Origin: Candidatus Eiseniibacteriota bacterium
GTDB lineage: Bacteria > Eisenbacteria > RBG-16-71-46
DNA: 52,307 nucleotides
NCBI GenBank assembly: GCA_016223045.1
Contig: JACRPT010000093.1
Location: 1-52,307, forward strand
Direction of reading: 5' to 3'
Shown here: one piece after another, positions 1-52,307 of the stretch
Position numbering within the stretch: the stretch's first letter is position 1
Layout: the number at the start of each line of letters is the position of its first letter
Program-made: the position numbers and the translations under genes
The notes under the pieces: generated by a model
Told to the model about the DNA's origin: nothing
Database searches by the model: none
The model's input: only the letters and a program-made list of their open reading frames with translations

Positions 1-19
1 ATGCAGCCGTGGAACCATC

Positions 20-86
20 GTGAGACCTCCCTGTCTCCTGGCGTTGTTGATGCGACCCAAACCAAGAGATACAGGGCAGGTCTCAC
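20..86. repeat. imperfect inverted repeat near window edge
   Basis: GTGAGACCT-CCCTGT-CTC at 20-37 is mirrored by its near reverse complement at 66-86, with a few bases of insertion in one arm and a 28-nt spacer. It lies immediately upstream of a 5'-truncated gene, so it could be a remnant of a mobile-element end or simply a stable hairpin. No transposase reading frame accompanies it in the 148 nt before the first gene, and I recognise no product in the short open frame 1-138. Confidence 0.4.
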
Positions 87-148
87 GACTTTCAAGTCAG
101 CCTGGTCGGACTTCTCCGATTCATGCGAAATGATTTAGTCCGAACAAT

Positions 149-1285
149 TTGGTCAGCACGATCCGGGTGAGCGGGAACACTGTTTACGTCGCCGGCGCGT
201 TCGACACCATCGCCGGCCAACCGCGAACTGTCCTGGCCGCGATTGATGCGACGACCGGCGCGGCGACGTCGTGGAATCCGGGCGTCGACGCCGGACTGTA
301 CCCGCCTGTGTGGGATATGGTGGTTCGCGGTGGCATCGTCTACGTCGGCGGTCTCTTTTCTGGGCTGGGAGGGCAACCGCGCTACTGCATTGGCGCCATT
401 GACTCCATCACAGGAGGGGCTACGTCCTGGTACCCGCAGGTCGACGACATGGTCGAAACAATGGCTATGCAGGGCGACACGCTCTATCTCGGTGGGTGGT
501 TTTCCCAGGTGGCGGGGGTGCCGCGCAACTATCTCGCTGCTGTGGATACGGACGGTACGCTCCTCGACTGGGATCCCACACCCAATAGTATCGTGCAGAC
601 TCTGACAGTCGCAGAGGGTCGTGTCTTCATCGGTGGCGGGTTCACCAGTGTGGGCGGGTTGCCGCGAAGCGAACTAGCCGCCATCGACTGCGCCACTGGA
701 TTAGTCGCCGACTGGATCGCCGATGCGAACCCACAGGTGCGATGCCTGGCGGTAGCGAACCAAGTGCTCTACGCAGGCGGGTGGTTCACGCAGGTCGGCG
801 GCGAGGCTCGGAATGGCCTGGCGGCGATCGACACGCAGACCGGTGCTGTGCTGGCGTGGGATCCTCGACCCAACAGCGTCGTCTCGGCGCTGTATGTCAG
901 CGGCGATGTCCTCTACGTGGGCGGTGCATTCGACTACCTCGGTCTCGAGTTACGCCCAGGGATTGCCGCGGTTTCGCTCGCCAGGGGCCCCGACCCCGGC
1001 CCATTCCCGCTGCCCGGACGCCTCCTTGCCATCAACCAAAACGCACCAAACCCGGTCCGGGTAGCAACCACCATCCGGTTCGGGCTCTCCGCCCCCGCCC
1101 GCGTCACTCTATCCATCTTCGATCTCGCTGGTCGGTGTATTGCCACGCCACTGAAGGAAGATGAGCAGACGGCCGGATCCCATCAGATCGAATTGAGTGC
1201 CACGGGCTGGCCGTCCGGCGTGTACTACTACCGACTCGAGGCAGCTGGTGCGACTGCAGTGCGAAAGATGGTCGTCGTGAAGTAG
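149..1285 (+). pseudogene. secreted beta-propeller-like repeat protein, 5' truncated, with C-terminal sorting domain
   Basis: The 378-residue frame consists of about six repeats of roughly 52 residues. Each has a pattern like VYVGGxFxxxGGxPR, then a small LAAID segment and a W-(N/D)-P segment, as in delta-60/propeller-type secreted proteins. The last ~80 residues (NAPNPVRVATTIRF to KMVVVK) form a FlgD-Ig/type IX secretion sorting-like domain. There is no signal peptide. The frame opens with a TTG in the middle of a repeat, six codons after an in-frame TGA (131-133), so the true N-terminus is missing. I read it as a 5'-deleted gene or one broken by a rearrangement or assembly join. Base composition here is less GC-rich than in the following 50 kb. 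The family assignment of the repeat is fairly safe; its biological role is unknown. Confidence 0.6.
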
Positions 1286-1321
1286 AACGCTGAATCGAAT
1301 CCACTCTTCTCGGAGGGCCGC

Positions 1322-1666
1322 ATGCCGCAGACTCCGGTGGAGAGCGTTGGCACTCACTGGCACAAGCTGATCGAGAACTTCCAGACCTCGCCGAAGGACT
1401 TCTACACCACCGTCGAGCTCGCCCTCGACGCCCGCAAGATCCCCGGGATGAAGACCTCCCGTGTGAAGTGGAGCGAGAGCGGGCTCCTCTCACCCGACCG
1501 CGAGTACCTGCGGAAGAGTAGGAACTCGCATACGCATGGAGCGGAGGCTACGCCCGTCCCGGCGCCCCGCTCCAGGTCGAATTCCCCCGCTGAGCCGCGC
1601 CCAGCCCGCGGCGCCGCCCGCGACCCCTTCACGGCGGCCCGCGGCCGCGCCTCCGCCACCCCCTGA
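1322..1666 (+). pseudogene. truncated hypothetical protein (N-terminal fragment)
   Basis: A good ribosome binding site (GGAGGG) precedes the ATG. The first ~64 codons are normal protein sequence (MPQTPVESVGTHWHK through LLSPDREYLR). They resemble the start of a conserved hypothetical protein in which the DREYLR segment leads into a membrane-proximal region. After about position 1515 the frame turns into low-complexity Pro/Ala/Arg sequence typical of a random GC-rich frame and stops at 1666. The natural continuation is therefore missing. The break coincides with the jump from moderate to very high GC and lies 260-560 bp from a transposase relic on the other strand. The function of the intact family is unknown to me. 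Confidence 0.5.
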
Positions 1667-1778
1667 GCCCGCCTCCCCGCACTCCCGGCGCGCACCGGCC
1701 CCACCGCCGGCGCGCCCACGCCCGCTCACTCTCGGCGGCTCGCCCGGCTCCCGCCCTCCCTCGCAGCCCTCGAGTCCG
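1516..1778. other. non-coding junction sequence
   Basis: This very GC-rich, proline/arginine-rich-in-every-frame stretch lies between the broken hypothetical gene and the IS91-like relic. I see no convincing gene, RNA or terminator in it. It is probably rearranged or decayed DNA. Confidence 0.4.
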
Positions 1779-2099
1779 TCAGCCCGGGGCCGCCACTCCC
1801 GCCCACGGTCCGGCCCGGGCGTCCACCCCGCGCCGCTCGAGGTGAGCGAGGATGCGCCGGATCACCCCCGGCACGGCCTCGCGCTCGCCGACCGCCGCCG
1901 GCACATCGGCGCGCCGGGTGCGCGCGGCGACTCGGCTCAACCGCCCCAGCCGGCGCCGATCGTGGAGGAAGTACGCTCGCAGCCGCTTCGGCAGTGTCAG
2001 CACCCCCTGGCGGTGCGCCACCGGAGCGAGCCGGCGCTCGTCCAGCCACAGGCTCCACTCGGTGAGCCGCCGCGCGTCCCGGGGCAGCACGCGCCTCAC
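1779..2099 (-). pseudogene. IS91-type transposase fragment (decayed)
   Basis: The 106-codon frame contains an internal block typical of IS91-like (Y2) transposases: a segment LAPVAHRQGVLTLPKRLRAYF followed by LHDRRRLGRLSRVAART and GEREAVPGVI. In intact family members the block is followed by the HxH-containing catalytic region; here the sequence diverges after PGVI, and neither the N-terminal zinc-binding part nor the catalytic part is present. The GTG that opens the frame overlaps the stop of the NuoN-like gene (GTGA), which may be accidental. I read it as an inactive relic marking an old insertion or recombination at the 3' end of the membrane-subunit operon. The family match is from memory of the motif, not a search. 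Confidence 0.55.
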
Positions 2100-3319
2100 G
2101 GCCGGCCCGCGAGCCGCCACGCCACCGCCAGCGCCACCAGCCCCGCGCCGGCGGTCCACAACGCGGCGCGGGCCTCCCAGGGGACCGCGCGCCCGGGCGG
2201 CGTGCGCGCCGGCACGCCGAACGCTTCCCGCACCTGCTGCATCACCGTGGCGAACGCGGCCACCCAGCCGGCGCCGAGCGCGAGCAGCGCGCCGGTCTGC
2301 CCGGCGGCCGACAGCCCGCGCGCGGCGTCGAGCCACAGCTGCGCGCCCGGCGTGCCGGGCACTCCGGCCAGCGAGAACAGCGCGAACAGTCCGGCGAGCC
2401 CGCTCGCCGGATGCCGGCGGAACAGTGCGCCGCCCGGCGCGTCGGGCGAGGCCGGCACCGGCATGAAGCGCGCGAGCGCCGCCGCCCCGGTGAGCGCGAG
2501 CGCCAGGTGCGCGGCCCAGGGCGCCAGCCGCCACGCCGCCGCGGCGCGCGCGCCCGCCTCCGGCGCCAGCGTCGCGGCCAGGCCGGCGAGCGCGAGACCG
2601 GCCTGCAGGCTGGCGAGCGTGCCGACGCGCCGCTCGGGCCGTCGCTGGGAGACCAGCGTCCCGGCCGAGACGAGGAACACCGCGATCGCGGCGGTGGCGA
2701 GCACCGCGCGCGCCAGCGCCGCGCCCTCGGGGAAGCCGGCGATGCCGCCGAGCCGCCACGCGATCCACGCCGCGCCCGCCGCCTGCAGCGCCGCCACCGC
2801 GAGCGGCGCCAGCCACGGGCGCGCGCCCTGGAACAGGTCGGCGACCCAGAAGTGGAAGGGCGCCCCGCCCAGCATCACCAGCCCGGCGAGCAGCGCCAGC
2901 GGCAGCGCCGCGCTCCACACCGGCCGCGGCGTCAGGCCGAGCCGCAGCACGCCCCACTGCTCGCCGACCGGCCCCACGCCGGTGGCGAGCGCCAGCAGCG
3001 ACAGCCCGGCAGCGGACAGCGCGAGCGCACCTCCCATCACCCACAGCAGCTTGAGCGCGCACTCGCTGTGCAGCAGGTTGGCGCGATCGCGCGCCAGCGC
3101 GGCGACGACCAGCCCGGCGGCGAGCGGCGCGAGCGCCGGGCCCGCCAGCGGCGCGCGCGCCAGCGCCAGCGCGAGCAGCGCCAGCGCGGCCAGCGGCCCG
3201 AGCGTGGCGAGCGGACGGCCGCGGTGCTCGAGCCGGAGCAGCAGTGCCGCGGCGGCCAGCGCGAGCCCGGCCGGCAGGGCGGGCGTCAGGAACAGGAGGA
3301 GCGCGGGCGCGGCGGTCAT
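2096..3319 (-). CDS. NuoN-like proton-translocating-type membrane subunit
   Basis: A 407-residue polytopic membrane protein that is almost entirely hydrophobic. The segment PFHFWVADLFQGA (about residues 154-166) matches the signature of the complex I antiporter-like subunit NuoN and its hydrogenase-4 relatives. In E. coli NuoN the helix after this motif carries an essential lysine (SK). The corresponding place here reads ALQAAG with Gln179, so the usual proton-path lysine appears to be replaced. The ATG at 3319 was chosen over upstream codons because it begins a clean hydrophobic N-terminus and sits 7 nt after the previous gene's stop. It is the last gene of a three-gene minus-strand operon with the HyfF/NuoL-like and HyfE-like genes. 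No hydrophilic complex I or hydrogenase subunit is in the window, and the operon ends at a transposase relic. Confidence 0.7.
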   Translation of the reverse strand: MTAAPALLLFLTPALPAGLALAAAALLLRLEHRGRPLATLGPLAALALLALALARAPLAGPALAPLAAGLVVAALARDRANLLHSECALKLLWVMGGALALSAAGLSLLALATGVGPVGEQWGVLRLGLTPRPVWSAALPLALLAGLVMLGGAPFHFWVADLFQGARPWLAPLAVAALQAAGAAWIAWRLGGIAGFPEGAALARAVLATAAIAVFLVSAGTLVSQRRPERRVGTLASLQAGLALAGLAATLAPEAGARAAAAWRLAPWAAHLALALTGAAALARFMPVPASPDAPGGALFRRHPASGLAGLFALFSLAGVPGTPGAQLWLDAARGLSAAGQTGALLALGAGWVAAFATVMQQVREAFGVPARTPPGRAVPWEARAALWTAGAGLVALAVAWRLAGRP

Positions 3320-3326
3320 CGGCGCC

Positions 3327-4673
3327 TCATCGCAGCAGCGGCAGCACCACGGCAAGCAGCGCGACGCCGACCAGCAGCAGCAGGTACTCCTGCGCGTCGC
3401 CGCTGTGCAGGTCGCGCAGCGGCGCGGCGGGCAGCCGCAGCAGCCACAGCGCCCAGCCCGCGAGGGTGCGCTCGAACGCGGTCACGAATCGGAAGACGCG
3501 CCGCGCGCTCTGCCGGACGGCGCGGCCCCGGACGGCGAGGCGGTCGGTGCGCGGGGGCTCGTCCGCCGGCGCGGCGAGCGCGCCGGGTGCGACGCCGCGG
3601 TAGGTGAGCAGTCCGCCGAGCCCGCCCGCCGCCGCGGGCGCCAGCGCCAGCAGCGCCGCCGCCCAGCCGACCGGCGGCCCGCTCCACGACGCGATGGCGA
3701 GCGCGACCGGCACGCCCGCGAGCGCGAACAGCGGGGCCACGCGGCTCAGCGTGATGCCGGTTCCCGGGCGGCGCACCGCGCGGCGCTCCGGCGCCTCGAC
3801 CATGCGCGCCACGTTCACCCACGCGATGAGCGCGACCGGCAGCGCCGCGGCGAGGGACCACAGCGGGCCGCGGGCGCCGAAGCGCGCTCCCATCGCCAGC
3901 AGCATGGGCCACGCCAGCGCCGCCGACGCGGCCCAGGTCGTGGTGCGCCAGATCGCCGAGAGCACCGGGCCGCGCCGCGGCACCGCGCCGGAGAGCTCGG
4001 CGCCGAGCAGGAACGCGTGCGCGCCGCTGGCGGACAGCCAGAGCAGCAGGCTGGCCGCAGGCGGCACCGCCCGCACCGCGACCAGCAGAGCGGCGAGCGC
4101 GCCGTCGCCCACCGCCAGCCAGCGCAGCGCCGCGGTCCAGCGCCGCAGCGCGAACGCGCGCAGCGCGGCCAGCGCCGCGGTCACCAGCAGCAGCGCCGCC
4201 GCCGCGTCGCGCACGCGCGCCACGCCCAGCCAGTGCTCCTGCAGGCGCCACAGCACCACGAAGCCGGCGGCCGGGAGCACCGCGGGCAGCCAGGGGCCGA
4301 GCGCCAGCAGCGGGCCCGGCAGGTCCGAGAACGGCCGCGCCAGCGGGAGCGCCGCGAGCAGCTCGAGACCCGCCCACACCACGGCGCCCGCCTCGAGCGC
4401 GCGCCACGGTCCCGGCGCGCCCGCCGGCGCCACCGCCGCGACCGCCAGCGCCAGCCACAGCGCGGCCGCCGGGCGGCGCAGCCACTCCCAGCGCGGCAGG
4501 TGACGCGCCGGGTCATCGCTGGCGCGCGCCCACCACCAGAACGCCGTGGCCAGCAGCTCCGCGCCGAGCGCCGCGGCCAGCAGGCCGTCCCACGCCAGCA
4601 GCGCGAACCCCGCGGCGCACAGCAGGCCGCCGGTGACGCGGGGACCGGGGCGGAGCGCGGCGAGCCAGGTCAT
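3327..4673 (-). CDS. NuoL/HyfF-like antiporter-type membrane subunit (divergent)
   Basis: A 448-residue polytopic membrane protein with about a dozen hydrophobic helices. The C-terminal segment PLRDLHSGDAQEYLLLLVG followed by a final hydrophobic stretch is typical of NuoL/HyfF-type subunits. In the helix where the family normally has HAxxK-LLF, the sequence is GAHAFLLGAEL, so the lysine appears to be missing. A hydrophilic stretch around residues 345-380 separates the last helices. It is 448 residues against about 500-600 for classical NuoL/M, so reduced. It lies 6 nt after the HyfE-like gene and 7 nt before the NuoN-like gene, so the three are co-transcribed. Likely role: membrane arm of an energy-converting respiratory or hydrogenase-type complex; partner enzyme unknown. 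Confidence 0.6.
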   Translation of the reverse strand: MTWLAALRPGPRVTGGLLCAAGFALLAWDGLLAAALGAELLATAFWWWARASDDPARHLPRWEWLRRPAAALWLALAVAAVAPAGAPGPWRALEAGAVVWAGLELLAALPLARPFSDLPGPLLALGPWLPAVLPAAGFVVLWRLQEHWLGVARVRDAAAALLLVTAALAALRAFALRRWTAALRWLAVGDGALAALLVAVRAVPPAASLLLWLSASGAHAFLLGAELSGAVPRRGPVLSAIWRTTTWAASAALAWPMLLAMGARFGARGPLWSLAAALPVALIAWVNVARMVEAPERRAVRRPGTGITLSRVAPLFALAGVPVALAIASWSGPPVGWAAALLALAPAAAGGLGGLLTYRGVAPGALAAPADEPPRTDRLAVRGRAVRQSARRVFRFVTAFERTLAGWALWLLRLPAAPLRDLHSGDAQEYLLLLVGVALLAVVLPLLR

Positions 4674-4679
4674 GCGCCG

Positions 4680-5336
4680 TCAGTCGTGCAGGTCGTGGGC
4701 ATCGTTCACCCACGCCGATCCGGCGTGGCGCTCGCGGCCGCGGGCGACCCGCACCACCAGCGCGACCGCCAGCGCGGTGGCCAGCAGCACGGCGGCGGCG
4801 GGCGCCGCGTCGCCCGCGAGCTGGCCGGCGCGCGCCGCGCCCTCGAGCACCTGCAGCCCGAGCCCGAGCGCGGCGAAGGCGATCGCCGAGCGCAGCGCGT
4901 GGCGGCGCAGCATGAGATGGAGCAAACCCAGGCACAGCAGCGACGCGCCGTAGGAGGCGCGCCGCGTCGCGTCGGCGGGAAGGTCGAGCCGCGCCACCGC
5001 CCCGACCAGCACGACCAGCAGCAGGGGCGCGAGCAGCAGGCCGATGGTGCCCGATTCGAGCCCGCCGAACCGCGCCGGCGCCGGGCTGCGCGCGCGGTCC
5101 GTGCCGCGCCCCGCCTGCCACGCCACCGCGAGCCACAGCAGCGCCCACGCCGCCCGCAGCGCCGCCAGGGGCGACACCTCGGGCAGGAACGGCACCGCCA
5201 CGGCGATGCCGAGCGCGGCGAAGCGGGCGGTCGCGTGCCCCGGCACCAGCGCCGCCAGCAGCAGGAACGCGACCGGCGGCGCCAGCCGCGCCAGGTCGAG
5301 GAGCGGAAGCCCGGTCCACGCATCGAGGAAGTGCAC
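4680..5336 (-). CDS. hydrogenase-4 component E-like membrane protein (HyfE/NuoK-related)
   Basis: A 218-residue protein with about seven hydrophobic helices, close to the usual ~216 residues of HyfE, an extended homologue of complex I subunit NuoK. A GTG start at 5336 is preceded by GGGAGGA at a good distance. It begins the membrane-subunit operon; the NuoL/HyfF-like gene starts 6 nt after its stop. The C-terminus is hydrophilic (HAGSAWVNDAHDLHD). HyfE-like subunits normally sit with HyfB/F-type antiporter subunits and hydrogenase or formate-oxidising modules. Only the membrane part is visible here. The assignment rests on size, hydropathy and neighbours rather than a sharp motif. Confidence 0.5.
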   Translation of the reverse strand: MHFLDAWTGLPLLDLARLAPPVAFLLLAALVPGHATARFAALGIAVAVPFLPEVSPLAALRAAWALLWLAVAWQAGRGTDRARSPAPARFGGLESGTIGLLLAPLLLVVLVGAVARLDLPADATRRASYGASLLCLGLLHLMLRRHALRSAIAFAALGLGLQVLEGAARAGQLAGDAAPAAAVLLATALAVALVVRVARGRERHAGSAWVNDAHDLHD

Positions 5337-5444
5337 GCGTCCTCCCGGCTACACGCGTCGAGGCATCAGTGGACGGCCGCGGGTCTCACGGCGAGCGGAC
5401 GGAGCGGGACAGGATGCGGGACGGGCCATCGCCCCGGCCGAAGG

Positions 5445-5912
5445 TCAGGGGATGAACGCGGCCTCGGCGTTCCGGATGGCCGCGAGGAACTCCTCGGCGC
5501 TCTTCGCCTCGAGCAGGCTCTTGCGCACGGAATCCTCCTTGAGCAGGCGCGAGATGTTGGCGAGCAGCCGCACGTGCGGCGTGGTGGCGTTCTCGGGCGA
5601 GACCAGCAGCACGAACAGGTGCGTGGGCTTGCCGTCCTCCGACTCGAAGTCCACCCCTTCGGGCGAGATGCCGCACGCCGCCGCGATGCGATCCACGGCG
5701 CGCGCCTTGCCGTGCGGGACGGCGGCACCCGGCATGAGCCCGGTGGACATCATGGCCTCGCGCCGCATCACCCGGTCGAGGATCTCGCCCTGGCTGTCGA
5801 AGCCGTGGCCGGCCTCGAGCAGCTCGCAAAGCTCCACGATCACCTCGCGCTTGGTCGGCGCCTTGAGGCGAAGGGAGACGGTTTTCGGGTTGAGAACCTC
5901 GGACAGTCTCAT
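5445..5912 (-). CDS. PTS EIIA (fructose/nitrogen-type) domain protein
   Basis: A single-domain protein of 155 residues with the PTS EIIA type 2 fold. The phosphoacceptor histidine lies in GAAVPHGKA (His67), and the downstream block THLFVLLVSPENATTPHVRLLANISRLL is typical of PtsN/FruA-like IIA domains. Stand-alone copies usually act as regulatory phosphorelay proteins rather than sugar transporters. No EI, HPr or permease gene is nearby. It lies upstream of the HyfE-like gene on the same strand with 108 nt between, so co-transcription is possible but not shown. Length and active site look intact. Confidence 0.85.
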   Translation of the reverse strand: MRLSEVLNPKTVSLRLKAPTKREVIVELCELLEAGHGFDSQGEILDRVMRREAMMSTGLMPGAAVPHGKARAVDRIAAACGISPEGVDFESEDGKPTHLFVLLVSPENATTPHVRLLANISRLLKEDSVRKSLLEAKSAEEFLAAIRNAEAAFIP

Positions 5913-6010
5913 GGGGGTGCGCTCCGCGGCAGCAATCTCAGGCCGGGCAAGAACTTGAAACCTATTCGCCGCCTCGACGGAGTGTCAAGCCAATTCCCGG
6001 GCGCCCACGG

Positions 6011-6168
6011 TGCGCCGTCACCGGCGCGGCCCGCGCAGCGCAGGCGCGAAAGCCCGCAGCGAGCCGTCACGCGAGCGGCCCGCGCAGCGCAGGCGCGGGG
6101 GGCGCGCAGCGCGCTGTCACGAACGAGGACCGCACAGCGCAGGCGTGCGGGCCGGCGCCGCGCGTGTC
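6011..6168. repeat. degenerate 49-50 bp tandem repeat, three copies
   Basis: The unit is marked by GTCAC at 6017, 6066 and 6116 and by a weaker fourth anchor at about 6164. Each GTCAC is followed about 15-20 nt later by the core GCRCAGCGCAGGCG. Spacing is 49-50 bp. Copies differ by several substitutions, so this is an old duplication. It could be a protein-binding array or a non-functional minisatellite. Confidence 0.65.
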
Positions 6169-6432
6169 GCGCCCGGGCGAGACTGGCCGCCGGACCGCCG
6201 CAACGCGCCGTCCGGCGTCCGGCCTCCGCGCTCGATCGCGCGGCGCGGGCGAGCGAAGCACCAGCCGGCCGCCGCGACATGCCGCGCCGCGGCGGGCGCT
6301 CCGCGGGCGCGCGGGGGTCGCGCCACACCGGACCCGCTCCCGGCACGGCGATTCACTCGCGCCCGGCCGCGTGTGGGCAAATCACCCACGCGGGGCGACG
6401 CGTTCCGCGGCTCGGGGCCGGCGTCGCTGTGC

Positions 6433-6438
6433 TAGACT
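6433..6438 (+). promoter_or_regulatory. putative -10 box TAGACT upstream of diguanylate cyclase
   Basis: TGTGCTAGACTCG has an extended -10-like TG before TAGACT. It lies about 115 nt before the cyclase start. No clear -35. The same TAGA(C/T)T box recurs before several other plus-strand genes in the window. Confidence 0.4.
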
Positions 6439-6553
6439 CGTTGCCGTCCGTACCACGGGGTCTGCGCTGGGCCACATCACGCTCGTCCACCTGGTCGCCC
6501 ATGGAAACTCCTCGCCTGACATCCCGCGCCCCGCAGGGAGGCAGGGACGCCTC

Positions 6554-7882
6554 ATGAAGCAGAAAGTCATCGATTTCCGCGAGCTGCTCGAGCGCCTGCT
6601 GCCGCTCGACGAGCTGCCGGTGGCCGACCGGCTGCACGTGCAGCGCGCGCTCCAAACCGGGATCGCGTCGCAGCTCGAGCAGGCCGCGCTGCTCGCCCTC
6701 TCCCGGCTCGAACACGCCGGCACGCTGCGCCGCCTCCCGGCCGCCGCCAACGGCGGCGGGCCGGTGGTGCGCTTCCAGTCCCCCGGCGCTCTCGACGTCA
6801 TCACCGTGCACCTGCCGGGGCCGCGCGAGAGCCAGGGCCTGATCCTGGTGCCGCGCTCGAGCCTGCCCGCGCATGCGCAGGCGGGGCTCGAGCAGATGCG
6901 CCCGCTGCTGCGCCTCGACGAGGCGCTGCTCGCCGCGGACCCGCGCAGCGGACAGTCGCGCCACGGGCTGATCGAGCAGCTCGACCGGGCCGGCCGCGAG
7001 CTGCTGGGGGCCGCCGAAGTGCACTTCTTCCCGGCGGGCGAGGAGGCCGCGCCCGAGGCTCTGGCGCTCGAAGTCGCGCAGGAGCTGTTCGCCCACCCCG
7101 GCCTGCTCGCCTACTGCCCCGACACCCTGCGCTGCCCGCGGCTCGAGGCGGGGGCGCGGCGCCGCCGCGCGCGCGCGGTGGTGATCGCGCCGGTGACGTC
7201 GAGCGGCGGTGAGGCGCTCGGGCACCTCGAGGTGGTGAGCCGCGACGCGGATCCGTTCCGCCCCGACGCGCTGGCCATGGTGGCGCTGCTCGCCGACTCG
7301 TGCGCCGGAACGCTCGAGCGCGCGACGCGCATCGAGAAGCTGGTGTTCATCGACCCGCTCACCTCGGTGTACAACCGTTCCTACTTCGACCTCCAGCTGA
7401 GCAACGAGATGGCGCGCGCGCAGCGCGAGCAATCCTCGATGGCACTGTGCATCGCGGACATCGACGACTTCAAGTCGTTCAACACGGCCTACGGTCTGGA
7501 GGCCGGCAACCAGGTGCTGGTCCAGGTCGCGCAGACCCTGCGGCACGGCGTGCGGCCGTTCGACACGGTGGCGCGCTGGGGCGGCGAGGAGTTCGCCGTG
7601 CTGCTCACCGCGCCGGTCGCGGCCGAGGACGTGATCACCGCCTCGGAGCGGCTGCGCTCGCTGGTCGAGCGGCAGCAGGTGCAGCTCGAGGGGCTCGACC
7701 GCCGGTCGCATCGCGTCGGCGTCACCGTGAGCCTGGGCGTGGCGATGTTCCCCGACCACGCCGACGCCGCGCAGGAGCTGTGGCGCGCCGCGAACCAGGC
7801 GCTGCTCCAGGCCAAGCGACCGCCCAAGAACCGGGTCGTGTTCTACCGCCCCGGAGGAGATCCGCGCCCCGGCGCGAAGTAG
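6554..7882 (+). CDS. diguanylate cyclase with N-terminal sensory region (GGDEF)
   Basis: A cytosolic protein of 442 residues. Residues ~1-260 form an alpha/beta sensory region, probably GAF-like. A linker leads to FIDPLTSVYNRSYFD, the classic start of a GGDEF domain. The active-site motif is GGEEF at 343-347, and an inhibitory I-site RxxD (RPFD, 334-337) sits five residues before it. An active, feedback-inhibited c-di-GMP synthase is therefore expected. The ATG at 6554 was preferred because it begins a protein-like helix; the long frame upstream is non-coding GC-rich sequence. A convergent terminator hairpin follows at 7905. Confidence 0.9.
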   Translation: MKQKVIDFRELLERLLPLDELPVADRLHVQRALQTGIASQLEQAALLALSRLEHAGTLRRLPAAANGGGPVVRFQSPGALDVITVHLPGPRESQGLILVPRSSLPAHAQAGLEQMRPLLRLDEALLAADPRSGQSRHGLIEQLDRAGRELLGAAEVHFFPAGEEAAPEALALEVAQELFAHPGLLAYCPDTLRCPRLEAGARRRRARAVVIAPVTSSGGEALGHLEVVSRDADPFRPDALAMVALLADSCAGTLERATRIEKLVFIDPLTSVYNRSYFDLQLSNEMARAQREQSSMALCIADIDDFKSFNTAYGLEAGNQVLVQVAQTLRHGVRPFDTVARWGGEEFAVLLTAPVAAEDVITASERLRSLVERQQVQLEGLDRRSHRVGVTVSLGVAMFPDHADAAQELWRAANQALLQAKRPPKNRVVFYRPGGDPRPGAK

Positions 7883-7904
7883 GAGCGCCGCGGCGTGGTG
7901 GACG

Positions 7905-7943
7905 CGAAGGCGCCCGGTCCCGCGAGAGGACCGGGCGCCTTCG
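7905..7943. terminator. bidirectional intrinsic terminator hairpin
   Basis: A 16-bp perfect stem, CGAAGGCGCCCGGTCC with its exact complement, flanks a 7-nt loop. It sits between the convergent cyclase and beta-helix genes, 22 nt past one stop and 21 nt from the other. Confidence 0.8.
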
Positions 7944-7963
7944 TGCGCCGGGCGCGCTCGCGG

Positions 7964-9874
7964 CTATCTCAGGTCGCGGATGGCGGCCGGCGGCGTGGTG
8001 TCGGCGGTGAGCGTGGCCCCCGACGCCACGTTGCTGATCGTGGACCAGTTCCCCGCCTCGTCGCGCGCCTTGAGCGCCACGTAGTACGTGGTGCCGGGCT
8101 GGAGCGCGAGCAGCACGAAGCTCTGCGCCGAGCCCGCCGGCAGCGGCGCGGGCGGGACCGTCACGGTGCTGGCCGAGGCGAAGTTCACCGCGGTGATGGG
8201 CGCGGTCGCGTAGCGCAGGTCGTAGGCCGCGAGCGTGCCGGCGTTCCCGTCGTCGCCGGGGGCGGTCCACGTCACCACCAGCGCCTGGTCGGTCGGCTGG
8301 CCCGCCGCCAGGTCAGCGACGGCGGCCGGCGGCGTGACGTCCGGGCTGCCGCCGCCGAAAGGGTAGGCGCCCGCGTCCGTCCCTCCCAGGCCCGCACCGA
8401 GCGCGCGCGACGGCGCGGTCAGGTGCACGTCGAGGGTGGCCCAGGTCGAGTCCACGAACATCGGCGAGCCGTAGCGCGAGCTGGCGTCCTGCCCGTTGAG
8501 CTGGAACCACGGCGTGCCCGAGCCCGGTTTGCTGCCCGTGTAGCAGCACCACATGAGCGAGCGGTCGCCCGGGCTGCCGGTGAACGAAGGGGTGAAGAAC
8601 AGGTTGTTGTTCTGGGTGAAGTTCCCGGTGCCGTTGCTCGCATACTGGGTCTGGCCGCCGTAGTTGGCGATCGGCCCCGCGCTGGTCGAGTAGATGATGT
8701 TCGACGTGATCTCGTTCCCGCTGCCGAGGAAAGGCTCGTCGAAGCGCATCACCTGGCCGCCGGACCACAGGGTGTTGTGCCGGAGCTGGCTCCCCTCCAT
8801 CGCGCTCCCGAACCACAGCGCGTTGCCGGACCTGCTCGCGATCACCGAGTTCTCGATGATCGTGGTCCGGAGGCCGTTCTGCACCCAGACGTACGAGTTG
8901 GTCCTGATCACGCACTGGTTCCAGCGGTTGTTGCCCACCGAGCCGGGGAAGCTGCCGGAGCTGCACAGCACGCCCCGCACCTCGTGGGTGCCGCTGTCGA
9001 CCCCGAGCAGCAGGGTGTCGCGCTCGAACAGGTAGTGGCTCGCCGAGTCGCGCAGCACGAACCCGTTCCACGGGTCGGGGTTCGAGTTGTAGTCGTTGGT
9101 GGCGTCGAACTTCCAGAAGTTGTCGCGCAGCGTGTTCCAGCTCGAGTTGTAGAAGATGCGGCCGACGCCGTCGTTCGTGCCGGTCTGGGTGAACGTGCCG
9201 GCGACGCGGTTCGAGTCGATCAGGCAGTTCTGGGTGTAGCCGCGGATCTTGAACCCGTGCGAGCTGGGGATGGCGCCCAGGTTGATGGTGTTGCCGCGCA
9301 GCGTGTCGTACTCGCAGTTCGAGGTGCCCGAGAGCGTCTGGGCCCGGTCGAGCAGGAACGCCACCTGTCCGCTGATGCTGCAGCGCGCGATCGTGCTGTA
9401 CTTGGCGCCGAAGAAGTCCGCGTCGCCGATGACGCACCGGGCGATCGAGTCGTAGCGGGCCGGGTAGTTGAGCGCGCCCGCGCCGCCGCTGGCGACGCCC
9501 TTGACCGTGACGTAGGCCTTCGCGATGTCGATGCCGGTCACGGTGGCCTGGGCGGGGTTCGCCAGGTTGCCGACGTAGGTGATGCGGCTGCCGCTCGCGC
9601 CGGAATTCGCGGGCGCGATCCCGGTGCCGTAGGTGCCCGGCAGCACCATGCACACGTCACCCGCCACCAGGCTGGCGTTCGCCTTGGCGAGACTCCACGG
9701 CGAAGAGGCGGAGGTGCCGGAGTTGCTGTCGAGCCCGGAAGGGCTCACGTAGCGCACCGTCGCGAGCGCGGGCGGCGCGAGCGCGAGGGCCAGCGCCGCG
9801 CCCGCCGCGGCCACGGACCGGAGGCCGGTCCGGCGCCACGCGCGCAGATGAGGGGAAGATGAGAGACGGCTCAA
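7964..9874 (-). CDS. secreted right-handed beta-helix repeat protein with one fibronectin III domain
   Basis: The 636-residue product starts from TTG at 9874 (GGGA 8-10 nt upstream). It has a signal peptide (Arg-rich start, hydrophobic AAAGAALALALA, cleavage near ALA), then a parallel beta-helix of the pectate-lyase-like kind. The start of that region, VRYVSPSGLDSNSGTSASSPW, is typical. It is rich in Asn-ladder-like turns such as NTLRDNFW and NNRWNQCVI. A proline-rich linker (DVTPPAAVADLAAG) introduces one Fn3 domain (~residues 530-625). The protein then stops after a second copy of the linker (DTTPPAAIRDLR), where another Fn3 or sorting domain would normally begin. Probably cell-surface or extracellular, perhaps polysaccharide-binding; substrate unknown. 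Confidence 0.75.
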   Translation of the reverse strand: MSRLSSSPHLRAWRRTGLRSVAAAGAALALALAPPALATVRYVSPSGLDSNSGTSASSPWSLAKANASLVAGDVCMVLPGTYGTGIAPANSGASGSRITYVGNLANPAQATVTGIDIAKAYVTVKGVASGGAGALNYPARYDSIARCVIGDADFFGAKYSTIARCSISGQVAFLLDRAQTLSGTSNCEYDTLRGNTINLGAIPSSHGFKIRGYTQNCLIDSNRVAGTFTQTGTNDGVGRIFYNSSWNTLRDNFWKFDATNDYNSNPDPWNGFVLRDSASHYLFERDTLLLGVDSGTHEVRGVLCSSGSFPGSVGNNRWNQCVIRTNSYVWVQNGLRTTIIENSVIASRSGNALWFGSAMEGSQLRHNTLWSGGQVMRFDEPFLGSGNEITSNIIYSTSAGPIANYGGQTQYASNGTGNFTQNNNLFFTPSFTGSPGDRSLMWCCYTGSKPGSGTPWFQLNGQDASSRYGSPMFVDSTWATLDVHLTAPSRALGAGLGGTDAGAYPFGGGSPDVTPPAAVADLAAGQPTDQALVVTWTAPGDDGNAGTLAAYDLRYATAPITAVNFASASTVTVPPAPLPAGSAQSFVLLALQPGTTYYVALKARDEAGNWSTISNVASGATLTADTTPPAAIRDLR

Positions 9875-10306
9875 TGTCGTTCCCTGGCGAGAGGTGGGCG
9901 GTTGCCGCGGACCCGGGGCCGCCTTTCCATGCAGACCCCATGCCTGCCGGGTTTCGAAGGAGGGGCCAAGGGGCACAAGCACTTGGCAGGCGCCCCCCGG
10001 TCGGGAGCCCGCCTCGTGGCCCATTGGCAGACCAAAAAACACCAACGACCGGCAAACTGCAAGGCGATTCGCAGGTGATCCGCGGGGAGCGCGGCACCGG
10101 CCGTCGTACCCTGTTGAGACTCCGTCGCGGGTCGCGCGGTTCCACGAAATCGCGGCGCCCCCCGGCTCGGGCCGGGCCCGCCGCCGGTCCCGCGTGCCGG
10201 CCGGGTCCCGCACCCCGCGTCGCGCCCCGGGCCCCGCTGCGACGGGCGCGGATCTTCGATTAGACTGCGACCCGGTTTCCGACCGGATCCTACGCCTGGG
10301 GGACAC
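9875..10306. other. 432-bp divergent intergenic region with possible structured leader
   Basis: It lies between the minus-strand beta-helix gene and the plus-strand CapK-like gene. On the minus strand, GCCTGCC (9991-9985) pairs with GGCAGGC (9949-9943). They enclose a hairpin with arms GCCAAG/CTTGGC (9987-9982 and 9970-9965), so a folded 5' leader is possible. A TAGACT box near 10261 faces the plus-strand gene. No reading frame is convincing. Confidence 0.4.
10261..10266 (+). promoter_or_regulatory. putative -10 box TAGACT upstream of the adenylating-enzyme gene
   Basis: TTCGATTAGACTGCG lies 40 nt before the GTG start at 10307. No clear -35 element. It is one of the recurring TAGA(C/T)T boxes. 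Confidence 0.4.
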
Positions 10307-11638
10307 GTGAACGCCCGACTCGCCCGGATGCTCTACTTCGCCGCCCAGCGCTGGCGCGGCGAGCCCGTGGGCGCGGTGCTGCGCGCGCTCGAGCAGAGCC
10401 AGGGCTGGAGCCGCGAGCGGCTGCTGGCGCTCCAGTGGGAGCGCCAGCGCGCGCTCTTCCGCCACGCGTTCGAGACCGTGTCCTGGTGCCGCGAGCGCTG
10501 GTCGGCGCTCGGGCTCGACTCCGGATCCCTGCGGACCCCCGCGGACTGGACACGGATCCCGGTGCTGACCAAGCCGGACGTCCAGGCGCACGGCGCCGCG
10601 ATGCGCTCCGCGCGTGCGCCGCGCGGGCTCACGGCGGCGACCTCGGGCTCCTCGGGCACACCCGTGGCGGTCCTCCGCAGCCACCTCTCGTGGGCGCACG
10701 CACACGCCAACGTCTTCCGCGGCTGGCACTGGCACGGCGTGGACGCGGGCGATCCCTACGCCTACTTCTGGGGCGTGCCGCTCGACCCCGAGGGCCGCGA
10801 CCTCGCCGCGCGCAAGGACCGCTTCTTCAATCGCGTGCGCTGCTCGGCGTTCGACCTGAGCGCAGAGGCCGCCTGCGCGAGCTACCGGCGGCTGCGCGCA
10901 CGGCCGGTGCGCTTCGCCTTCGGCTACCCTTCGGCGCTCGCCCACTTCGCGGACGAAGTCGCCGCGCAGGGACTCGACGGCCGGGCGCTGGGCTGGAAGG
11001 TGGTCGTCACCTCGGCCGAGGCGCTGCGGCCGCACCAGCGCGAGCGCATCGCCACCACGTTCGGCTGCCCGGTGGCGGACAGCTACGGCTGTGCCGAGGC
11101 GGGCGTGGCGGGCTTCGAGTGCGAGCGGCTCGGCATGCACGTACCGGTCGAGTCGGTGGTGGTCGAGTCCGTGCCCGTGGACGGCGGCCTGCACGAGGTG
11201 CTGCTCACCGACCTCCACAACCTGAGCCAGCCGCTGCTGCGCTACTGCGTCGGCGACCTGGTCGAGCCCGCGGAGGAGGGCGCGGCGTGTCCCTGCGGCC
11301 GCGGGCTGCCGCTGCTCGGGCGGCTCAGCGGCCGCGCCGGCGACACGCTCGAGCTGCCGGGCGGGCGGCGCATCAACGCGAACCAGCCCTCGTACATCTT
11401 CAAGAAGCACGGCAAGTCGGGCGCGGTGCGCGAGTACCAGTTCGTGCGATTCGCCGACCGCGTCGAGCTGCGCGTCACCGCGGGACCGGCGTGGCGCGAG
11501 GCGACCGCCGGGGAGATCCGCGACGAGGTCGCGCGCGCGCTCGGCATCGCGGTCGAGGTGCGCGTGGTGCCGCGATTCGAGCGGCACGGGCGCGGCAAGC
11601 ACCGCGACTTCGTGCGGGCGGAGGAGATCGGCGAGTAG
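10307..11638 (+). CDS. CapK/PaaK-type AMP-forming adenylating enzyme (phenylacetate-CoA ligase family)
   Basis: The 443-residue protein carries the adenylation signature TSGSSGTP at 112-119. A second conserved block, DSYGCAEAG near 261, is the usual nucleotide/acyl-binding motif, and a C-terminal region ends in GRGKHRDFVR, the expected position of the catalytic lysine. A CxCG cluster (CPCGRGLPLLG, ~325-335) is typical of the CapK branch. The GTG start follows a CTGGGGG ribosome site. CapK proteins are often in polysaccharide or surface-modification loci. The divergent beta-helix protein would fit that loosely. The substrate cannot be told from sequence. A hairpin terminator follows. Confidence 0.8.
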   Translation: MNARLARMLYFAAQRWRGEPVGAVLRALEQSQGWSRERLLALQWERQRALFRHAFETVSWCRERWSALGLDSGSLRTPADWTRIPVLTKPDVQAHGAAMRSARAPRGLTAATSGSSGTPVAVLRSHLSWAHAHANVFRGWHWHGVDAGDPYAYFWGVPLDPEGRDLAARKDRFFNRVRCSAFDLSAEAACASYRRLRARPVRFAFGYPSALAHFADEVAAQGLDGRALGWKVVVTSAEALRPHQRERIATTFGCPVADSYGCAEAGVAGFECERLGMHVPVESVVVESVPVDGGLHEVLLTDLHNLSQPLLRYCVGDLVEPAEEGAACPCGRGLPLLGRLSGRAGDTLELPGGRRINANQPSYIFKKHGKSGAVREYQFVRFADRVELRVTAGPAWREATAGEIRDEVARALGIAVEVRVVPRFERHGRGKHRDFVRAEEIGE

Positions 11639-11650
11639 CGGCGCCGCGGG

Positions 11651-11672
11651 TCGCGCTCAGGCGTGAGCGCGA
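11651..11672. terminator. bidirectional hairpin between convergent genes
   Basis: TCGCGCTCA / TGAGCGCGA, a perfect 9-bp stem with a GGCG loop, lies between the convergent genes ending at 11638 and 11730. There is no T-run. Confidence 0.5.
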
Positions 11673-11729
11673 GGACGACCACGATCTCGTCGACGCGGTT
11701 CAGGGACCCGGCGAGCGCGCGAGCACCCG

Positions 11730-12488
11730 CTACGCGGCGGCTTCGATGAAGGGGAGCAGCAGCGGCAGGGCGCGGCGCGCGAGCGCGGGCGACGCCGAAG
11801 CCACGCGCAGCGCCTCCTGCACCAGTTCCCACGACGGCCCGCCGCCGTCGCAGCGCCCGGCCAGCTCGTGGAACAGCCGGCGCGCGGGCTCGCGTTGCGG
11901 CGCGGGCAGGCCCAGCGCCTCGAGCTCGGCGGCGAGCTTGTGGAACTCGGCGGCGGCGGGTGAGACGGACAGCGGCGGCGCCTGGCGCCGCGGCGGCGGC
12001 GCGGGCGCGCGGCGCGCGAACACCGGCGACCGGCTCAGCAGATCCTCGGCGCCCGGGTCGTGCGACCGCGCGGCGGGCGCGGCAGCCGCGGGTGTCGCCG
12101 CCGTCCCGCGCCCCGCTCCCGGGTCGCCCGACGCGGATGGGGACGACGGTCCGGCCGCGGCGGCAGCGCCAGAATCGGTCACTCCGACCAGCCGCACCTC
12201 GCTGATCAGCGCGCGCAGGTAGGCGGCGGCCTCGCCGCAACCCCGCTCGTGGTGCTCGCGCACCGCACGCTCGTCGGCCTTCGCGGTGGGCGGGCTGAAG
12301 GGGATGCGGCGGAAGCGCTCGGAGCGCTTCGGCTCGTTCGGCCAGATGCGCTGGACCACGGTGAGCGTGTTCTGGCGCCACAGCTTGAATGCGGGCGCGC
12401 GGCGGCCGGCGTTGCGCAGGCTGCCGAGTTCCTCGAGCTGCTGCTCCAGCCATGCCAGCGCGCGCGGAGCCAGGGTGGGGTCGGTCAT
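11730..12488 (-). CDS. hypothetical protein
   Basis: A 252-residue cytosolic protein in three parts. Residues 1-95 are a helical domain (WLEQQLEELGSLRN, LWRQNTLTVVQRIWPNEPKRSERF) with the look of the short N-terminal helical modules that precede effector domains. A flexible Ala/Pro/Arg-rich linker follows (~105-165). The C-terminal helical part (~170-252) ends LPLLLPFIEAAA. I do not recognise a family. It ends 45 nt before the YuiH-like gene begins its stop side and shares its strand, so the two may be co-transcribed (YuiH-like gene first). Confidence 0.6.
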   Translation of the reverse strand: MTDPTLAPRALAWLEQQLEELGSLRNAGRRAPAFKLWRQNTLTVVQRIWPNEPKRSERFRRIPFSPPTAKADERAVREHHERGCGEAAAYLRALISEVRLVGVTDSGAAAAAGPSSPSASGDPGAGRGTAATPAAAAPAARSHDPGAEDLLSRSPVFARRAPAPPPRRQAPPLSVSPAAAEFHKLAAELEALGLPAPQREPARRLFHELAGRCDGGGPSWELVQEALRVASASPALARRALPLLLPFIEAAA

Positions 12489-12533
12489 CCGTCCCTCCGG
12501 CCGCCCGCGCGCGTCGGCGCGGCGGGCCGCGCC

Positions 12534-13142
12534 TCACCAGTCGGAGAAGCGCTCCTCGCGCCACGGGTCGGCGTCATTGTGATAGCCGTTCTGCTCCCAG
12601 AAGCCCGGACGGTCCGCGGTCGCCAGCTCGATCCTGCGCACCCACTTCGCGCTCTTCCAGAAGTAGCGCCGGGGCACCACGAGCCGGAGCGGCCAGCCGT
12701 GCTCGGGCGCGAGCGGCCGGCCATCGTGCGTGTCGGCCAGCAGCACGTCGGGCTCGAGCAGCGCCGCGAGCGGGAGGTTCGCCGTGAATCCCTGCTCGGC
12801 ATGGACGATGGCAAATCGGGCCTCCGGCTTGATCCCGGCGCGGCGCAGCGCCTCGGCTGCCGCCACGCCTTCCCACAGGTTGTCGTACCGGCTCCAGCGC
12901 GTGACGCAGTGGATGTCGCTGCGCACCTGGACGCGCGGGAGCGCGTGGAACTCCTCCCAGGTCCAGCGCACGGGGTCTGCGACGAGCCCGTCCACGCGCA
13001 GATCCCAGCGCGCGAGGTCCACCTTCGGCATGGAGCCGTGGTGCAGCACCGGCCACTTGTCGGTGAGGACCTGGCCCGGCGGGAGCCTGGGCTCCTGCCG
13101 CGAGCCATCGGGGGTATCGGCAGACCCGGGTTCGGGATTCAT
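12534..13142 (-). CDS. sulfite oxidase-like molybdopterin-binding oxidoreductase (YuiH-like)
   Basis: The 202-residue protein is a single molybdopterin-binding domain. The conserved start of the domain reads VLTDKWPVLHHGSMP. The predicted Mo-ligand cysteine is Cys79 in SDIHCVTRWS, and the pterin-binding C-terminal region includes GWPLRLVVPRRYFWKSAKWV. It lacks a Tat signal peptide and a haem domain, like the short cytosolic YuiH family and unlike MsrP. The ATG at 13142 has GGAGG upstream. The physiological substrate of this branch is not known. Confidence 0.85.
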   Translation of the reverse strand: MNPEPGSADTPDGSRQEPRLPPGQVLTDKWPVLHHGSMPKVDLARWDLRVDGLVADPVRWTWEEFHALPRVQVRSDIHCVTRWSRYDNLWEGVAAAEALRRAGIKPEARFAIVHAEQGFTANLPLAALLEPDVLLADTHDGRPLAPEHGWPLRLVVPRRYFWKSAKWVRRIELATADRPGFWEQNGYHNDADPWREERFSDW

Positions 13143-13254
13143 GTCGGAAAGCACCTCCGGAAGCGGCCGGGGGACGCGCCGGGAACGACCCGGGGCGCGA
13201 GCATAGCGGCCCCGGGGCCCCGGCACCACGGGGACGCCGGCTGCCGGCTGCGGA

Positions 13255-13278
13255 CGCCGGCGGCGGGTGCCGCCGGCG
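13255..13278 (-). terminator. GC-rich hairpin downstream of ccmF
   Basis: CGCCGGCGGC / GCCGCCGGCG form a perfect 10-bp stem with a GGGT loop, about 50 nt past the ccmF stop. No T-run is present, so termination is likely but not certain. Confidence 0.45.
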
Positions 13279-13328
13279 CGAGCCCCGCCCGAGCCCTGTC
13301 GGCGCGGGCCCTGCCGCTGCGGGCGTCG

Positions 13329-15518
13329 CTAGGAGGCGGCTCCCTGCGCCGCGGGCACGCGCCGGGCGCGGCGGACGGGCGCGACGTCGAGGGCGCGGCG
13401 CAGCCCCGCCAGGGCCGTGCCGACCAGGGCCAGCAGCGCGCCGATCCACACCAGGTTCACCAGCGGCTTGGTGCTGACCTCCACCACCGCCAGCCCCGCC
13501 GCCGCGGCGCCCGGCAGTATCAGTCCGACACGCCCGTTGTCGGCGTCGATGCGGCCGACGGCGATGGGACCGAAGCCCGGCACCTCGACGTCGTTCGAGC
13601 GGCTGCCCATGGCGTCGGCCTGCATGCCCGGCGAGACCCGCACGGTCTTCCCCTGCCGCCGCACGTCGATGTCGGCGAACACCTTCAGCTGCTCGTGCGA
13701 CTCCATGCGGAAGCCGGCGAACGTGTACTCCGCGTCGCCCACCGTGGCGGCGCGGCCGCGGGTGAGCCACACCATCTCGGTCCGCGACGGGTCGCCCTGC
13801 CTGACCTCGACCGGCGACAGGTAGAGCTCGCGCCAGCCGCTGATCGCGGGTTTGCGCATCATGCCCTCGCCGCGCGGCATCTCGAACAGCTGGGGCCGGG
13901 CGTCGAAGCTCCAGTCCTTCGACTGCACCAGCACCTTGAGCGTGGTGCGTCCGCGCGCGTCGGCCTCGTTCCCGCGATAGGTGACGGTGTAGCCGAGTGC
14001 CTCACGCGGCGCGCCGGACTCGAGCAGCAGGCGCTCGGTGCGGCCGAGCGAGGCCGACGTCACCATGCCGAGCACCATGACCGCGATGCCGGCGTGCCCG
14101 AGGTAGCCGGAGCCGTAGCTCCAGCCGCGTCGGAACAGGCGGAAGGTCATCCACGCGTTGATGCCCAGCGCGACACCGGTCACCGCCACGAGGATCGCGT
14201 GCCCCGCGTGCCTCATGCCCATGAGCAGCGCCACCGCCATCGCCACGATCCCCAGCACGAAGCCCGGCAGCAGCGCGGTGAGCCAGGTGAGCCCGGCCTG
14301 CTTCGACCAGCGCAACGCAGGCGCGATCGCCATCACCAGCACGATCAGCACGCCGAGCGGGAGGCTCATCGAGTGGTAGAAGCTGGGCCGTACGCCGGCC
14401 GGCTTGCCGGCCAGCGAGGTGAGGATCGGCGCGGTCGTACCGAAGGCCACCATGCCCGCGAACAGCAGCACCGTCACCAGCCCCACCCAGAGCGCGGACT
14501 CGCGCGACAGGCTGGTCCAGCGCGCGTCCGGAGCCGCGATCGCGCGCCAGCGCGACAGCAGCAGCCCGGCCGAGAGCAGCAGGGTCGCCATCATGAAGGT
14601 CATCATCGGGCCGTTCAGGCCCGAGTCCGAGAACGAGTGCACGGAGAAGTCCTGGAGCACGCCGCTGCGGGTGAGGTAGGTGCCACCCAGCACCGTGAGC
14701 CAGCCGAGCAGCGAGAGCAGCAGGTTGGTCCGCACCAGCGCGCCGGTGGTGCGCTGGATCAGCAGCCCGTGGAGCAGCGCGATCGCCACCAGCCACGGCA
14801 CCAGCGAGGCGTTCTCGACCGGGTCCCAGCCCCAGTAGCCGCCCCAGCCCAGCACCTTGTAGGCCCACACGCCGCCGAGCCCGATGCCCAGGCCGAGGGT
14901 GACCACCGCGAACAGCGCCCACGGCCAGACCGCGCGGTTCCACTCGCGGTAGAGGCCCAGCACCAGCGCCGCGGCGGCGAGCGCGAACGGCGCCACCATG
15001 GCGGCGTAGCCCGCGAACAGCACCGGCGGATGCACGACCATCCACGGATCCTCGAGCAGCGGGTTCAGGCCCTGGCCGTCGTCGGGGATCACGGGGCTCA
15101 TGCGGAACGGGCTCTTCACCAGCAGCAGCAACAGCAGGAAGAGCTGCACCACGCTCACGAAGAACATCGCGGGCTTAGAGAGCGGGCCCGGCTGGCGCAG
15201 CAGGGCGAACCCGAACACCGCACCGAGCGCCGCCCAGAGCAGGATGCTGCCCTCCTGCCCCGCCCATGACGCCGCGAAGGTGAGCGCGGGCGAGAGCGCC
15301 CGCGAGCTGTACTGCGCGACGTACGCGAACTCGAAGCGATGGCCGAGGAAGTACGACCAGAGCAACAGCATCGCCCCGATCAGCGCGAGGCCCTGCAGGC
15401 CGAACAGCCAGGTGGCGGTGGCCGGGGCCTTGCGCCCGCGCAGCGGCTGCAGGAACAGGATCGCCGCGGGGATGGCGGCCAGGAAGGCCACCTTGATGAG
15501 GATTTCGCCTGCGTTCAT
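13329..15518 (-). CDS. ccmF: cytochrome c-type biogenesis protein CcmF (heme lyase subunit)
   Basis: A 729-residue polytopic inner-membrane protein. The haem-handling WWD domain is present as WGGYWGWD (225-232) followed by PVENASLVPW, the hallmark of CcmF/CcsA proteins. Another conserved block is SFYHSMSLPLG (about residues 377-387). The C-terminal ~170 residues form the periplasmic domain between the last helices. The ATG at 15518 was chosen because the upstream 33 codons are Arg/Pro-rich and not membrane-like. CcmF attaches haem to CxxCH motifs in system I maturation. Its position divergent from a multiheme cytochrome locus with 58 haem sites fits that role. No other ccm gene is in the window. 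Confidence 0.92.
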   Translation of the reverse strand: MNAGEILIKVAFLAAIPAAILFLQPLRGRKAPATATWLFGLQGLALIGAMLLLWSYFLGHRFEFAYVAQYSSRALSPALTFAASWAGQEGSILLWAALGAVFGFALLRQPGPLSKPAMFFVSVVQLFLLLLLLVKSPFRMSPVIPDDGQGLNPLLEDPWMVVHPPVLFAGYAAMVAPFALAAAALVLGLYREWNRAVWPWALFAVVTLGLGIGLGGVWAYKVLGWGGYWGWDPVENASLVPWLVAIALLHGLLIQRTTGALVRTNLLLSLLGWLTVLGGTYLTRSGVLQDFSVHSFSDSGLNGPMMTFMMATLLLSAGLLLSRWRAIAAPDARWTSLSRESALWVGLVTVLLFAGMVAFGTTAPILTSLAGKPAGVRPSFYHSMSLPLGVLIVLVMAIAPALRWSKQAGLTWLTALLPGFVLGIVAMAVALLMGMRHAGHAILVAVTGVALGINAWMTFRLFRRGWSYGSGYLGHAGIAVMVLGMVTSASLGRTERLLLESGAPREALGYTVTYRGNEADARGRTTLKVLVQSKDWSFDARPQLFEMPRGEGMMRKPAISGWRELYLSPVEVRQGDPSRTEMVWLTRGRAATVGDAEYTFAGFRMESHEQLKVFADIDVRRQGKTVRVSPGMQADAMGSRSNDVEVPGFGPIAVGRIDADNGRVGLILPGAAAAGLAVVEVSTKPLVNLVWIGALLALVGTALAGLRRALDVAPVRRARRVPAAQGAAS

Positions 15519-15964
15519 GGATGCCCTCGGGATGGGGACCGCGCGGCGCCCGGCGTTCGGGGTCGGTGCGTCGGGGCCTGCGCCAGGAGTGCGGCGATGA
15601 CGAGCGCCGGGTTTCACGCAACTTCTATGCCCCCCGGGGGCATCGGGGCGCAGCGCGGCGCGACCCGGGGTCGAGCGCCATGAACCCCAACATCCCGGCC
15701 GCTCGTCGAGCCGGAGGGGCCTGGTAGAGTCGCGGCCCGGGCTGTCATCCCATCATGTCAGCCCTGGCAGCGGCTGGTGAATCCGGGCAGGATCGAGCGG
15801 CGCGAGGCGCCCGGAGCGTGGGACCGGGCGCAAGCAATCCGCCGAGTTACGGGCGCGGCCCGCGCGTCACCTCGACCTCGCCCGCTGGCATGGGCATTGC
15901 GGTGCGTAGTTCTACTGAGAAAGGCGCCCGCGCCGCACGTCCCGGCGGGGCTTCCCAGGCGAGA
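15519..15964. other. 446-bp divergent intergenic region (ccmF / NHL protein)
   Basis: It contains a perfect palindrome at 15627-15643 and a TAGAGT box at 15725. An open frame of about 70 codons (from 15755) leads in-frame into the NHL gene. That frame's Arg/Gly/Pro composition looks non-coding, so I treat it as leader. Confidence 0.5.
15627..15643. promoter_or_regulatory. perfect palindrome, possible operator
   Basis: ATGCCCCC-C-GGGGGCAT has 8-bp arms around one central base. It lies 109 nt upstream of ccmF and on the upstream side of the NHL/cytochrome locus, a natural place for a shared regulator to bind. Confidence 0.4.
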
Positions 15965-16963
15965 ATGACCCTCACGAGCGACAACCCTCCGCGCAGCTCC
16001 GACCCCGCCCGCCTGGCGCCGGTCGTCCTGGCCGCGCTGGCTCTCCTGACCGGGTCCACCCGCGCGGCCGAGACCGGGACTCAGGACAGGCCTCCGGCGG
16101 CGCGACCGCTGCTCGTCGTTTCTGGCCTTGACGCCTCGGTTCCGTTCTCCTATCCGCGGTCCATCGCCATTGATTTCCTGCATAAGGAAATCTACGTGGC
16201 CAACACCGCCGGGCACCGGATCCAGATCTTCGACTTCAGCGGAAACGTCCGCGGCCAGTACGTGCACCGCGTGCGGACTCCCGAGGGCGACTCGGTGGAC
16301 GGATTGCCGCGCGGACTGGCCCTGGACGGCTCGGGCCACCTGCTGGTGGTGGACCAGCTGGCGAGCTACGTGGACGTTCTGGACTATCGGGGATACTCCG
16401 TAGGTCGCCTTGAATTGCCTTTACAACGTGGGAACATCAATGACGGTCCGGGTGCTGTCACCGTCACTCGCGCGGGTCTGATCCTGGTCGCGACGCGCGG
16501 AGACAGCGGTCGTGTGCACCAGTTCGCACCGGATTTCACAAGGCTGGGCGCCTGGGGCGTGCCGGGGAGCGAGCCGGGCCGGCTCACCGGAGTGATGGGC
16601 ATGGCGGTCACGCCTGACGGAAGCGTCGTGATCGTGTCGCCGACGACGGAGTTCGCGGTGCAGGTGTTCAGCGAGAACGGCCGCTTCATCCAGGGTTTCG
16701 GTCGCCATGAGATCGGCGAAGGGAACTTCTCGTTCCCCTCGGGCGTGGCGGTCACGAACGACGGGAGGATCTGGGTGACGGACGAGCTCCGTCAGGTGGT
16801 GCAGGTGTTCGATGCCTCGGGGAAGTACGTGGGCGCAGTGGGAAGCGGTGGCAGGGCTCCCGGGGAGTTCCTATATCCAAGCGCGCTGGCGAGTGACGGC
16901 GACAGCCTGCTGGCGGTCGCGGAAAGAGTAGGGAATCGGTTCCAGCTGTTCAAGGTGCAGTGA
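15965..16963 (+). CDS. exported NHL-repeat protein
   Basis: The 332-residue protein has an N-terminal membrane/signal segment (LAPVVLAALALLTG, ending STRAAE). About five NHL repeats follow, for example YPRSIAID, LPRGLALDGSGHLLVVD, GVMGMAVTPDGSVVIV and FPSGVAVTNDGRIWVTDE. Such repeats form a six-bladed propeller used for protein or ligand binding. NHL propellers are often encoded next to multiheme cytochromes, where their role is unclear. The ATG at 15965 was chosen because the 70 upstream in-frame codons are not protein-like; a start at 15755 cannot be fully excluded. The next cytochrome gene starts 132 nt after its stop. Confidence 0.75.
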   Translation: MTLTSDNPPRSSDPARLAPVVLAALALLTGSTRAAETGTQDRPPAARPLLVVSGLDASVPFSYPRSIAIDFLHKEIYVANTAGHRIQIFDFSGNVRGQYVHRVRTPEGDSVDGLPRGLALDGSGHLLVVDQLASYVDVLDYRGYSVGRLELPLQRGNINDGPGAVTVTRAGLILVATRGDSGRVHQFAPDFTRLGAWGVPGSEPGRLTGVMGMAVTPDGSVVIVSPTTEFAVQVFSENGRFIQGFGRHEIGEGNFSFPSGVAVTNDGRIWVTDELRQVVQVFDASGKYVGAVGSGGRAPGEFLYPSALASDGDSLLAVAERVGNRFQLFKVQ

Positions 16964-17095
16964 GCGTCACGCACCCGGCGCCTGTAGCGGTGGGTTACAT
17001 CCGGACTGGAAAGGAGGTCGCACTCTCGGCTCGCAGCAGTTCCTGACTTCGGACCCGCTGTTTCGTTCATCTTCGTCCCAGGAGTGACCAACACC

Positions 17096-18145
17096 ATGAA
17101 ACGCCTGATCCTGATCCTCACGGCCGTGTGCCTGGGGGGACTGGTTTCGGTGGCCCTGGCGGGCGACTACCACTCGGGATCCACGCTGGTCTGCAGTGAC
17201 TGCCATACGGCGCACTTCAGCATCCAGCCCGGCCATGACGCCGGCTTCCATCCCGAGCTGCTCGGCCCCAGCGGACCGTACGACAACCTGCTCCTCAACG
17301 AGGTCAACGACCTGTGCCTCTCGTGCCACAACGAGAACTCGATCGCGCCTGACGTGTTCGGTGCCAACCACGGCAAGTACAGCGGCACCGTGCGGCGGGC
17401 CGGCGGTCTCAATGCGGCTGCGGGGCACCTGGCGAACGACCCGGGCTACACGGAAGTCACAGGCCACACGCTGTGGTCGTCCGCCACGCCTCCGGGCAAC
17501 GGCGGCGCCTACGTTCCTCCGGCGGACGGGCTGGAGTGCACCCAGTGCCACTCGCAGCACGGGCAGAAGGCCTTCCAGTACCGCAACCTGAAGCAGGCCA
17601 CTTCGGCTGACACGCTGGACTACGCGGTCACGACGAACGACCTGAACAAGGCCGTGTTCGAGCGGGCTCCCCGTTCGTACTCGGACGCCGACGTGGACTA
17701 CAACGAGCCGCATCAGTGGAGCGACTACGCCAAGTTCTGCGGCCTGTGCCACACCAACTTCCACGGAGTGGGTGGTGACGCCAACATGGGCAGCGCCTCC
17801 GGCGGCTACGTCAACGGCGGCATCCCCTGGAAGCGCCACCCGGTGGCCGACGTCAACATCGGCGCGACGGGCTCGTCCAAGACCTACATCTCCAGCCTCA
17901 CCCAGTTCAACAGCCATGTGAACCGGGTCAAGGTGATGGACTCGCAGGGCCTCTGGAACGGCACCACCGCCGACAACACGGTGACGCCGTCGTGCTTCAG
18001 CTGTCACAGGTCGCACGGCGACAAGAACCCGTTCGGGCTGATCTACCTGCTCGGCGACGGGGTGAACCCGGTCACCGAAGAGGGTGACGGCGCGCAGTAC
18101 AAGAACCTGTGCCGCCAGTGCCACGTCCAGGGCGCTGACAGCTAG
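17096..18145 (+). CDS. hexaheme c-type cytochrome (periplasmic/exported)
   Basis: The 349-residue protein has a clear Sec signal peptide (MKRLILILTAVCLGGLVSVALA). Six CxxCH haem-attachment motifs follow in order: CSDCH, CLSCH, CTQCH, CGLCH, CFSCH, CRQCH. Haem density is low (about one per 54 residues) with long Ser/Thr/Asn-rich segments, as in outer-surface or outer-membrane-associated cytochromes. The ATG at 17096 follows AGGAG by 11 nt; an in-frame GTG at 17084 overlaps the ribosome site and is less likely. It lies between the NHL gene and the 10-heme gene, the latter separated by a duplicated promoter/hairpin segment. Confidence 0.88.
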   Translation: MKRLILILTAVCLGGLVSVALAGDYHSGSTLVCSDCHTAHFSIQPGHDAGFHPELLGPSGPYDNLLLNEVNDLCLSCHNENSIAPDVFGANHGKYSGTVRRAGGLNAAAGHLANDPGYTEVTGHTLWSSATPPGNGGAYVPPADGLECTQCHSQHGQKAFQYRNLKQATSADTLDYAVTTNDLNKAVFERAPRSYSDADVDYNEPHQWSDYAKFCGLCHTNFHGVGGDANMGSASGGYVNGGIPWKRHPVADVNIGATGSSKTYISSLTQFNSHVNRVKVMDSQGLWNGTTADNTVTPSCFSCHRSHGDKNPFGLIYLLGDGVNPVTEEGDGAQYKNLCRQCHVQGADS

Positions 18146-18172
18146 ACGTCGCACGGAAGCAACCGGCCGCGG

Positions 18173-18178
18173 TAGATT
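18173..18178 (+). promoter_or_regulatory. putative -10 box TAGATT (copy 1)
   Basis: GCGGTAGATTGG, 28 nt after the hexaheme gene stop. A transcript starting a few nt downstream would meet the copy 1 hairpin within about 25 nt. No clear -35. Confidence 0.35.
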
Positions 18179-18206
18179 GGACGAGCAGACGACGGCCGGC
18201 TCGGCG

Positions 18207-18238
18207 GGTGCGGGCCGCGAGGTCCGCACCCTCCCTTT
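18207..18238 (+). terminator. hairpin plus T-run in copy 1 of the duplication
   Basis: GGTGCGGGCC (18207-18216), loop GCGA, GGTCCGCACC (18221-18230), then CTCCCTTTT. It could end the hexaheme transcript or attenuate transcription from the box just upstream. Confidence 0.6.
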
Positions 18239-18243
18239 TGCGG

Positions 18244-18249
18244 TAGATT
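18244..18249 (+). promoter_or_regulatory. putative -10 box TAGATT (copy 2)
   Basis: Second copy of the same box, 82 nt before the 10-heme cytochrome start. A hairpin (18278-18301) without a T-run lies in the resulting leader, next to the ribosome binding site. Confidence 0.4.
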
Positions 18250-18331
18250 GGGCGTGCGAACGACGGCCGGCTCGGCGGGTGCGGGCCACCAGGTCCGCAC
18301 CCTCCCTCATGTCAGGCGACGCGGAGGAACG

Positions 18332-19789
18332 ATGCGCGTGATGGCACCAGGGCGTGAGCCGGAGAACGGACGCGGTCCGCGCCGCTCGCGCGCGCCCGCC
18401 TCGCACCTGAGGACGGCGGGAGCGCTGCTCTCGGTCCTTCCGGTGCTGGCGCTGGCCGCGCCGGGCGCGACTCGACGCGACCCGCTGGAGATCGCGAGAA
18501 TGCTGGCCACCGGCGCCCACGCCGGCGACTGCTCTACCTGCCACAGCCAGCACGGCGAGGGCCAGCCCATGGCCTACGAGCACGCGCTGATCGGCCCCGA
18601 CGACAACACGCTCTGCGACCGCTGCCATACCACGCCGTGGTCGGGCGGCAGCTATCCGGGCACCTGGACCTACACGGGCTCGGCTCACGGGTCGAGCCGC
18701 ACCGCGATCTGGCCCGGCCCCGACCCGCCGGCCCGCACCGAGCCCGACGCGCCGGGCAAGTGCCTCAACTGCCACGACCCGCATGGTTGGAAGGACGGGA
18801 GCGGCGAGATCCCGCGCCTGATGGTGGCGCGCGAGGAGGCACTGTGCCTGGCCTGCCACGACGGCAGCCCGGCGACGACCAACGTGCGCTCCGACCTGCA
18901 GAAGGCCTATCGCCACCCGACCACGGACTACAGCGGCCGCCATGCCGGGCCTGCCGAGTCCCTGCCCTCCGACTTCGCCGTATCGCCGGTCAACCGGCGG
19001 CACGCGGAGTGCGAGGATTGCCACAATCCGCACGTGGCGCGTCACGACCCCGGGGCAGGGCCGATGCCGCCCGACGCCTCGAAGCGACTGCTCGGCGCGA
19101 GCCGCGTCCGCGTGCTGAACGGCCCGGCCGGCGGCGCGCCGACCTACACCTTCCTCGCCGGCGCCGACACGCTCACCGCGCCGGTCACCGAGTACCAGCT
19201 CTGCTTCAAGTGCCACTCCTCGTGGACCGTCCAGCCCGGCGGGCAGACCGACCTCGCGCGCGTGCTGAACCCGGCCAATCCCTCCTATCACCCGGTCGAG
19301 GCTTTGGGGAAGAACCTCAACATCAACTCGCTTGCGTTCGTCACCGGCTGGAGCGCGACGTCCTACACGAAATGCGGCGACTGCCACGGCAGCGACCTCG
19401 GGGCCGCCGGACCGCACGGCTCGAGCTACCGCTACATCCTGAGGTCCCCCTACACCGCGTCCTCGTCGTTCCGGACCATGGCCCCGAACGAGGCGTGCTT
19501 CGGCTGCCACTCCTACGACGTCTACGCGAACCGCAACTCCCCGGAGTCGGTGCGCAGCGCCTCGCGCTTCAACCGGCCGCGCGCCGACAAGGGCCATGCG
19601 GAGCACGTGGACCAGAAGCAGGTCCCCTGCTACGCCTGCCACACCACGCACGGCTCGAGCACGCTCAAACACCTGATCGTCACCGGGCGGAGCCCGGGCA
19701 TCCAGAGCTACACCGAGACCCCGACCGGCGGCACGTGCAGCCCGACTTGCCACGGCAGCAAGTCCTACACCGTGAACTATGCGCGATGA
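18332..19789 (+). CDS. decaheme c-type cytochrome (one CX3CH site)
   Basis: The 485-residue protein has an N-terminal signal segment (AGALLSVLPVLALAA). Nine CxxCH motifs are present: CSTCH, CDRCH, CLNCH, CLACH, CEDCH, CFKCH, CGDCH, CFGCH, CYACH. A final CSPTCH follows, a CX3CH site that some haem lyases accept. The ATG at 18332 follows GGAGGAAC. Its last 11 nt overlap the start of the outer-membrane barrel gene, so the two proteins are translationally linked. In porin-cytochrome conduits a periplasmic multiheme cytochrome is inserted into a beta-barrel. This pairing fits that model, though which face this cytochrome occupies is inference. Confidence 0.88.
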   Translation: MRVMAPGREPENGRGPRRSRAPASHLRTAGALLSVLPVLALAAPGATRRDPLEIARMLATGAHAGDCSTCHSQHGEGQPMAYEHALIGPDDNTLCDRCHTTPWSGGSYPGTWTYTGSAHGSSRTAIWPGPDPPARTEPDAPGKCLNCHDPHGWKDGSGEIPRLMVAREEALCLACHDGSPATTNVRSDLQKAYRHPTTDYSGRHAGPAESLPSDFAVSPVNRRHAECEDCHNPHVARHDPGAGPMPPDASKRLLGASRVRVLNGPAGGAPTYTFLAGADTLTAPVTEYQLCFKCHSSWTVQPGGQTDLARVLNPANPSYHPVEALGKNLNINSLAFVTGWSATSYTKCGDCHGSDLGAAGPHGSSYRYILRSPYTASSSFRTMAPNEACFGCHSYDVYANRNSPESVRSASRFNRPRADKGHAEHVDQKQVPCYACHTTHGSSTLKHLIVTGRSPGIQSYTETPTGGTCSPTCHGSKSYTVNYAR

Positions 19790-21503
19790 GCGGGCCGGCA
19801 GGGGTGCGGCGGGGGCGGCCGCGGTGGCGCTCGGGCTCGCCTGCCTGGCGGGCGCGGCGCCGGCCCACGCCCAGGGGCTCAAGGGCTTCCTCCAGGTCCA
19901 GTTCCAGCGCGTCGAGCAGAACCAGACCGTCATGGTGGACGGAGTGCCACGGCAGGTGAAGCTGACGCGCGAGTCCTGGGTCCAGACCTACGAGCTCGAC
20001 CACGTCGCCCAGGTGCGACAGAACCTGAGCCTGGTCTCGCAGCTGCGCTGGATCGAGTCCACGCGCCCCGGCAGCGCGGACCGCAGCCGCACGCCCTTCG
20101 GCTCGATGCGGCTCGGGCATCCGCTGTTCGGCCTGAGCGGCTCCTACCGGCCGATCACCACGACCTCGTCCATTTCCGGCGGGGCGCCCGGATTCCTCGA
20201 GCCCGGGACGCCGGCCCCTTCGAGGGCAGTCACGACCCGCAACCAGGAGATGCAGTTCGCCGGCTATCTGGCGATGCCGAAGCTGCCGCGCCTGGACGCC
20301 TCGTGGACGCGCCGGCACCGCAATGGCGACGCGCTCTTCAAGGAGGAGACCGGCATCACGCGCGTGGCGAACCTCAACTACGACGCCGGCCCCGCCTACG
20401 TGCGCGGGGGCTACAACGACCTGGCGCGCGACGGCGGCGGATTCTCGGCGCGCACCATCCTCCAGCGCAACGTCGAGGGGGGCACGGGGGTCCGCCTGAG
20501 CCCAGCCGCCGCAGTCTCGCTGGCGCTGTCCTACGACTTCTCGCAGAGCCAGCGCGGCGACGCCAGCGGCCGCAACACCCGCTCGCGCTCCCAGACCGCC
20601 TCGGTCTCGGGCGGCGTGCGCCAGTCGCCGAAGTCGGACTGGAGCCTGTCCTACGCGTGGCGCCGCGCCGAGAGCCCCGGGACGACCCGGGCCAACCTCG
20701 ACGGCCACGAGGGCTCGCTCTCGTACAACCTGCAGGCCACGCGCCGGGTGCGCTTCACGACCGGCACCGGGCTGCGGACCGAGAGCCTCCGCGACCGGAG
20801 GCAGCTGGTGCGCTACGCCAATGCCGTGCTCTCGGCCGACGGCGACATCGTGCACAACGTGCGGGCCAGCACCAGCCTCGCCCACGTCACGAACTGGCTC
20901 CCCTCCCACTCACCCTACTCGGTCGAGAGCTGGCATTCCGGCGCCCGCGCGCGGCTGCGCGAGGGCCTCGAGCTCACCGACGACCTGGTGATCACCGCCA
21001 ACGGCGACACCGCGGCGCTCGACACCCGGGTGGTCACGCAGAACTCGCTGGGGCTGCAGGCCACGCCACTGCGCAGCCTGACGGTCGCCCTCTACGACCG
21101 GCGCTACCACGCCGGCCCGAGCCTGCTCGGGACCTCGGCCGACTCGCGCACGCTCGCGCTGGACGTGCGCTGGCGGGTGGTGCCGTCTCTCGAGCTGACC
21201 ACGAACGCCTCCCGGACCGGGCTGCTGCCCGCCAACGATCCCCGCACCTCGACCGTCGCCCTGGGCCTGCGCTGGAACCCCTCGGCGCGGTTCCAGTTCG
21301 CCGGCAACTACACCCGCACCGGGGGTTCTTCGCGGCTCGCGGATGCCGCCCTGATCAGCGGGCGCGAGTTCCTCACCGGCCGCGTGTTGGCCGGACTCAG
21401 CCGAACGGTTACGCTGAGCGCTGGAACCAGCGTGGCCGACCCCGGACGGGCCTCACGATCGAGCCAGTTGGACGCGCTCCTGACCAAGAGCTTCGGGAGG
21501 TAG
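19779..21503 (+). CDS. outer-membrane beta-barrel protein, porin-like partner of the cytochromes
   Basis: The 574-residue protein has a signal peptide (AAAVALGLACLAGAAPAHA). The remainder alternates short amphipathic strands and polar loops, for example LSYDFSQSQRG, GLRTESLRD and LALDVRWRV, consistent with a barrel of about 20 or more strands. It ends LDALLTKSFGR, with an aromatic close to the C-terminus. It has no CxxCH motif. The start overlaps the 10-heme gene by 11 nt, and the lipoprotein gene follows after 6 nt. By position and architecture it is a candidate sheath protein for transmembrane electron transfer, analogous to MtrB/PioB-type porins, although sequence similarity to those cannot be judged here. 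Confidence 0.7.
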   Translation: MRDERAGRGAAGAAAVALGLACLAGAAPAHAQGLKGFLQVQFQRVEQNQTVMVDGVPRQVKLTRESWVQTYELDHVAQVRQNLSLVSQLRWIESTRPGSADRSRTPFGSMRLGHPLFGLSGSYRPITTTSSISGGAPGFLEPGTPAPSRAVTTRNQEMQFAGYLAMPKLPRLDASWTRRHRNGDALFKEETGITRVANLNYDAGPAYVRGGYNDLARDGGGFSARTILQRNVEGGTGVRLSPAAAVSLALSYDFSQSQRGDASGRNTRSRSQTASVSGGVRQSPKSDWSLSYAWRRAESPGTTRANLDGHEGSLSYNLQATRRVRFTTGTGLRTESLRDRRQLVRYANAVLSADGDIVHNVRASTSLAHVTNWLPSHSPYSVESWHSGARARLREGLELTDDLVITANGDTAALDTRVVTQNSLGLQATPLRSLTVALYDRRYHAGPSLLGTSADSRTLALDVRWRVVPSLELTTNASRTGLLPANDPRTSTVALGLRWNPSARFQFAGNYTRTGGSSRLADAALISGREFLTGRVLAGLSRTVTLSAGTSVADPGRASRSSQLDALLTKSFGR

Positions 21504-21509
21504 GACCTG

Positions 21510-22097
21510 ATGAGGCTTCCGCGGATCGCGCGCCTGATCGCCATCGGCTTCGCCACGCTCGGGCTGTCCGGCTGCGCCGCGCCCGCACGCTTCTATGTGA
21601 ACCCCCAGGCCGACATGTCCTACTACAAGAAGATCGCGGTCCTCCCCTTCTCGAATCTCACGCAGCAGGGCTTCGCCGGCGAGCGCGTGACGCGCGCCTT
21701 CGTGACGGAGCTGGTCATCACCGACCGCTTCCAGGTCGTGGAACCCGCGGAGTTCCGCGCGGTGCTCGCCCGCGTGGGCGTCGAGTCGAACATCGAGAGC
21801 GGCATCGACCCCGACAAGCTCAAGGAAGCCGCCGCGCAGGTGGGCGCGACCGGCGTGGTGCGGGGCGCGGTCAGCGAGTACCAGATGCAGCGCGCCGGCC
21901 AGGAGGAGGTCCCGGTGGTGAGCTTCGACGTCGAGCTGCTCGACGCCGCCACGGGGAACGTGGTGTGGCGGGTCTCCCTCAGCCGCAAGGGCCACGGTCG
22001 CCTGCCGCTCGTGGGCGGTGGGGCGCGCACCTTCGGCCGCGTGACCCAGGAAGCCTGCGAGCAGGCGGTCGCCGTGCTGCGCGGCAAGGCGTTCTGA
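21510..22097 (+). CDS. CsgG/LpoB-like outer-membrane lipoprotein
   Basis: The 195-residue protein has a lipoprotein signal peptide with lipobox LSGC (mature Cys near residue 22). The core KKIAVLPFSNLTQQGFAGERVTRAFVTEL, a later LLDAATGNVVWR and the helix ending EQAVAVLRG form the CsgG/LpoB-type fold. CsgG proper makes an outer-membrane export pore for curli; LpoB-type relatives activate peptidoglycan synthesis. At about 195 residues this lacks the long transmembrane hairpins of CsgG, so a periplasmic scaffold role is more likely than a pore. It is encoded 6 nt after the barrel and 1 nt before a second related lipoprotein. Confidence 0.65.
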   Translation: MRLPRIARLIAIGFATLGLSGCAAPARFYVNPQADMSYYKKIAVLPFSNLTQQGFAGERVTRAFVTELVITDRFQVVEPAEFRAVLARVGVESNIESGIDPDKLKEAAAQVGATGVVRGAVSEYQMQRAGQEEVPVVSFDVELLDAATGNVVWRVSLSRKGHGRLPLVGGGARTFGRVTQEACEQAVAVLRGKAF

Positions 22098-22098
22098 C

Positions 22099-22734
22099 GT
22101 GCGCGCTCCCGGCCGCTTCGTGCGCCGCGTCCTGCGCGGCCCGGGCTGTCTCGCGCTCGCCGCCGCGCTGCTCGCCGGCTGCGCCTCCGCGCCGCCACGC
22201 GCGCGCGGCGTCCGCGCGGTGACCGGTCTCCCGGTGCGCGTGGCGCTGCTCCCGCTCGAGAACCTCACCGGCAACGCGGACGCCGGGAATCTGATGACCC
22301 GCATCCTGTTCGTGGAGCTGGTGCGCACGCACGCCTGCGAGGTCGTGGAGGCGGGCATCGTGGACACCGCGGTGGTCGAGCTGCGCATCCGCAACGGCGG
22401 CTCGCTCTCGGCCGCCGAGCTGCGGGGACTGGGTTCCATGCTCGACGTGCGTTACGTGCTGGCCGGGACCGTGCTCGAGAGCGGCAGCGCGAGGACGCCG
22501 GACGGCGACGTGCCGACGCTGGGCGTGGCACTCAAGCTGCTCGATGTCGGGAGCGGGCGCGTGGTGTGGGCCCAGATGCGGTTCCGCACCGGCGATGACC
22601 GCGAGACCGTCTTCGGCTGGGGCCGGGAGAAGGACCCGCAGCGGCTCGCCGCGGCGCTCGCCGCCGACGTGCTCAAGGACTTCAGCATCCCCGGCGCGGG
22701 CGCGCCGCACGATTCTACCGGAGGCAGGGAATGA
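22099..22734 (+). CDS. second CsgG/LpoB-like lipoprotein
   Basis: The 211-residue protein starts from GTG at 22099, 1 nt after the previous stop. Lipobox LLAGC is followed by ASAPPRARG. The core VRVALLPLENLTGNADAGN and LKLLDVGSGRVVWAQMRF parallel the preceding lipoprotein, suggesting an old tandem duplication with strong divergence. It overlaps the next gene by 4 nt (ATGA). The pair sits between the barrel and the 42-heme cytochrome, so a role in anchoring or assembling surface electron carriers is plausible but unproven. Confidence 0.65.
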   Translation: MRAPGRFVRRVLRGPGCLALAAALLAGCASAPPRARGVRAVTGLPVRVALLPLENLTGNADAGNLMTRILFVELVRTHACEVVEAGIVDTAVVELRIRNGGSLSAAELRGLGSMLDVRYVLAGTVLESGSARTPDGDVPTLGVALKLLDVGSGRVVWAQMRFRTGDDRETVFGWGREKDPQRLAAALAADVLKDFSIPGAGAPHDSTGGRE

Positions 22735-23198
22735 CACGCTGGCGGCAGGTGGTGCTCGTGGCGGGACTCCTCGGGGCGGCGGGAGCGGCGGTGGCCGGCC
22801 CGGTGTCGTCGGTGCGGCTCGTCAAGGTCGAGGCGGTCACCTTCGAGATCCGCCACCGCATCTTCCCCGGCTTCCGCGAGCAGGACCAGGTGAAGCTCAA
22901 GGAGGACTTCCAGGTCGGGGACACGCCGTACTCCGCCAGGGTCGTGGAGTTCGTCCCCGACTTCGCGATGGACCTCAAGTCCCGCAAGGTCCTCTCGCGC
23001 TCCAACGAGCCGAAGAACCCGGCCTTCCGCATCATCGTGCGCGAGAAGGGCGTGCCGCAGGACACCACGTGGGCGTTCCTGAACATGCCGCCGCACTTCG
23101 CGCGCAAGTCCATGCTCGCCTTCCAGGTCCTGCGCATCGACTTCGCCGACCGGCCGCCGATCGTCAGCGGCGACTCCACGAAGGCGGTCCAGCCGTGA
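22731..23198 (+). CDS. small exported protein of the cytochrome operon, unknown function
   Basis: The 155-residue protein has a signal peptide (VVLVAGLLGAAGAAVAG). A compact soluble domain follows with VKVEAVTFEIRHRIFPGF, VVEFVPDFAMDLKSRKVLSRS, EPKNPAFRI and WAFLNMPPHFARK. No cysteine or haem motif is present. I recall similar PDFAxDxKSRKVxSRS proteins beside multiheme cytochromes in other bacteria, but cannot name a characterised family. The start ATGA overlaps the lipoprotein stop and its stop overlaps the GTG of the giant cytochrome. It is therefore an integral operon member, perhaps a periplasmic chaperone or docking factor. Confidence 0.6.
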   Translation: MTRWRQVVLVAGLLGAAGAAVAGPVSSVRLVKVEAVTFEIRHRIFPGFREQDQVKLKEDFQVGDTPYSARVVEFVPDFAMDLKSRKVLSRSNEPKNPAFRIIVREKGVPQDTTWAFLNMPPHFARKSMLAFQVLRIDFADRPPIVSGDSTKAVQP

Positions 23199-26100
23199 GC
23201 CGCGGCGCGCGCGGGTGGCCGCGGCGCGCGCGGGCCGCGCTGCTGGCCGCGCTGGCCGGCGCCGTGATGCTCGCCGCCGGTCACCGGATCACGGCGGCGC
23301 GCGCGGGCGCCGGCCCGGCGCGCACCTGCTACGACTGCCACAAGGAGTCGAAGAAGGTATTTCAGAAGAAGTTCGTGCACGCCCCGGTCGCGAAGGCCGA
23401 CTGCGCGGCGTGCCACATGAGCCACGGGTTCACCCAGGCGCTGGTGCTCAAGAAGGCGCTCCCCGGGCTGTGCTACGACTGCCACAAGGACCTCGAGAAG
23501 GCGCCGGCGCCCGCGCACCAGCACGCCGCGTTCGCGCAGGGCCAGTGCCTGGGCTGCCACGAGCCGCACGCCACCGACCTGACGCACCTGGTGCGCGAGG
23601 GCGGCCCCGCGGCCTCGTGCTTCAAGTGCCACGCCGCGGCGAAGCAGGAGAGCGAGGCCGCGCACGTTCACCCGCCGTTCAGGAGCGGGGACTGCTACGC
23701 CTGCCACGCTGCGCACGGCGCGAGCGAGCCGGGACTGCTCAAGGCGAAGGGCGAGGCGCTGTGCGCCACCTGCCACGCCGCGGCGCAGATCGAGGCGAAA
23801 CACGCGAGCGTGGTGCGCGGCGGGCTCCAGTGCCTGGACTGCCACGCCGCGCACGCCGCTGCGGACGCGAAGCTGACGCGGGCCGGCGCGCATCCGCCGG
23901 TGTCCGAGGGCCAGTGCGAGTCGTGCCACGAGATGGCGGACGGCAAGCCCACCGGCAAGCTGGTGGCGCAGGTGCCGGAGCTGTGCCAGACCTGCCATGC
24001 GGACACGCAGGGGCTCGACGCGAAGGCGCACCCGCACCCGCCCGCGGCGGGCGGCGACTGCCTGTCCTGCCACGACCCGCACCGCGGCGGCTCGGGCGCG
24101 CTGCTCAAGGACAAGCCCATGGCGCTGTGCGGCGCCTGCCACGAGGACCTGGCGGAGGCGGCGAAGCAGCCGGTCGTTCACAAGGCTTTCGCGGACGGGA
24201 GCTGCGCGTCGTGCCACGAACCCCACGGCTCCGATCGCGCGAAGCTCAGGAAGACCGAAGACGGGGAGATGTGCCTCTCCTGCCATCAGGACCTCGGCAA
24301 GCGCCTGGGCCTTCCCGGCACACATCCTCCCGCGGCGAAGAAGGACTGCCTGCGCTGCCACGTCCCGCACGCGGGAACGCAGGAGCATCTGCTGCGGCGC
24401 GAGGAGCGCGGGCTGTGCGTGACCTGCCACTCGGGCCTCGGCCGGAAGCTCGCGGGCAAGGAAGCCCACCCGCCGTTCCGCACCGGGAGCTGCACCGCCT
24501 GCCACGACCCGCACCAGTCGGCCCAGGCGAAGCTCACGAAGGCGGCGGCGCCCGCGCTGTGCTTCCAGTGCCACCCGCAGGTGCAGCGCGCCGCCGGCCA
24601 GGCGCACCCGCACCCGCCGGCGCAGGAAGGCCAGTGCCTCACCTGCCACGGGCCCCACGGCGGCGAGACCGCCGGACTGCTCGCTTCGAAGCCCCAGGAG
24701 CTGTGCGTCTCCTGCCATGCGGAGATCGGCAGGAAGATCGCCTCGTCCGCAGCCCACACCGCCGCCGCCGCCGGCAGGTGCATGAGCTGCCACGAGCCGC
24801 ACGGCTCGAAGAAGGAGAAGCTGCTGCGGGGCGAGGGCAACATGCTGTGCGCCACCTGCCACGCGGGCATCGGCAAGGAGGGCGACAAGGTCCATTCGCC
24901 GGTCGTGTCCGGCGACTGCCTCGCCTGCCATGACCCGCACGGCGGCACGGTCGCCCCGGCGCTGGTCAAGGCCGTGCCGGCGTTGTGCGCCGACTGCCAC
25001 GACCTCACCGGCGACGAGCTGAAGGCGAAGCACGGCGGCGCCGACCTGGCGGGCGCGAAGTGCCTCTCCTGCCACACGCCGCACGCCTCGAAGGAGGCGG
25101 GACTGATGGGGGCGAGCGAGCACCCGCCCTTCGCCGAGAAGCAGTGCGACGAGTGCCACGCAGCCGGCCAGCCGCCGAATGCGAAGAGCTTCACCCGCCC
25201 GGTGACGCAGTTGTGCGCGACCTGCCACGACGTGGCCGTGCCGAAGAGCGCGGGCGCCACGGTCCACCCGCCGGCGAAGGCCGGGCAGTGCCTGACCTGC
25301 CACACGCCGCACGCTTCCGACCGCAGCGGGCTGCTCGCGCGTCCCACCGCGGAGCTGTGCGCCACCTGCCACGCGAACGTGATCCGGGACGCGAAGCTCC
25401 CGCACGGCCACCCGCCCGCGGCGAAAGGCCAGTGTGCGACCTGCCACGAGCCGCACCTGAGCGGTCGCGCCGGGCTGCTCAAGGCGAAGCCGACCGAGCT
25501 GTGCTTCTCCTGCCACAAGGACCTGGCGGCGCGCATCGCCGAAGGCACGCCGCACGCCCCGGTCGCGATGAACATGTGCTTCACCTGCCACGCCCCTCAC
25601 GGCTCGCCGAACCCGGGGATGGTGAAGCGCGAGGGCGCGACGCTGTGCGGGGCCTGCCATGCGCCGAAGAAGCCGGCGCTGGTGGCGAAGCACCCGGGCA
25701 TGGACCTGGCGACGGCGAACTGCCTCTCCTGCCACGACCCGCATGCCCAGCAGAAGGGCCAGCGCGGGCTCATCCGCTTTGCGAAGCACATGCCGTTCGT
25801 GCGCGGCGAGTGCACCTCGTGCCACACCCGGCGCGGCGCGGCGACCACGGTGGCCAAGGGCGGCGCGCTGTGCTTCAAGTGCCACGAGGACTTCCCCGGG
25901 AAGCTCTCGAAGTCCCACATCCATCCACCGCTCAAGGGCGAGAATGAGTGCCTGACCTGCCATGCGCCGCACGCCGCGGCCGCAGTGCCGCTGCTGCGCG
26001 CGCCGAAGGACCGGTTGTGCTTCCAGTGCCACGACCACCGGCTGGTCGAGGGCTCGGTGAAGCACCAGGCGCTCGAGCAGGGCTGCCTGACCTGCCACGA

Positions 26101-26365
26101 TCCGCACTCCAGCGACGCGCCGCGAATGCTCAAGAAGCCGGTGATGGAGCTGTGCCAGACCTGCCACGCCGACATGAAGAAGCACTACCACCCGTACGCG
26201 GGGAAGACGGACCCGCGCACCGGCGGGCCGCTGGTCTGCACCAGCTGCCACCTGCCGCACTCGGGCGAGATCGAGGGCCTGCTCATCCGCGAGCCCAAGC
26301 GCGAGCTGTGCATCCAGTGTCACGACCCGTTCGCGGCGCCGCGCCCGAAGTCGAAGTCGAAGTAG
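23195..26365 (+). CDS. giant 42-heme c-type cytochrome built of paired CxxCH modules
   Basis: The 1,056-residue protein starts from GTG at 23195 (4-nt overlap with the previous stop). An Arg-rich N-terminus leads into a hydrophobic signal segment (AALLAALAGAVMLAAG). From Cys45 to residue ~1043 there are 42 CxxCH motifs by my count, one per ~24 residues. They are arranged as about 21 two-haem units of the doubled-CXXCH kind: an LCxxCH half, an HxHPP spacer and a GxCLxCHxPHG half. Extra histidines (HPP, PH) supply distal ligands. No other domain, membrane helix or anchor is visible; the end is basic (PKSKSK). Such density makes a continuous haem chain likely, i.e. a long electron wire. Location (periplasm or outside) is not shown by sequence. 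It is the last gene of the operon and is followed by a terminator. Confidence 0.93.
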   Translation: MSRGARGWPRRARAALLAALAGAVMLAAGHRITAARAGAGPARTCYDCHKESKKVFQKKFVHAPVAKADCAACHMSHGFTQALVLKKALPGLCYDCHKDLEKAPAPAHQHAAFAQGQCLGCHEPHATDLTHLVREGGPAASCFKCHAAAKQESEAAHVHPPFRSGDCYACHAAHGASEPGLLKAKGEALCATCHAAAQIEAKHASVVRGGLQCLDCHAAHAAADAKLTRAGAHPPVSEGQCESCHEMADGKPTGKLVAQVPELCQTCHADTQGLDAKAHPHPPAAGGDCLSCHDPHRGGSGALLKDKPMALCGACHEDLAEAAKQPVVHKAFADGSCASCHEPHGSDRAKLRKTEDGEMCLSCHQDLGKRLGLPGTHPPAAKKDCLRCHVPHAGTQEHLLRREERGLCVTCHSGLGRKLAGKEAHPPFRTGSCTACHDPHQSAQAKLTKAAAPALCFQCHPQVQRAAGQAHPHPPAQEGQCLTCHGPHGGETAGLLASKPQELCVSCHAEIGRKIASSAAHTAAAAGRCMSCHEPHGSKKEKLLRGEGNMLCATCHAGIGKEGDKVHSPVVSGDCLACHDPHGGTVAPALVKAVPALCADCHDLTGDELKAKHGGADLAGAKCLSCHTPHASKEAGLMGASEHPPFAEKQCDECHAAGQPPNAKSFTRPVTQLCATCHDVAVPKSAGATVHPPAKAGQCLTCHTPHASDRSGLLARPTAELCATCHANVIRDAKLPHGHPPAAKGQCATCHEPHLSGRAGLLKAKPTELCFSCHKDLAARIAEGTPHAPVAMNMCFTCHAPHGSPNPGMVKREGATLCGACHAPKKPALVAKHPGMDLATANCLSCHDPHAQQKGQRGLIRFAKHMPFVRGECTSCHTRRGAATTVAKGGALCFKCHEDFPGKLSKSHIHPPLKGENECLTCHAPHAAAAVPLLRAPKDRLCFQCHDHRLVEGSVKHQALEQGCLTCHDPHSSDAPRMLKKPVMELCQTCHADMKKHYHPYAGKTDPRTGGPLVCTSCHLPHSGEIEGLLIREPKRELCIQCHDPFAAPRPKSKSK

Positions 26366-26386
26366 GCGCGCGCCGCTGCAGGTGAA

Positions 26387-26416
26387 GGAGGGGCGTCCCG
26401 CGCGGGGCGCCCCTCC
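26387..26416 (+). terminator. terminator of the cytochrome operon
   Basis: GGAGGGGCGTCCC / GGGGCGCCCCTCC form a 13-bp stem (one G-T pair) with a GCGC loop, 21 nt past the stop of the 42-heme gene. Confidence 0.7.
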
Positions 26417-26613
26417 GTGCCGGCGCTCACCTGCGTGGGCGCGCCGCGGCGCGGCTGCGCGGCCGCAGGATGCGCCCGGAGTCATGGAAGCGCACGATCG
26501 AGAACCGCGCAAGGAACGCAACGGCCCCTGGTGGTCGCGGGCCGCGTGTTCCGCGGGCTTCCGCGCGCCGGGCTGTTGCATTCCCGGTACAGCGCTCGAC
26601 GGAGGAGACGACC

Positions 26614-27264
26614 ATGTCGGACCAGTCCACGCCGGTCGGAGCCGAACACTTCCGCTACATCGCCGCGCACACCGCCGGTGACGACCTGTTCCTGGCGGAC
26701 CTCAAGCGCGCCGCCACCGCCGGCGGCATCCCCGGCATCTGGGTGGCGCCGGAGCAGGCGAGCCTCATGCAGATCCTGCTGCGGCTCTGCCGCGCGCGCG
26801 AGGTCGTCGAGGTCGGGACGCTCGCCGGCTACTCCGCGATCGCGATGGCGCGCGCGCTGCCCGAGGGCGGCCGGGTGCGCACCATCGAGCTCGATCCGCA
26901 GCGTGCCGACTTCGCCGAACGCTGGATCGCACGCTCCGACGTGGCCGGCCGCATCGAGGTGATGCGCGGGCCCGCCGCGGAGGTGCTGCCGCGCCTCGAC
27001 GCCGATTCGGCCGACGCCGCGTTCCTCGACGCCGACAAGGCCGGCTACCCGCTCTACCTCGCGGAATGCCTGCGCATCGTACGGCGCGGCGGGCTCGTCC
27101 TGGTGGACAACGCGTTCGCATTCGGCCAGCTCTTCGACGAGCACCCCACCGACCGCGAGGTCGCACCGATGCGCGAGTTCAACGAGCGGATGCCGCGCGA
27201 GACCGCGCTCCAGAGCGTCATCGTCCCGCTCGGCGACGGGTTGTGGGTGGGCGTGAAGCGCTGA
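26614..27264 (+). CDS. class I SAM-dependent O-methyltransferase (CCoAOMT-like)
   Basis: The 216-residue cytosolic enzyme has the SAM-binding motif VVEVGTLAGYSAIAMARAL (~64-82), followed by an acidic ribose-binding strand (TIELD). The metal/catalytic region contains FLDADKAGYP, and a conserved VLVDNAFAFG follows. This matches the cation-dependent catechol/caffeoyl-CoA O-methyltransferase family. The ATG at 26614 is preceded by GGAGGAG. The methyl acceptor is unknown. The selenoprotein gene is convergent 24 nt downstream. Confidence 0.88.
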   Translation: MSDQSTPVGAEHFRYIAAHTAGDDLFLADLKRAATAGGIPGIWVAPEQASLMQILLRLCRAREVVEVGTLAGYSAIAMARALPEGGRVRTIELDPQRADFAERWIARSDVAGRIEVMRGPAAEVLPRLDADSADAAFLDADKAGYPLYLAECLRIVRRGGLVLVDNAFAFGQLFDEHPTDREVAPMREFNERMPRETALQSVIVPLGDGLWVGVKR

Positions 27265-27288
27265 CGGACGGGCGGCACACCGCGCCGC

Positions 27289-27522
27289 TCAGACCGCGAG
27301 TTTCGCCTTCACGCGCTCGACCACGACTCGGCCGGACGGGAGCCAGCCCGCCCAGTTGGTGCGGGCGACCTCCTCGCCGTCCACGAGCACGGCGGCCCGA
27401 CCGTAGGGACCGCCCACCAGCTCGACCTCGAGACCCAGCTCCCTCCTGATCCGCGCCGCCACCCGGGCGGCCTGGATGCCGGAGAGTCAGTACCGGCAGT
27501 AGCTCACCGTGACCCGTGACAT
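27289..27522 (-). CDS. Rdx-family (SelW/SelT-like) selenoprotein with in-frame UGA
   Basis: Reading the minus strand from ATG 27522 gives a 77-residue protein if the TGA at 27489-27487 (codon 12) is decoded as selenocysteine. The N-terminus MSRVTVSYCRY-U-LSG contains a CxxU redox motif right after the first beta strand, where Rdx proteins have CxxC/CxxU. The following helix (IQAARVAARIRREL), the strand VELVGG, the strand RAAVLVDGEEVAR and the C-terminal helix fit the thioredoxin-like Rdx fold and usual length. AGGAGG lies at ideal distance before the ATG, and codon bias stays normal across the UGA. A short stem (CGGC/GCCG) follows the UGA, but I cannot confirm a SECIS element. Alternative: a nonsense mutation or sequencing error of a Cys codon. 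Confidence 0.75.
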
Positions 27523-27568
27523 CGCGCACCTCCTCTCCCGCGCGGCCCGGCCGGCGCCCCGGCGGCCG

Positions 27569-27757
27569 TCACGGCTCGAAGACCTCCTCGATGCGTTTCC
27601 CGAACAGCTTCGCCACCCTGAACGCGAGCGGCAGGCTCGGATCGTACTTCTCGGTCTCGATCGCGTTCACGGTCTGGCGCGAAACCCTGAGTTTCTCCGC
27701 CAGGTCGCCCTGCGACCAGCCTTTCGCCGACCGCAGCTCGCGCAGCCGGTTCTTCAT
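27569..27757 (-). CDS. small HTH (Cro/CI-type, YozG-like) transcriptional regulator
   Basis: A 62-residue single-domain protein. Its helix-turn-helix reads LRELRSAKGWSQGDLAEKLRVSRQTVNAIETEKYDPSLPLAFRVA with the typical WSQxxLA...VSRQTVxxIE pattern, and it ends LFGKRIEEVFEP as in YozG-like regulators. Its ATG overlaps the stop of the membrane-protein gene upstream (ATGA), and both are read from one promoter. Such pairs are usually autoregulated; a dyad overlaps the promoter of this operon. Confidence 0.88.
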   Translation of the reverse strand: MKNRLRELRSAKGWSQGDLAEKLRVSRQTVNAIETEKYDPSLPLAFRVAKLFGKRIEEVFEP

Positions 27758-28146
27758 CGGTAGCGCCGCCCCACCACGACGAGTCCCACCAGCCACAGGA
27801 GCGTCATCAGCGGCCACACCCACACCGCCCAGCGCACCGCCGGCAGCCCCGCCCTCTCGAGGAATCCCCACGCCGTGACCGCGATGCCCGTGCCGGCGAA
27901 CGCCAGCACGATCGCCTCGAAGTGGATGCGCTGGCCGAGCTCGTCGAGGCGGCGGATGGACTGCAGCGTCCGCACGATGACGAAGCCGAACGCCGCGCCC
28001 TGGATGACCGCGAGGGCGATGCGCAACGGCGCGCCCCGCGCGAGGTCGCGACCCCAGTACGCGCAGGCCATGACGACGAGCGCGGCGGCGACGGCCTCGA
28101 CGATGAGTCTCCAGTTGAAGCAACCGAACAGCTTCTCTCGCATCAT
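27754..28146 (-). CDS. four-helix membrane protein paired with the HTH regulator
   Basis: A 130-residue protein with four hydrophobic helices (about residues 13-31, 42-58, 76-95 and 103-122) and short polar loops. It resembles the small DUF membrane proteins regularly encoded just upstream of YozG-type regulators; the specific family is not certain. It is the first gene of the operon and overlaps the regulator by 4 nt. A role in sensing a membrane signal or modulating the regulator is inference from pairing only. Confidence 0.7.
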   Translation of the reverse strand: MMREKLFGCFNWRLIVEAVAAALVVMACAYWGRDLARGAPLRIALAVIQGAAFGFVIVRTLQSIRRLDELGQRIHFEAIVLAFAGTGIAVTAWGFLERAGLPAVRWAVWVWPLMTLLWLVGLVVVGRRYR

Positions 28147-28184
28147 GGCGGTCTCCCGGGTGCCGTTCTCCCTGCGACCCGGGC

Positions 28185-28213
28185 AGTGTAAAGGATGCTT
28201 GTCATGGTGTCAA
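28185..28213 (-). promoter_or_regulatory. consensus sigma-70 promoter of the membrane protein/HTH operon
   Basis: On the minus strand, TTGACA (28213-28208), a 17-nt spacer and TACACT (28190-28185). It is nearly ideal and lies 39 nt upstream of the first gene. Confidence 0.8.
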
Positions 28214-28226
28214 GGGTGCTTTACAC
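28186..28226. promoter_or_regulatory. 16-bp dyad overlapping the promoter, likely operator
   Basis: GTGTAAAGGATGCTTG (28186-28201) faces CAAGGGTGCTTTACAC (28211-28226): 13 of 16 positions are symmetric, with a 9-nt gap. It covers the -10, spacer and -35 of the operon promoter, as expected for autorepression. A near copy of its right edge recurs 41 bp upstream (28257-28276). Confidence 0.6.
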
Positions 28227-28276
28227 GCGGCGCCTCGCGCGGGGTGCTCTGCAGCCGTGCTGTACACGCGGTGCCT
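28216..28276. repeat. direct repeat upstream of the HTH operon promoter
   Basis: GTGCTTTACACGCGGCGCCT (28216-28235) and GTGCTGTACACGCGGTGCCT (28257-28276) differ at two of 20 positions. The spacing of 41 bp is close to four helical turns, which would place bound proteins on the same face. Confidence 0.6.
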
Positions 28277-28378
28277 GATACGCGGCCGTGGGAGCGGAAT
28301 GCCGCCGGCGACCGCAGACGACCTGGCCGCGCGCCGGGGACGGGCGGCCGGGCGCCGATGCCCGCGCGGGGCGCCGCG

Positions 28379-30433
28379 TCAGTCCTTGAGGAACCGCTCC
28401 AGCCAGGCCCAGACCTCGCGGTACCAGAGCAGCGAGTTCCGCGGCTTCAGGATCCAGTGGTTCTCGTCGGGGAAGTACACCAGCCGCGCCGGCACCCCCT
28501 TGGCGCGCAGCACGCCGTAGCACTCGAGCCCCTGGGACGCCGGCACGCGGTAGTCCTTCTCGCCGTGGATCACCAGCATCGGGGTGTTGAAGCCCCTGGC
28601 CGCGTGCGCGGGGTTGCAGGCGCTGATCGCCTCGAGCCCGGCCCACGGCTCGCCGCCGAACGACTGCTGGCGGCCCTTGGTCCAGTCGCTCGCGTACTGC
28701 GCGAGCGTGTCGTAGACGCCGGCGTGGTTGACGATGCAGCGGAAGCGGTCGGTGTGTCCCTCGATCCACGCGGCCATGTAGCCGCCGTACGAGCCGCCCG
28801 CCGCCGCCATGCGCGTCCCGTCCACCAGCCCGCTCGCGACCAGCAGGTCGGTGGCGATCATCAGGTCCTCGAACGGGCGCTCGGCCCACGCGCCCTGGAT
28901 CCGCTTCGCGAAGTCGTTCCCCCACGAGGTCGAGCCCTGGAAGTTGACCAGCGCCGCGACGTAGCCGGGCGCGGCGAAAGCCTGGGCGTTCCAGCGCCAG
29001 TGAAAGCCGTCGGCACTGATGCCGTGCGGGCCGCCGTGGATCACGTGGACGAGCGGGTATGGCCTCCCCGGCTCGAAGCCCGGCGGCAGCACCAGGAACA
29101 TCTGCACGGTCTCGCCGTGCGCGCCCTCGAAATGCGTCTCGCGCACCTCGCCGGTGGCGAAGCGCGCCGCCACCTCGTCGGTGAAGCGCGTGAGGCGCGA
29201 GAGTCCCCTGCCGTCGGCCGCGCACGCGTGGACCTCGGGTGCGGCCACCATGCTCTGGAGCGTGAAGAAGACCCGGCCGCCGCGCGCCGGCGCGACGCCC
29301 GCGGCACAACCCCCGCGCACGATCCGCTCCGGCTCGCCCCCGCCCGTACCCCGGTACGCGAAGAGCGCCACGCGCCCCTCGCACTCGGCCTCGAGCAGCA
29401 GCATGCCGTCCTCCGCGAACTCCCAGTGCGCGGGCGAGAGCTGCCACGCTTCACACCACGGCACGTGCTGCCTGCTCGCCCGGTCGTACGCCATCAGCTG
29501 CACGCGATCGGCGTAGAAGTACGGATCGTGCTGCATGCCGTAGACGATGCGCTTGCCGTCGGGCGAGAAGCGCGGCCAGTGGTCATCGGCGGGATGACCG
29601 GGCGTCAGGCACGTGACCGGCCCGCCCGCGAGCGAAGCGAGCCAGATCGCCGCGCGCTGCTCGCGCCTCTCCGGATCGTACGTCATGCCCGCGAACACGA
29701 TCTCCCGGCCGTCGGGCGCGATGTCGTACTGGCCCGCGGGGTCCATCCAGTCGAACCACGTGATGGATTCGGGGCTCAGGTCGCGCAGCGTGCGGCTCTT
29801 CAGATCGAGCAGGAACAGGTGCGGCACCTCACCGGTGGTGAGCCAGGTGTCCCAGTGGCGGTAGAAGCGGTCCTCCGTGACGTGCGCTTTGACCGGGTCC
29901 TTCTCGCGCCGCTCCAGCTCGGCCGCGGTCGCCTCGGGCGTCCAGTGGCCCTTGATGACCTTCGCGCCGAACACGATGCCCGAGCCGTCGGGCAGCCAGG
30001 TCGGGTCGAACACGCCGAGCGGCAGGCCGGTGAGCCGCTCGGGCTCGCCGCCGTCCAGCGGCATCACGAAGAGCTGCGGCTTGCCGGTGGACCCGGCCGG
30101 TTGCCCGGCCGCCGCTCCTCCGCCGGCGGGTCCGTCCTTGCGCGTGAACGCCAGCCACTTCCCGTCGGGCGAGAAGCGCGGCTCGCCGCTCGAGACCTCC
30201 GCACTGGTGAGCGCGCGCCCTTCGCCGCCCTCCGCCGGCACCAGCCAGATGCGCGTTCTCCCCTCGTTCTTCTCGATGTCGAAGGTGGTCACCGGCACCG
30301 CGAGCGTGCGGCCATCCGGCGAGGGGACGGGCGCGCCCACGCGCGGCAGGGTCCAGAGGTCCTCGGCCGTCATCGGCCGCGGTCCCACGCGCGCGGGGTA
30401 GAGCGTGGTGGTCGGCGTCCTCATCACGGTCAT
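28379..30433 (-). CDS. S9 family serine peptidase (acylaminoacyl/prolyl oligopeptidase type)
   Basis: The 684-residue protein has no signal peptide, so it is probably cytosolic. Residues ~1-400 form a beta-propeller of TolB/WD40-like blades (SPDGRTLAV, SPDGKWLAFTRK, SPDGKRIVYG). The alpha/beta-hydrolase domain follows with the nucleophile motif GGSYGGYM (Ser548), Asp627 in HGEKDYRVP and His659 in DENHWI. The conserved GGPHG oxyanion block is at VIHGGPHGIS. The catalytic triad is complete. It likely trims short peptides. It is monocistronic and divergent from aceE. Confidence 0.92.
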   Translation of the reverse strand: MTVMRTPTTTLYPARVGPRPMTAEDLWTLPRVGAPVPSPDGRTLAVPVTTFDIEKNEGRTRIWLVPAEGGEGRALTSAEVSSGEPRFSPDGKWLAFTRKDGPAGGGAAAGQPAGSTGKPQLFVMPLDGGEPERLTGLPLGVFDPTWLPDGSGIVFGAKVIKGHWTPEATAAELERREKDPVKAHVTEDRFYRHWDTWLTTGEVPHLFLLDLKSRTLRDLSPESITWFDWMDPAGQYDIAPDGREIVFAGMTYDPERREQRAAIWLASLAGGPVTCLTPGHPADDHWPRFSPDGKRIVYGMQHDPYFYADRVQLMAYDRASRQHVPWCEAWQLSPAHWEFAEDGMLLLEAECEGRVALFAYRGTGGGEPERIVRGGCAAGVAPARGGRVFFTLQSMVAAPEVHACAADGRGLSRLTRFTDEVAARFATGEVRETHFEGAHGETVQMFLVLPPGFEPGRPYPLVHVIHGGPHGISADGFHWRWNAQAFAAPGYVAALVNFQGSTSWGNDFAKRIQGAWAERPFEDLMIATDLLVASGLVDGTRMAAAGGSYGGYMAAWIEGHTDRFRCIVNHAGVYDTLAQYASDWTKGRQQSFGGEPWAGLEAISACNPAHAARGFNTPMLVIHGEKDYRVPASQGLECYGVLRAKGVPARLVYFPDENHWILKPRNSLLWYREVWAWLERFLKD

Positions 30434-30721
30434 GGCTGCTCTCCCGGGTCGGTCCTGTGAAACGGCGCGCGGAGTCTAGCAGCGGCAGCCCGAGCCGGGG
30501 AAGAAAGGCGCGGTCACGCCGCCGCGTCACGGCCACCGCGTTCGCCGCCGGCCCCCCTCCTGCGCTATCCTGCCGGGTCCGATGACGACCCCATGGCGCA
30601 GCCGGACTCCGGCGGCATCGAAACCGCCGGCCGGGCCTGCGCATGCACGGCCCGCCGCCCCGGGCCGCCGACCCCGGATCCGTGCCGACCGGCCGCCGGC
30701 AGCGCGAGGACCAGCGACCCT

Positions 30722-33472
<2,751 letters not shown>

Positions 33473-33765
33473 GCCGCCGGCGTTCCAGGACCGGCGCGGA
33501 GCGGCGCGCCGAAGAGCGGACGCGGGTCGAAGAGATTCCCCTTGACGACCGTGCGGGAGCGCCGGACCGATGCCTCGCCGCTGCTCCTGCCATCGCGCGC
33601 TTGCGTGCGCCGGCTGCGCGCTGCCCGTCCCGAATCGTCCGTGACGGGAAGAGATCTCGCGGCGCTCCGTTTCGGCCCGCGTGCGGGGCTCCAGGAGCGT
33701 CGGAGAAGGGCGTGGTATGAACGAGAGCGTCGCCCCCGGCGTCCCGCCCCCGCGGAGTCACGCCC

Positions 33766-34248
33766 GTGAGCCGCTACTCGCTGTCCCATCTCCCCGACCC
33801 GGTCCTGCTGCGCGAGCTGGCCACCCTGGTCGCCCGGGAGCGCGCCACCACCGCCGCGCTGCTCGCCCACCTGGCCGAAGTGGACGCCCGGCGGCTCTAC
33901 GCCCCGGCCGGCCACCCCTCGATGTTCTCCTACTGCGTCCACGAGCTGCGCCTCTCGGAAGAGGCAGCCTTCAAGCGGATCCATGCCGCGCGCACCGCAC
34001 GCCGGTTCCCCGCCCTCTTCGCTGCGCTGGCCGACGGCCGGCTGCACCTCAGTGCGGTGGTCATGCTGGCGCCCCACCTGACGCCCGAGAACGCGGACGA
34101 GCTGCTGGCGGCCGCCGCACACCGGAGCAAGGCCGAGCTGGAGGAGCTGCTGGCGCAGCGCTTCCCCCGGCCGGAGCTGCCGGAACAGGTGCAGGCCATC
34201 CCCGCGCCACCCGCGTCACCCGCGCCGCCCCTTGAGCAACTGTCCCCG
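33766..34248 (+). pseudogene. HNH endonuclease-like gene, 5' part (interrupted by IS)
   Basis: From a GTG start, 161 codons encode the N-terminal helical domain of a DUF222/HNH-type protein: SRYSLSHLPDPVLLRELATLVARERATTAALLAHLAEVD, then HPSMFSYCVHELRLSEEAAFKRIHAAR and HLTPENADELLAAAAHRSKAELEELLAQRFPRPE. The frame runs into a TAA created at the insertion sequence's left edge. Joining 34248 to 35666 restores a 437-codon frame, close to the family's usual size. Such genes are often present in many near-identical copies in GC-rich FCB and actinobacterial genomes and act, or once acted, as nucleases; the exact role is not known. Confidence 0.8.
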
Positions 34249-34345
34249 TAACGATGAAGACGGGTTGCCCCCTGACCGCGGTAAGGTCCGCGGCGGACCA
34301 CAGGGTCATCCATGACGGATGCCCCAGGAAAGCGAGGGCAACCCA

Positions 34346-35446
34346 ATGGCATTGTGCGTCGGTCTCGACGGTCACAGCAAGCGGTGTGTGTACCTGATCC
34401 AGGACGAGCACGGCAACGGTGCGGGCGAGGGGAGCGTGCCCACGACGATCGAGGGGCTTCAGTTGATGCGGGATCGCCACCAGCTCCCCCCGGGGACACG
34501 CGTCGCGCTCGAGAGCGGCACCATGGCGTTCTTCGTGGCCCGTCGGTTGGTGCGGCTCGGACTCGATCCGGTGGTCGTGGATGCCCACGAGGTCCGCCAG
34601 AAGGCCCTGCGCCCGAACCAGAAGAGCGATCGGCGCGACGCCCTGGAACTGTGTGAGGGGCTGCGCCGCGGAATCTACCGGTCGGTCGTCCACGTGCCGC
34701 CGGAACCCATCGAGCGCCTGCGCGAGACGCTGGGGCGCCGGCGCCACTTCGTGGGCTTGAAGACCATGCAGGTGAATGCGGTCAAGCGTCTGCTGCGAGC
34801 GGCGGGCCTGCAGGGGCTGGGGCGCAGCCTGGGCACCGATGCGGCGTGGGAGAAGCTGCTGCGGGCGGTGGCGATCGATCCGTCCCTGCACGCCTTCTGC
34901 ACGACGCATCGCGCGGTGTGGTGGTGTGCTCACGAGCAGGTCGCCACGCTCGAGGCATCGCTTCGCGCTCAGGGAGAACCGCTCCAGCGTGACCTCGACC
35001 GGCTGCAGACCGTGCCGGGCGTGGGCCCGATCGTGGCGCTGACGGTGCTAGCGGTGTTCTCGGACGTGCGGCGCTTCCCGACGGCGAAGCACGCCGCCAG
35101 CTACGCCGGCCTGGTCGCCTCGACGTACGACTCCGGCGAGCGCGTCCAGCACGGGCGGATCACGCGCCGAGGGTCGAACGAGCTGCGGTCCATGTTGTGC
35201 GAAGCCGCTCACCACGCCGGGCGGCCGAGCCATCCCCTCAACCCGTACTTCTCCAGTCTGTGCGTGCGGCGCGGCTACAAGATGGCGGTGGTCGCGGTGG
35301 CCCACCGGCTGTGCCGGATCCTGTACGCCATGCTGCGCCACGGCACCGACTTCGACCTGAGCAAGCTGGCGATCGAGCAGGGCCACTTCGAACGCACGAC
35401 GGTTCGTCACTATCGGCGCAAGAGCAACGCGGCAGTGTCAGCCTGA
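34346..35446 (+). CDS. IS110 family transposase (DEDD recombinase)
   Basis: The 366-residue transposase has an N-terminal RuvC-like domain with the DEDD acidic residues placed as Asp8 (VGLDGHSK), Glu56 (VALESG), Asp95 and Asp98 (KSDRRDA). The C-terminal Tnp20 domain includes LQTVPGVGPIVALTVLA, YAGLV, SGERVQHGRITRRGSNELRSMLCEAA. Both halves are full-length, so the element looks intact and may be mobile. The ATG at 34346 was chosen next to a GCGAGGG ribosome site; an ATG nine codons upstream is possible. Confidence 0.92.
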   Translation: MALCVGLDGHSKRCVYLIQDEHGNGAGEGSVPTTIEGLQLMRDRHQLPPGTRVALESGTMAFFVARRLVRLGLDPVVVDAHEVRQKALRPNQKSDRRDALELCEGLRRGIYRSVVHVPPEPIERLRETLGRRRHFVGLKTMQVNAVKRLLRAAGLQGLGRSLGTDAAWEKLLRAVAIDPSLHAFCTTHRAVWWCAHEQVATLEASLRAQGEPLQRDLDRLQTVPGVGPIVALTVLAVFSDVRRFPTAKHAASYAGLVASTYDSGERVQHGRITRRGSNELRSMLCEAAHHAGRPSHPLNPYFSSLCVRRGYKMAVVAVAHRLCRILYAMLRHGTDFDLSKLAIEQGHFERTTVRHYRRKSNAAVSA

Positions 35447-35649
35447 GGGAAGGAAGGACTCTCGGATCCGTTCATCACCGCAACCGACGCTGAATCTGAG
35501 CAGGCGATCCCGGCCGTCCCCATAGGCGCGAAGCCCGTGTCCCCGTGTGGGACCCTGCTCTCCGCAGCGCAACCTGGGGCAGAAGCCTGACCCCGAATAG
35601 ACGGCTGGTGGGCGACGGCCGGTGCGGACGGACTCAAGTCCAACGTTGA
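35447..35649 (+). ncRNA. candidate guide (bridge/seek) RNA region of the IS1111-type element
   Basis: About 200 nt without coding potential lies between the transposase stop and the right inverted repeat. It contains stem-forming segments such as GTCCC-CGTGT-GGGAC. An 8-nt stretch TGTCCCCG at 35538-35545 is identical to the host sequence immediately left of the insertion (34241-34248). That is what a target-recognition loop would show. The exact RNA ends cannot be defined by eye. Confidence 0.5.
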
Positions 35650-35665
35650 CAACCCGTCTTCATAG

Positions 35666-36496
35666 ACGGGTGTTGTGGCATCCGCACCGCATCCCAGGCT
35701 GACGCCACTCGCACCCCAGCGCTACGCGCTTCAACTCACCATCGGGCAGGCCACGCACGACAAGCTGCGCTACGCCCAGGCGCTGCTCGGTCACCAGCTC
35801 CCCTCGGGAGACCTCGCCCGGGTGCTCGACCGGGCGCTCGAGGCGCTGATCGAGCAGCTCGAGCGGCGCAAGTTCGCGGCGACATCGAAGCCGCACGTCC
35901 GGCGGGTACCCCGCAGCGCGAGCGCCAACCCGCGCTACATCCCGGCGGAGGTCAAGCGCGCGGTCTGGGAGCGCGATGGCGGCCGGTGCACCTTCGTCGG
36001 CGACACCGGCCACCGCTGCCCGGCGCGGAAGCTCCTGGAGTTCGATCACGTCGAGGAGGTGGCGCGCGGGGGCCGCGCGACGGTGGCGGGGATCCGGCTG
36101 CGCTGCCGGGCACATAACCAGTACGCCGCCGAGTGCACCTTCGGCGCCGACTTCATGAACCACCAGCGCGCGGCGGCGCGAGAAGCGGCAGCGGCACGTG
36201 CGCAGGCCGCGGCGGCCCGACGCGCTGCGGCTCGAGAGGCGGCGGAGGCACGCGCACGCGCGGAGGAGGTGCGCACGCGGGCTGTGGCGGGGGCGGCGCG
36301 AGCTCGTGCCGCCGCGGCGGAGGTGATCCCGTATCTGCGAGGGCTCGGGTTCCGCGCCGACGAGGCGCGCCGTGCCGCCACACGGTGCGAGTCGGTTCCC
36401 GACGCCTCGTTGGAGGAGCGGGTGCGCGTCGCGCTGTCCTGCTTCGCGAAACCTCCCCGGGGCCGAGCCGTGAGGATGCTGCAGACGGCGACCTGA
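35666..36496 (+). pseudogene. HNH endonuclease-like gene, 3' part (interrupted by IS)
   Basis: The 276 residues continue the interrupted HNH protein. First is a conserved LTPLAPQRYALQLTIGQATHDKLRYAQALLGH segment. The HNH nuclease core follows: YIPAEVKRAVWERDGGRCTF ... LLEFDHVEEVARGG ... GIRLRCRAHNQ, with the metal/catalytic His in FDH and the final H/N in CRAHNQ. An alanine/arginine-rich coiled coil and a C-terminal helical part (LRGLGFRADEARRAA) end it. An internal GTG at 35675 could start translation of this half alone. Without the N-terminal half it is probably non-functional unless the IS excises. Confidence 0.82.
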
Positions 36497-36607
36497 CGCG
36501 CCGGAGCGGGCGGCCTCAGGGACGCTCTGCCCAGGGAGATCCCGCTCGAAGCTGCTTCTCGATCCACACGAAAGCCGGATGAGCCCGGGAAGGCGAGAAG
36601 CCCGAAC

Positions 36608-37198
36608 TCAGCCACCCCGTCGCGGCAGGTAGTCGCGGAAGCTCGGGTCCGCTTTCCACCCGGGCACGGGCGGAGTGTGGTCCGCGCGTGGCGCGAAGGC
36701 CGAGTGCTCGATCAGCCGCATGCGGTGGATGTAGCGCGGGCAGTTCGGGAAGATGCGATCGGCGGTGACGCGCACCACGAGCTGACCGCCCGGCCAGCCG
36801 GGGAGCAGCGGGTCGTCCGCGCTCGCGCGCGCCACGCCCTCGACGCGCAGGCGCCGGGGCTGCTCGAAGTCCAGGAACAGGAGCTGGACGCAGGGATTCA
36901 CCAGCAGGTTGCCGAGGCTCCGGAACATGCCGTTGCCGTCGTAGTCGGCCCACGCCACGGTGCGCTCGTCCAGCACGCGCACGAAGCCCGGCAGCCCGCC
37001 CTTGTACGAGCAGTCGGGAACGCCGTGCGCGTCGGCGGTGGCGAGGAAGAACATCGCGCTGCGCTCGACGAAGGCGCGGTCGGCGTCGGTGAACGCGGTG
37101 TGCGCCGTGATCTGCTCGAGCCGGTCGGCGATGCGCCGCGAGTCGAAGCGATCCTGAAGCTCGCGGTGGCCTTCGTGGTACATCGGTCGGCTGCTCAT
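36608..37198 (-). CDS. pyridoxamine 5'-phosphate oxidase-like flavoprotein
   Basis: The 196-residue protein has a PPOX/FMN-binding split-barrel pattern: MFFLATADAHGVPDCSYKGGLPGFVRVLDERTVAWADYDGNGM, then GNLLVNPCVQLLFLDF and LRVEGVAR. The C-terminus CPRYIHRMRLIEHSAFAP is typical of the ~200-residue branch of this family. It binds FMN, F420 or haem in related proteins; the substrate is unknown. Its ATG overlaps the nitrilase stop (ATGA), and AGAGGAGG precedes it. It is co-transcribed behind the nitrilase. Confidence 0.85.
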   Translation of the reverse strand: MSSRPMYHEGHRELQDRFDSRRIADRLEQITAHTAFTDADRAFVERSAMFFLATADAHGVPDCSYKGGLPGFVRVLDERTVAWADYDGNGMFRSLGNLLVNPCVQLLFLDFEQPRRLRVEGVARASADDPLLPGWPGGQLVVRVTADRIFPNCPRYIHRMRLIEHSAFAPRADHTPPVPGWKADPSFRDYLPRRGG

Positions 37199-38187
37199 CG
37201 CCCCTCCTCTGCATGCGCGGACGGCGTCTCGGATGGGATCGGCGCGGCCTCCGCGATCATGGGGCGCGGTGTCCGCCGCACCGCGAACTCGAATACGTCC
37301 GGCCGCGCGTAGTGGCCGGCCGCGTCGAACATCCAGCGCGGCCCGGTCATGCGGCGCGGGTCCAGCTCGGCGACGAGGATGTCCTGCTGCTCGTGCAGCG
37401 GACCGGCGATGAAGTTGCCGTCCGGATCCACCACGGCGCTGTCGCCGGCATTGATCCACTCGCGACCCGCCGGGTAGAGGCGCTTGAAGGCGAAGCGCTC
37501 CGGGATATCGTCCACCCGCAGCGCCTGGCAGCAGCCGATGACGACTGCGCGGCCCTCCTTCCCGATGTGGCGCAGGGTCGAGAGCCACGGCTCGCCGCGA
37601 TCCCAGGTCGCCGCGACCAGGATCTGCACGCCCCACGCATACATCGCGTAGCGCGCGAGCGGCATGTAGTTCTCCCAGCAGAGGAGGCCGCCGAGCCTGC
37701 CGAGCGGCGTGTCGTAGACGCGCAGCGTACTGCCGTCGCCCTGCGCCCACATCAGGCGCTCACCGCCGGTCGGGATGAGCTTGCGGTGCTTGCCGGCCAG
37801 GTTGCCGTCCGCGTCGAAGAACAGCAGCGTGTTGTAGAGGGAGCTGCCGCTCGCCTCGGCGTTGCGCTCGTTGACCCCGATGACGACCCACGCGCCGGCG
37901 GCGCGCGCCGCGCGGCCCAGCCGCTCGGTCGCGGGGCCCGGCACGTCCACCGCGTTCGCCACGAGCTCGGCGTAGAGATCGTTGATGGCGGCGCGCTCGC
38001 GCGGGGGCAGCAGCCACACCCAGTCCGGGTAGCCGGGCACGAACGCCTCGGGGAAGACGATGAGCCGCGCGCCGGCGCGGGCCCCGGCCGCGATCAGGCC
38101 GCAGGCCTTCTCGACGGTGGCGTCGCGATCGAGGAACACCGGTGCCGCCTGGACGGCGGCGAGCTTAAGGGGCTGCGCGGAGGCCAT
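37195..38187 (-). CDS. nitrilase (carbon-nitrogen hydrolase)
   Basis: The 330-residue cytosolic enzyme has the catalytic triad Glu47 (VFPEAFVPGYPDW), Lys136 (KHRKLIPT) and Cys170 (GGLLCWENYMPLAR). The PGYPDW and CWENYMP signatures are those of true nitrilases rather than amidases. It converts organonitriles to acids and ammonia; the natural nitrile cannot be inferred. It is the first gene of a two-gene operon with the PPOX flavoprotein and is divergent from the lipoprotein gene at 38290. Confidence 0.93.
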   Translation of the reverse strand: MASAQPLKLAAVQAAPVFLDRDATVEKACGLIAAGARAGARLIVFPEAFVPGYPDWVWLLPPRERAAINDLYAELVANAVDVPGPATERLGRAARAAGAWVVIGVNERNAEASGSSLYNTLLFFDADGNLAGKHRKLIPTGGERLMWAQGDGSTLRVYDTPLGRLGGLLCWENYMPLARYAMYAWGVQILVAATWDRGEPWLSTLRHIGKEGRAVVIGCCQALRVDDIPERFAFKRLYPAGREWINAGDSAVVDPDGNFIAGPLHEQQDILVAELDPRRMTGPRWMFDAAGHYARPDVFEFAVRRTPRPMIAEAAPIPSETPSAHAEEGR

Positions 38188-38208
38188 GGGAACCCCTGAG
38201 TTTGGTCG

Positions 38209-38237
38209 TTGAAGGGCCGTGGGGGAGCGACTATCAT
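38209..38237 (+). promoter_or_regulatory. sigma-70-type promoter of the large lipoprotein gene
   Basis: TTGAAG (38209-38214), 17-nt spacer, TATCAT (38232-38237), about 52 nt before the ATG at 38290. Confidence 0.65.
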
Positions 38238-38289
38238 TGCGGCAGTCGTATTGACGCACCCCGACCGGGTTCACCGCAAGGAAGAAGCG

Positions 38290-40632
38290 ATGCGAGCGAC
38301 CGCGCGCATCGTTCCGGCAGCCTGCGTCGTGCTGGCGCTCCTCGCCTCCGCGGGCTGCGGGAACCGGCTGCAGAGGACCCTCGGGCTCCCGAACCAGTCC
38401 CCGGAGGTACGGCTCACCAGCACCCTGCTCTCGTCTCCGGACGACGCCAGCGTGTCCCACCGCCTGAGCTGGACCGCGTCCGACCCCGACGGGCGCGTGG
38501 ACCGCTGCCTGATCGCCGAGGACCCGGCGGGCGACGACCCGGCCGCGGGCGGTTGGGCCGCCACGGTGGAGCGCACGCGCGTGCTCTCGTTCCGCCGCGT
38601 CCCGCTCGGCGCGGCTGCACCCGCCGACCGCCCGGCGCGCGACTTCCGCGTGTTCGCGGTGCGCGCGGTGGACGACCGCGGCGCGCTGTCGGTGCCGGTG
38701 AAGCGCGCGTTCTTCGGCGACGACGTGGCGCCCAGCGTGCGGATCACCTCGCCGGTGCCGAGCCCGCTCTACTCGCCCTACGTCCCGCCCAACCCGGTCA
38801 TCCGCTGGCAGGGGAGCGACCCCGACGGGCGCCACGGGCTGCCCGAGAAGTACAAGTTCAGGCTGTTCAGGCTCGGCCCCGACTACCCGTTCGACGTGTG
38901 GTTCCGGGACCCGGACTCGCTGCGGCGGACGTTCGCCCCGACGTTTCCCGGCTGGGACTCGGTGAACTGGAAGACCACGGAGGTCCAGCTCGCGAATCTG
39001 GAACCGCAGCAGGAGTACCTGTTCGTCATCACGGCGATCGACGACCAGGGCGCCTACGACCCGCTCTTCACGCAGAGTACGAACATGCTGAGGATGCGCG
39101 TGGCGGACCCCGCCGCGATCGGGCCGCTCATCACCCTCTTCCAGCCGGGGTTCAACTACACCTACGCGAGCGGCGGCTACAACACGGATCCGTCCCGCGC
39201 GGTGAGGACCGCGGTGCTGGCGGGCTCTCCGGTGACCGTCAACTGGTTCGCGACGCCGTTGCCGGGGAGCACCATCACGGGGTACCGGTGGACTCTGGAC
39301 ATCGTCAGTCCCGACGATTCGACCAGGCGCCACGGGCCGCACGACCTGAGCCACTGGAGCGCCTGGAGCATGGACGCCTCGGTCAGCGTCGGACCGTTCG
39401 CCGGCGACGCCGGCAGCGTCCCCGAGATCCACCAGCTCTACGTCGAGGCGCGGGACAGCAACGGGTTCATCAGCCTGGGCTGGCTCGTGATCGAGGTGGT
39501 GCGCCCCACCTTCGCCAGGGATCTGCTCATCGTGGACGACACGCGCCTGGCACCCGACTGGCGCGTGAGTCGCCCACCCGCCAGCAGCCCGGACAGCCTG
39601 CAGGCGCCACACGGGTCGTGGCCGTCTGCGGCCGAGCTGGACACCTTCCTCTACGCGGTGGGCGGCGTGCGCTGGCGGATGACACCGAACGGCACGCTGA
39701 GTCCCTCTGGCGTCTTCAAGGGCTACCGCTTCGACACGCTCGGGACGCGGCGCGGGCTCGGGGATCCGACCGTCCCGCTCGCGCTCCTCGGGCAGTACCG
39801 GCACATCATCTGGTATGTGGATGGCGCCTCGTCGATGTACGAGATGACCGCCCTCGGGTACATGTCCGCTCCGAACCACGTGAACACGCTCGGGGCGTGG
39901 GTGGCCGCGGGCGGCAAGCTGTGGGCGATGGGCGGCGGGTTCGGCAACGCCACCAACGGGCCGTGGAACAACCCCGTCAACGACCTGCTCGGCAGGATCT
40001 ACACCTCGCAGGGCACACGGCCCGATCTGGTCGCCGGCCGGTTCATGTACGACCTCACCCACTGGCGCAGCGCATTCGCCGTGAAGCTCGGTATCCCGGG
40101 CGTGCGCATCGAGCGCTCGCCATTCCCGATCGGAGGCTGGGACGGCGCCCCATCCTACGCGCTGCTCCCGGCCTGGCTGCGGCCGCGCTCACCCGCTACC
40201 GATCCCCTGCCACCGCTGCGCGGCTCGAGCTTCTACACGCAGTCCGTGGACCTCGAGTACCTGAGCCTGCCGAACGAGATCCTGGAGGCGAAGAACCCCT
40301 CGCCACGCCACCAGCACGACATCCAGGCGCTCGACACGCTCTGCGTGGCCTCCGGCGCCCTGTTGCCCGAGCCGGGACCGGACCCCGCAGTGGACCGCTT
40401 CGTCAACCCGTGCATGACCTACTACCACGGCGTCGACAATGGCCCGGTGGTGTTCAGCGGGTTCGGGATCTGGAGCTTCGCGCGCCCCGATTGCGAGCGC
40501 CTGGTGGACGCGGTGCTGCAGGGGATCTGGGGATTGTCGCGCGAGAGCGGGACGACCGCCTCCGGCGTCCGCCAGGCGCGGCGCCAGCCGCCGCAGCCGC
40601 CCGGCCCGGTCAGCGTGCGAACGCGGAGGTAG
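38290..40632 (+). CDS. large surface lipoprotein with Ig/Fn3-like domains
   Basis: The 780-residue protein has a lipoprotein signal peptide with lipobox ASAGC. Several beta-sandwich modules follow. SHRLSWTASDPDGRVDRCLI and PVIRWQGSDPDGRHGLPEKYKFRL are Fn3/cadherin-like, and ITAIDDQGAYDP and YVEARDSNGFIS end further modules. From ~residue 410 (RDLLIVDDTRLAPDW) there is an alpha/beta-looking domain with conserved HIIWYVDGAS and WVAAGGKLWAMGGGFG segments, resembling domains of large FCB lipoproteins of unknown function. A disordered Pro/Arg tail ends it. It overlaps tail-to-tail with the acetyltransferase gene by 23 bp. Confidence 0.75.
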   Translation: MRATARIVPAACVVLALLASAGCGNRLQRTLGLPNQSPEVRLTSTLLSSPDDASVSHRLSWTASDPDGRVDRCLIAEDPAGDDPAAGGWAATVERTRVLSFRRVPLGAAAPADRPARDFRVFAVRAVDDRGALSVPVKRAFFGDDVAPSVRITSPVPSPLYSPYVPPNPVIRWQGSDPDGRHGLPEKYKFRLFRLGPDYPFDVWFRDPDSLRRTFAPTFPGWDSVNWKTTEVQLANLEPQQEYLFVITAIDDQGAYDPLFTQSTNMLRMRVADPAAIGPLITLFQPGFNYTYASGGYNTDPSRAVRTAVLAGSPVTVNWFATPLPGSTITGYRWTLDIVSPDDSTRRHGPHDLSHWSAWSMDASVSVGPFAGDAGSVPEIHQLYVEARDSNGFISLGWLVIEVVRPTFARDLLIVDDTRLAPDWRVSRPPASSPDSLQAPHGSWPSAAELDTFLYAVGGVRWRMTPNGTLSPSGVFKGYRFDTLGTRRGLGDPTVPLALLGQYRHIIWYVDGASSMYEMTALGYMSAPNHVNTLGAWVAAGGKLWAMGGGFGNATNGPWNNPVNDLLGRIYTSQGTRPDLVAGRFMYDLTHWRSAFAVKLGIPGVRIERSPFPIGGWDGAPSYALLPAWLRPRSPATDPLPPLRGSSFYTQSVDLEYLSLPNEILEAKNPSPRHQHDIQALDTLCVASGALLPEPGPDPAVDRFVNPCMTYYHGVDNGPVVFSGFGIWSFARPDCERLVDAVLQGIWGLSRESGTTASGVRQARRQPPQPPGPVSVRTRR

Positions 40633-41230
40633 CCGGCGGATACTCGCGCCGCATCATCTCCTCGAGCCGCGCGCGCACCGCGGGCCACTCCTCGTCCACG
40701 ATGCTGTAACAGACGCTGTCGCGCACCGTGCCGCGCTCGGTGAGCATGTGCTTGCGGAGCGTGCCTTCCTCCCGGCAGCCGATGCGCAGCATGGCGTCCC
40801 GCGAGCGCCGGTTGAGCGCGTCGGTCTTCAGCTCGACCCGCAGGCAGCCCCAGGTCTCGAAGGCGTGGCGCAGCATCAGGTACTTGGCCTCGGTATTGAT
40901 TGCGCTGCGCTGCCAGCCGCGCCCGATCCAGGTCCAGCCGATCTCGACACGCCGATGCGGGACCGCGATGCTCCCGAAGCGCGTGCTGCCGACCGCGCGG
41001 CCGGCGGCGCGGGCCACGGTGGCGAAGGGCAGCGCGCGGCCCTCGGCCCGCTCCTGCAACGCGCTCTCGAGGTAGCTCCGCAGGTCCCCGGGGCTCCGCA
41101 CGTCCACCGTGCTCCAGCACCACAGGTCCTGGTCGAGCCCCACGCGGCACAGGTCGTCGAAGTGCCGCTCGAGCGAGAGCGGCTCGAGGCGGACCTGCGG
41201 ACCTTCGAGGGTGACGGGCTCGATCTTCAT
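40610..41230 (-). CDS. GNAT family N-acetyltransferase (RimJ/RimL-like)
   Basis: The 206-residue protein starts VTLEGPQVRLEPLSLERHFDDL. It contains IGWTWIGRGWQRSAINTEAKYLMLRHAFE, the acetyl-CoA-binding region, and CLRVELKTDALNRRSRDAMLRIGCREEGTLRKHM, as in protein/small-molecule GNATs of the RimJ type. An in-frame ATG 15 nt upstream (41245) is an alternative start; neither has a strong ribosome site. Substrate unknown. The last 23 bp are shared antisense with the end of the lipoprotein gene. Confidence 0.88.
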   Translation of the reverse strand: MKIEPVTLEGPQVRLEPLSLERHFDDLCRVGLDQDLWCWSTVDVRSPGDLRSYLESALQERAEGRALPFATVARAAGRAVGSTRFGSIAVPHRRVEIGWTWIGRGWQRSAINTEAKYLMLRHAFETWGCLRVELKTDALNRRSRDAMLRIGCREEGTLRKHMLTERGTVRDSVCYSIVDEEWPAVRARLEEMMRREYPPATSAFAR

Positions 41231-41365
41231 GACGGGTGGGCGCATGGGGTCTCGATGCGGAACGCAATGCGGATGACGCGGCGCATTGTACCGCAGCGCG
41301 TCGCGACGCGGCGGCCGGGCGCTCGCCTCGTAAGAACAGGCTGGTGGGGGCGGCGGCGACCACGG

Positions 41366-41371
41366 TAGACT
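41366..41371 (+). promoter_or_regulatory. putative -10 box TAGACT upstream of the protease
   Basis: CACGGTAGACTTG lies 64 nt before the GTG start of the subtilisin-like protease. No clear -35. Confidence 0.45.
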
Positions 41372-41434
41372 TGTGGCGGTCGGCAAGCTGCGCCGGCCCC
41401 ACCTCTCTCTCGACCCCCCACCGGGAGGCCAGCC

Positions 41435-43159
41435 GTGAACCGAGTCCCCCTGATCGCGCCGCTCGTCTTCGCCCTGGCTGCCGCCCCGATCCACGCCGCG
41501 CCGCCCACCGCGACTCCCCGCCCGCCCGCCACGCCCCACACCATGCCCTGCGCGGCGGGCGAGCTGCTCTTCGTAGTGGACGCGGACCGCGCCACGGCGG
41601 CCGCCCCGTTCGCGCTGGTGGAAGCGCGCGCGCAGGAGCTGCTCGCGCGCTTCGGGCTCGAGCGCCTCGAGCCGGTCGGTCCCGCGCGCGGCGCGAGCGG
41701 CGTGCGCGTGCTCAAGGCCCGCAGCGCCCGGCCGGGATTCGACCCGATCGCGGCGGGACGCGCGCTCCAGGCCACCGGCGCGTTCCGCGCCGTGTGCCCG
41801 AACTACCGGCTGTCGCTCTTCAACACCCTCCCGAACGACCCCGACCTCCCGTTCCAGTGGTACGTGGACGACGGCGGCGTCGCCGACGTGCGGCTGCCGG
41901 CAGCGTGGGACATCGAGCGCGGCGACTCCTCGATCGTCATCGCCATCATGGACACGGGCGTGGACACGGGACACCCCGACCTCGCGGGGCACGTCTGGCA
42001 GAACCCCGGCGAGATCCCGGTGAACGGCGTGGACGACGACGGGAACGGCTTCGTGGACGACGTCGCCGGCTGGGACTTCGGCCGGGGCGACAACGATCCG
42101 AATCCGGAATACACGCAGGACGCGAGCGGGCTCGATGTGGGCTTCCACGGCAGCTTCGTCGCCGGGATCGCTTCGGCAGAGACCAACAACGCCGAGGGCA
42201 TCGCGGGCGCGACCTGGAGCTGCCGGCTCATGCCGCTCAAGGTCTCGCACCCCGACAGCGGCATCACCTCCGAGGCGGTGGCGGGCGCGTTCGCCTACGC
42301 CGCCGACCAGCGCGTCGCGGTGCTCAACATGAGCCTCGGCGGCCCGGGCGACCCGGGCGTGCCGGAGTTCTTCCAGGCGCTGGTGGACATGGCGAACGCC
42401 GCCGGGGTCGTGTGCGTGGCGGCGGCGGGCAACGACGGCGACAGCGTGCGCACCTATCCCGCGGCCGCGAGCGGCGTCATCGCCGTGGCCGCGACCGACG
42501 ACGCGAACGCGCGCGCCTCGTTCTCGAACTGGGGATCGTGGGTGGACGTCGCGGCGCCCGGCAGCCTGATGTGGTCGAGCATCTGCCGCAACTACACCTT
42601 CACCGACCTCGACCAGATCTTCTACATCTTCCTGTTCGGCTGGGACGGCGTGCGGCCGTACATGTACGGCGACGGCACTTCGTTCGCCTGCCCGCTGACC
42701 GCGGGGGTGTGCGCACTCGTCCGCTCCCGATACCCGTGGATGACGCCGGCGCAGGTGGCGGGGCACCTCATCGCCACCGGCGACCCTGTGACCTACGACC
42801 GGCCGATCGGCCCGCGCGTGAACGCGTATCGCGCGGTGAGCACGATCCCGCTGGCGGTGGAGCCGGCCACGCTCCGCGAGCGCCCGAGCCTCGATGCCGT
42901 GGCGCCCAACCCCGTCGGCGCGTCCACGACGCTGCGCTTCACGCTCGCCGCGACCGGGCCTGCGCGGCTCGAGGTGCTCGACTGCGCGGGGCGCCACGTG
43001 CGCGACCTCGCGCGCGGGACGCTCGACGCCGGCCCGCACGCGACCGTCTGGGACGGCCACGACGACGGCGGCCGCCGGCTCGCGGGCGGGATCTACTTCC
43101 TGCGGCTCCGGAGCGGAGACGGGACCGCGCAGGGGAAGCTGGTGCTGCTGGGGCGCTGA
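41435..43159 (+). CDS. secreted subtilisin-like serine protease (S8) with C-terminal sorting domain
   Basis: The 574-residue protein has a signal peptide (VPLIAPLVFALAAAPIHA) and a pro-domain to ~130. The catalytic domain has Asp173 (IMDTGVDTGHPDL), His238 (FHGSFVAGI), the oxyanion Asn333 (AAGND) and Ser416 (GDGTSFACP). A DDGNGFVDDVAGWDF insert is typical of bacteroidete-like S8 proteases. The last ~75 residues (VAPNPVGASTTLRF, GIYFLRLRSG, KLVLLGR) form a FlgD/type IX-like domain, suggesting export to the surface or medium. The GTG start follows GGGAGG. Confidence 0.93.
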   Translation: MNRVPLIAPLVFALAAAPIHAAPPTATPRPPATPHTMPCAAGELLFVVDADRATAAAPFALVEARAQELLARFGLERLEPVGPARGASGVRVLKARSARPGFDPIAAGRALQATGAFRAVCPNYRLSLFNTLPNDPDLPFQWYVDDGGVADVRLPAAWDIERGDSSIVIAIMDTGVDTGHPDLAGHVWQNPGEIPVNGVDDDGNGFVDDVAGWDFGRGDNDPNPEYTQDASGLDVGFHGSFVAGIASAETNNAEGIAGATWSCRLMPLKVSHPDSGITSEAVAGAFAYAADQRVAVLNMSLGGPGDPGVPEFFQALVDMANAAGVVCVAAAGNDGDSVRTYPAAASGVIAVAATDDANARASFSNWGSWVDVAAPGSLMWSSICRNYTFTDLDQIFYIFLFGWDGVRPYMYGDGTSFACPLTAGVCALVRSRYPWMTPAQVAGHLIATGDPVTYDRPIGPRVNAYRAVSTIPLAVEPATLRERPSLDAVAPNPVGASTTLRFTLAATGPARLEVLDCAGRHVRDLARGTLDAGPHATVWDGHDDGGRRLAGGIYFLRLRSGDGTAQGKLVLLGR

Positions 43160-43201
43160 CGGACTGCGGTCCGTCCGCCGCTCCGCGCGCCGGGAACCGG
43201 T

Positions 43202-43222
43202 CCGGTCGTCGCAGCCGACCGG
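43202..43222. terminator. hairpin between convergent protease and kinase genes
   Basis: CCGGTCG / CGACCGG, a perfect 7-bp stem with a 7-nt loop, in the 67-bp gap between the two stops. No T-run. Confidence 0.4.
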
Positions 43223-43226
43223 GGCG

Positions 43227-46200
43227 TTACCGGTCTCTGGCCAGCGACCGCCCGCGGGCCAGGACCTGCTCGGCGCGCGCGATGAGCGGGTCGGGCCGGC
43301 CGGGCTGGCGCCGCAGCACGGGCAGGCCCGGGGCGATCAGTGAGTCCGCCGAATCGCCCGCGCCTTGCGCGGCGCGGCAGAGTCCGAGCGCGACCGCGGC
43401 CTCGGCGGTGCGCCCGTCCTGCGCACCGAACGCCGCCGAGCGCACCGCCAGCGCGTCGCGCAGGTACGGTTCCGCCTCCCGCGGTCTCCCCATCAGCACC
43501 AGCAGGCGCCCGATCCCCACGAACGCCTCGGCGCTCTGCGGGCTGGGCTTCGGGAACACGCGGGCGTCGATCGCGACCGCCCGGCGGTAGAGCGGCAGGC
43601 TCTCGCCGTGGCGCCCCTGGTCGCGCAGCAGACCCGCCAGTGCTTCGGCGCTCTGGGCGACGGGCGCCGTGCTGTCGCCCAGCAGCCGTCCGCGCATCTC
43701 GAGTGCGCGGCGCAGCTCGCTCTCGGCGATGTCGTCCCGGCCCACCAGATGGTGCAGCACGCCGAGGTTGTGGTAGCTGTTCGCGACGTCGGCGTCGTCC
43801 TCCCCCAGGATCGAGCGCCGCCGGGCGAGCACGCCCGCCAGGACGCGCTCCGACTCCTGGTAGCGGCCCATGGCGCGCAGCACCGCGCCGATGTTGCCTT
43901 CCATGTTGAGCGTGCCCGGGTGCTGGCCGCCATGGACGCGGCGGAAGCTCTCGAAGGCCTCCCGGAAGTGCTGCAGCGCTCTCTCGAACTCATGCCGCTG
44001 GTAGTAGAGGATGGCCAGGTTGTTCGTGCTGCGCGCCACGTCCGGGTGGTCGGAGCCGAGGGCATGGCGTTCGATCGCGAGGGCTTCCTCGTACATGGAC
44101 GCGGCGCCCGCGTGGTCACCCTGGTCCCGCTTCAGGTTCGCGAAGTTCCCGAGGGTGTGGGCGATGTCGAGGTGCATCGGGTCCAGGATCTTCCGGCGGA
44201 TCCGCAGCGCCTCCTCGTGGAGCCGGACGGCCTCACCGGTCCGCCCCAGGTTCTGCAGCGCCAGGGCCAGGTTCTCGGCGACCGTCGCCGTCGCCGGATG
44301 CTCGCTGCCGAGCACCCTGCGGCGGATCTCCAGGGCCCGGCGCAGGAGCGGGACCGCGTCGGCCGGGCGCTGCCGCGCCTGCAGCACGACGCCCAGGTTA
44401 TCGAGATCGGTGGCCACGTTCGCGCTCTCCTCGCCGAACAGCGCCCGGTCGATGGCCAGCGCCCGGCTGTGCAGCGCCTCGGCGCTGTCGGGCCGACCGG
44501 CGTGATCGTACGTGGCCGCGAGGTTGGACAACGTCGCCGCCACCTCCGCGCGTCGCTCGCCCGGTTGCCGCTGCTGGATCGCGAGGGCCTCCCGCAGCGC
44601 CGCGATCGCGGCGTCGTACCTGGCCTCGGCATCGAGGACCTGCCCCAGGCGGCTGAGGCTGTGCGCGACCTGCACGTGCTCCCGCCCGAGCGTGCGCCGG
44701 CCCAGCTCGGTGGCGCGCACGAGCACCGACTCGGCGCGGGCGTACTCGCTCAGCTGGTAGTAGACGCCGCCGATCAGGTCGAGCATCTCGGCCTGCACCG
44801 CGGGCTGGCCCTTCAGCTCGCGCTCCACCCGGCCGGCGCCGCGCTCGAGCAGCTCGCGCGCCGTGATGTTCGCGCCCCGCGACTGCTCGGGATCGGACAC
44901 CTGGAAGAGCCCCAGCGCGAAGTCCTTGATCTCGCTCGCCTTTCTGGCCTCGAGCAGCGCCCGGTCCCGCTCGCGCGCCGCCACGTGTGCCTGCCACGTC
45001 GTCCCGATCAGCCCCGCCACGATCGAGAGCGCCACCAGCGCGCCCGCGGTGACGGCGGCGCGGTTCCGGCGCACGAACTTGCCCGCGCGGTAGCCCCAGG
45101 TGGGACGGGTCGCGCGGACCGGGCGGCCCGCGCGCCAGCGCGTCAGGTCGTCGCGCAGCGCCTCGACGGAGGGATAGCGCCGCTCGGGCTCGTTGCGGAG
45201 CGCCATCAGCACGATGTCGTCGAGGTCGCCCTTGAGGCGCCCCCGCCAGGCGCCCGGCCCGGCGGTCGCCTCCCCCGGGACCGGACCCGCGCGCGCCCGT
45301 GCCTCGCGACCCCGCCGTGCGGCCGCGGTGCTCGGCGGCTCGGGTTCCTCATCGAGGGTCGCGTTCTCCGCCCCGGCGTGAGTTGTGTCGCGGCGCCGGT
45401 GCGGTCGCCCGCCGGTGAGCAGCTCGTAGAGCACGACACCGAGCGCGTACACGTCGGTCGCGGTGGTCGGCGGCTCGCCACGGAGCTGCTCCGGCGCCGC
45501 ATAGTCGGGCGTCAGGCGCGGCGCCATCGTCATCGTCTTCGCCGCCTCGCCGCCTCCGGGCGCGAGGACCTTCGCGATCCCGAAGTCGAGCAGCTTGACG
45601 GCGCCCTCGGAGACCATGATGTTGCCGGGCTTGAGATCGCGGTGGACCACCAGATTGCGGTGCGCGTACTGGACCGCCTCGCAGACCTGGTCGAAGAGCC
45701 TCAGTGCCGCGTCGAGGCCGAGGCCGCGGCTGCGGCAATGCTCGGTGAGCGGCACGCCTTCGACGTACTCCATCGCGATGTACGGGAGGCCCTCGTCGGT
45801 GACGCCGCCGTCCACCAGGCGCGCGATGTGAGGATGCTCGAGCCGGGCCAGGATCTGGCGCTCCTGCTGGAAGCGGCCGACGATCTCGTCGGTGTCGAGC
45901 CCGCGCTTGATCAGCTTGAGCGCCACGCGCTGCTCGAACTGCCCGTCGGCGCGCTCCGCGAGATAGACCACCCCCATGCCGCCGCGCCCGATCTCCCGCA
46001 GGATGCGCCATGACCCGACGCGATCCACCTTCGCGCGGGTCTCCCGGCCCTCGTCCTCCTCCAGCAGGCCGGGGACACTGTCCAGGACGGGACGATCGAG
46101 CAGCGACCCGGACACGGCGTCGGCCGCGAGCAGCATGTCCACGCGCGCGCGCAGGCCGGGGTCCCCGGCGCACGCGCGGTCGAGGAATGCCGAGCGCTCG

Positions 46201-46301
46201 TCGCCGGCGAGCTCGAGCGCCGAGTCGAGCAGGGCGTCGATCCGCTGCCAGGACTCGCGGTCGAGCCCCTCCAGCCCCGTCGTGGGCCGGCTCCGGCTCA
46301 T
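43227..46301 (-). CDS. Ser/Thr protein kinase (PknB type) with transmembrane helix and TPR array
   Basis: The 1,024-residue protein begins with a short N-terminal segment. A kinase domain follows: P-loop IGRGGMGVVYLAE from ~104, Lys129 (VALKLI), HRDLKPGN at 220-227, DFG at 239-241 and APEQLRG near 269. A single membrane helix (~416-434) is followed by about ten tetratricopeptide repeats of the Kinesin-light-chain kind (~480-1000), each with ARRIxLGxEHPDVAxSxxNLAxLY-like sequence. All catalytic residues are present. It follows the ECF sigma gene with a 4-nt ATGA overlap. Such pairs are thought to link kinase signalling to transcription. Confidence 0.93.
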   Translation of the reverse strand: MSRSRPTTGLEGLDRESWQRIDALLDSALELAGDERSAFLDRACAGDPGLRARVDMLLAADAVSGSLLDRPVLDSVPGLLEEDEGRETRAKVDRVGSWRILREIGRGGMGVVYLAERADGQFEQRVALKLIKRGLDTDEIVGRFQQERQILARLEHPHIARLVDGGVTDEGLPYIAMEYVEGVPLTEHCRSRGLGLDAALRLFDQVCEAVQYAHRNLVVHRDLKPGNIMVSEGAVKLLDFGIAKVLAPGGGEAAKTMTMAPRLTPDYAAPEQLRGEPPTTATDVYALGVVLYELLTGGRPHRRRDTTHAGAENATLDEEPEPPSTAAARRGREARARAGPVPGEATAGPGAWRGRLKGDLDDIVLMALRNEPERRYPSVEALRDDLTRWRAGRPVRATRPTWGYRAGKFVRRNRAAVTAGALVALSIVAGLIGTTWQAHVAARERDRALLEARKASEIKDFALGLFQVSDPEQSRGANITARELLERGAGRVERELKGQPAVQAEMLDLIGGVYYQLSEYARAESVLVRATELGRRTLGREHVQVAHSLSRLGQVLDAEARYDAAIAALREALAIQQRQPGERRAEVAATLSNLAATYDHAGRPDSAEALHSRALAIDRALFGEESANVATDLDNLGVVLQARQRPADAVPLLRRALEIRRRVLGSEHPATATVAENLALALQNLGRTGEAVRLHEEALRIRRKILDPMHLDIAHTLGNFANLKRDQGDHAGAASMYEEALAIERHALGSDHPDVARSTNNLAILYYQRHEFERALQHFREAFESFRRVHGGQHPGTLNMEGNIGAVLRAMGRYQESERVLAGVLARRRSILGEDDADVANSYHNLGVLHHLVGRDDIAESELRRALEMRGRLLGDSTAPVAQSAEALAGLLRDQGRHGESLPLYRRAVAIDARVFPKPSPQSAEAFVGIGRLLVLMGRPREAEPYLRDALAVRSAAFGAQDGRTAEAAVALGLCRAAQGAGDSADSLIAPGLPVLRRQPGRPDPLIARAEQVLARGRSLARDR

Positions 46302-46864
46302 GCCACGGGCCCGCCACCCAGGCTCTCGAGGAGCAGCATCCGGGCCTTCCTCCAGTCGCGCTTGACCGTCCGCGGGTCCACGTCGAGCACTTCCGCCGTC
46401 TCCTCCACCGACAGACCGGCGAAGAACCGGAGCTCCACGACCCGGGCCAGCCGCTCGTCCACCTCCTTCAAACGCACCAGCGCCTCGTCGAGGGACAGGA
46501 TCTCCTCGGCGTGGTCGTCCACCGCGATGTCGGCGTCCTCGAGGTCCAGACGGCGCAGGTCCCCGCCGCGCTTGCGCGCGGCGCGCCGCCGCGCGTGGTC
46601 CACGACGATCTGGCGCATGGCCAGCGCGACGACGGCGAAGAAGTGGCGGCGGTCGTTGAGGGAGAGCGCGTCGCGGTCGAAGAGCTTGAGGAAGACCTCG
46701 TGGACCAGCTCGGTCGTGCCGAGCGTGGCGGGACCGGCGCCGCCGAGGCGCCGGCGCGCCAGTGAGCGCAGCTCTCCGTAGACCAGCGGCAGGAGCTGGT
46801 CCAGAGCCTCCTTGTGCCCGCCCCTGAGCTCCTGCAGAAGATGGGTGATCTCGCCCCTGGACAT
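46298..46864 (-). CDS. ECF-type RNA polymerase sigma factor paired with the kinase
   Basis: The 188-residue protein has sigma region 2 (PLVYGELRSLARRRL, TTELVHEVFLKLFDRD, RRHFFAVVALAMRQIVVDHARRR) and region 4 (VVELRFFAGLSVEETAEVLDVDPRTVKRDWRKARMLL). It belongs to the ECF group common in Planctomycetes and FCB bacteria and usually encoded beside Ser/Thr kinases; no anti-sigma factor gene is present. The ATG at 46864 was preferred to an upstream one that adds 37 Arg/Pro-rich residues. Its stop overlaps the kinase start. Confidence 0.92.
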   Translation of the reverse strand: MSRGEITHLLQELRGGHKEALDQLLPLVYGELRSLARRRLGGAGPATLGTTELVHEVFLKLFDRDALSLNDRRHFFAVVALAMRQIVVDHARRRAARKRGGDLRRLDLEDADIAVDDHAEEILSLDEALVRLKEVDERLARVVELRFFAGLSVEETAEVLDVDPRTVKRDWRKARMLLLESLGGGPVA

Positions 46865-47245
46865 GCCCGATCCCCGATCCCATGGGTGGTGTCGCGGCCG
46901 CGGCACGGGCCCGGCCCGCCCCAACACCACTCGACGCCCGGCCGATGGGGCGATCGCGGGCCAACCATCGCCCATTCTGCGTTGGGCAGGACGCGATTAC
47001 AACGCTTCGGTGCGCCCCCGGCGGTCTGGGTCCCGCTGGGGTGCCCGGTATTCGCGCGCCGGGGCGGCACCATCGCCGCCGTGCTTCACACCCCGGGATG
47101 TCCCCCGCGGCGGCCGACCGACGTTTGGCTCGGTGTGGGCACCGGCGGCGAATCGGCCGGCCCGGCGGCCGGTCCGGGGGCAAACCGCTCAGGGCCGCCA
47201 TCGGACGGACCGCCCGCCCACGGAACCCGAGCACGGAGGACCAAC
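46865..47245. other. 381-bp divergent intergenic region (sigma factor / small exported protein)
   Basis: It contains a dyad ATGGGGCGAT (46945-46954) / ATCGCCCAT (46967-46975), about 80-110 nt upstream of the sigma gene, that could bind a regulator. The rest is GC-rich with no convincing frame. Confidence 0.4.
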
Positions 47246-47485
47246 ATGACGACTCCATCCGCCGGCAGGACCTCGCCGCTCCGCGGCTTCAGGCTCCCGT
47301 TCCTTGCGATCGCGCTCGGACTGCCGGCCCTCGCCGCTGCCGGCACCCTGGCGATCGACCGCTGGACCGTGGACGGCGGCGACATCGTGCTGATGCGACC
47401 CGGGTCCTACCTGCTGAGCTCGCAGCTCAGCAAGCCGCTCACGCTGCGGGCGACGCGGAAGGGGCCGGCGGTCATCACGCCGTGA
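47246..47485 (+). CDS. small exported protein, possibly a truncated beta-helix protein
   Basis: A 79-residue protein whose ATG follows GGAGGA. A signal-like hydrophobic segment (LPFLAIALGLPALAAAG) is followed by only ~45 residues: DRWTVDGGDIVLMRPGSYLLSSQLSKPLTLRATRKGPAVI. The GSYxLSxxLSKPLTLRATRKGP segment resembles the first coil of right-handed beta-helix proteins, which normally continue for hundreds of residues. It may be a short stand-alone protein or a remnant. It is divergent from the ECF sigma/kinase operon. Confidence 0.6.
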   Translation: MTTPSAGRTSPLRGFRLPFLAIALGLPALAAAGTLAIDRWTVDGGDIVLMRPGSYLLSSQLSKPLTLRATRKGPAVITP

Positions 47486-47528
47486 GCGGGTGCGTGGGCG
47501 CGGGCGCGCGGCACGACCGGTGCCGTGC

Positions 47529-50500
47529 CTACTCCTTCACCATGTAGTAGACCGCCGCCGGGTGGTGGACGATGACGGCCGAGGTCGAGGCCTCGGGCAC
47601 CAGCTGGTAGGCGCTGGTGAGCGTGACGCCGATCGCCTGCCCGGGCTTCACCAGCTCGAACAGCTTCGCCTGGTCGGCGAGCTCGGGGCAGGCGCTGTAG
47701 CCGAACGAGTAGCGCTTGCCGCGCTCGTCCTCCAGCCCCAGCTCGCGCCGCACCCGGCGGTGGTGCCACTCGGCGAGGCCTTCGGCGGCCGAGACGCCGA
47801 GGCCGTGAGCGAACAGCGCCGCCGCGTACTCGCCCCGCGCGTTCAGCTCCTCCTGCAGCTCGTCCACCTTCGCGCCCACCGTCACCACCTGGAAGGCCAC
47901 CACGTCGAACCGGCTGCTCTCGACCGGCAGGAAGTAATCGGAGAGGCAGAGCCCCTCGCGCTCGGCCTGGCGCGGGAAGGTGAAGCGCACGACCTCCTCG
48001 ATCTTGCCGCGCGGCGCGAGCGCGCCGGGCGCGAAGGCGGCCGGGTCGTAGACCACCAGGTCCGGCCCGTCGCTCTGGCAGGGGAAGTAGCCATAGACCG
48101 CGCGCGGCTCGAGCCAGCCTTTCGCTTCGGCGTCGCGCTGGAGCGCGAGCCGGCGTGGCTCGAAGTCCTCGCGGATCAGCTTCTCGTACTCCGCGCCGCT
48201 CCCGCGCGCGCCCCAGTGCAGGCGGTAAAGGGTCTTCAGGTCCATCCCCGCGTACATCTCGGCGAACGGGATCCCGGACGCAGGCGTCACGCGCGCGCCC
48301 CAGAACGGGGGCGCTGGGATCTCCACGTTGCGCGGCACCGTGACCTTGAAGTCGCGCTGCTTCGCGGTGGATTCCCGCTGGCGCGCCTCCAGCTCGGACG
48401 CCTTCTCCCTGAACTCGAACGCCTCGCGCCGGTTCCGCTCGATGAGCGCCGCGGCCTGCCCGGCGTCCACCAGTGCGTTCACGGTGTCGAGCCCCTCGAA
48501 GGCGTCCTTGCAGTAGAACACCCCCGGCTCGTAGAAGTGCTCGCCGTCCACCAGCGCCGCGCGGCGACCGAAGTTCCGGTTGATCGCGGCGCCGCCGATC
48601 AGGACCGGGTAGCGGAGCCCCGCGCGGTGCAGCTCGGCCACGCAGATCGGCATCTGCCTGCTGGTCGAGACCAGCAGCGCCGAGAGGCCGATGGCGGTGG
48701 CGTCCACCTCCTGCGCCTTGTCGAGGATGGTCTGCACCGGGACCTGCTTGCCGAGGTCGAAGACGGTGTAGCCGTTGTTCGACAGGATGGTCTTCACCAG
48801 GTTCTTGCCGATATCGTGCACGTCGCCGTACACCGTGGCCACCACGACGCGGCCCTTGGCGACGTCCGCGCCCTTCTCGAGGTAGGTCTCGAGCCGCGTC
48901 ACCGCCTTCTTCATCACCTCGGCGCTCTGGAGCACGAAGGGCAGGATCAGCTCGCCCGCGCCGAACTTGTCGCCGACCTCCTTCATCGCCGGCAGCAGCA
49001 CCTGGTTGAGCACCGCCACCGGGTCCTGGCGCCGGACCGCCTGGTCCACCAGCTCCTCGATCCCGGCGGGTTTCCGGTGGAGGATCTGCCAGGCGATCTT
49101 CTGCTCGACCTCGAGCGAGGCCTCCTCGGCCTCTTCCTGCTTCGCGCGCGTGTCGGCGGTGCGCCCCTCGAAGTGCGCGATCAGCTTCGACAGCGCCTGC
49201 GCGTCGCGGTTGAAGACCAGGTCCTCGGCGGCGCGGCGGTCCGCCTCGCCGATCTCCGGGTACGGGATGACGTCGGCGGGGTTCACAATCGCCATGTCGA
49301 GCCCGGCCTGCACGCAGTGATAGAGGAAGACCGAGTTGAGCACGGCGCGCGCCTCCCTCGAGAGGCCGAACGAGACGTTCGAGACGCCGAGGCTCGTGAG
49401 CACGCCCGGGAGCGCGGCCTTGATGGCGCGGATCCCCTCGATGGTCTGGACGCCGGAGTCCAGGAACTCGGCGTCGCCGGTGGCCAGCGTGAAGGTGAGG
49501 TCGTCGAACACCAGCCGCCCGGGCTGCATCCCGTACTCGCTTGTGACGATGTCGTGGATGCGCCGCGCCACCTCGAGCTTGCGCTCCACGGTCTTCGCCA
49601 TCCCCTGCTCGTCGATGGTGAGCGCGATCACCGCGGCGCCGTACTTCATCACGAGCGGCATCACCGCGTCCACGCGCGCGCGGCCGCCCTCGAGGTTGAT
49701 CGAGTTGACGAGCGCGCAGCCCGGACAGGCCTTCAGCGCCTCCTCGATGACGTGCGGCTCGGTCGAGTCGATGCACAGCGGCGATTCGACCGAGAGCGCG
49801 AGCTTCCTGACCAGCCGCCGCACCTGCGCGGCCTCGTCGGTGCGCTCGGTCAGGGCCAGGCACACGTCGAGCGCGTGCGCCCCGCCTTCGACCTGCCTGC
49901 GCGCGATCGGGATCAGCTCCTCGAGCCGGTCCTCCAGCACCAGCGCCTTGACCTTGCGCGAGCCCTGGGTGTTGAGCCGCTCGCCGATCACGAGCGGGCG
50001 CGGCTCCTGAAGCATCGCGGTGGCGGTCATGCCGCTGGAGAGGAACCAGCCGGAGCGGCCCGGGCGCCTGGCCGGCGCGCGGCGGCCGATGGCGGCCACC
50101 ATGGCGCGGACGTGGTCCGGCGTCGTGCCACAGCAGCCGCCCACGATGTTGACGCCCAATTCGTCCACGAACTCGCGCAGGGTCTCGGCCATCGGCCCGG
50201 GCTTCATCGGGTAGACCGTGCGCCCGCCGTCGTTGATGGGCAGCCCGGCGTTCGGGATGCAGTGCAGGAACGTGCCGGCGTTCTGCGACAGGTGGCGGAT
50301 GGCGTCGCGCATCAGGTCGGGTCCGGTCGAGCAGTTGAGCCCGACGATCTCGACCTGCATCGCCTGGAGCGTGGCGAGCGCCGCGCCCACGTCGGTGCCG
50401 AGCAGCATGCGGCCCGACGGGTCGAGCGTCACCGAGCACTGGAGGGGCACGCGCCGGCCGCCCGCCGCCATCGCCTCGCGCGCGGCCAGGATCTGGGCCC

Positions 50501-51023
50501 TCATCTCGATCATGTCCTGGCACGTCTCGAGGATGAGCACGTCCGCGCCGCCCTCGACGAGGCCGCGCGCCTGCACCTCGAACGCCGGCACCAGGTCCTC
50601 GAGCGCCAGCCGTCCGAGCTCGGGATCCTCCGACGAGGGCAGGAAACCCGAGGGGCCTATCGAGCCGGCCACGAACCGGGGGCGGCCGTCGGCGGCCTCG
50701 AAGCGGTCGGCGACGCGGCGCGCGATCTCCGCGGCGGCGCGGTTCAGCTCGAGCGTCTGCTCGCCCAGCCCCCACTCCTCGAGCCTGAGGCGCGAGGCCT
50801 GGAAGGAGTTGGTCTCGACCACGTCCGCGCCGGCCTCGAAGTAGGCGGCATGGACCGCGTCCACCACGTCGGGGCGGGTCAGCGACAGGGCGTCGTTGCA
50901 GCCCTCCCAGCGCTTCCCGCCGAAGTCCTCGGGGCTCAGCCCGTGGGCCTGGAGCTGGGTACCCATGGCGCCGTCGTAGAACAGGACGCGCTGGCTCAGG
51001 GCTTCGAGGAGGCGGCTAGCCAT
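47529..51023 (-). CDS. metH: cobalamin-dependent methionine synthase
   Basis: The 1,164-residue protein has the full MetH domain order. The homocysteine-binding domain starts LFYDGAMGTQLQ, with zinc cysteines in GLNCS and GGCCGTTPDH. The pterin-binding domain follows from ~residue 335 (ERLNTQGSRKVK). The B12 cap and B12-binding domain carry the DxHxxG motif as GDVHDIGKN (His736). The AdoMet reactivation domain reads YGYFPCQSD and ends GYSACPELADQAKLFELV. It transfers methyl from methyltetrahydrofolate to homocysteine through cobalamin. The ATG at 51023 fits the family N-terminus. I see no cobalamin or SAM riboswitch in the short upstream region. Confidence 0.96.
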   Translation of the reverse strand: MASRLLEALSQRVLFYDGAMGTQLQAHGLSPEDFGGKRWEGCNDALSLTRPDVVDAVHAAYFEAGADVVETNSFQASRLRLEEWGLGEQTLELNRAAAEIARRVADRFEAADGRPRFVAGSIGPSGFLPSSEDPELGRLALEDLVPAFEVQARGLVEGGADVLILETCQDMIEMRAQILAAREAMAAGGRRVPLQCSVTLDPSGRMLLGTDVGAALATLQAMQVEIVGLNCSTGPDLMRDAIRHLSQNAGTFLHCIPNAGLPINDGGRTVYPMKPGPMAETLREFVDELGVNIVGGCCGTTPDHVRAMVAAIGRRAPARRPGRSGWFLSSGMTATAMLQEPRPLVIGERLNTQGSRKVKALVLEDRLEELIPIARRQVEGGAHALDVCLALTERTDEAAQVRRLVRKLALSVESPLCIDSTEPHVIEEALKACPGCALVNSINLEGGRARVDAVMPLVMKYGAAVIALTIDEQGMAKTVERKLEVARRIHDIVTSEYGMQPGRLVFDDLTFTLATGDAEFLDSGVQTIEGIRAIKAALPGVLTSLGVSNVSFGLSREARAVLNSVFLYHCVQAGLDMAIVNPADVIPYPEIGEADRRAAEDLVFNRDAQALSKLIAHFEGRTADTRAKQEEAEEASLEVEQKIAWQILHRKPAGIEELVDQAVRRQDPVAVLNQVLLPAMKEVGDKFGAGELILPFVLQSAEVMKKAVTRLETYLEKGADVAKGRVVVATVYGDVHDIGKNLVKTILSNNGYTVFDLGKQVPVQTILDKAQEVDATAIGLSALLVSTSRQMPICVAELHRAGLRYPVLIGGAAINRNFGRRAALVDGEHFYEPGVFYCKDAFEGLDTVNALVDAGQAAALIERNRREAFEFREKASELEARQRESTAKQRDFKVTVPRNVEIPAPPFWGARVTPASGIPFAEMYAGMDLKTLYRLHWGARGSGAEYEKLIREDFEPRRLALQRDAEAKGWLEPRAVYGYFPCQSDGPDLVVYDPAAFAPGALAPRGKIEEVVRFTFPRQAEREGLCLSDYFLPVESSRFDVVAFQVVTVGAKVDELQEELNARGEYAAALFAHGLGVSAAEGLAEWHHRRVRRELGLEDERGKRYSFGYSACPELADQAKLFELVKPGQAIGVTLTSAYQLVPEASTSAVIVHHPAAVYYMVKE

Positions 51024-51346
51024 GGGATCCGGGACTCCGGTGAGGGCCGCTGCGGCGGGAAAGCAGGGGCGGGAGCTTATCGGACGTGGATAGGGCCCGC
51101 AAACACCGCGCCCGCCGGCACCCGCCATGCGGCCCGGCCGTCACGCGCGATCGAGTCCCGCCTCTCGCTCCGACGCCCGCGCGCACCGCGACTGAAGCGG
51201 GCTCAGCCGGATCCCGAACGCTCGCGCGGGGCCGGGCCCGCCACATTGTGCGAGCATCGGGGCCGCGGACGTGGTAGACATTCGCCCCGGTTGATACGAC
51301 GCGGCCGCGTCGCTCCCACCCCGATGCACCCCCCCACGGAGGACCC
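51024..51346. other. 323-bp divergent intergenic region (metH / DUF1326-like gene)
   Basis: A TAGACA box at 51275 faces the plus-strand gene, and TATCCA or GATAAG boxes near 51085-51095 face metH. No reading frame or recognisable riboswitch. Confidence 0.5.
51275..51280 (+). promoter_or_regulatory. putative -10 box TAGACA upstream of DUF1326-like gene
   Basis: GTGGTAGACATTC lies about 67 nt before the ATG at 51347. No clear -35. Confidence 0.4.
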
Positions 51347-52081
51347 ATGAGAACCCTCGGAATCTTCTGCGCGCTCCTGCTCACCGCCGTCCCGGCGCTG
51401 GCGAAGGAGATGAAGGCGGCCGCGCCCGCGTGGAAGATGAACGCCACCGTCATCGAAGCCTGCTCGTGCCCGACGTTCTGCCAGTGCTTCTTCACCACCT
51501 CGCCCGCCGGACACGAGATGCACATGGAAGGCCACGAAGGGCACGCCGAGCACTACTGCCGCTTCAACAACGCGTACCGGGTGAACAAGGGCGACTACAG
51601 GGGCGTGAAGCTCGACGGCGCGAAGTTCTGGGTCTACGGCGACCTCGGCGCCGACTTCTCGAAGGGCCAGACCGACTGGGCCGTGGTGACCTTCGACCGG
51701 TCCACCACGAAGGAGCAGCGCGACGGCATCGCCGCGATCCTCGGGCACCTCTACCCGGTGAAGTGGAACTCGCTCACGACTGCCGAGGGCGACGTCGAGT
51801 GGGTGCCGGGGAAGGACGCGGCGTACGCCACGCTCGACGGCGGCAAGACCGCCGAGGTGCGGCTCCAGCGCTTCCAGGGCATGACCAACGACCCGATCGT
51901 GATCCGCAACCTGAAGTACTTCGGCGCGGTGCACAACGACGGCTTCCTGGTGATGCCGAACACCGTCGAAGCCCTGCGCGTCGGCGACAAGTCGTTCGAG
52001 TTCCACGGCACCAACGGCTTCATGATCACGCTGGACATCGACGCGAACACCGCCCCGCCCGAGGCCGGCGCCGGCAACTGA
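51347..52081 (+). CDS. exported DUF1326-like protein with Cys-rich and His/Met-rich motifs
   Basis: The 244-residue protein has a signal peptide (LGIFCALLLTAVPALA). The mature N-terminus holds CSCPTFCQC, the cysteine cluster of DUF1326-type proteins. Directly after it comes GHEMHMEGHEGHAEHYC, dense in His and Met. The rest (FWVYGDLGADFSKGQTDWAVVTFDRSTTKEQRDGI, FEFHGTNGFMITLDI) is a mostly beta domain. The motifs suggest metal binding, perhaps copper, in the periplasm; this is inference, as the family has no well-established function. It is followed by a strong terminator. Confidence 0.75.
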   Translation: MRTLGIFCALLLTAVPALAKEMKAAAPAWKMNATVIEACSCPTFCQCFFTTSPAGHEMHMEGHEGHAEHYCRFNNAYRVNKGDYRGVKLDGAKFWVYGDLGADFSKGQTDWAVVTFDRSTTKEQRDGIAAILGHLYPVKWNSLTTAEGDVEWVPGKDAAYATLDGGKTAEVRLQRFQGMTNDPIVIRNLKYFGAVHNDGFLVMPNTVEALRVGDKSFEFHGTNGFMITLDIDANTAPPEAGAGN

Positions 52082-52131
52082 CCACGCCTGCGTCGCGGCC
52101 GCGGAAGGGGTCGCGCCCGGGCGCACGCTGA

Positions 52132-52165
52132 CGAAGCCGCCGGAGCCCAGGCTCCGGCGGCTTCG
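52132..52165 (+). terminator. strong intrinsic terminator hairpin
   Basis: A 16-bp perfect inverted repeat, CGAAGCCGCCGGAGCC and its complement, has a two-base centre and lies 50 nt past the DUF1326-like stop. The T-run is lost; the sequence beyond switches to the intron within 5 nt. Confidence 0.75.
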
Positions 52166-52169
52166 CGCG

Positions 52170-52307
52170 GTACGCCCAGCATGGGCGCTGACTTGGAGGT
52201 GGAAGTCCTCCGAGGACTTGGTCACGGGGACTCAAGGGAACCGCAAGGGCGTGACCGCGAGGGAGCGTCCGAAGGAAGCGGGGAACGAACCGACGGGCTG
52301 ACGAACA
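52170..52307 (+). mobile_element. 5' end of a bacterial group II intron (cut by window end)
   Basis: GTACGCCCAGCATGGGCGC resembles the GUGYG-type 5' end of group II introns. It is followed by the domain I hairpin GGAGGTGGAAGTCCTCC (52195-52211). Next is the highly conserved segment ACCGCAAGGGCGTGACCGCGAGGG (52240-52263), then GTCCGAAGGAAGC and a terminal GCTGACGAACA. Only part of domain I is inside the window; the reverse transcriptase/maturase and domains IV-VI would lie beyond it. It begins 5 nt after a terminator stem, in the same direction as the upstream gene. Confidence 0.75.

Follow-up and report, generated by a model that had tools for sequence, protein, structure and literature searches.

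A 42-haem cytochrome encoded beside an OmcS-type hexahaem gene in an Eisenbacteria genome: a candidate fused counterpart of OscI and OscJ

What could a single exported polypeptide with 42 haem-binding motifs be doing in a bacterial cell, and does its place among other cytochrome genes point to an answer? The question was raised by one gene in a stretch of 52,307 nucleotides (hereafter the window) from a draft genome (3.88 Mb, 97.6% complete) of a Candidatus Eiseniibacteriota bacterium.

23195..26365, + strand: c-type cytochrome of 1056 aa with 42 CxxCH motifs; fused counterpart of a 26-haem plus 16-haem gene pair (OscI/OscJ-like)

The open reading frame started with GTG and overlapped the stop of the preceding gene by 4 bp. 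The original prediction described 42 CxxCH motifs in one exported chain with no other domain, and this description was borne out. All of the 84 cysteines lay within the motifs, and the Pfam search returned no domains besides multihaem cytochrome families, Paired_CXXCH_1 (PF09699) matching over 20 stretches with 711 bits (cut-off, 20.6). Shuffling the residues of the protein (n = 5000) produced 0.58 motifs on average and never more than 6, against 42 in the real sequence. The protein carried a hydrophobic stretch at its N-terminus and was classed as exported; a pattern search found no lipobox, and no membrane anchor was seen. An antisense open frame of 1288 codons (22715-26581, - strand) spanned the entire gene, and probably arises from the codon usage of the conserved + frame at high G+C (72%).

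The motifs were spaced by 25 and 23 residues by turns, and two types of haem alternated accordingly: type A (LCxxCH), whose distal His mostly lay 13 residues past the motif His, and type B (CxxCHxxH). The proposed array of about 21 near-regular two-haem modules is not a clean one: the A/B register was broken three times (haems 8/9, 25/26 and 34/35) and the breaks were kept in the relatives, which makes 21 an approximate figure. The middle break falls within the following region.

24959..25215, + strand: haems 24-27, with the register break 25/26 and the gene boundary (haems 26|27) of split relatives, as located by the fused/split alignment and the spacings

A higher-order internal repeat was considered and rejected, the breaks yielding segments of 8, 17, 9 and 8 haems with no clean ancestral unit. 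As for growth by module duplication, the chain does contain internal repeats, but they stem from old duplications, and their number is now fixed.

This number was the same in all of the full-length fused proteins, 25 out of 25 (that of the window and 24 relatives from at least two phyla) having exactly 42 motifs. A search for homologues with variable module counts had been proposed; the check gave 24 of 24 full-length relatives with 42, the sole variation found being a split into 26 + 16 haems, and a variable module number was ruled out by this constancy. All 42 motif columns of the alignment were common to the 24 fused relatives and six joined split pairs, and a further 43 histidines were at least 80% conserved across 27 sequences, about one distal ligand per haem. 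Since the identity of the relatives to the window protein was 36-59% while the 42 motifs and these histidines were conserved, the haem ligands have been retained as the remainder drifted.

Strong matches were present in 14 of the 47 genomes of the same phylum (incomplete copies and the window's own counted), and homologues also occurred in Nitrospirota (L005, L006) and in 30 of the 133 genomes of another group (split forms counted). A plasmid search gave nothing beyond one partial match of 28%. Outside the ligands, conservation was highest at haem 2 and was also high at haems 41, 34, 8 and 1; the two ends were thus among the best-conserved parts, a pattern that fits a putative docking of the protein at both of them. 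Insertions of about 12-20 residues, with the haem number unchanged, were observed at haems 21|22 (L042-L051) and at haems 27|28 (L008-L010), and are possibly partner-binding loops. Additionally, a second giant cytochrome was detected in the same genome (L003; G000:C83:1-2207), weakly similar to the 42-haem protein and with at least 24 CxxCH motifs in a frame cut by the contig end.

In six loci (L040, L056, L057, L060, L061, L062), the chain was instead encoded by a 26-haem gene and an adjoining 16-haem gene, the product of each having its own N-terminal signal-like stretch. Once joined, these pairs aligned with the fused form in 42 of 42 haems, the first gene ending after haem 26 and the second starting with haem 27. 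In another locus (L064), what looked like an 18 + 23 split was discarded, an assembly gap (a run of unknown residues) being located at that point. The split forms made up one supported group on an unrooted tree, and the window gene may be either a fused or a never-split form. The total of 42 in the fused chain and in the 26 + 16 pairs suggests selection on total length, and also suggests that the two split proteins work as a single unit, placed end to end.

The genes that precede the 42-haem gene, and the assembly gene that adjoins them, were assigned as follows.

13329..15617, - strand: CcmF-type cytochrome c assembly protein (Pfam Cytochrom_C_asm and CcmF_C above cut-off), adjoining the operon
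15755..16963, + strand: NHL-repeat beta-propeller protein (Pfam NHL), conserved in the cluster
17084..18145, + strand: OmcS-family hexahaem cytochrome and candidate nanowire subunit (OmcS profile match; 12 axial His conserved)
18248..19789, + strand: 9-haem cytochrome, 513 aa as listed (9 CxxCH, Pfam), conserved in the cluster; judged by start codons, the ATG at 18332 is the likelier start
19779..21503, + strand: outer-membrane beta-barrel of 574 aa with an MtrB-like fold (AlphaFold2 model, PDB fold match)
21510..22097, + strand: first LpoB/CsgG-like lipoprotein (Pfam LpoB and CsgG above cut-off; lipobox LSGC), conserved in the cluster
22099..22734, + strand: second LpoB-like lipoprotein (weak LpoB model match; lipobox LAGC), conserved in the cluster
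22731..23198, + strand: exported protein of 155 aa, with 4-bp overlaps on both sides; its tblastn matches adjoin the 42-haem gene in many loci, and the Pfam search gave no family for it

All of the genes from the NHL gene to the 42-haem gene, the last of the operon, ran in the same direction, with overlaps or gaps of no more than 6 bp from the 9-haem gene onward. The set recurred, in whole or in part, around the fused gene in relatives from Eisenbacteria, Nitrospirota and a further group. Multihaem genes often cluster, and the 42-haem protein might in principle be a stand-alone cytochrome that serves a different respiration and is close to EET genes without a link to them; however, the recurrence of the same partners in these three groups and window genes that overlap or nearly touch make this explanation very improbable.

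In three of the split neighbourhoods (L056, L061, L062) an OmcS-like hexahaem protein (FHDxGVAxCxGCHTMHNS) was accompanied by propeller proteins, a lipoprotein, a second LpoB-like protein and an OscH-like prolyl isomerase of the SurA/rotamase type; where the window has the barrel gene, these loci encoded a large protein of 700-740 aa. The prolyl isomerase, present in the split loci, was not found by Pfam among the window genes at 15755-27875. A gene for a protein with a molybdopterin-binding oxidoreductase domain was located at 12534-13229 (- strand) and, together with the CcmF-type gene, lay back to back with the cytochrome operon. An IS110-type transposase gene (34319-35446, + strand) was observed about 8 kb downstream of the operon.

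The family of the hexahaem protein (17084-18145) matched OmcS (6ef8/6nef) over its whole length in a profile search (E 3.4e-45), and the profile of the window clade alone returned OmcS as its sole match (E 5.4e-11). When the hexahaem and 9-haem proteins were searched against the PDB as single sequences, no useful match was obtained; OmcS emerged by profile search. The 12 axial His of OmcS were all conserved in the family, and six invariant non-motif His aligned to OmcS (6ef8), including the His of CHTMH, which in OmcS ligates a haem of the next subunit. By analogy, the hexahaem protein would polymerise as an OmcS-like filament.

The 42-haem protein itself resembled a different type of cytochrome. 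Its AlphaFold2 model (27 sequences, without haems) reached a pLDDT of 82.3 and a pTM of 0.54, and the sole significant PDB fold match of this model was MtrA (Foldseek E 1.6e-5, TM 0.59 by MtrA length, rmsd 5.5). Sequence searches, too, ranked MtrA first (3.6e-20; profile, 9.8e-31); the chain matched is 6r2q_A, whose sequence record is named otherwise, yet is part of the Mtr complex. The model of the barrel (19779..21503) had a pLDDT of 83.5 and 28 predicted strands, and its best PDB fold match was MtrB (6r2q_B, E 3.7e-11), although the TM of 0.49 is modest and large barrels look alike. Because the 42-haem chain, with 24 residues per haem, is as spare as MtrA, one of its ends could fit into the barrel. 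With about 57 residues per haem, the 9-haem protein has more bulk and would be more like a surface cytochrome.

These matches bear on where the 42-haem protein works. Its length, its haem density and the lack of a visible membrane anchor would suit an extracellular wire or a filament subunit, the latter having been part of the original prediction. That part went unsupported: the operon has a separate gene for a protein of filament type, the OmcS-like hexahaem neighbour, and the PDB sequence and fold searches revealed no resemblance of the 42-haem protein to solved filament subunits past weak repeat matches, its best match being MtrA. Furthermore, the Geobacter proteins OscI (GSU2495) and OscJ (GSU2494) are both listed as periplasmic (PMC13194489). 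An extracellular 42-haem protein is thus quite unlikely. The claim of a one-polypeptide wire, on the other hand, remained plausible in view of the conserved candidate distal His (roughly one for each haem), the MtrA-like fold and the electron-transfer operon, and continuity of the wire along the 42 haems would be expected by analogy with MtrA.

A possible source of electrons was indicated by the sister genomes, in which two further genes followed the 42-haem gene, one for a CbcL-like protein that combines a 13-haem cytochrome with a membrane domain of the b561 type, the other for a NapC-type 18-haem protein. The genome of the window also encodes CbcL-like b561/13-haem and NapC-type 18-haem proteins, on contig C19 (58-59% identity). 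Considering the whole of these comparisons, we regard the 42-haem gene, with moderate confidence, as the fused or never-split OscI-OscJ of an osc-type OmcS-nanowire operon, whose product would be a periplasmic wire from inner-membrane quinol cytochromes to the barrel and the nanowire. The protein would hold 42 bis-His haems in one compact MtrA-like periplasmic chain. Electrons from quinol would pass through the CbcL/NapC-type inner-membrane cytochromes to one end of this chain, run along it and exit at the other end via the MtrB-like barrel and the 9-haem cytochrome, from which they would reach the extracellular OmcS-like hexahaem filament. For the 42-haem protein, we infer haem loading, a periplasmic location, this direction of flow and the docking of the ends.

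More tentatively, the protein could be an extended MtrA, one end plugging the MtrB-like barrel and the other reaching the inner-membrane cytochromes, so that one polypeptide would wire the whole periplasm to the OmcS-like nanowire and the number 42 would act as a ruler whose length is dictated by envelope width; we hold this version to be possible but doubtful. The spacing in an MtrA-like arrangement is about 8 Å per haem. If straight, a chain of 42 haems would extend over at least about 30 nm, which equals or exceeds the usual periplasmic width and counts against the reading as a periplasmic wire.

The main rival is an accessory role, which the Geobacter literature emphasises: instead of conducting the current, the protein would help to load the OmcS-like subunit with haem, to fold it by redox chemistry or to export it, or would store electrons in the periplasm. 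Such a role would agree with the prolyl isomerase and lipoproteins of the split loci and with a passage of PMC12977616, citing Shen et al. 2025, which links OmcS maturation and secretion to an eight-gene osc block of Geobacter; this block includes GSU2495 and GSU2494 and follows an OmcS-like hexahaem gene. Nevertheless, an accessory factor would have no need to keep its haems at exactly 42 in both fused and split forms, and the inner-membrane quinol cytochromes encoded next to the 42-haem gene in the sister genomes also speak against it; we consider it rather unlikely.

A literature search for a 42-haem cytochrome, covering work other than the osc paper of Shen et al. 2025, found nothing relevant. 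Three features seem to be new: the fusion of OscI and OscJ in one chain, a haem total that is strictly 42 whether the chain is fused or split, and the occurrence of an OmcS-like gene together with one for an MtrB-like barrel. Mtr-type barrels and OmcS-type nanowires, usually treated apart, are joined here in one operon of uncultured bacteria, and the 42-haem protein bears on how electrons cross the periplasm to cytochrome nanowires and on the job of OscI and OscJ.

Compared with known systems, the closest parallel was the osc operon of G. sulfurreducens. GSU2495 carries 26 haem motifs (PMC2996986) and has GSU2494, a second multihaem cytochrome, as its neighbour, and in the split relatives a 26-haem protein, spanning haems 1-26 of the fused form, is encoded next to a second multihaem gene, 26 + 16 in that order. 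An OmcS-like hexahaem gene upstream, in the same operon as the 42-haem gene in the window, is a further likeness, as are the lipoprotein and prolyl-isomerase genes of the split loci. In contrast, all 42 haems of the window protein are in a single polypeptide, its operon also encodes a 9-haem cytochrome and an MtrB-like barrel, and no prolyl isomerase was found in the cluster. Haem count, gene order and the types of partner provide a strong lead to a relationship between the window protein and OscI/OscJ.

The hexahaem protein shares with OmcS its six haems, a full-length match, the axial His and the N-terminal HSG..CxxCHTxH, but has about 350 residues against the 407 of mature OmcS, and the window clade has diverged. 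Two OmcS-like or related 6-7-haem genes were observed near the 42-haem gene in L068 (529-1584 and 8024-9046) and L070 (412-1587 and 1725-2957), and two such genes in L073 (1210-2412 and 2509-3654); these pairs resemble omcS/omcT/oscC of Geobacter.

Giant cytochromes with 34-37 haems are known from Geobacter genomes, and the 12- and 27-haem cytochromes of this genus consist of four or nine fused c7 modules of three haems (PMC2996986). They too string compact CxxCH modules into a long single polypeptide, but the window protein is built on A/B pairs of two haems, and its register breaks at three conserved points. Finally, MtrA (a PioA/DmsE-type decahaem protein) shares the compact CxxCH chain, and the window operon includes an MtrB-like barrel. 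MtrA has 10 haems in about 300-350 aa, however, against 42 in 1056 aa, and where MtrCAB has MtrC, the window operon, which has no MtrC homologue, encodes an OmcS-like protein instead.
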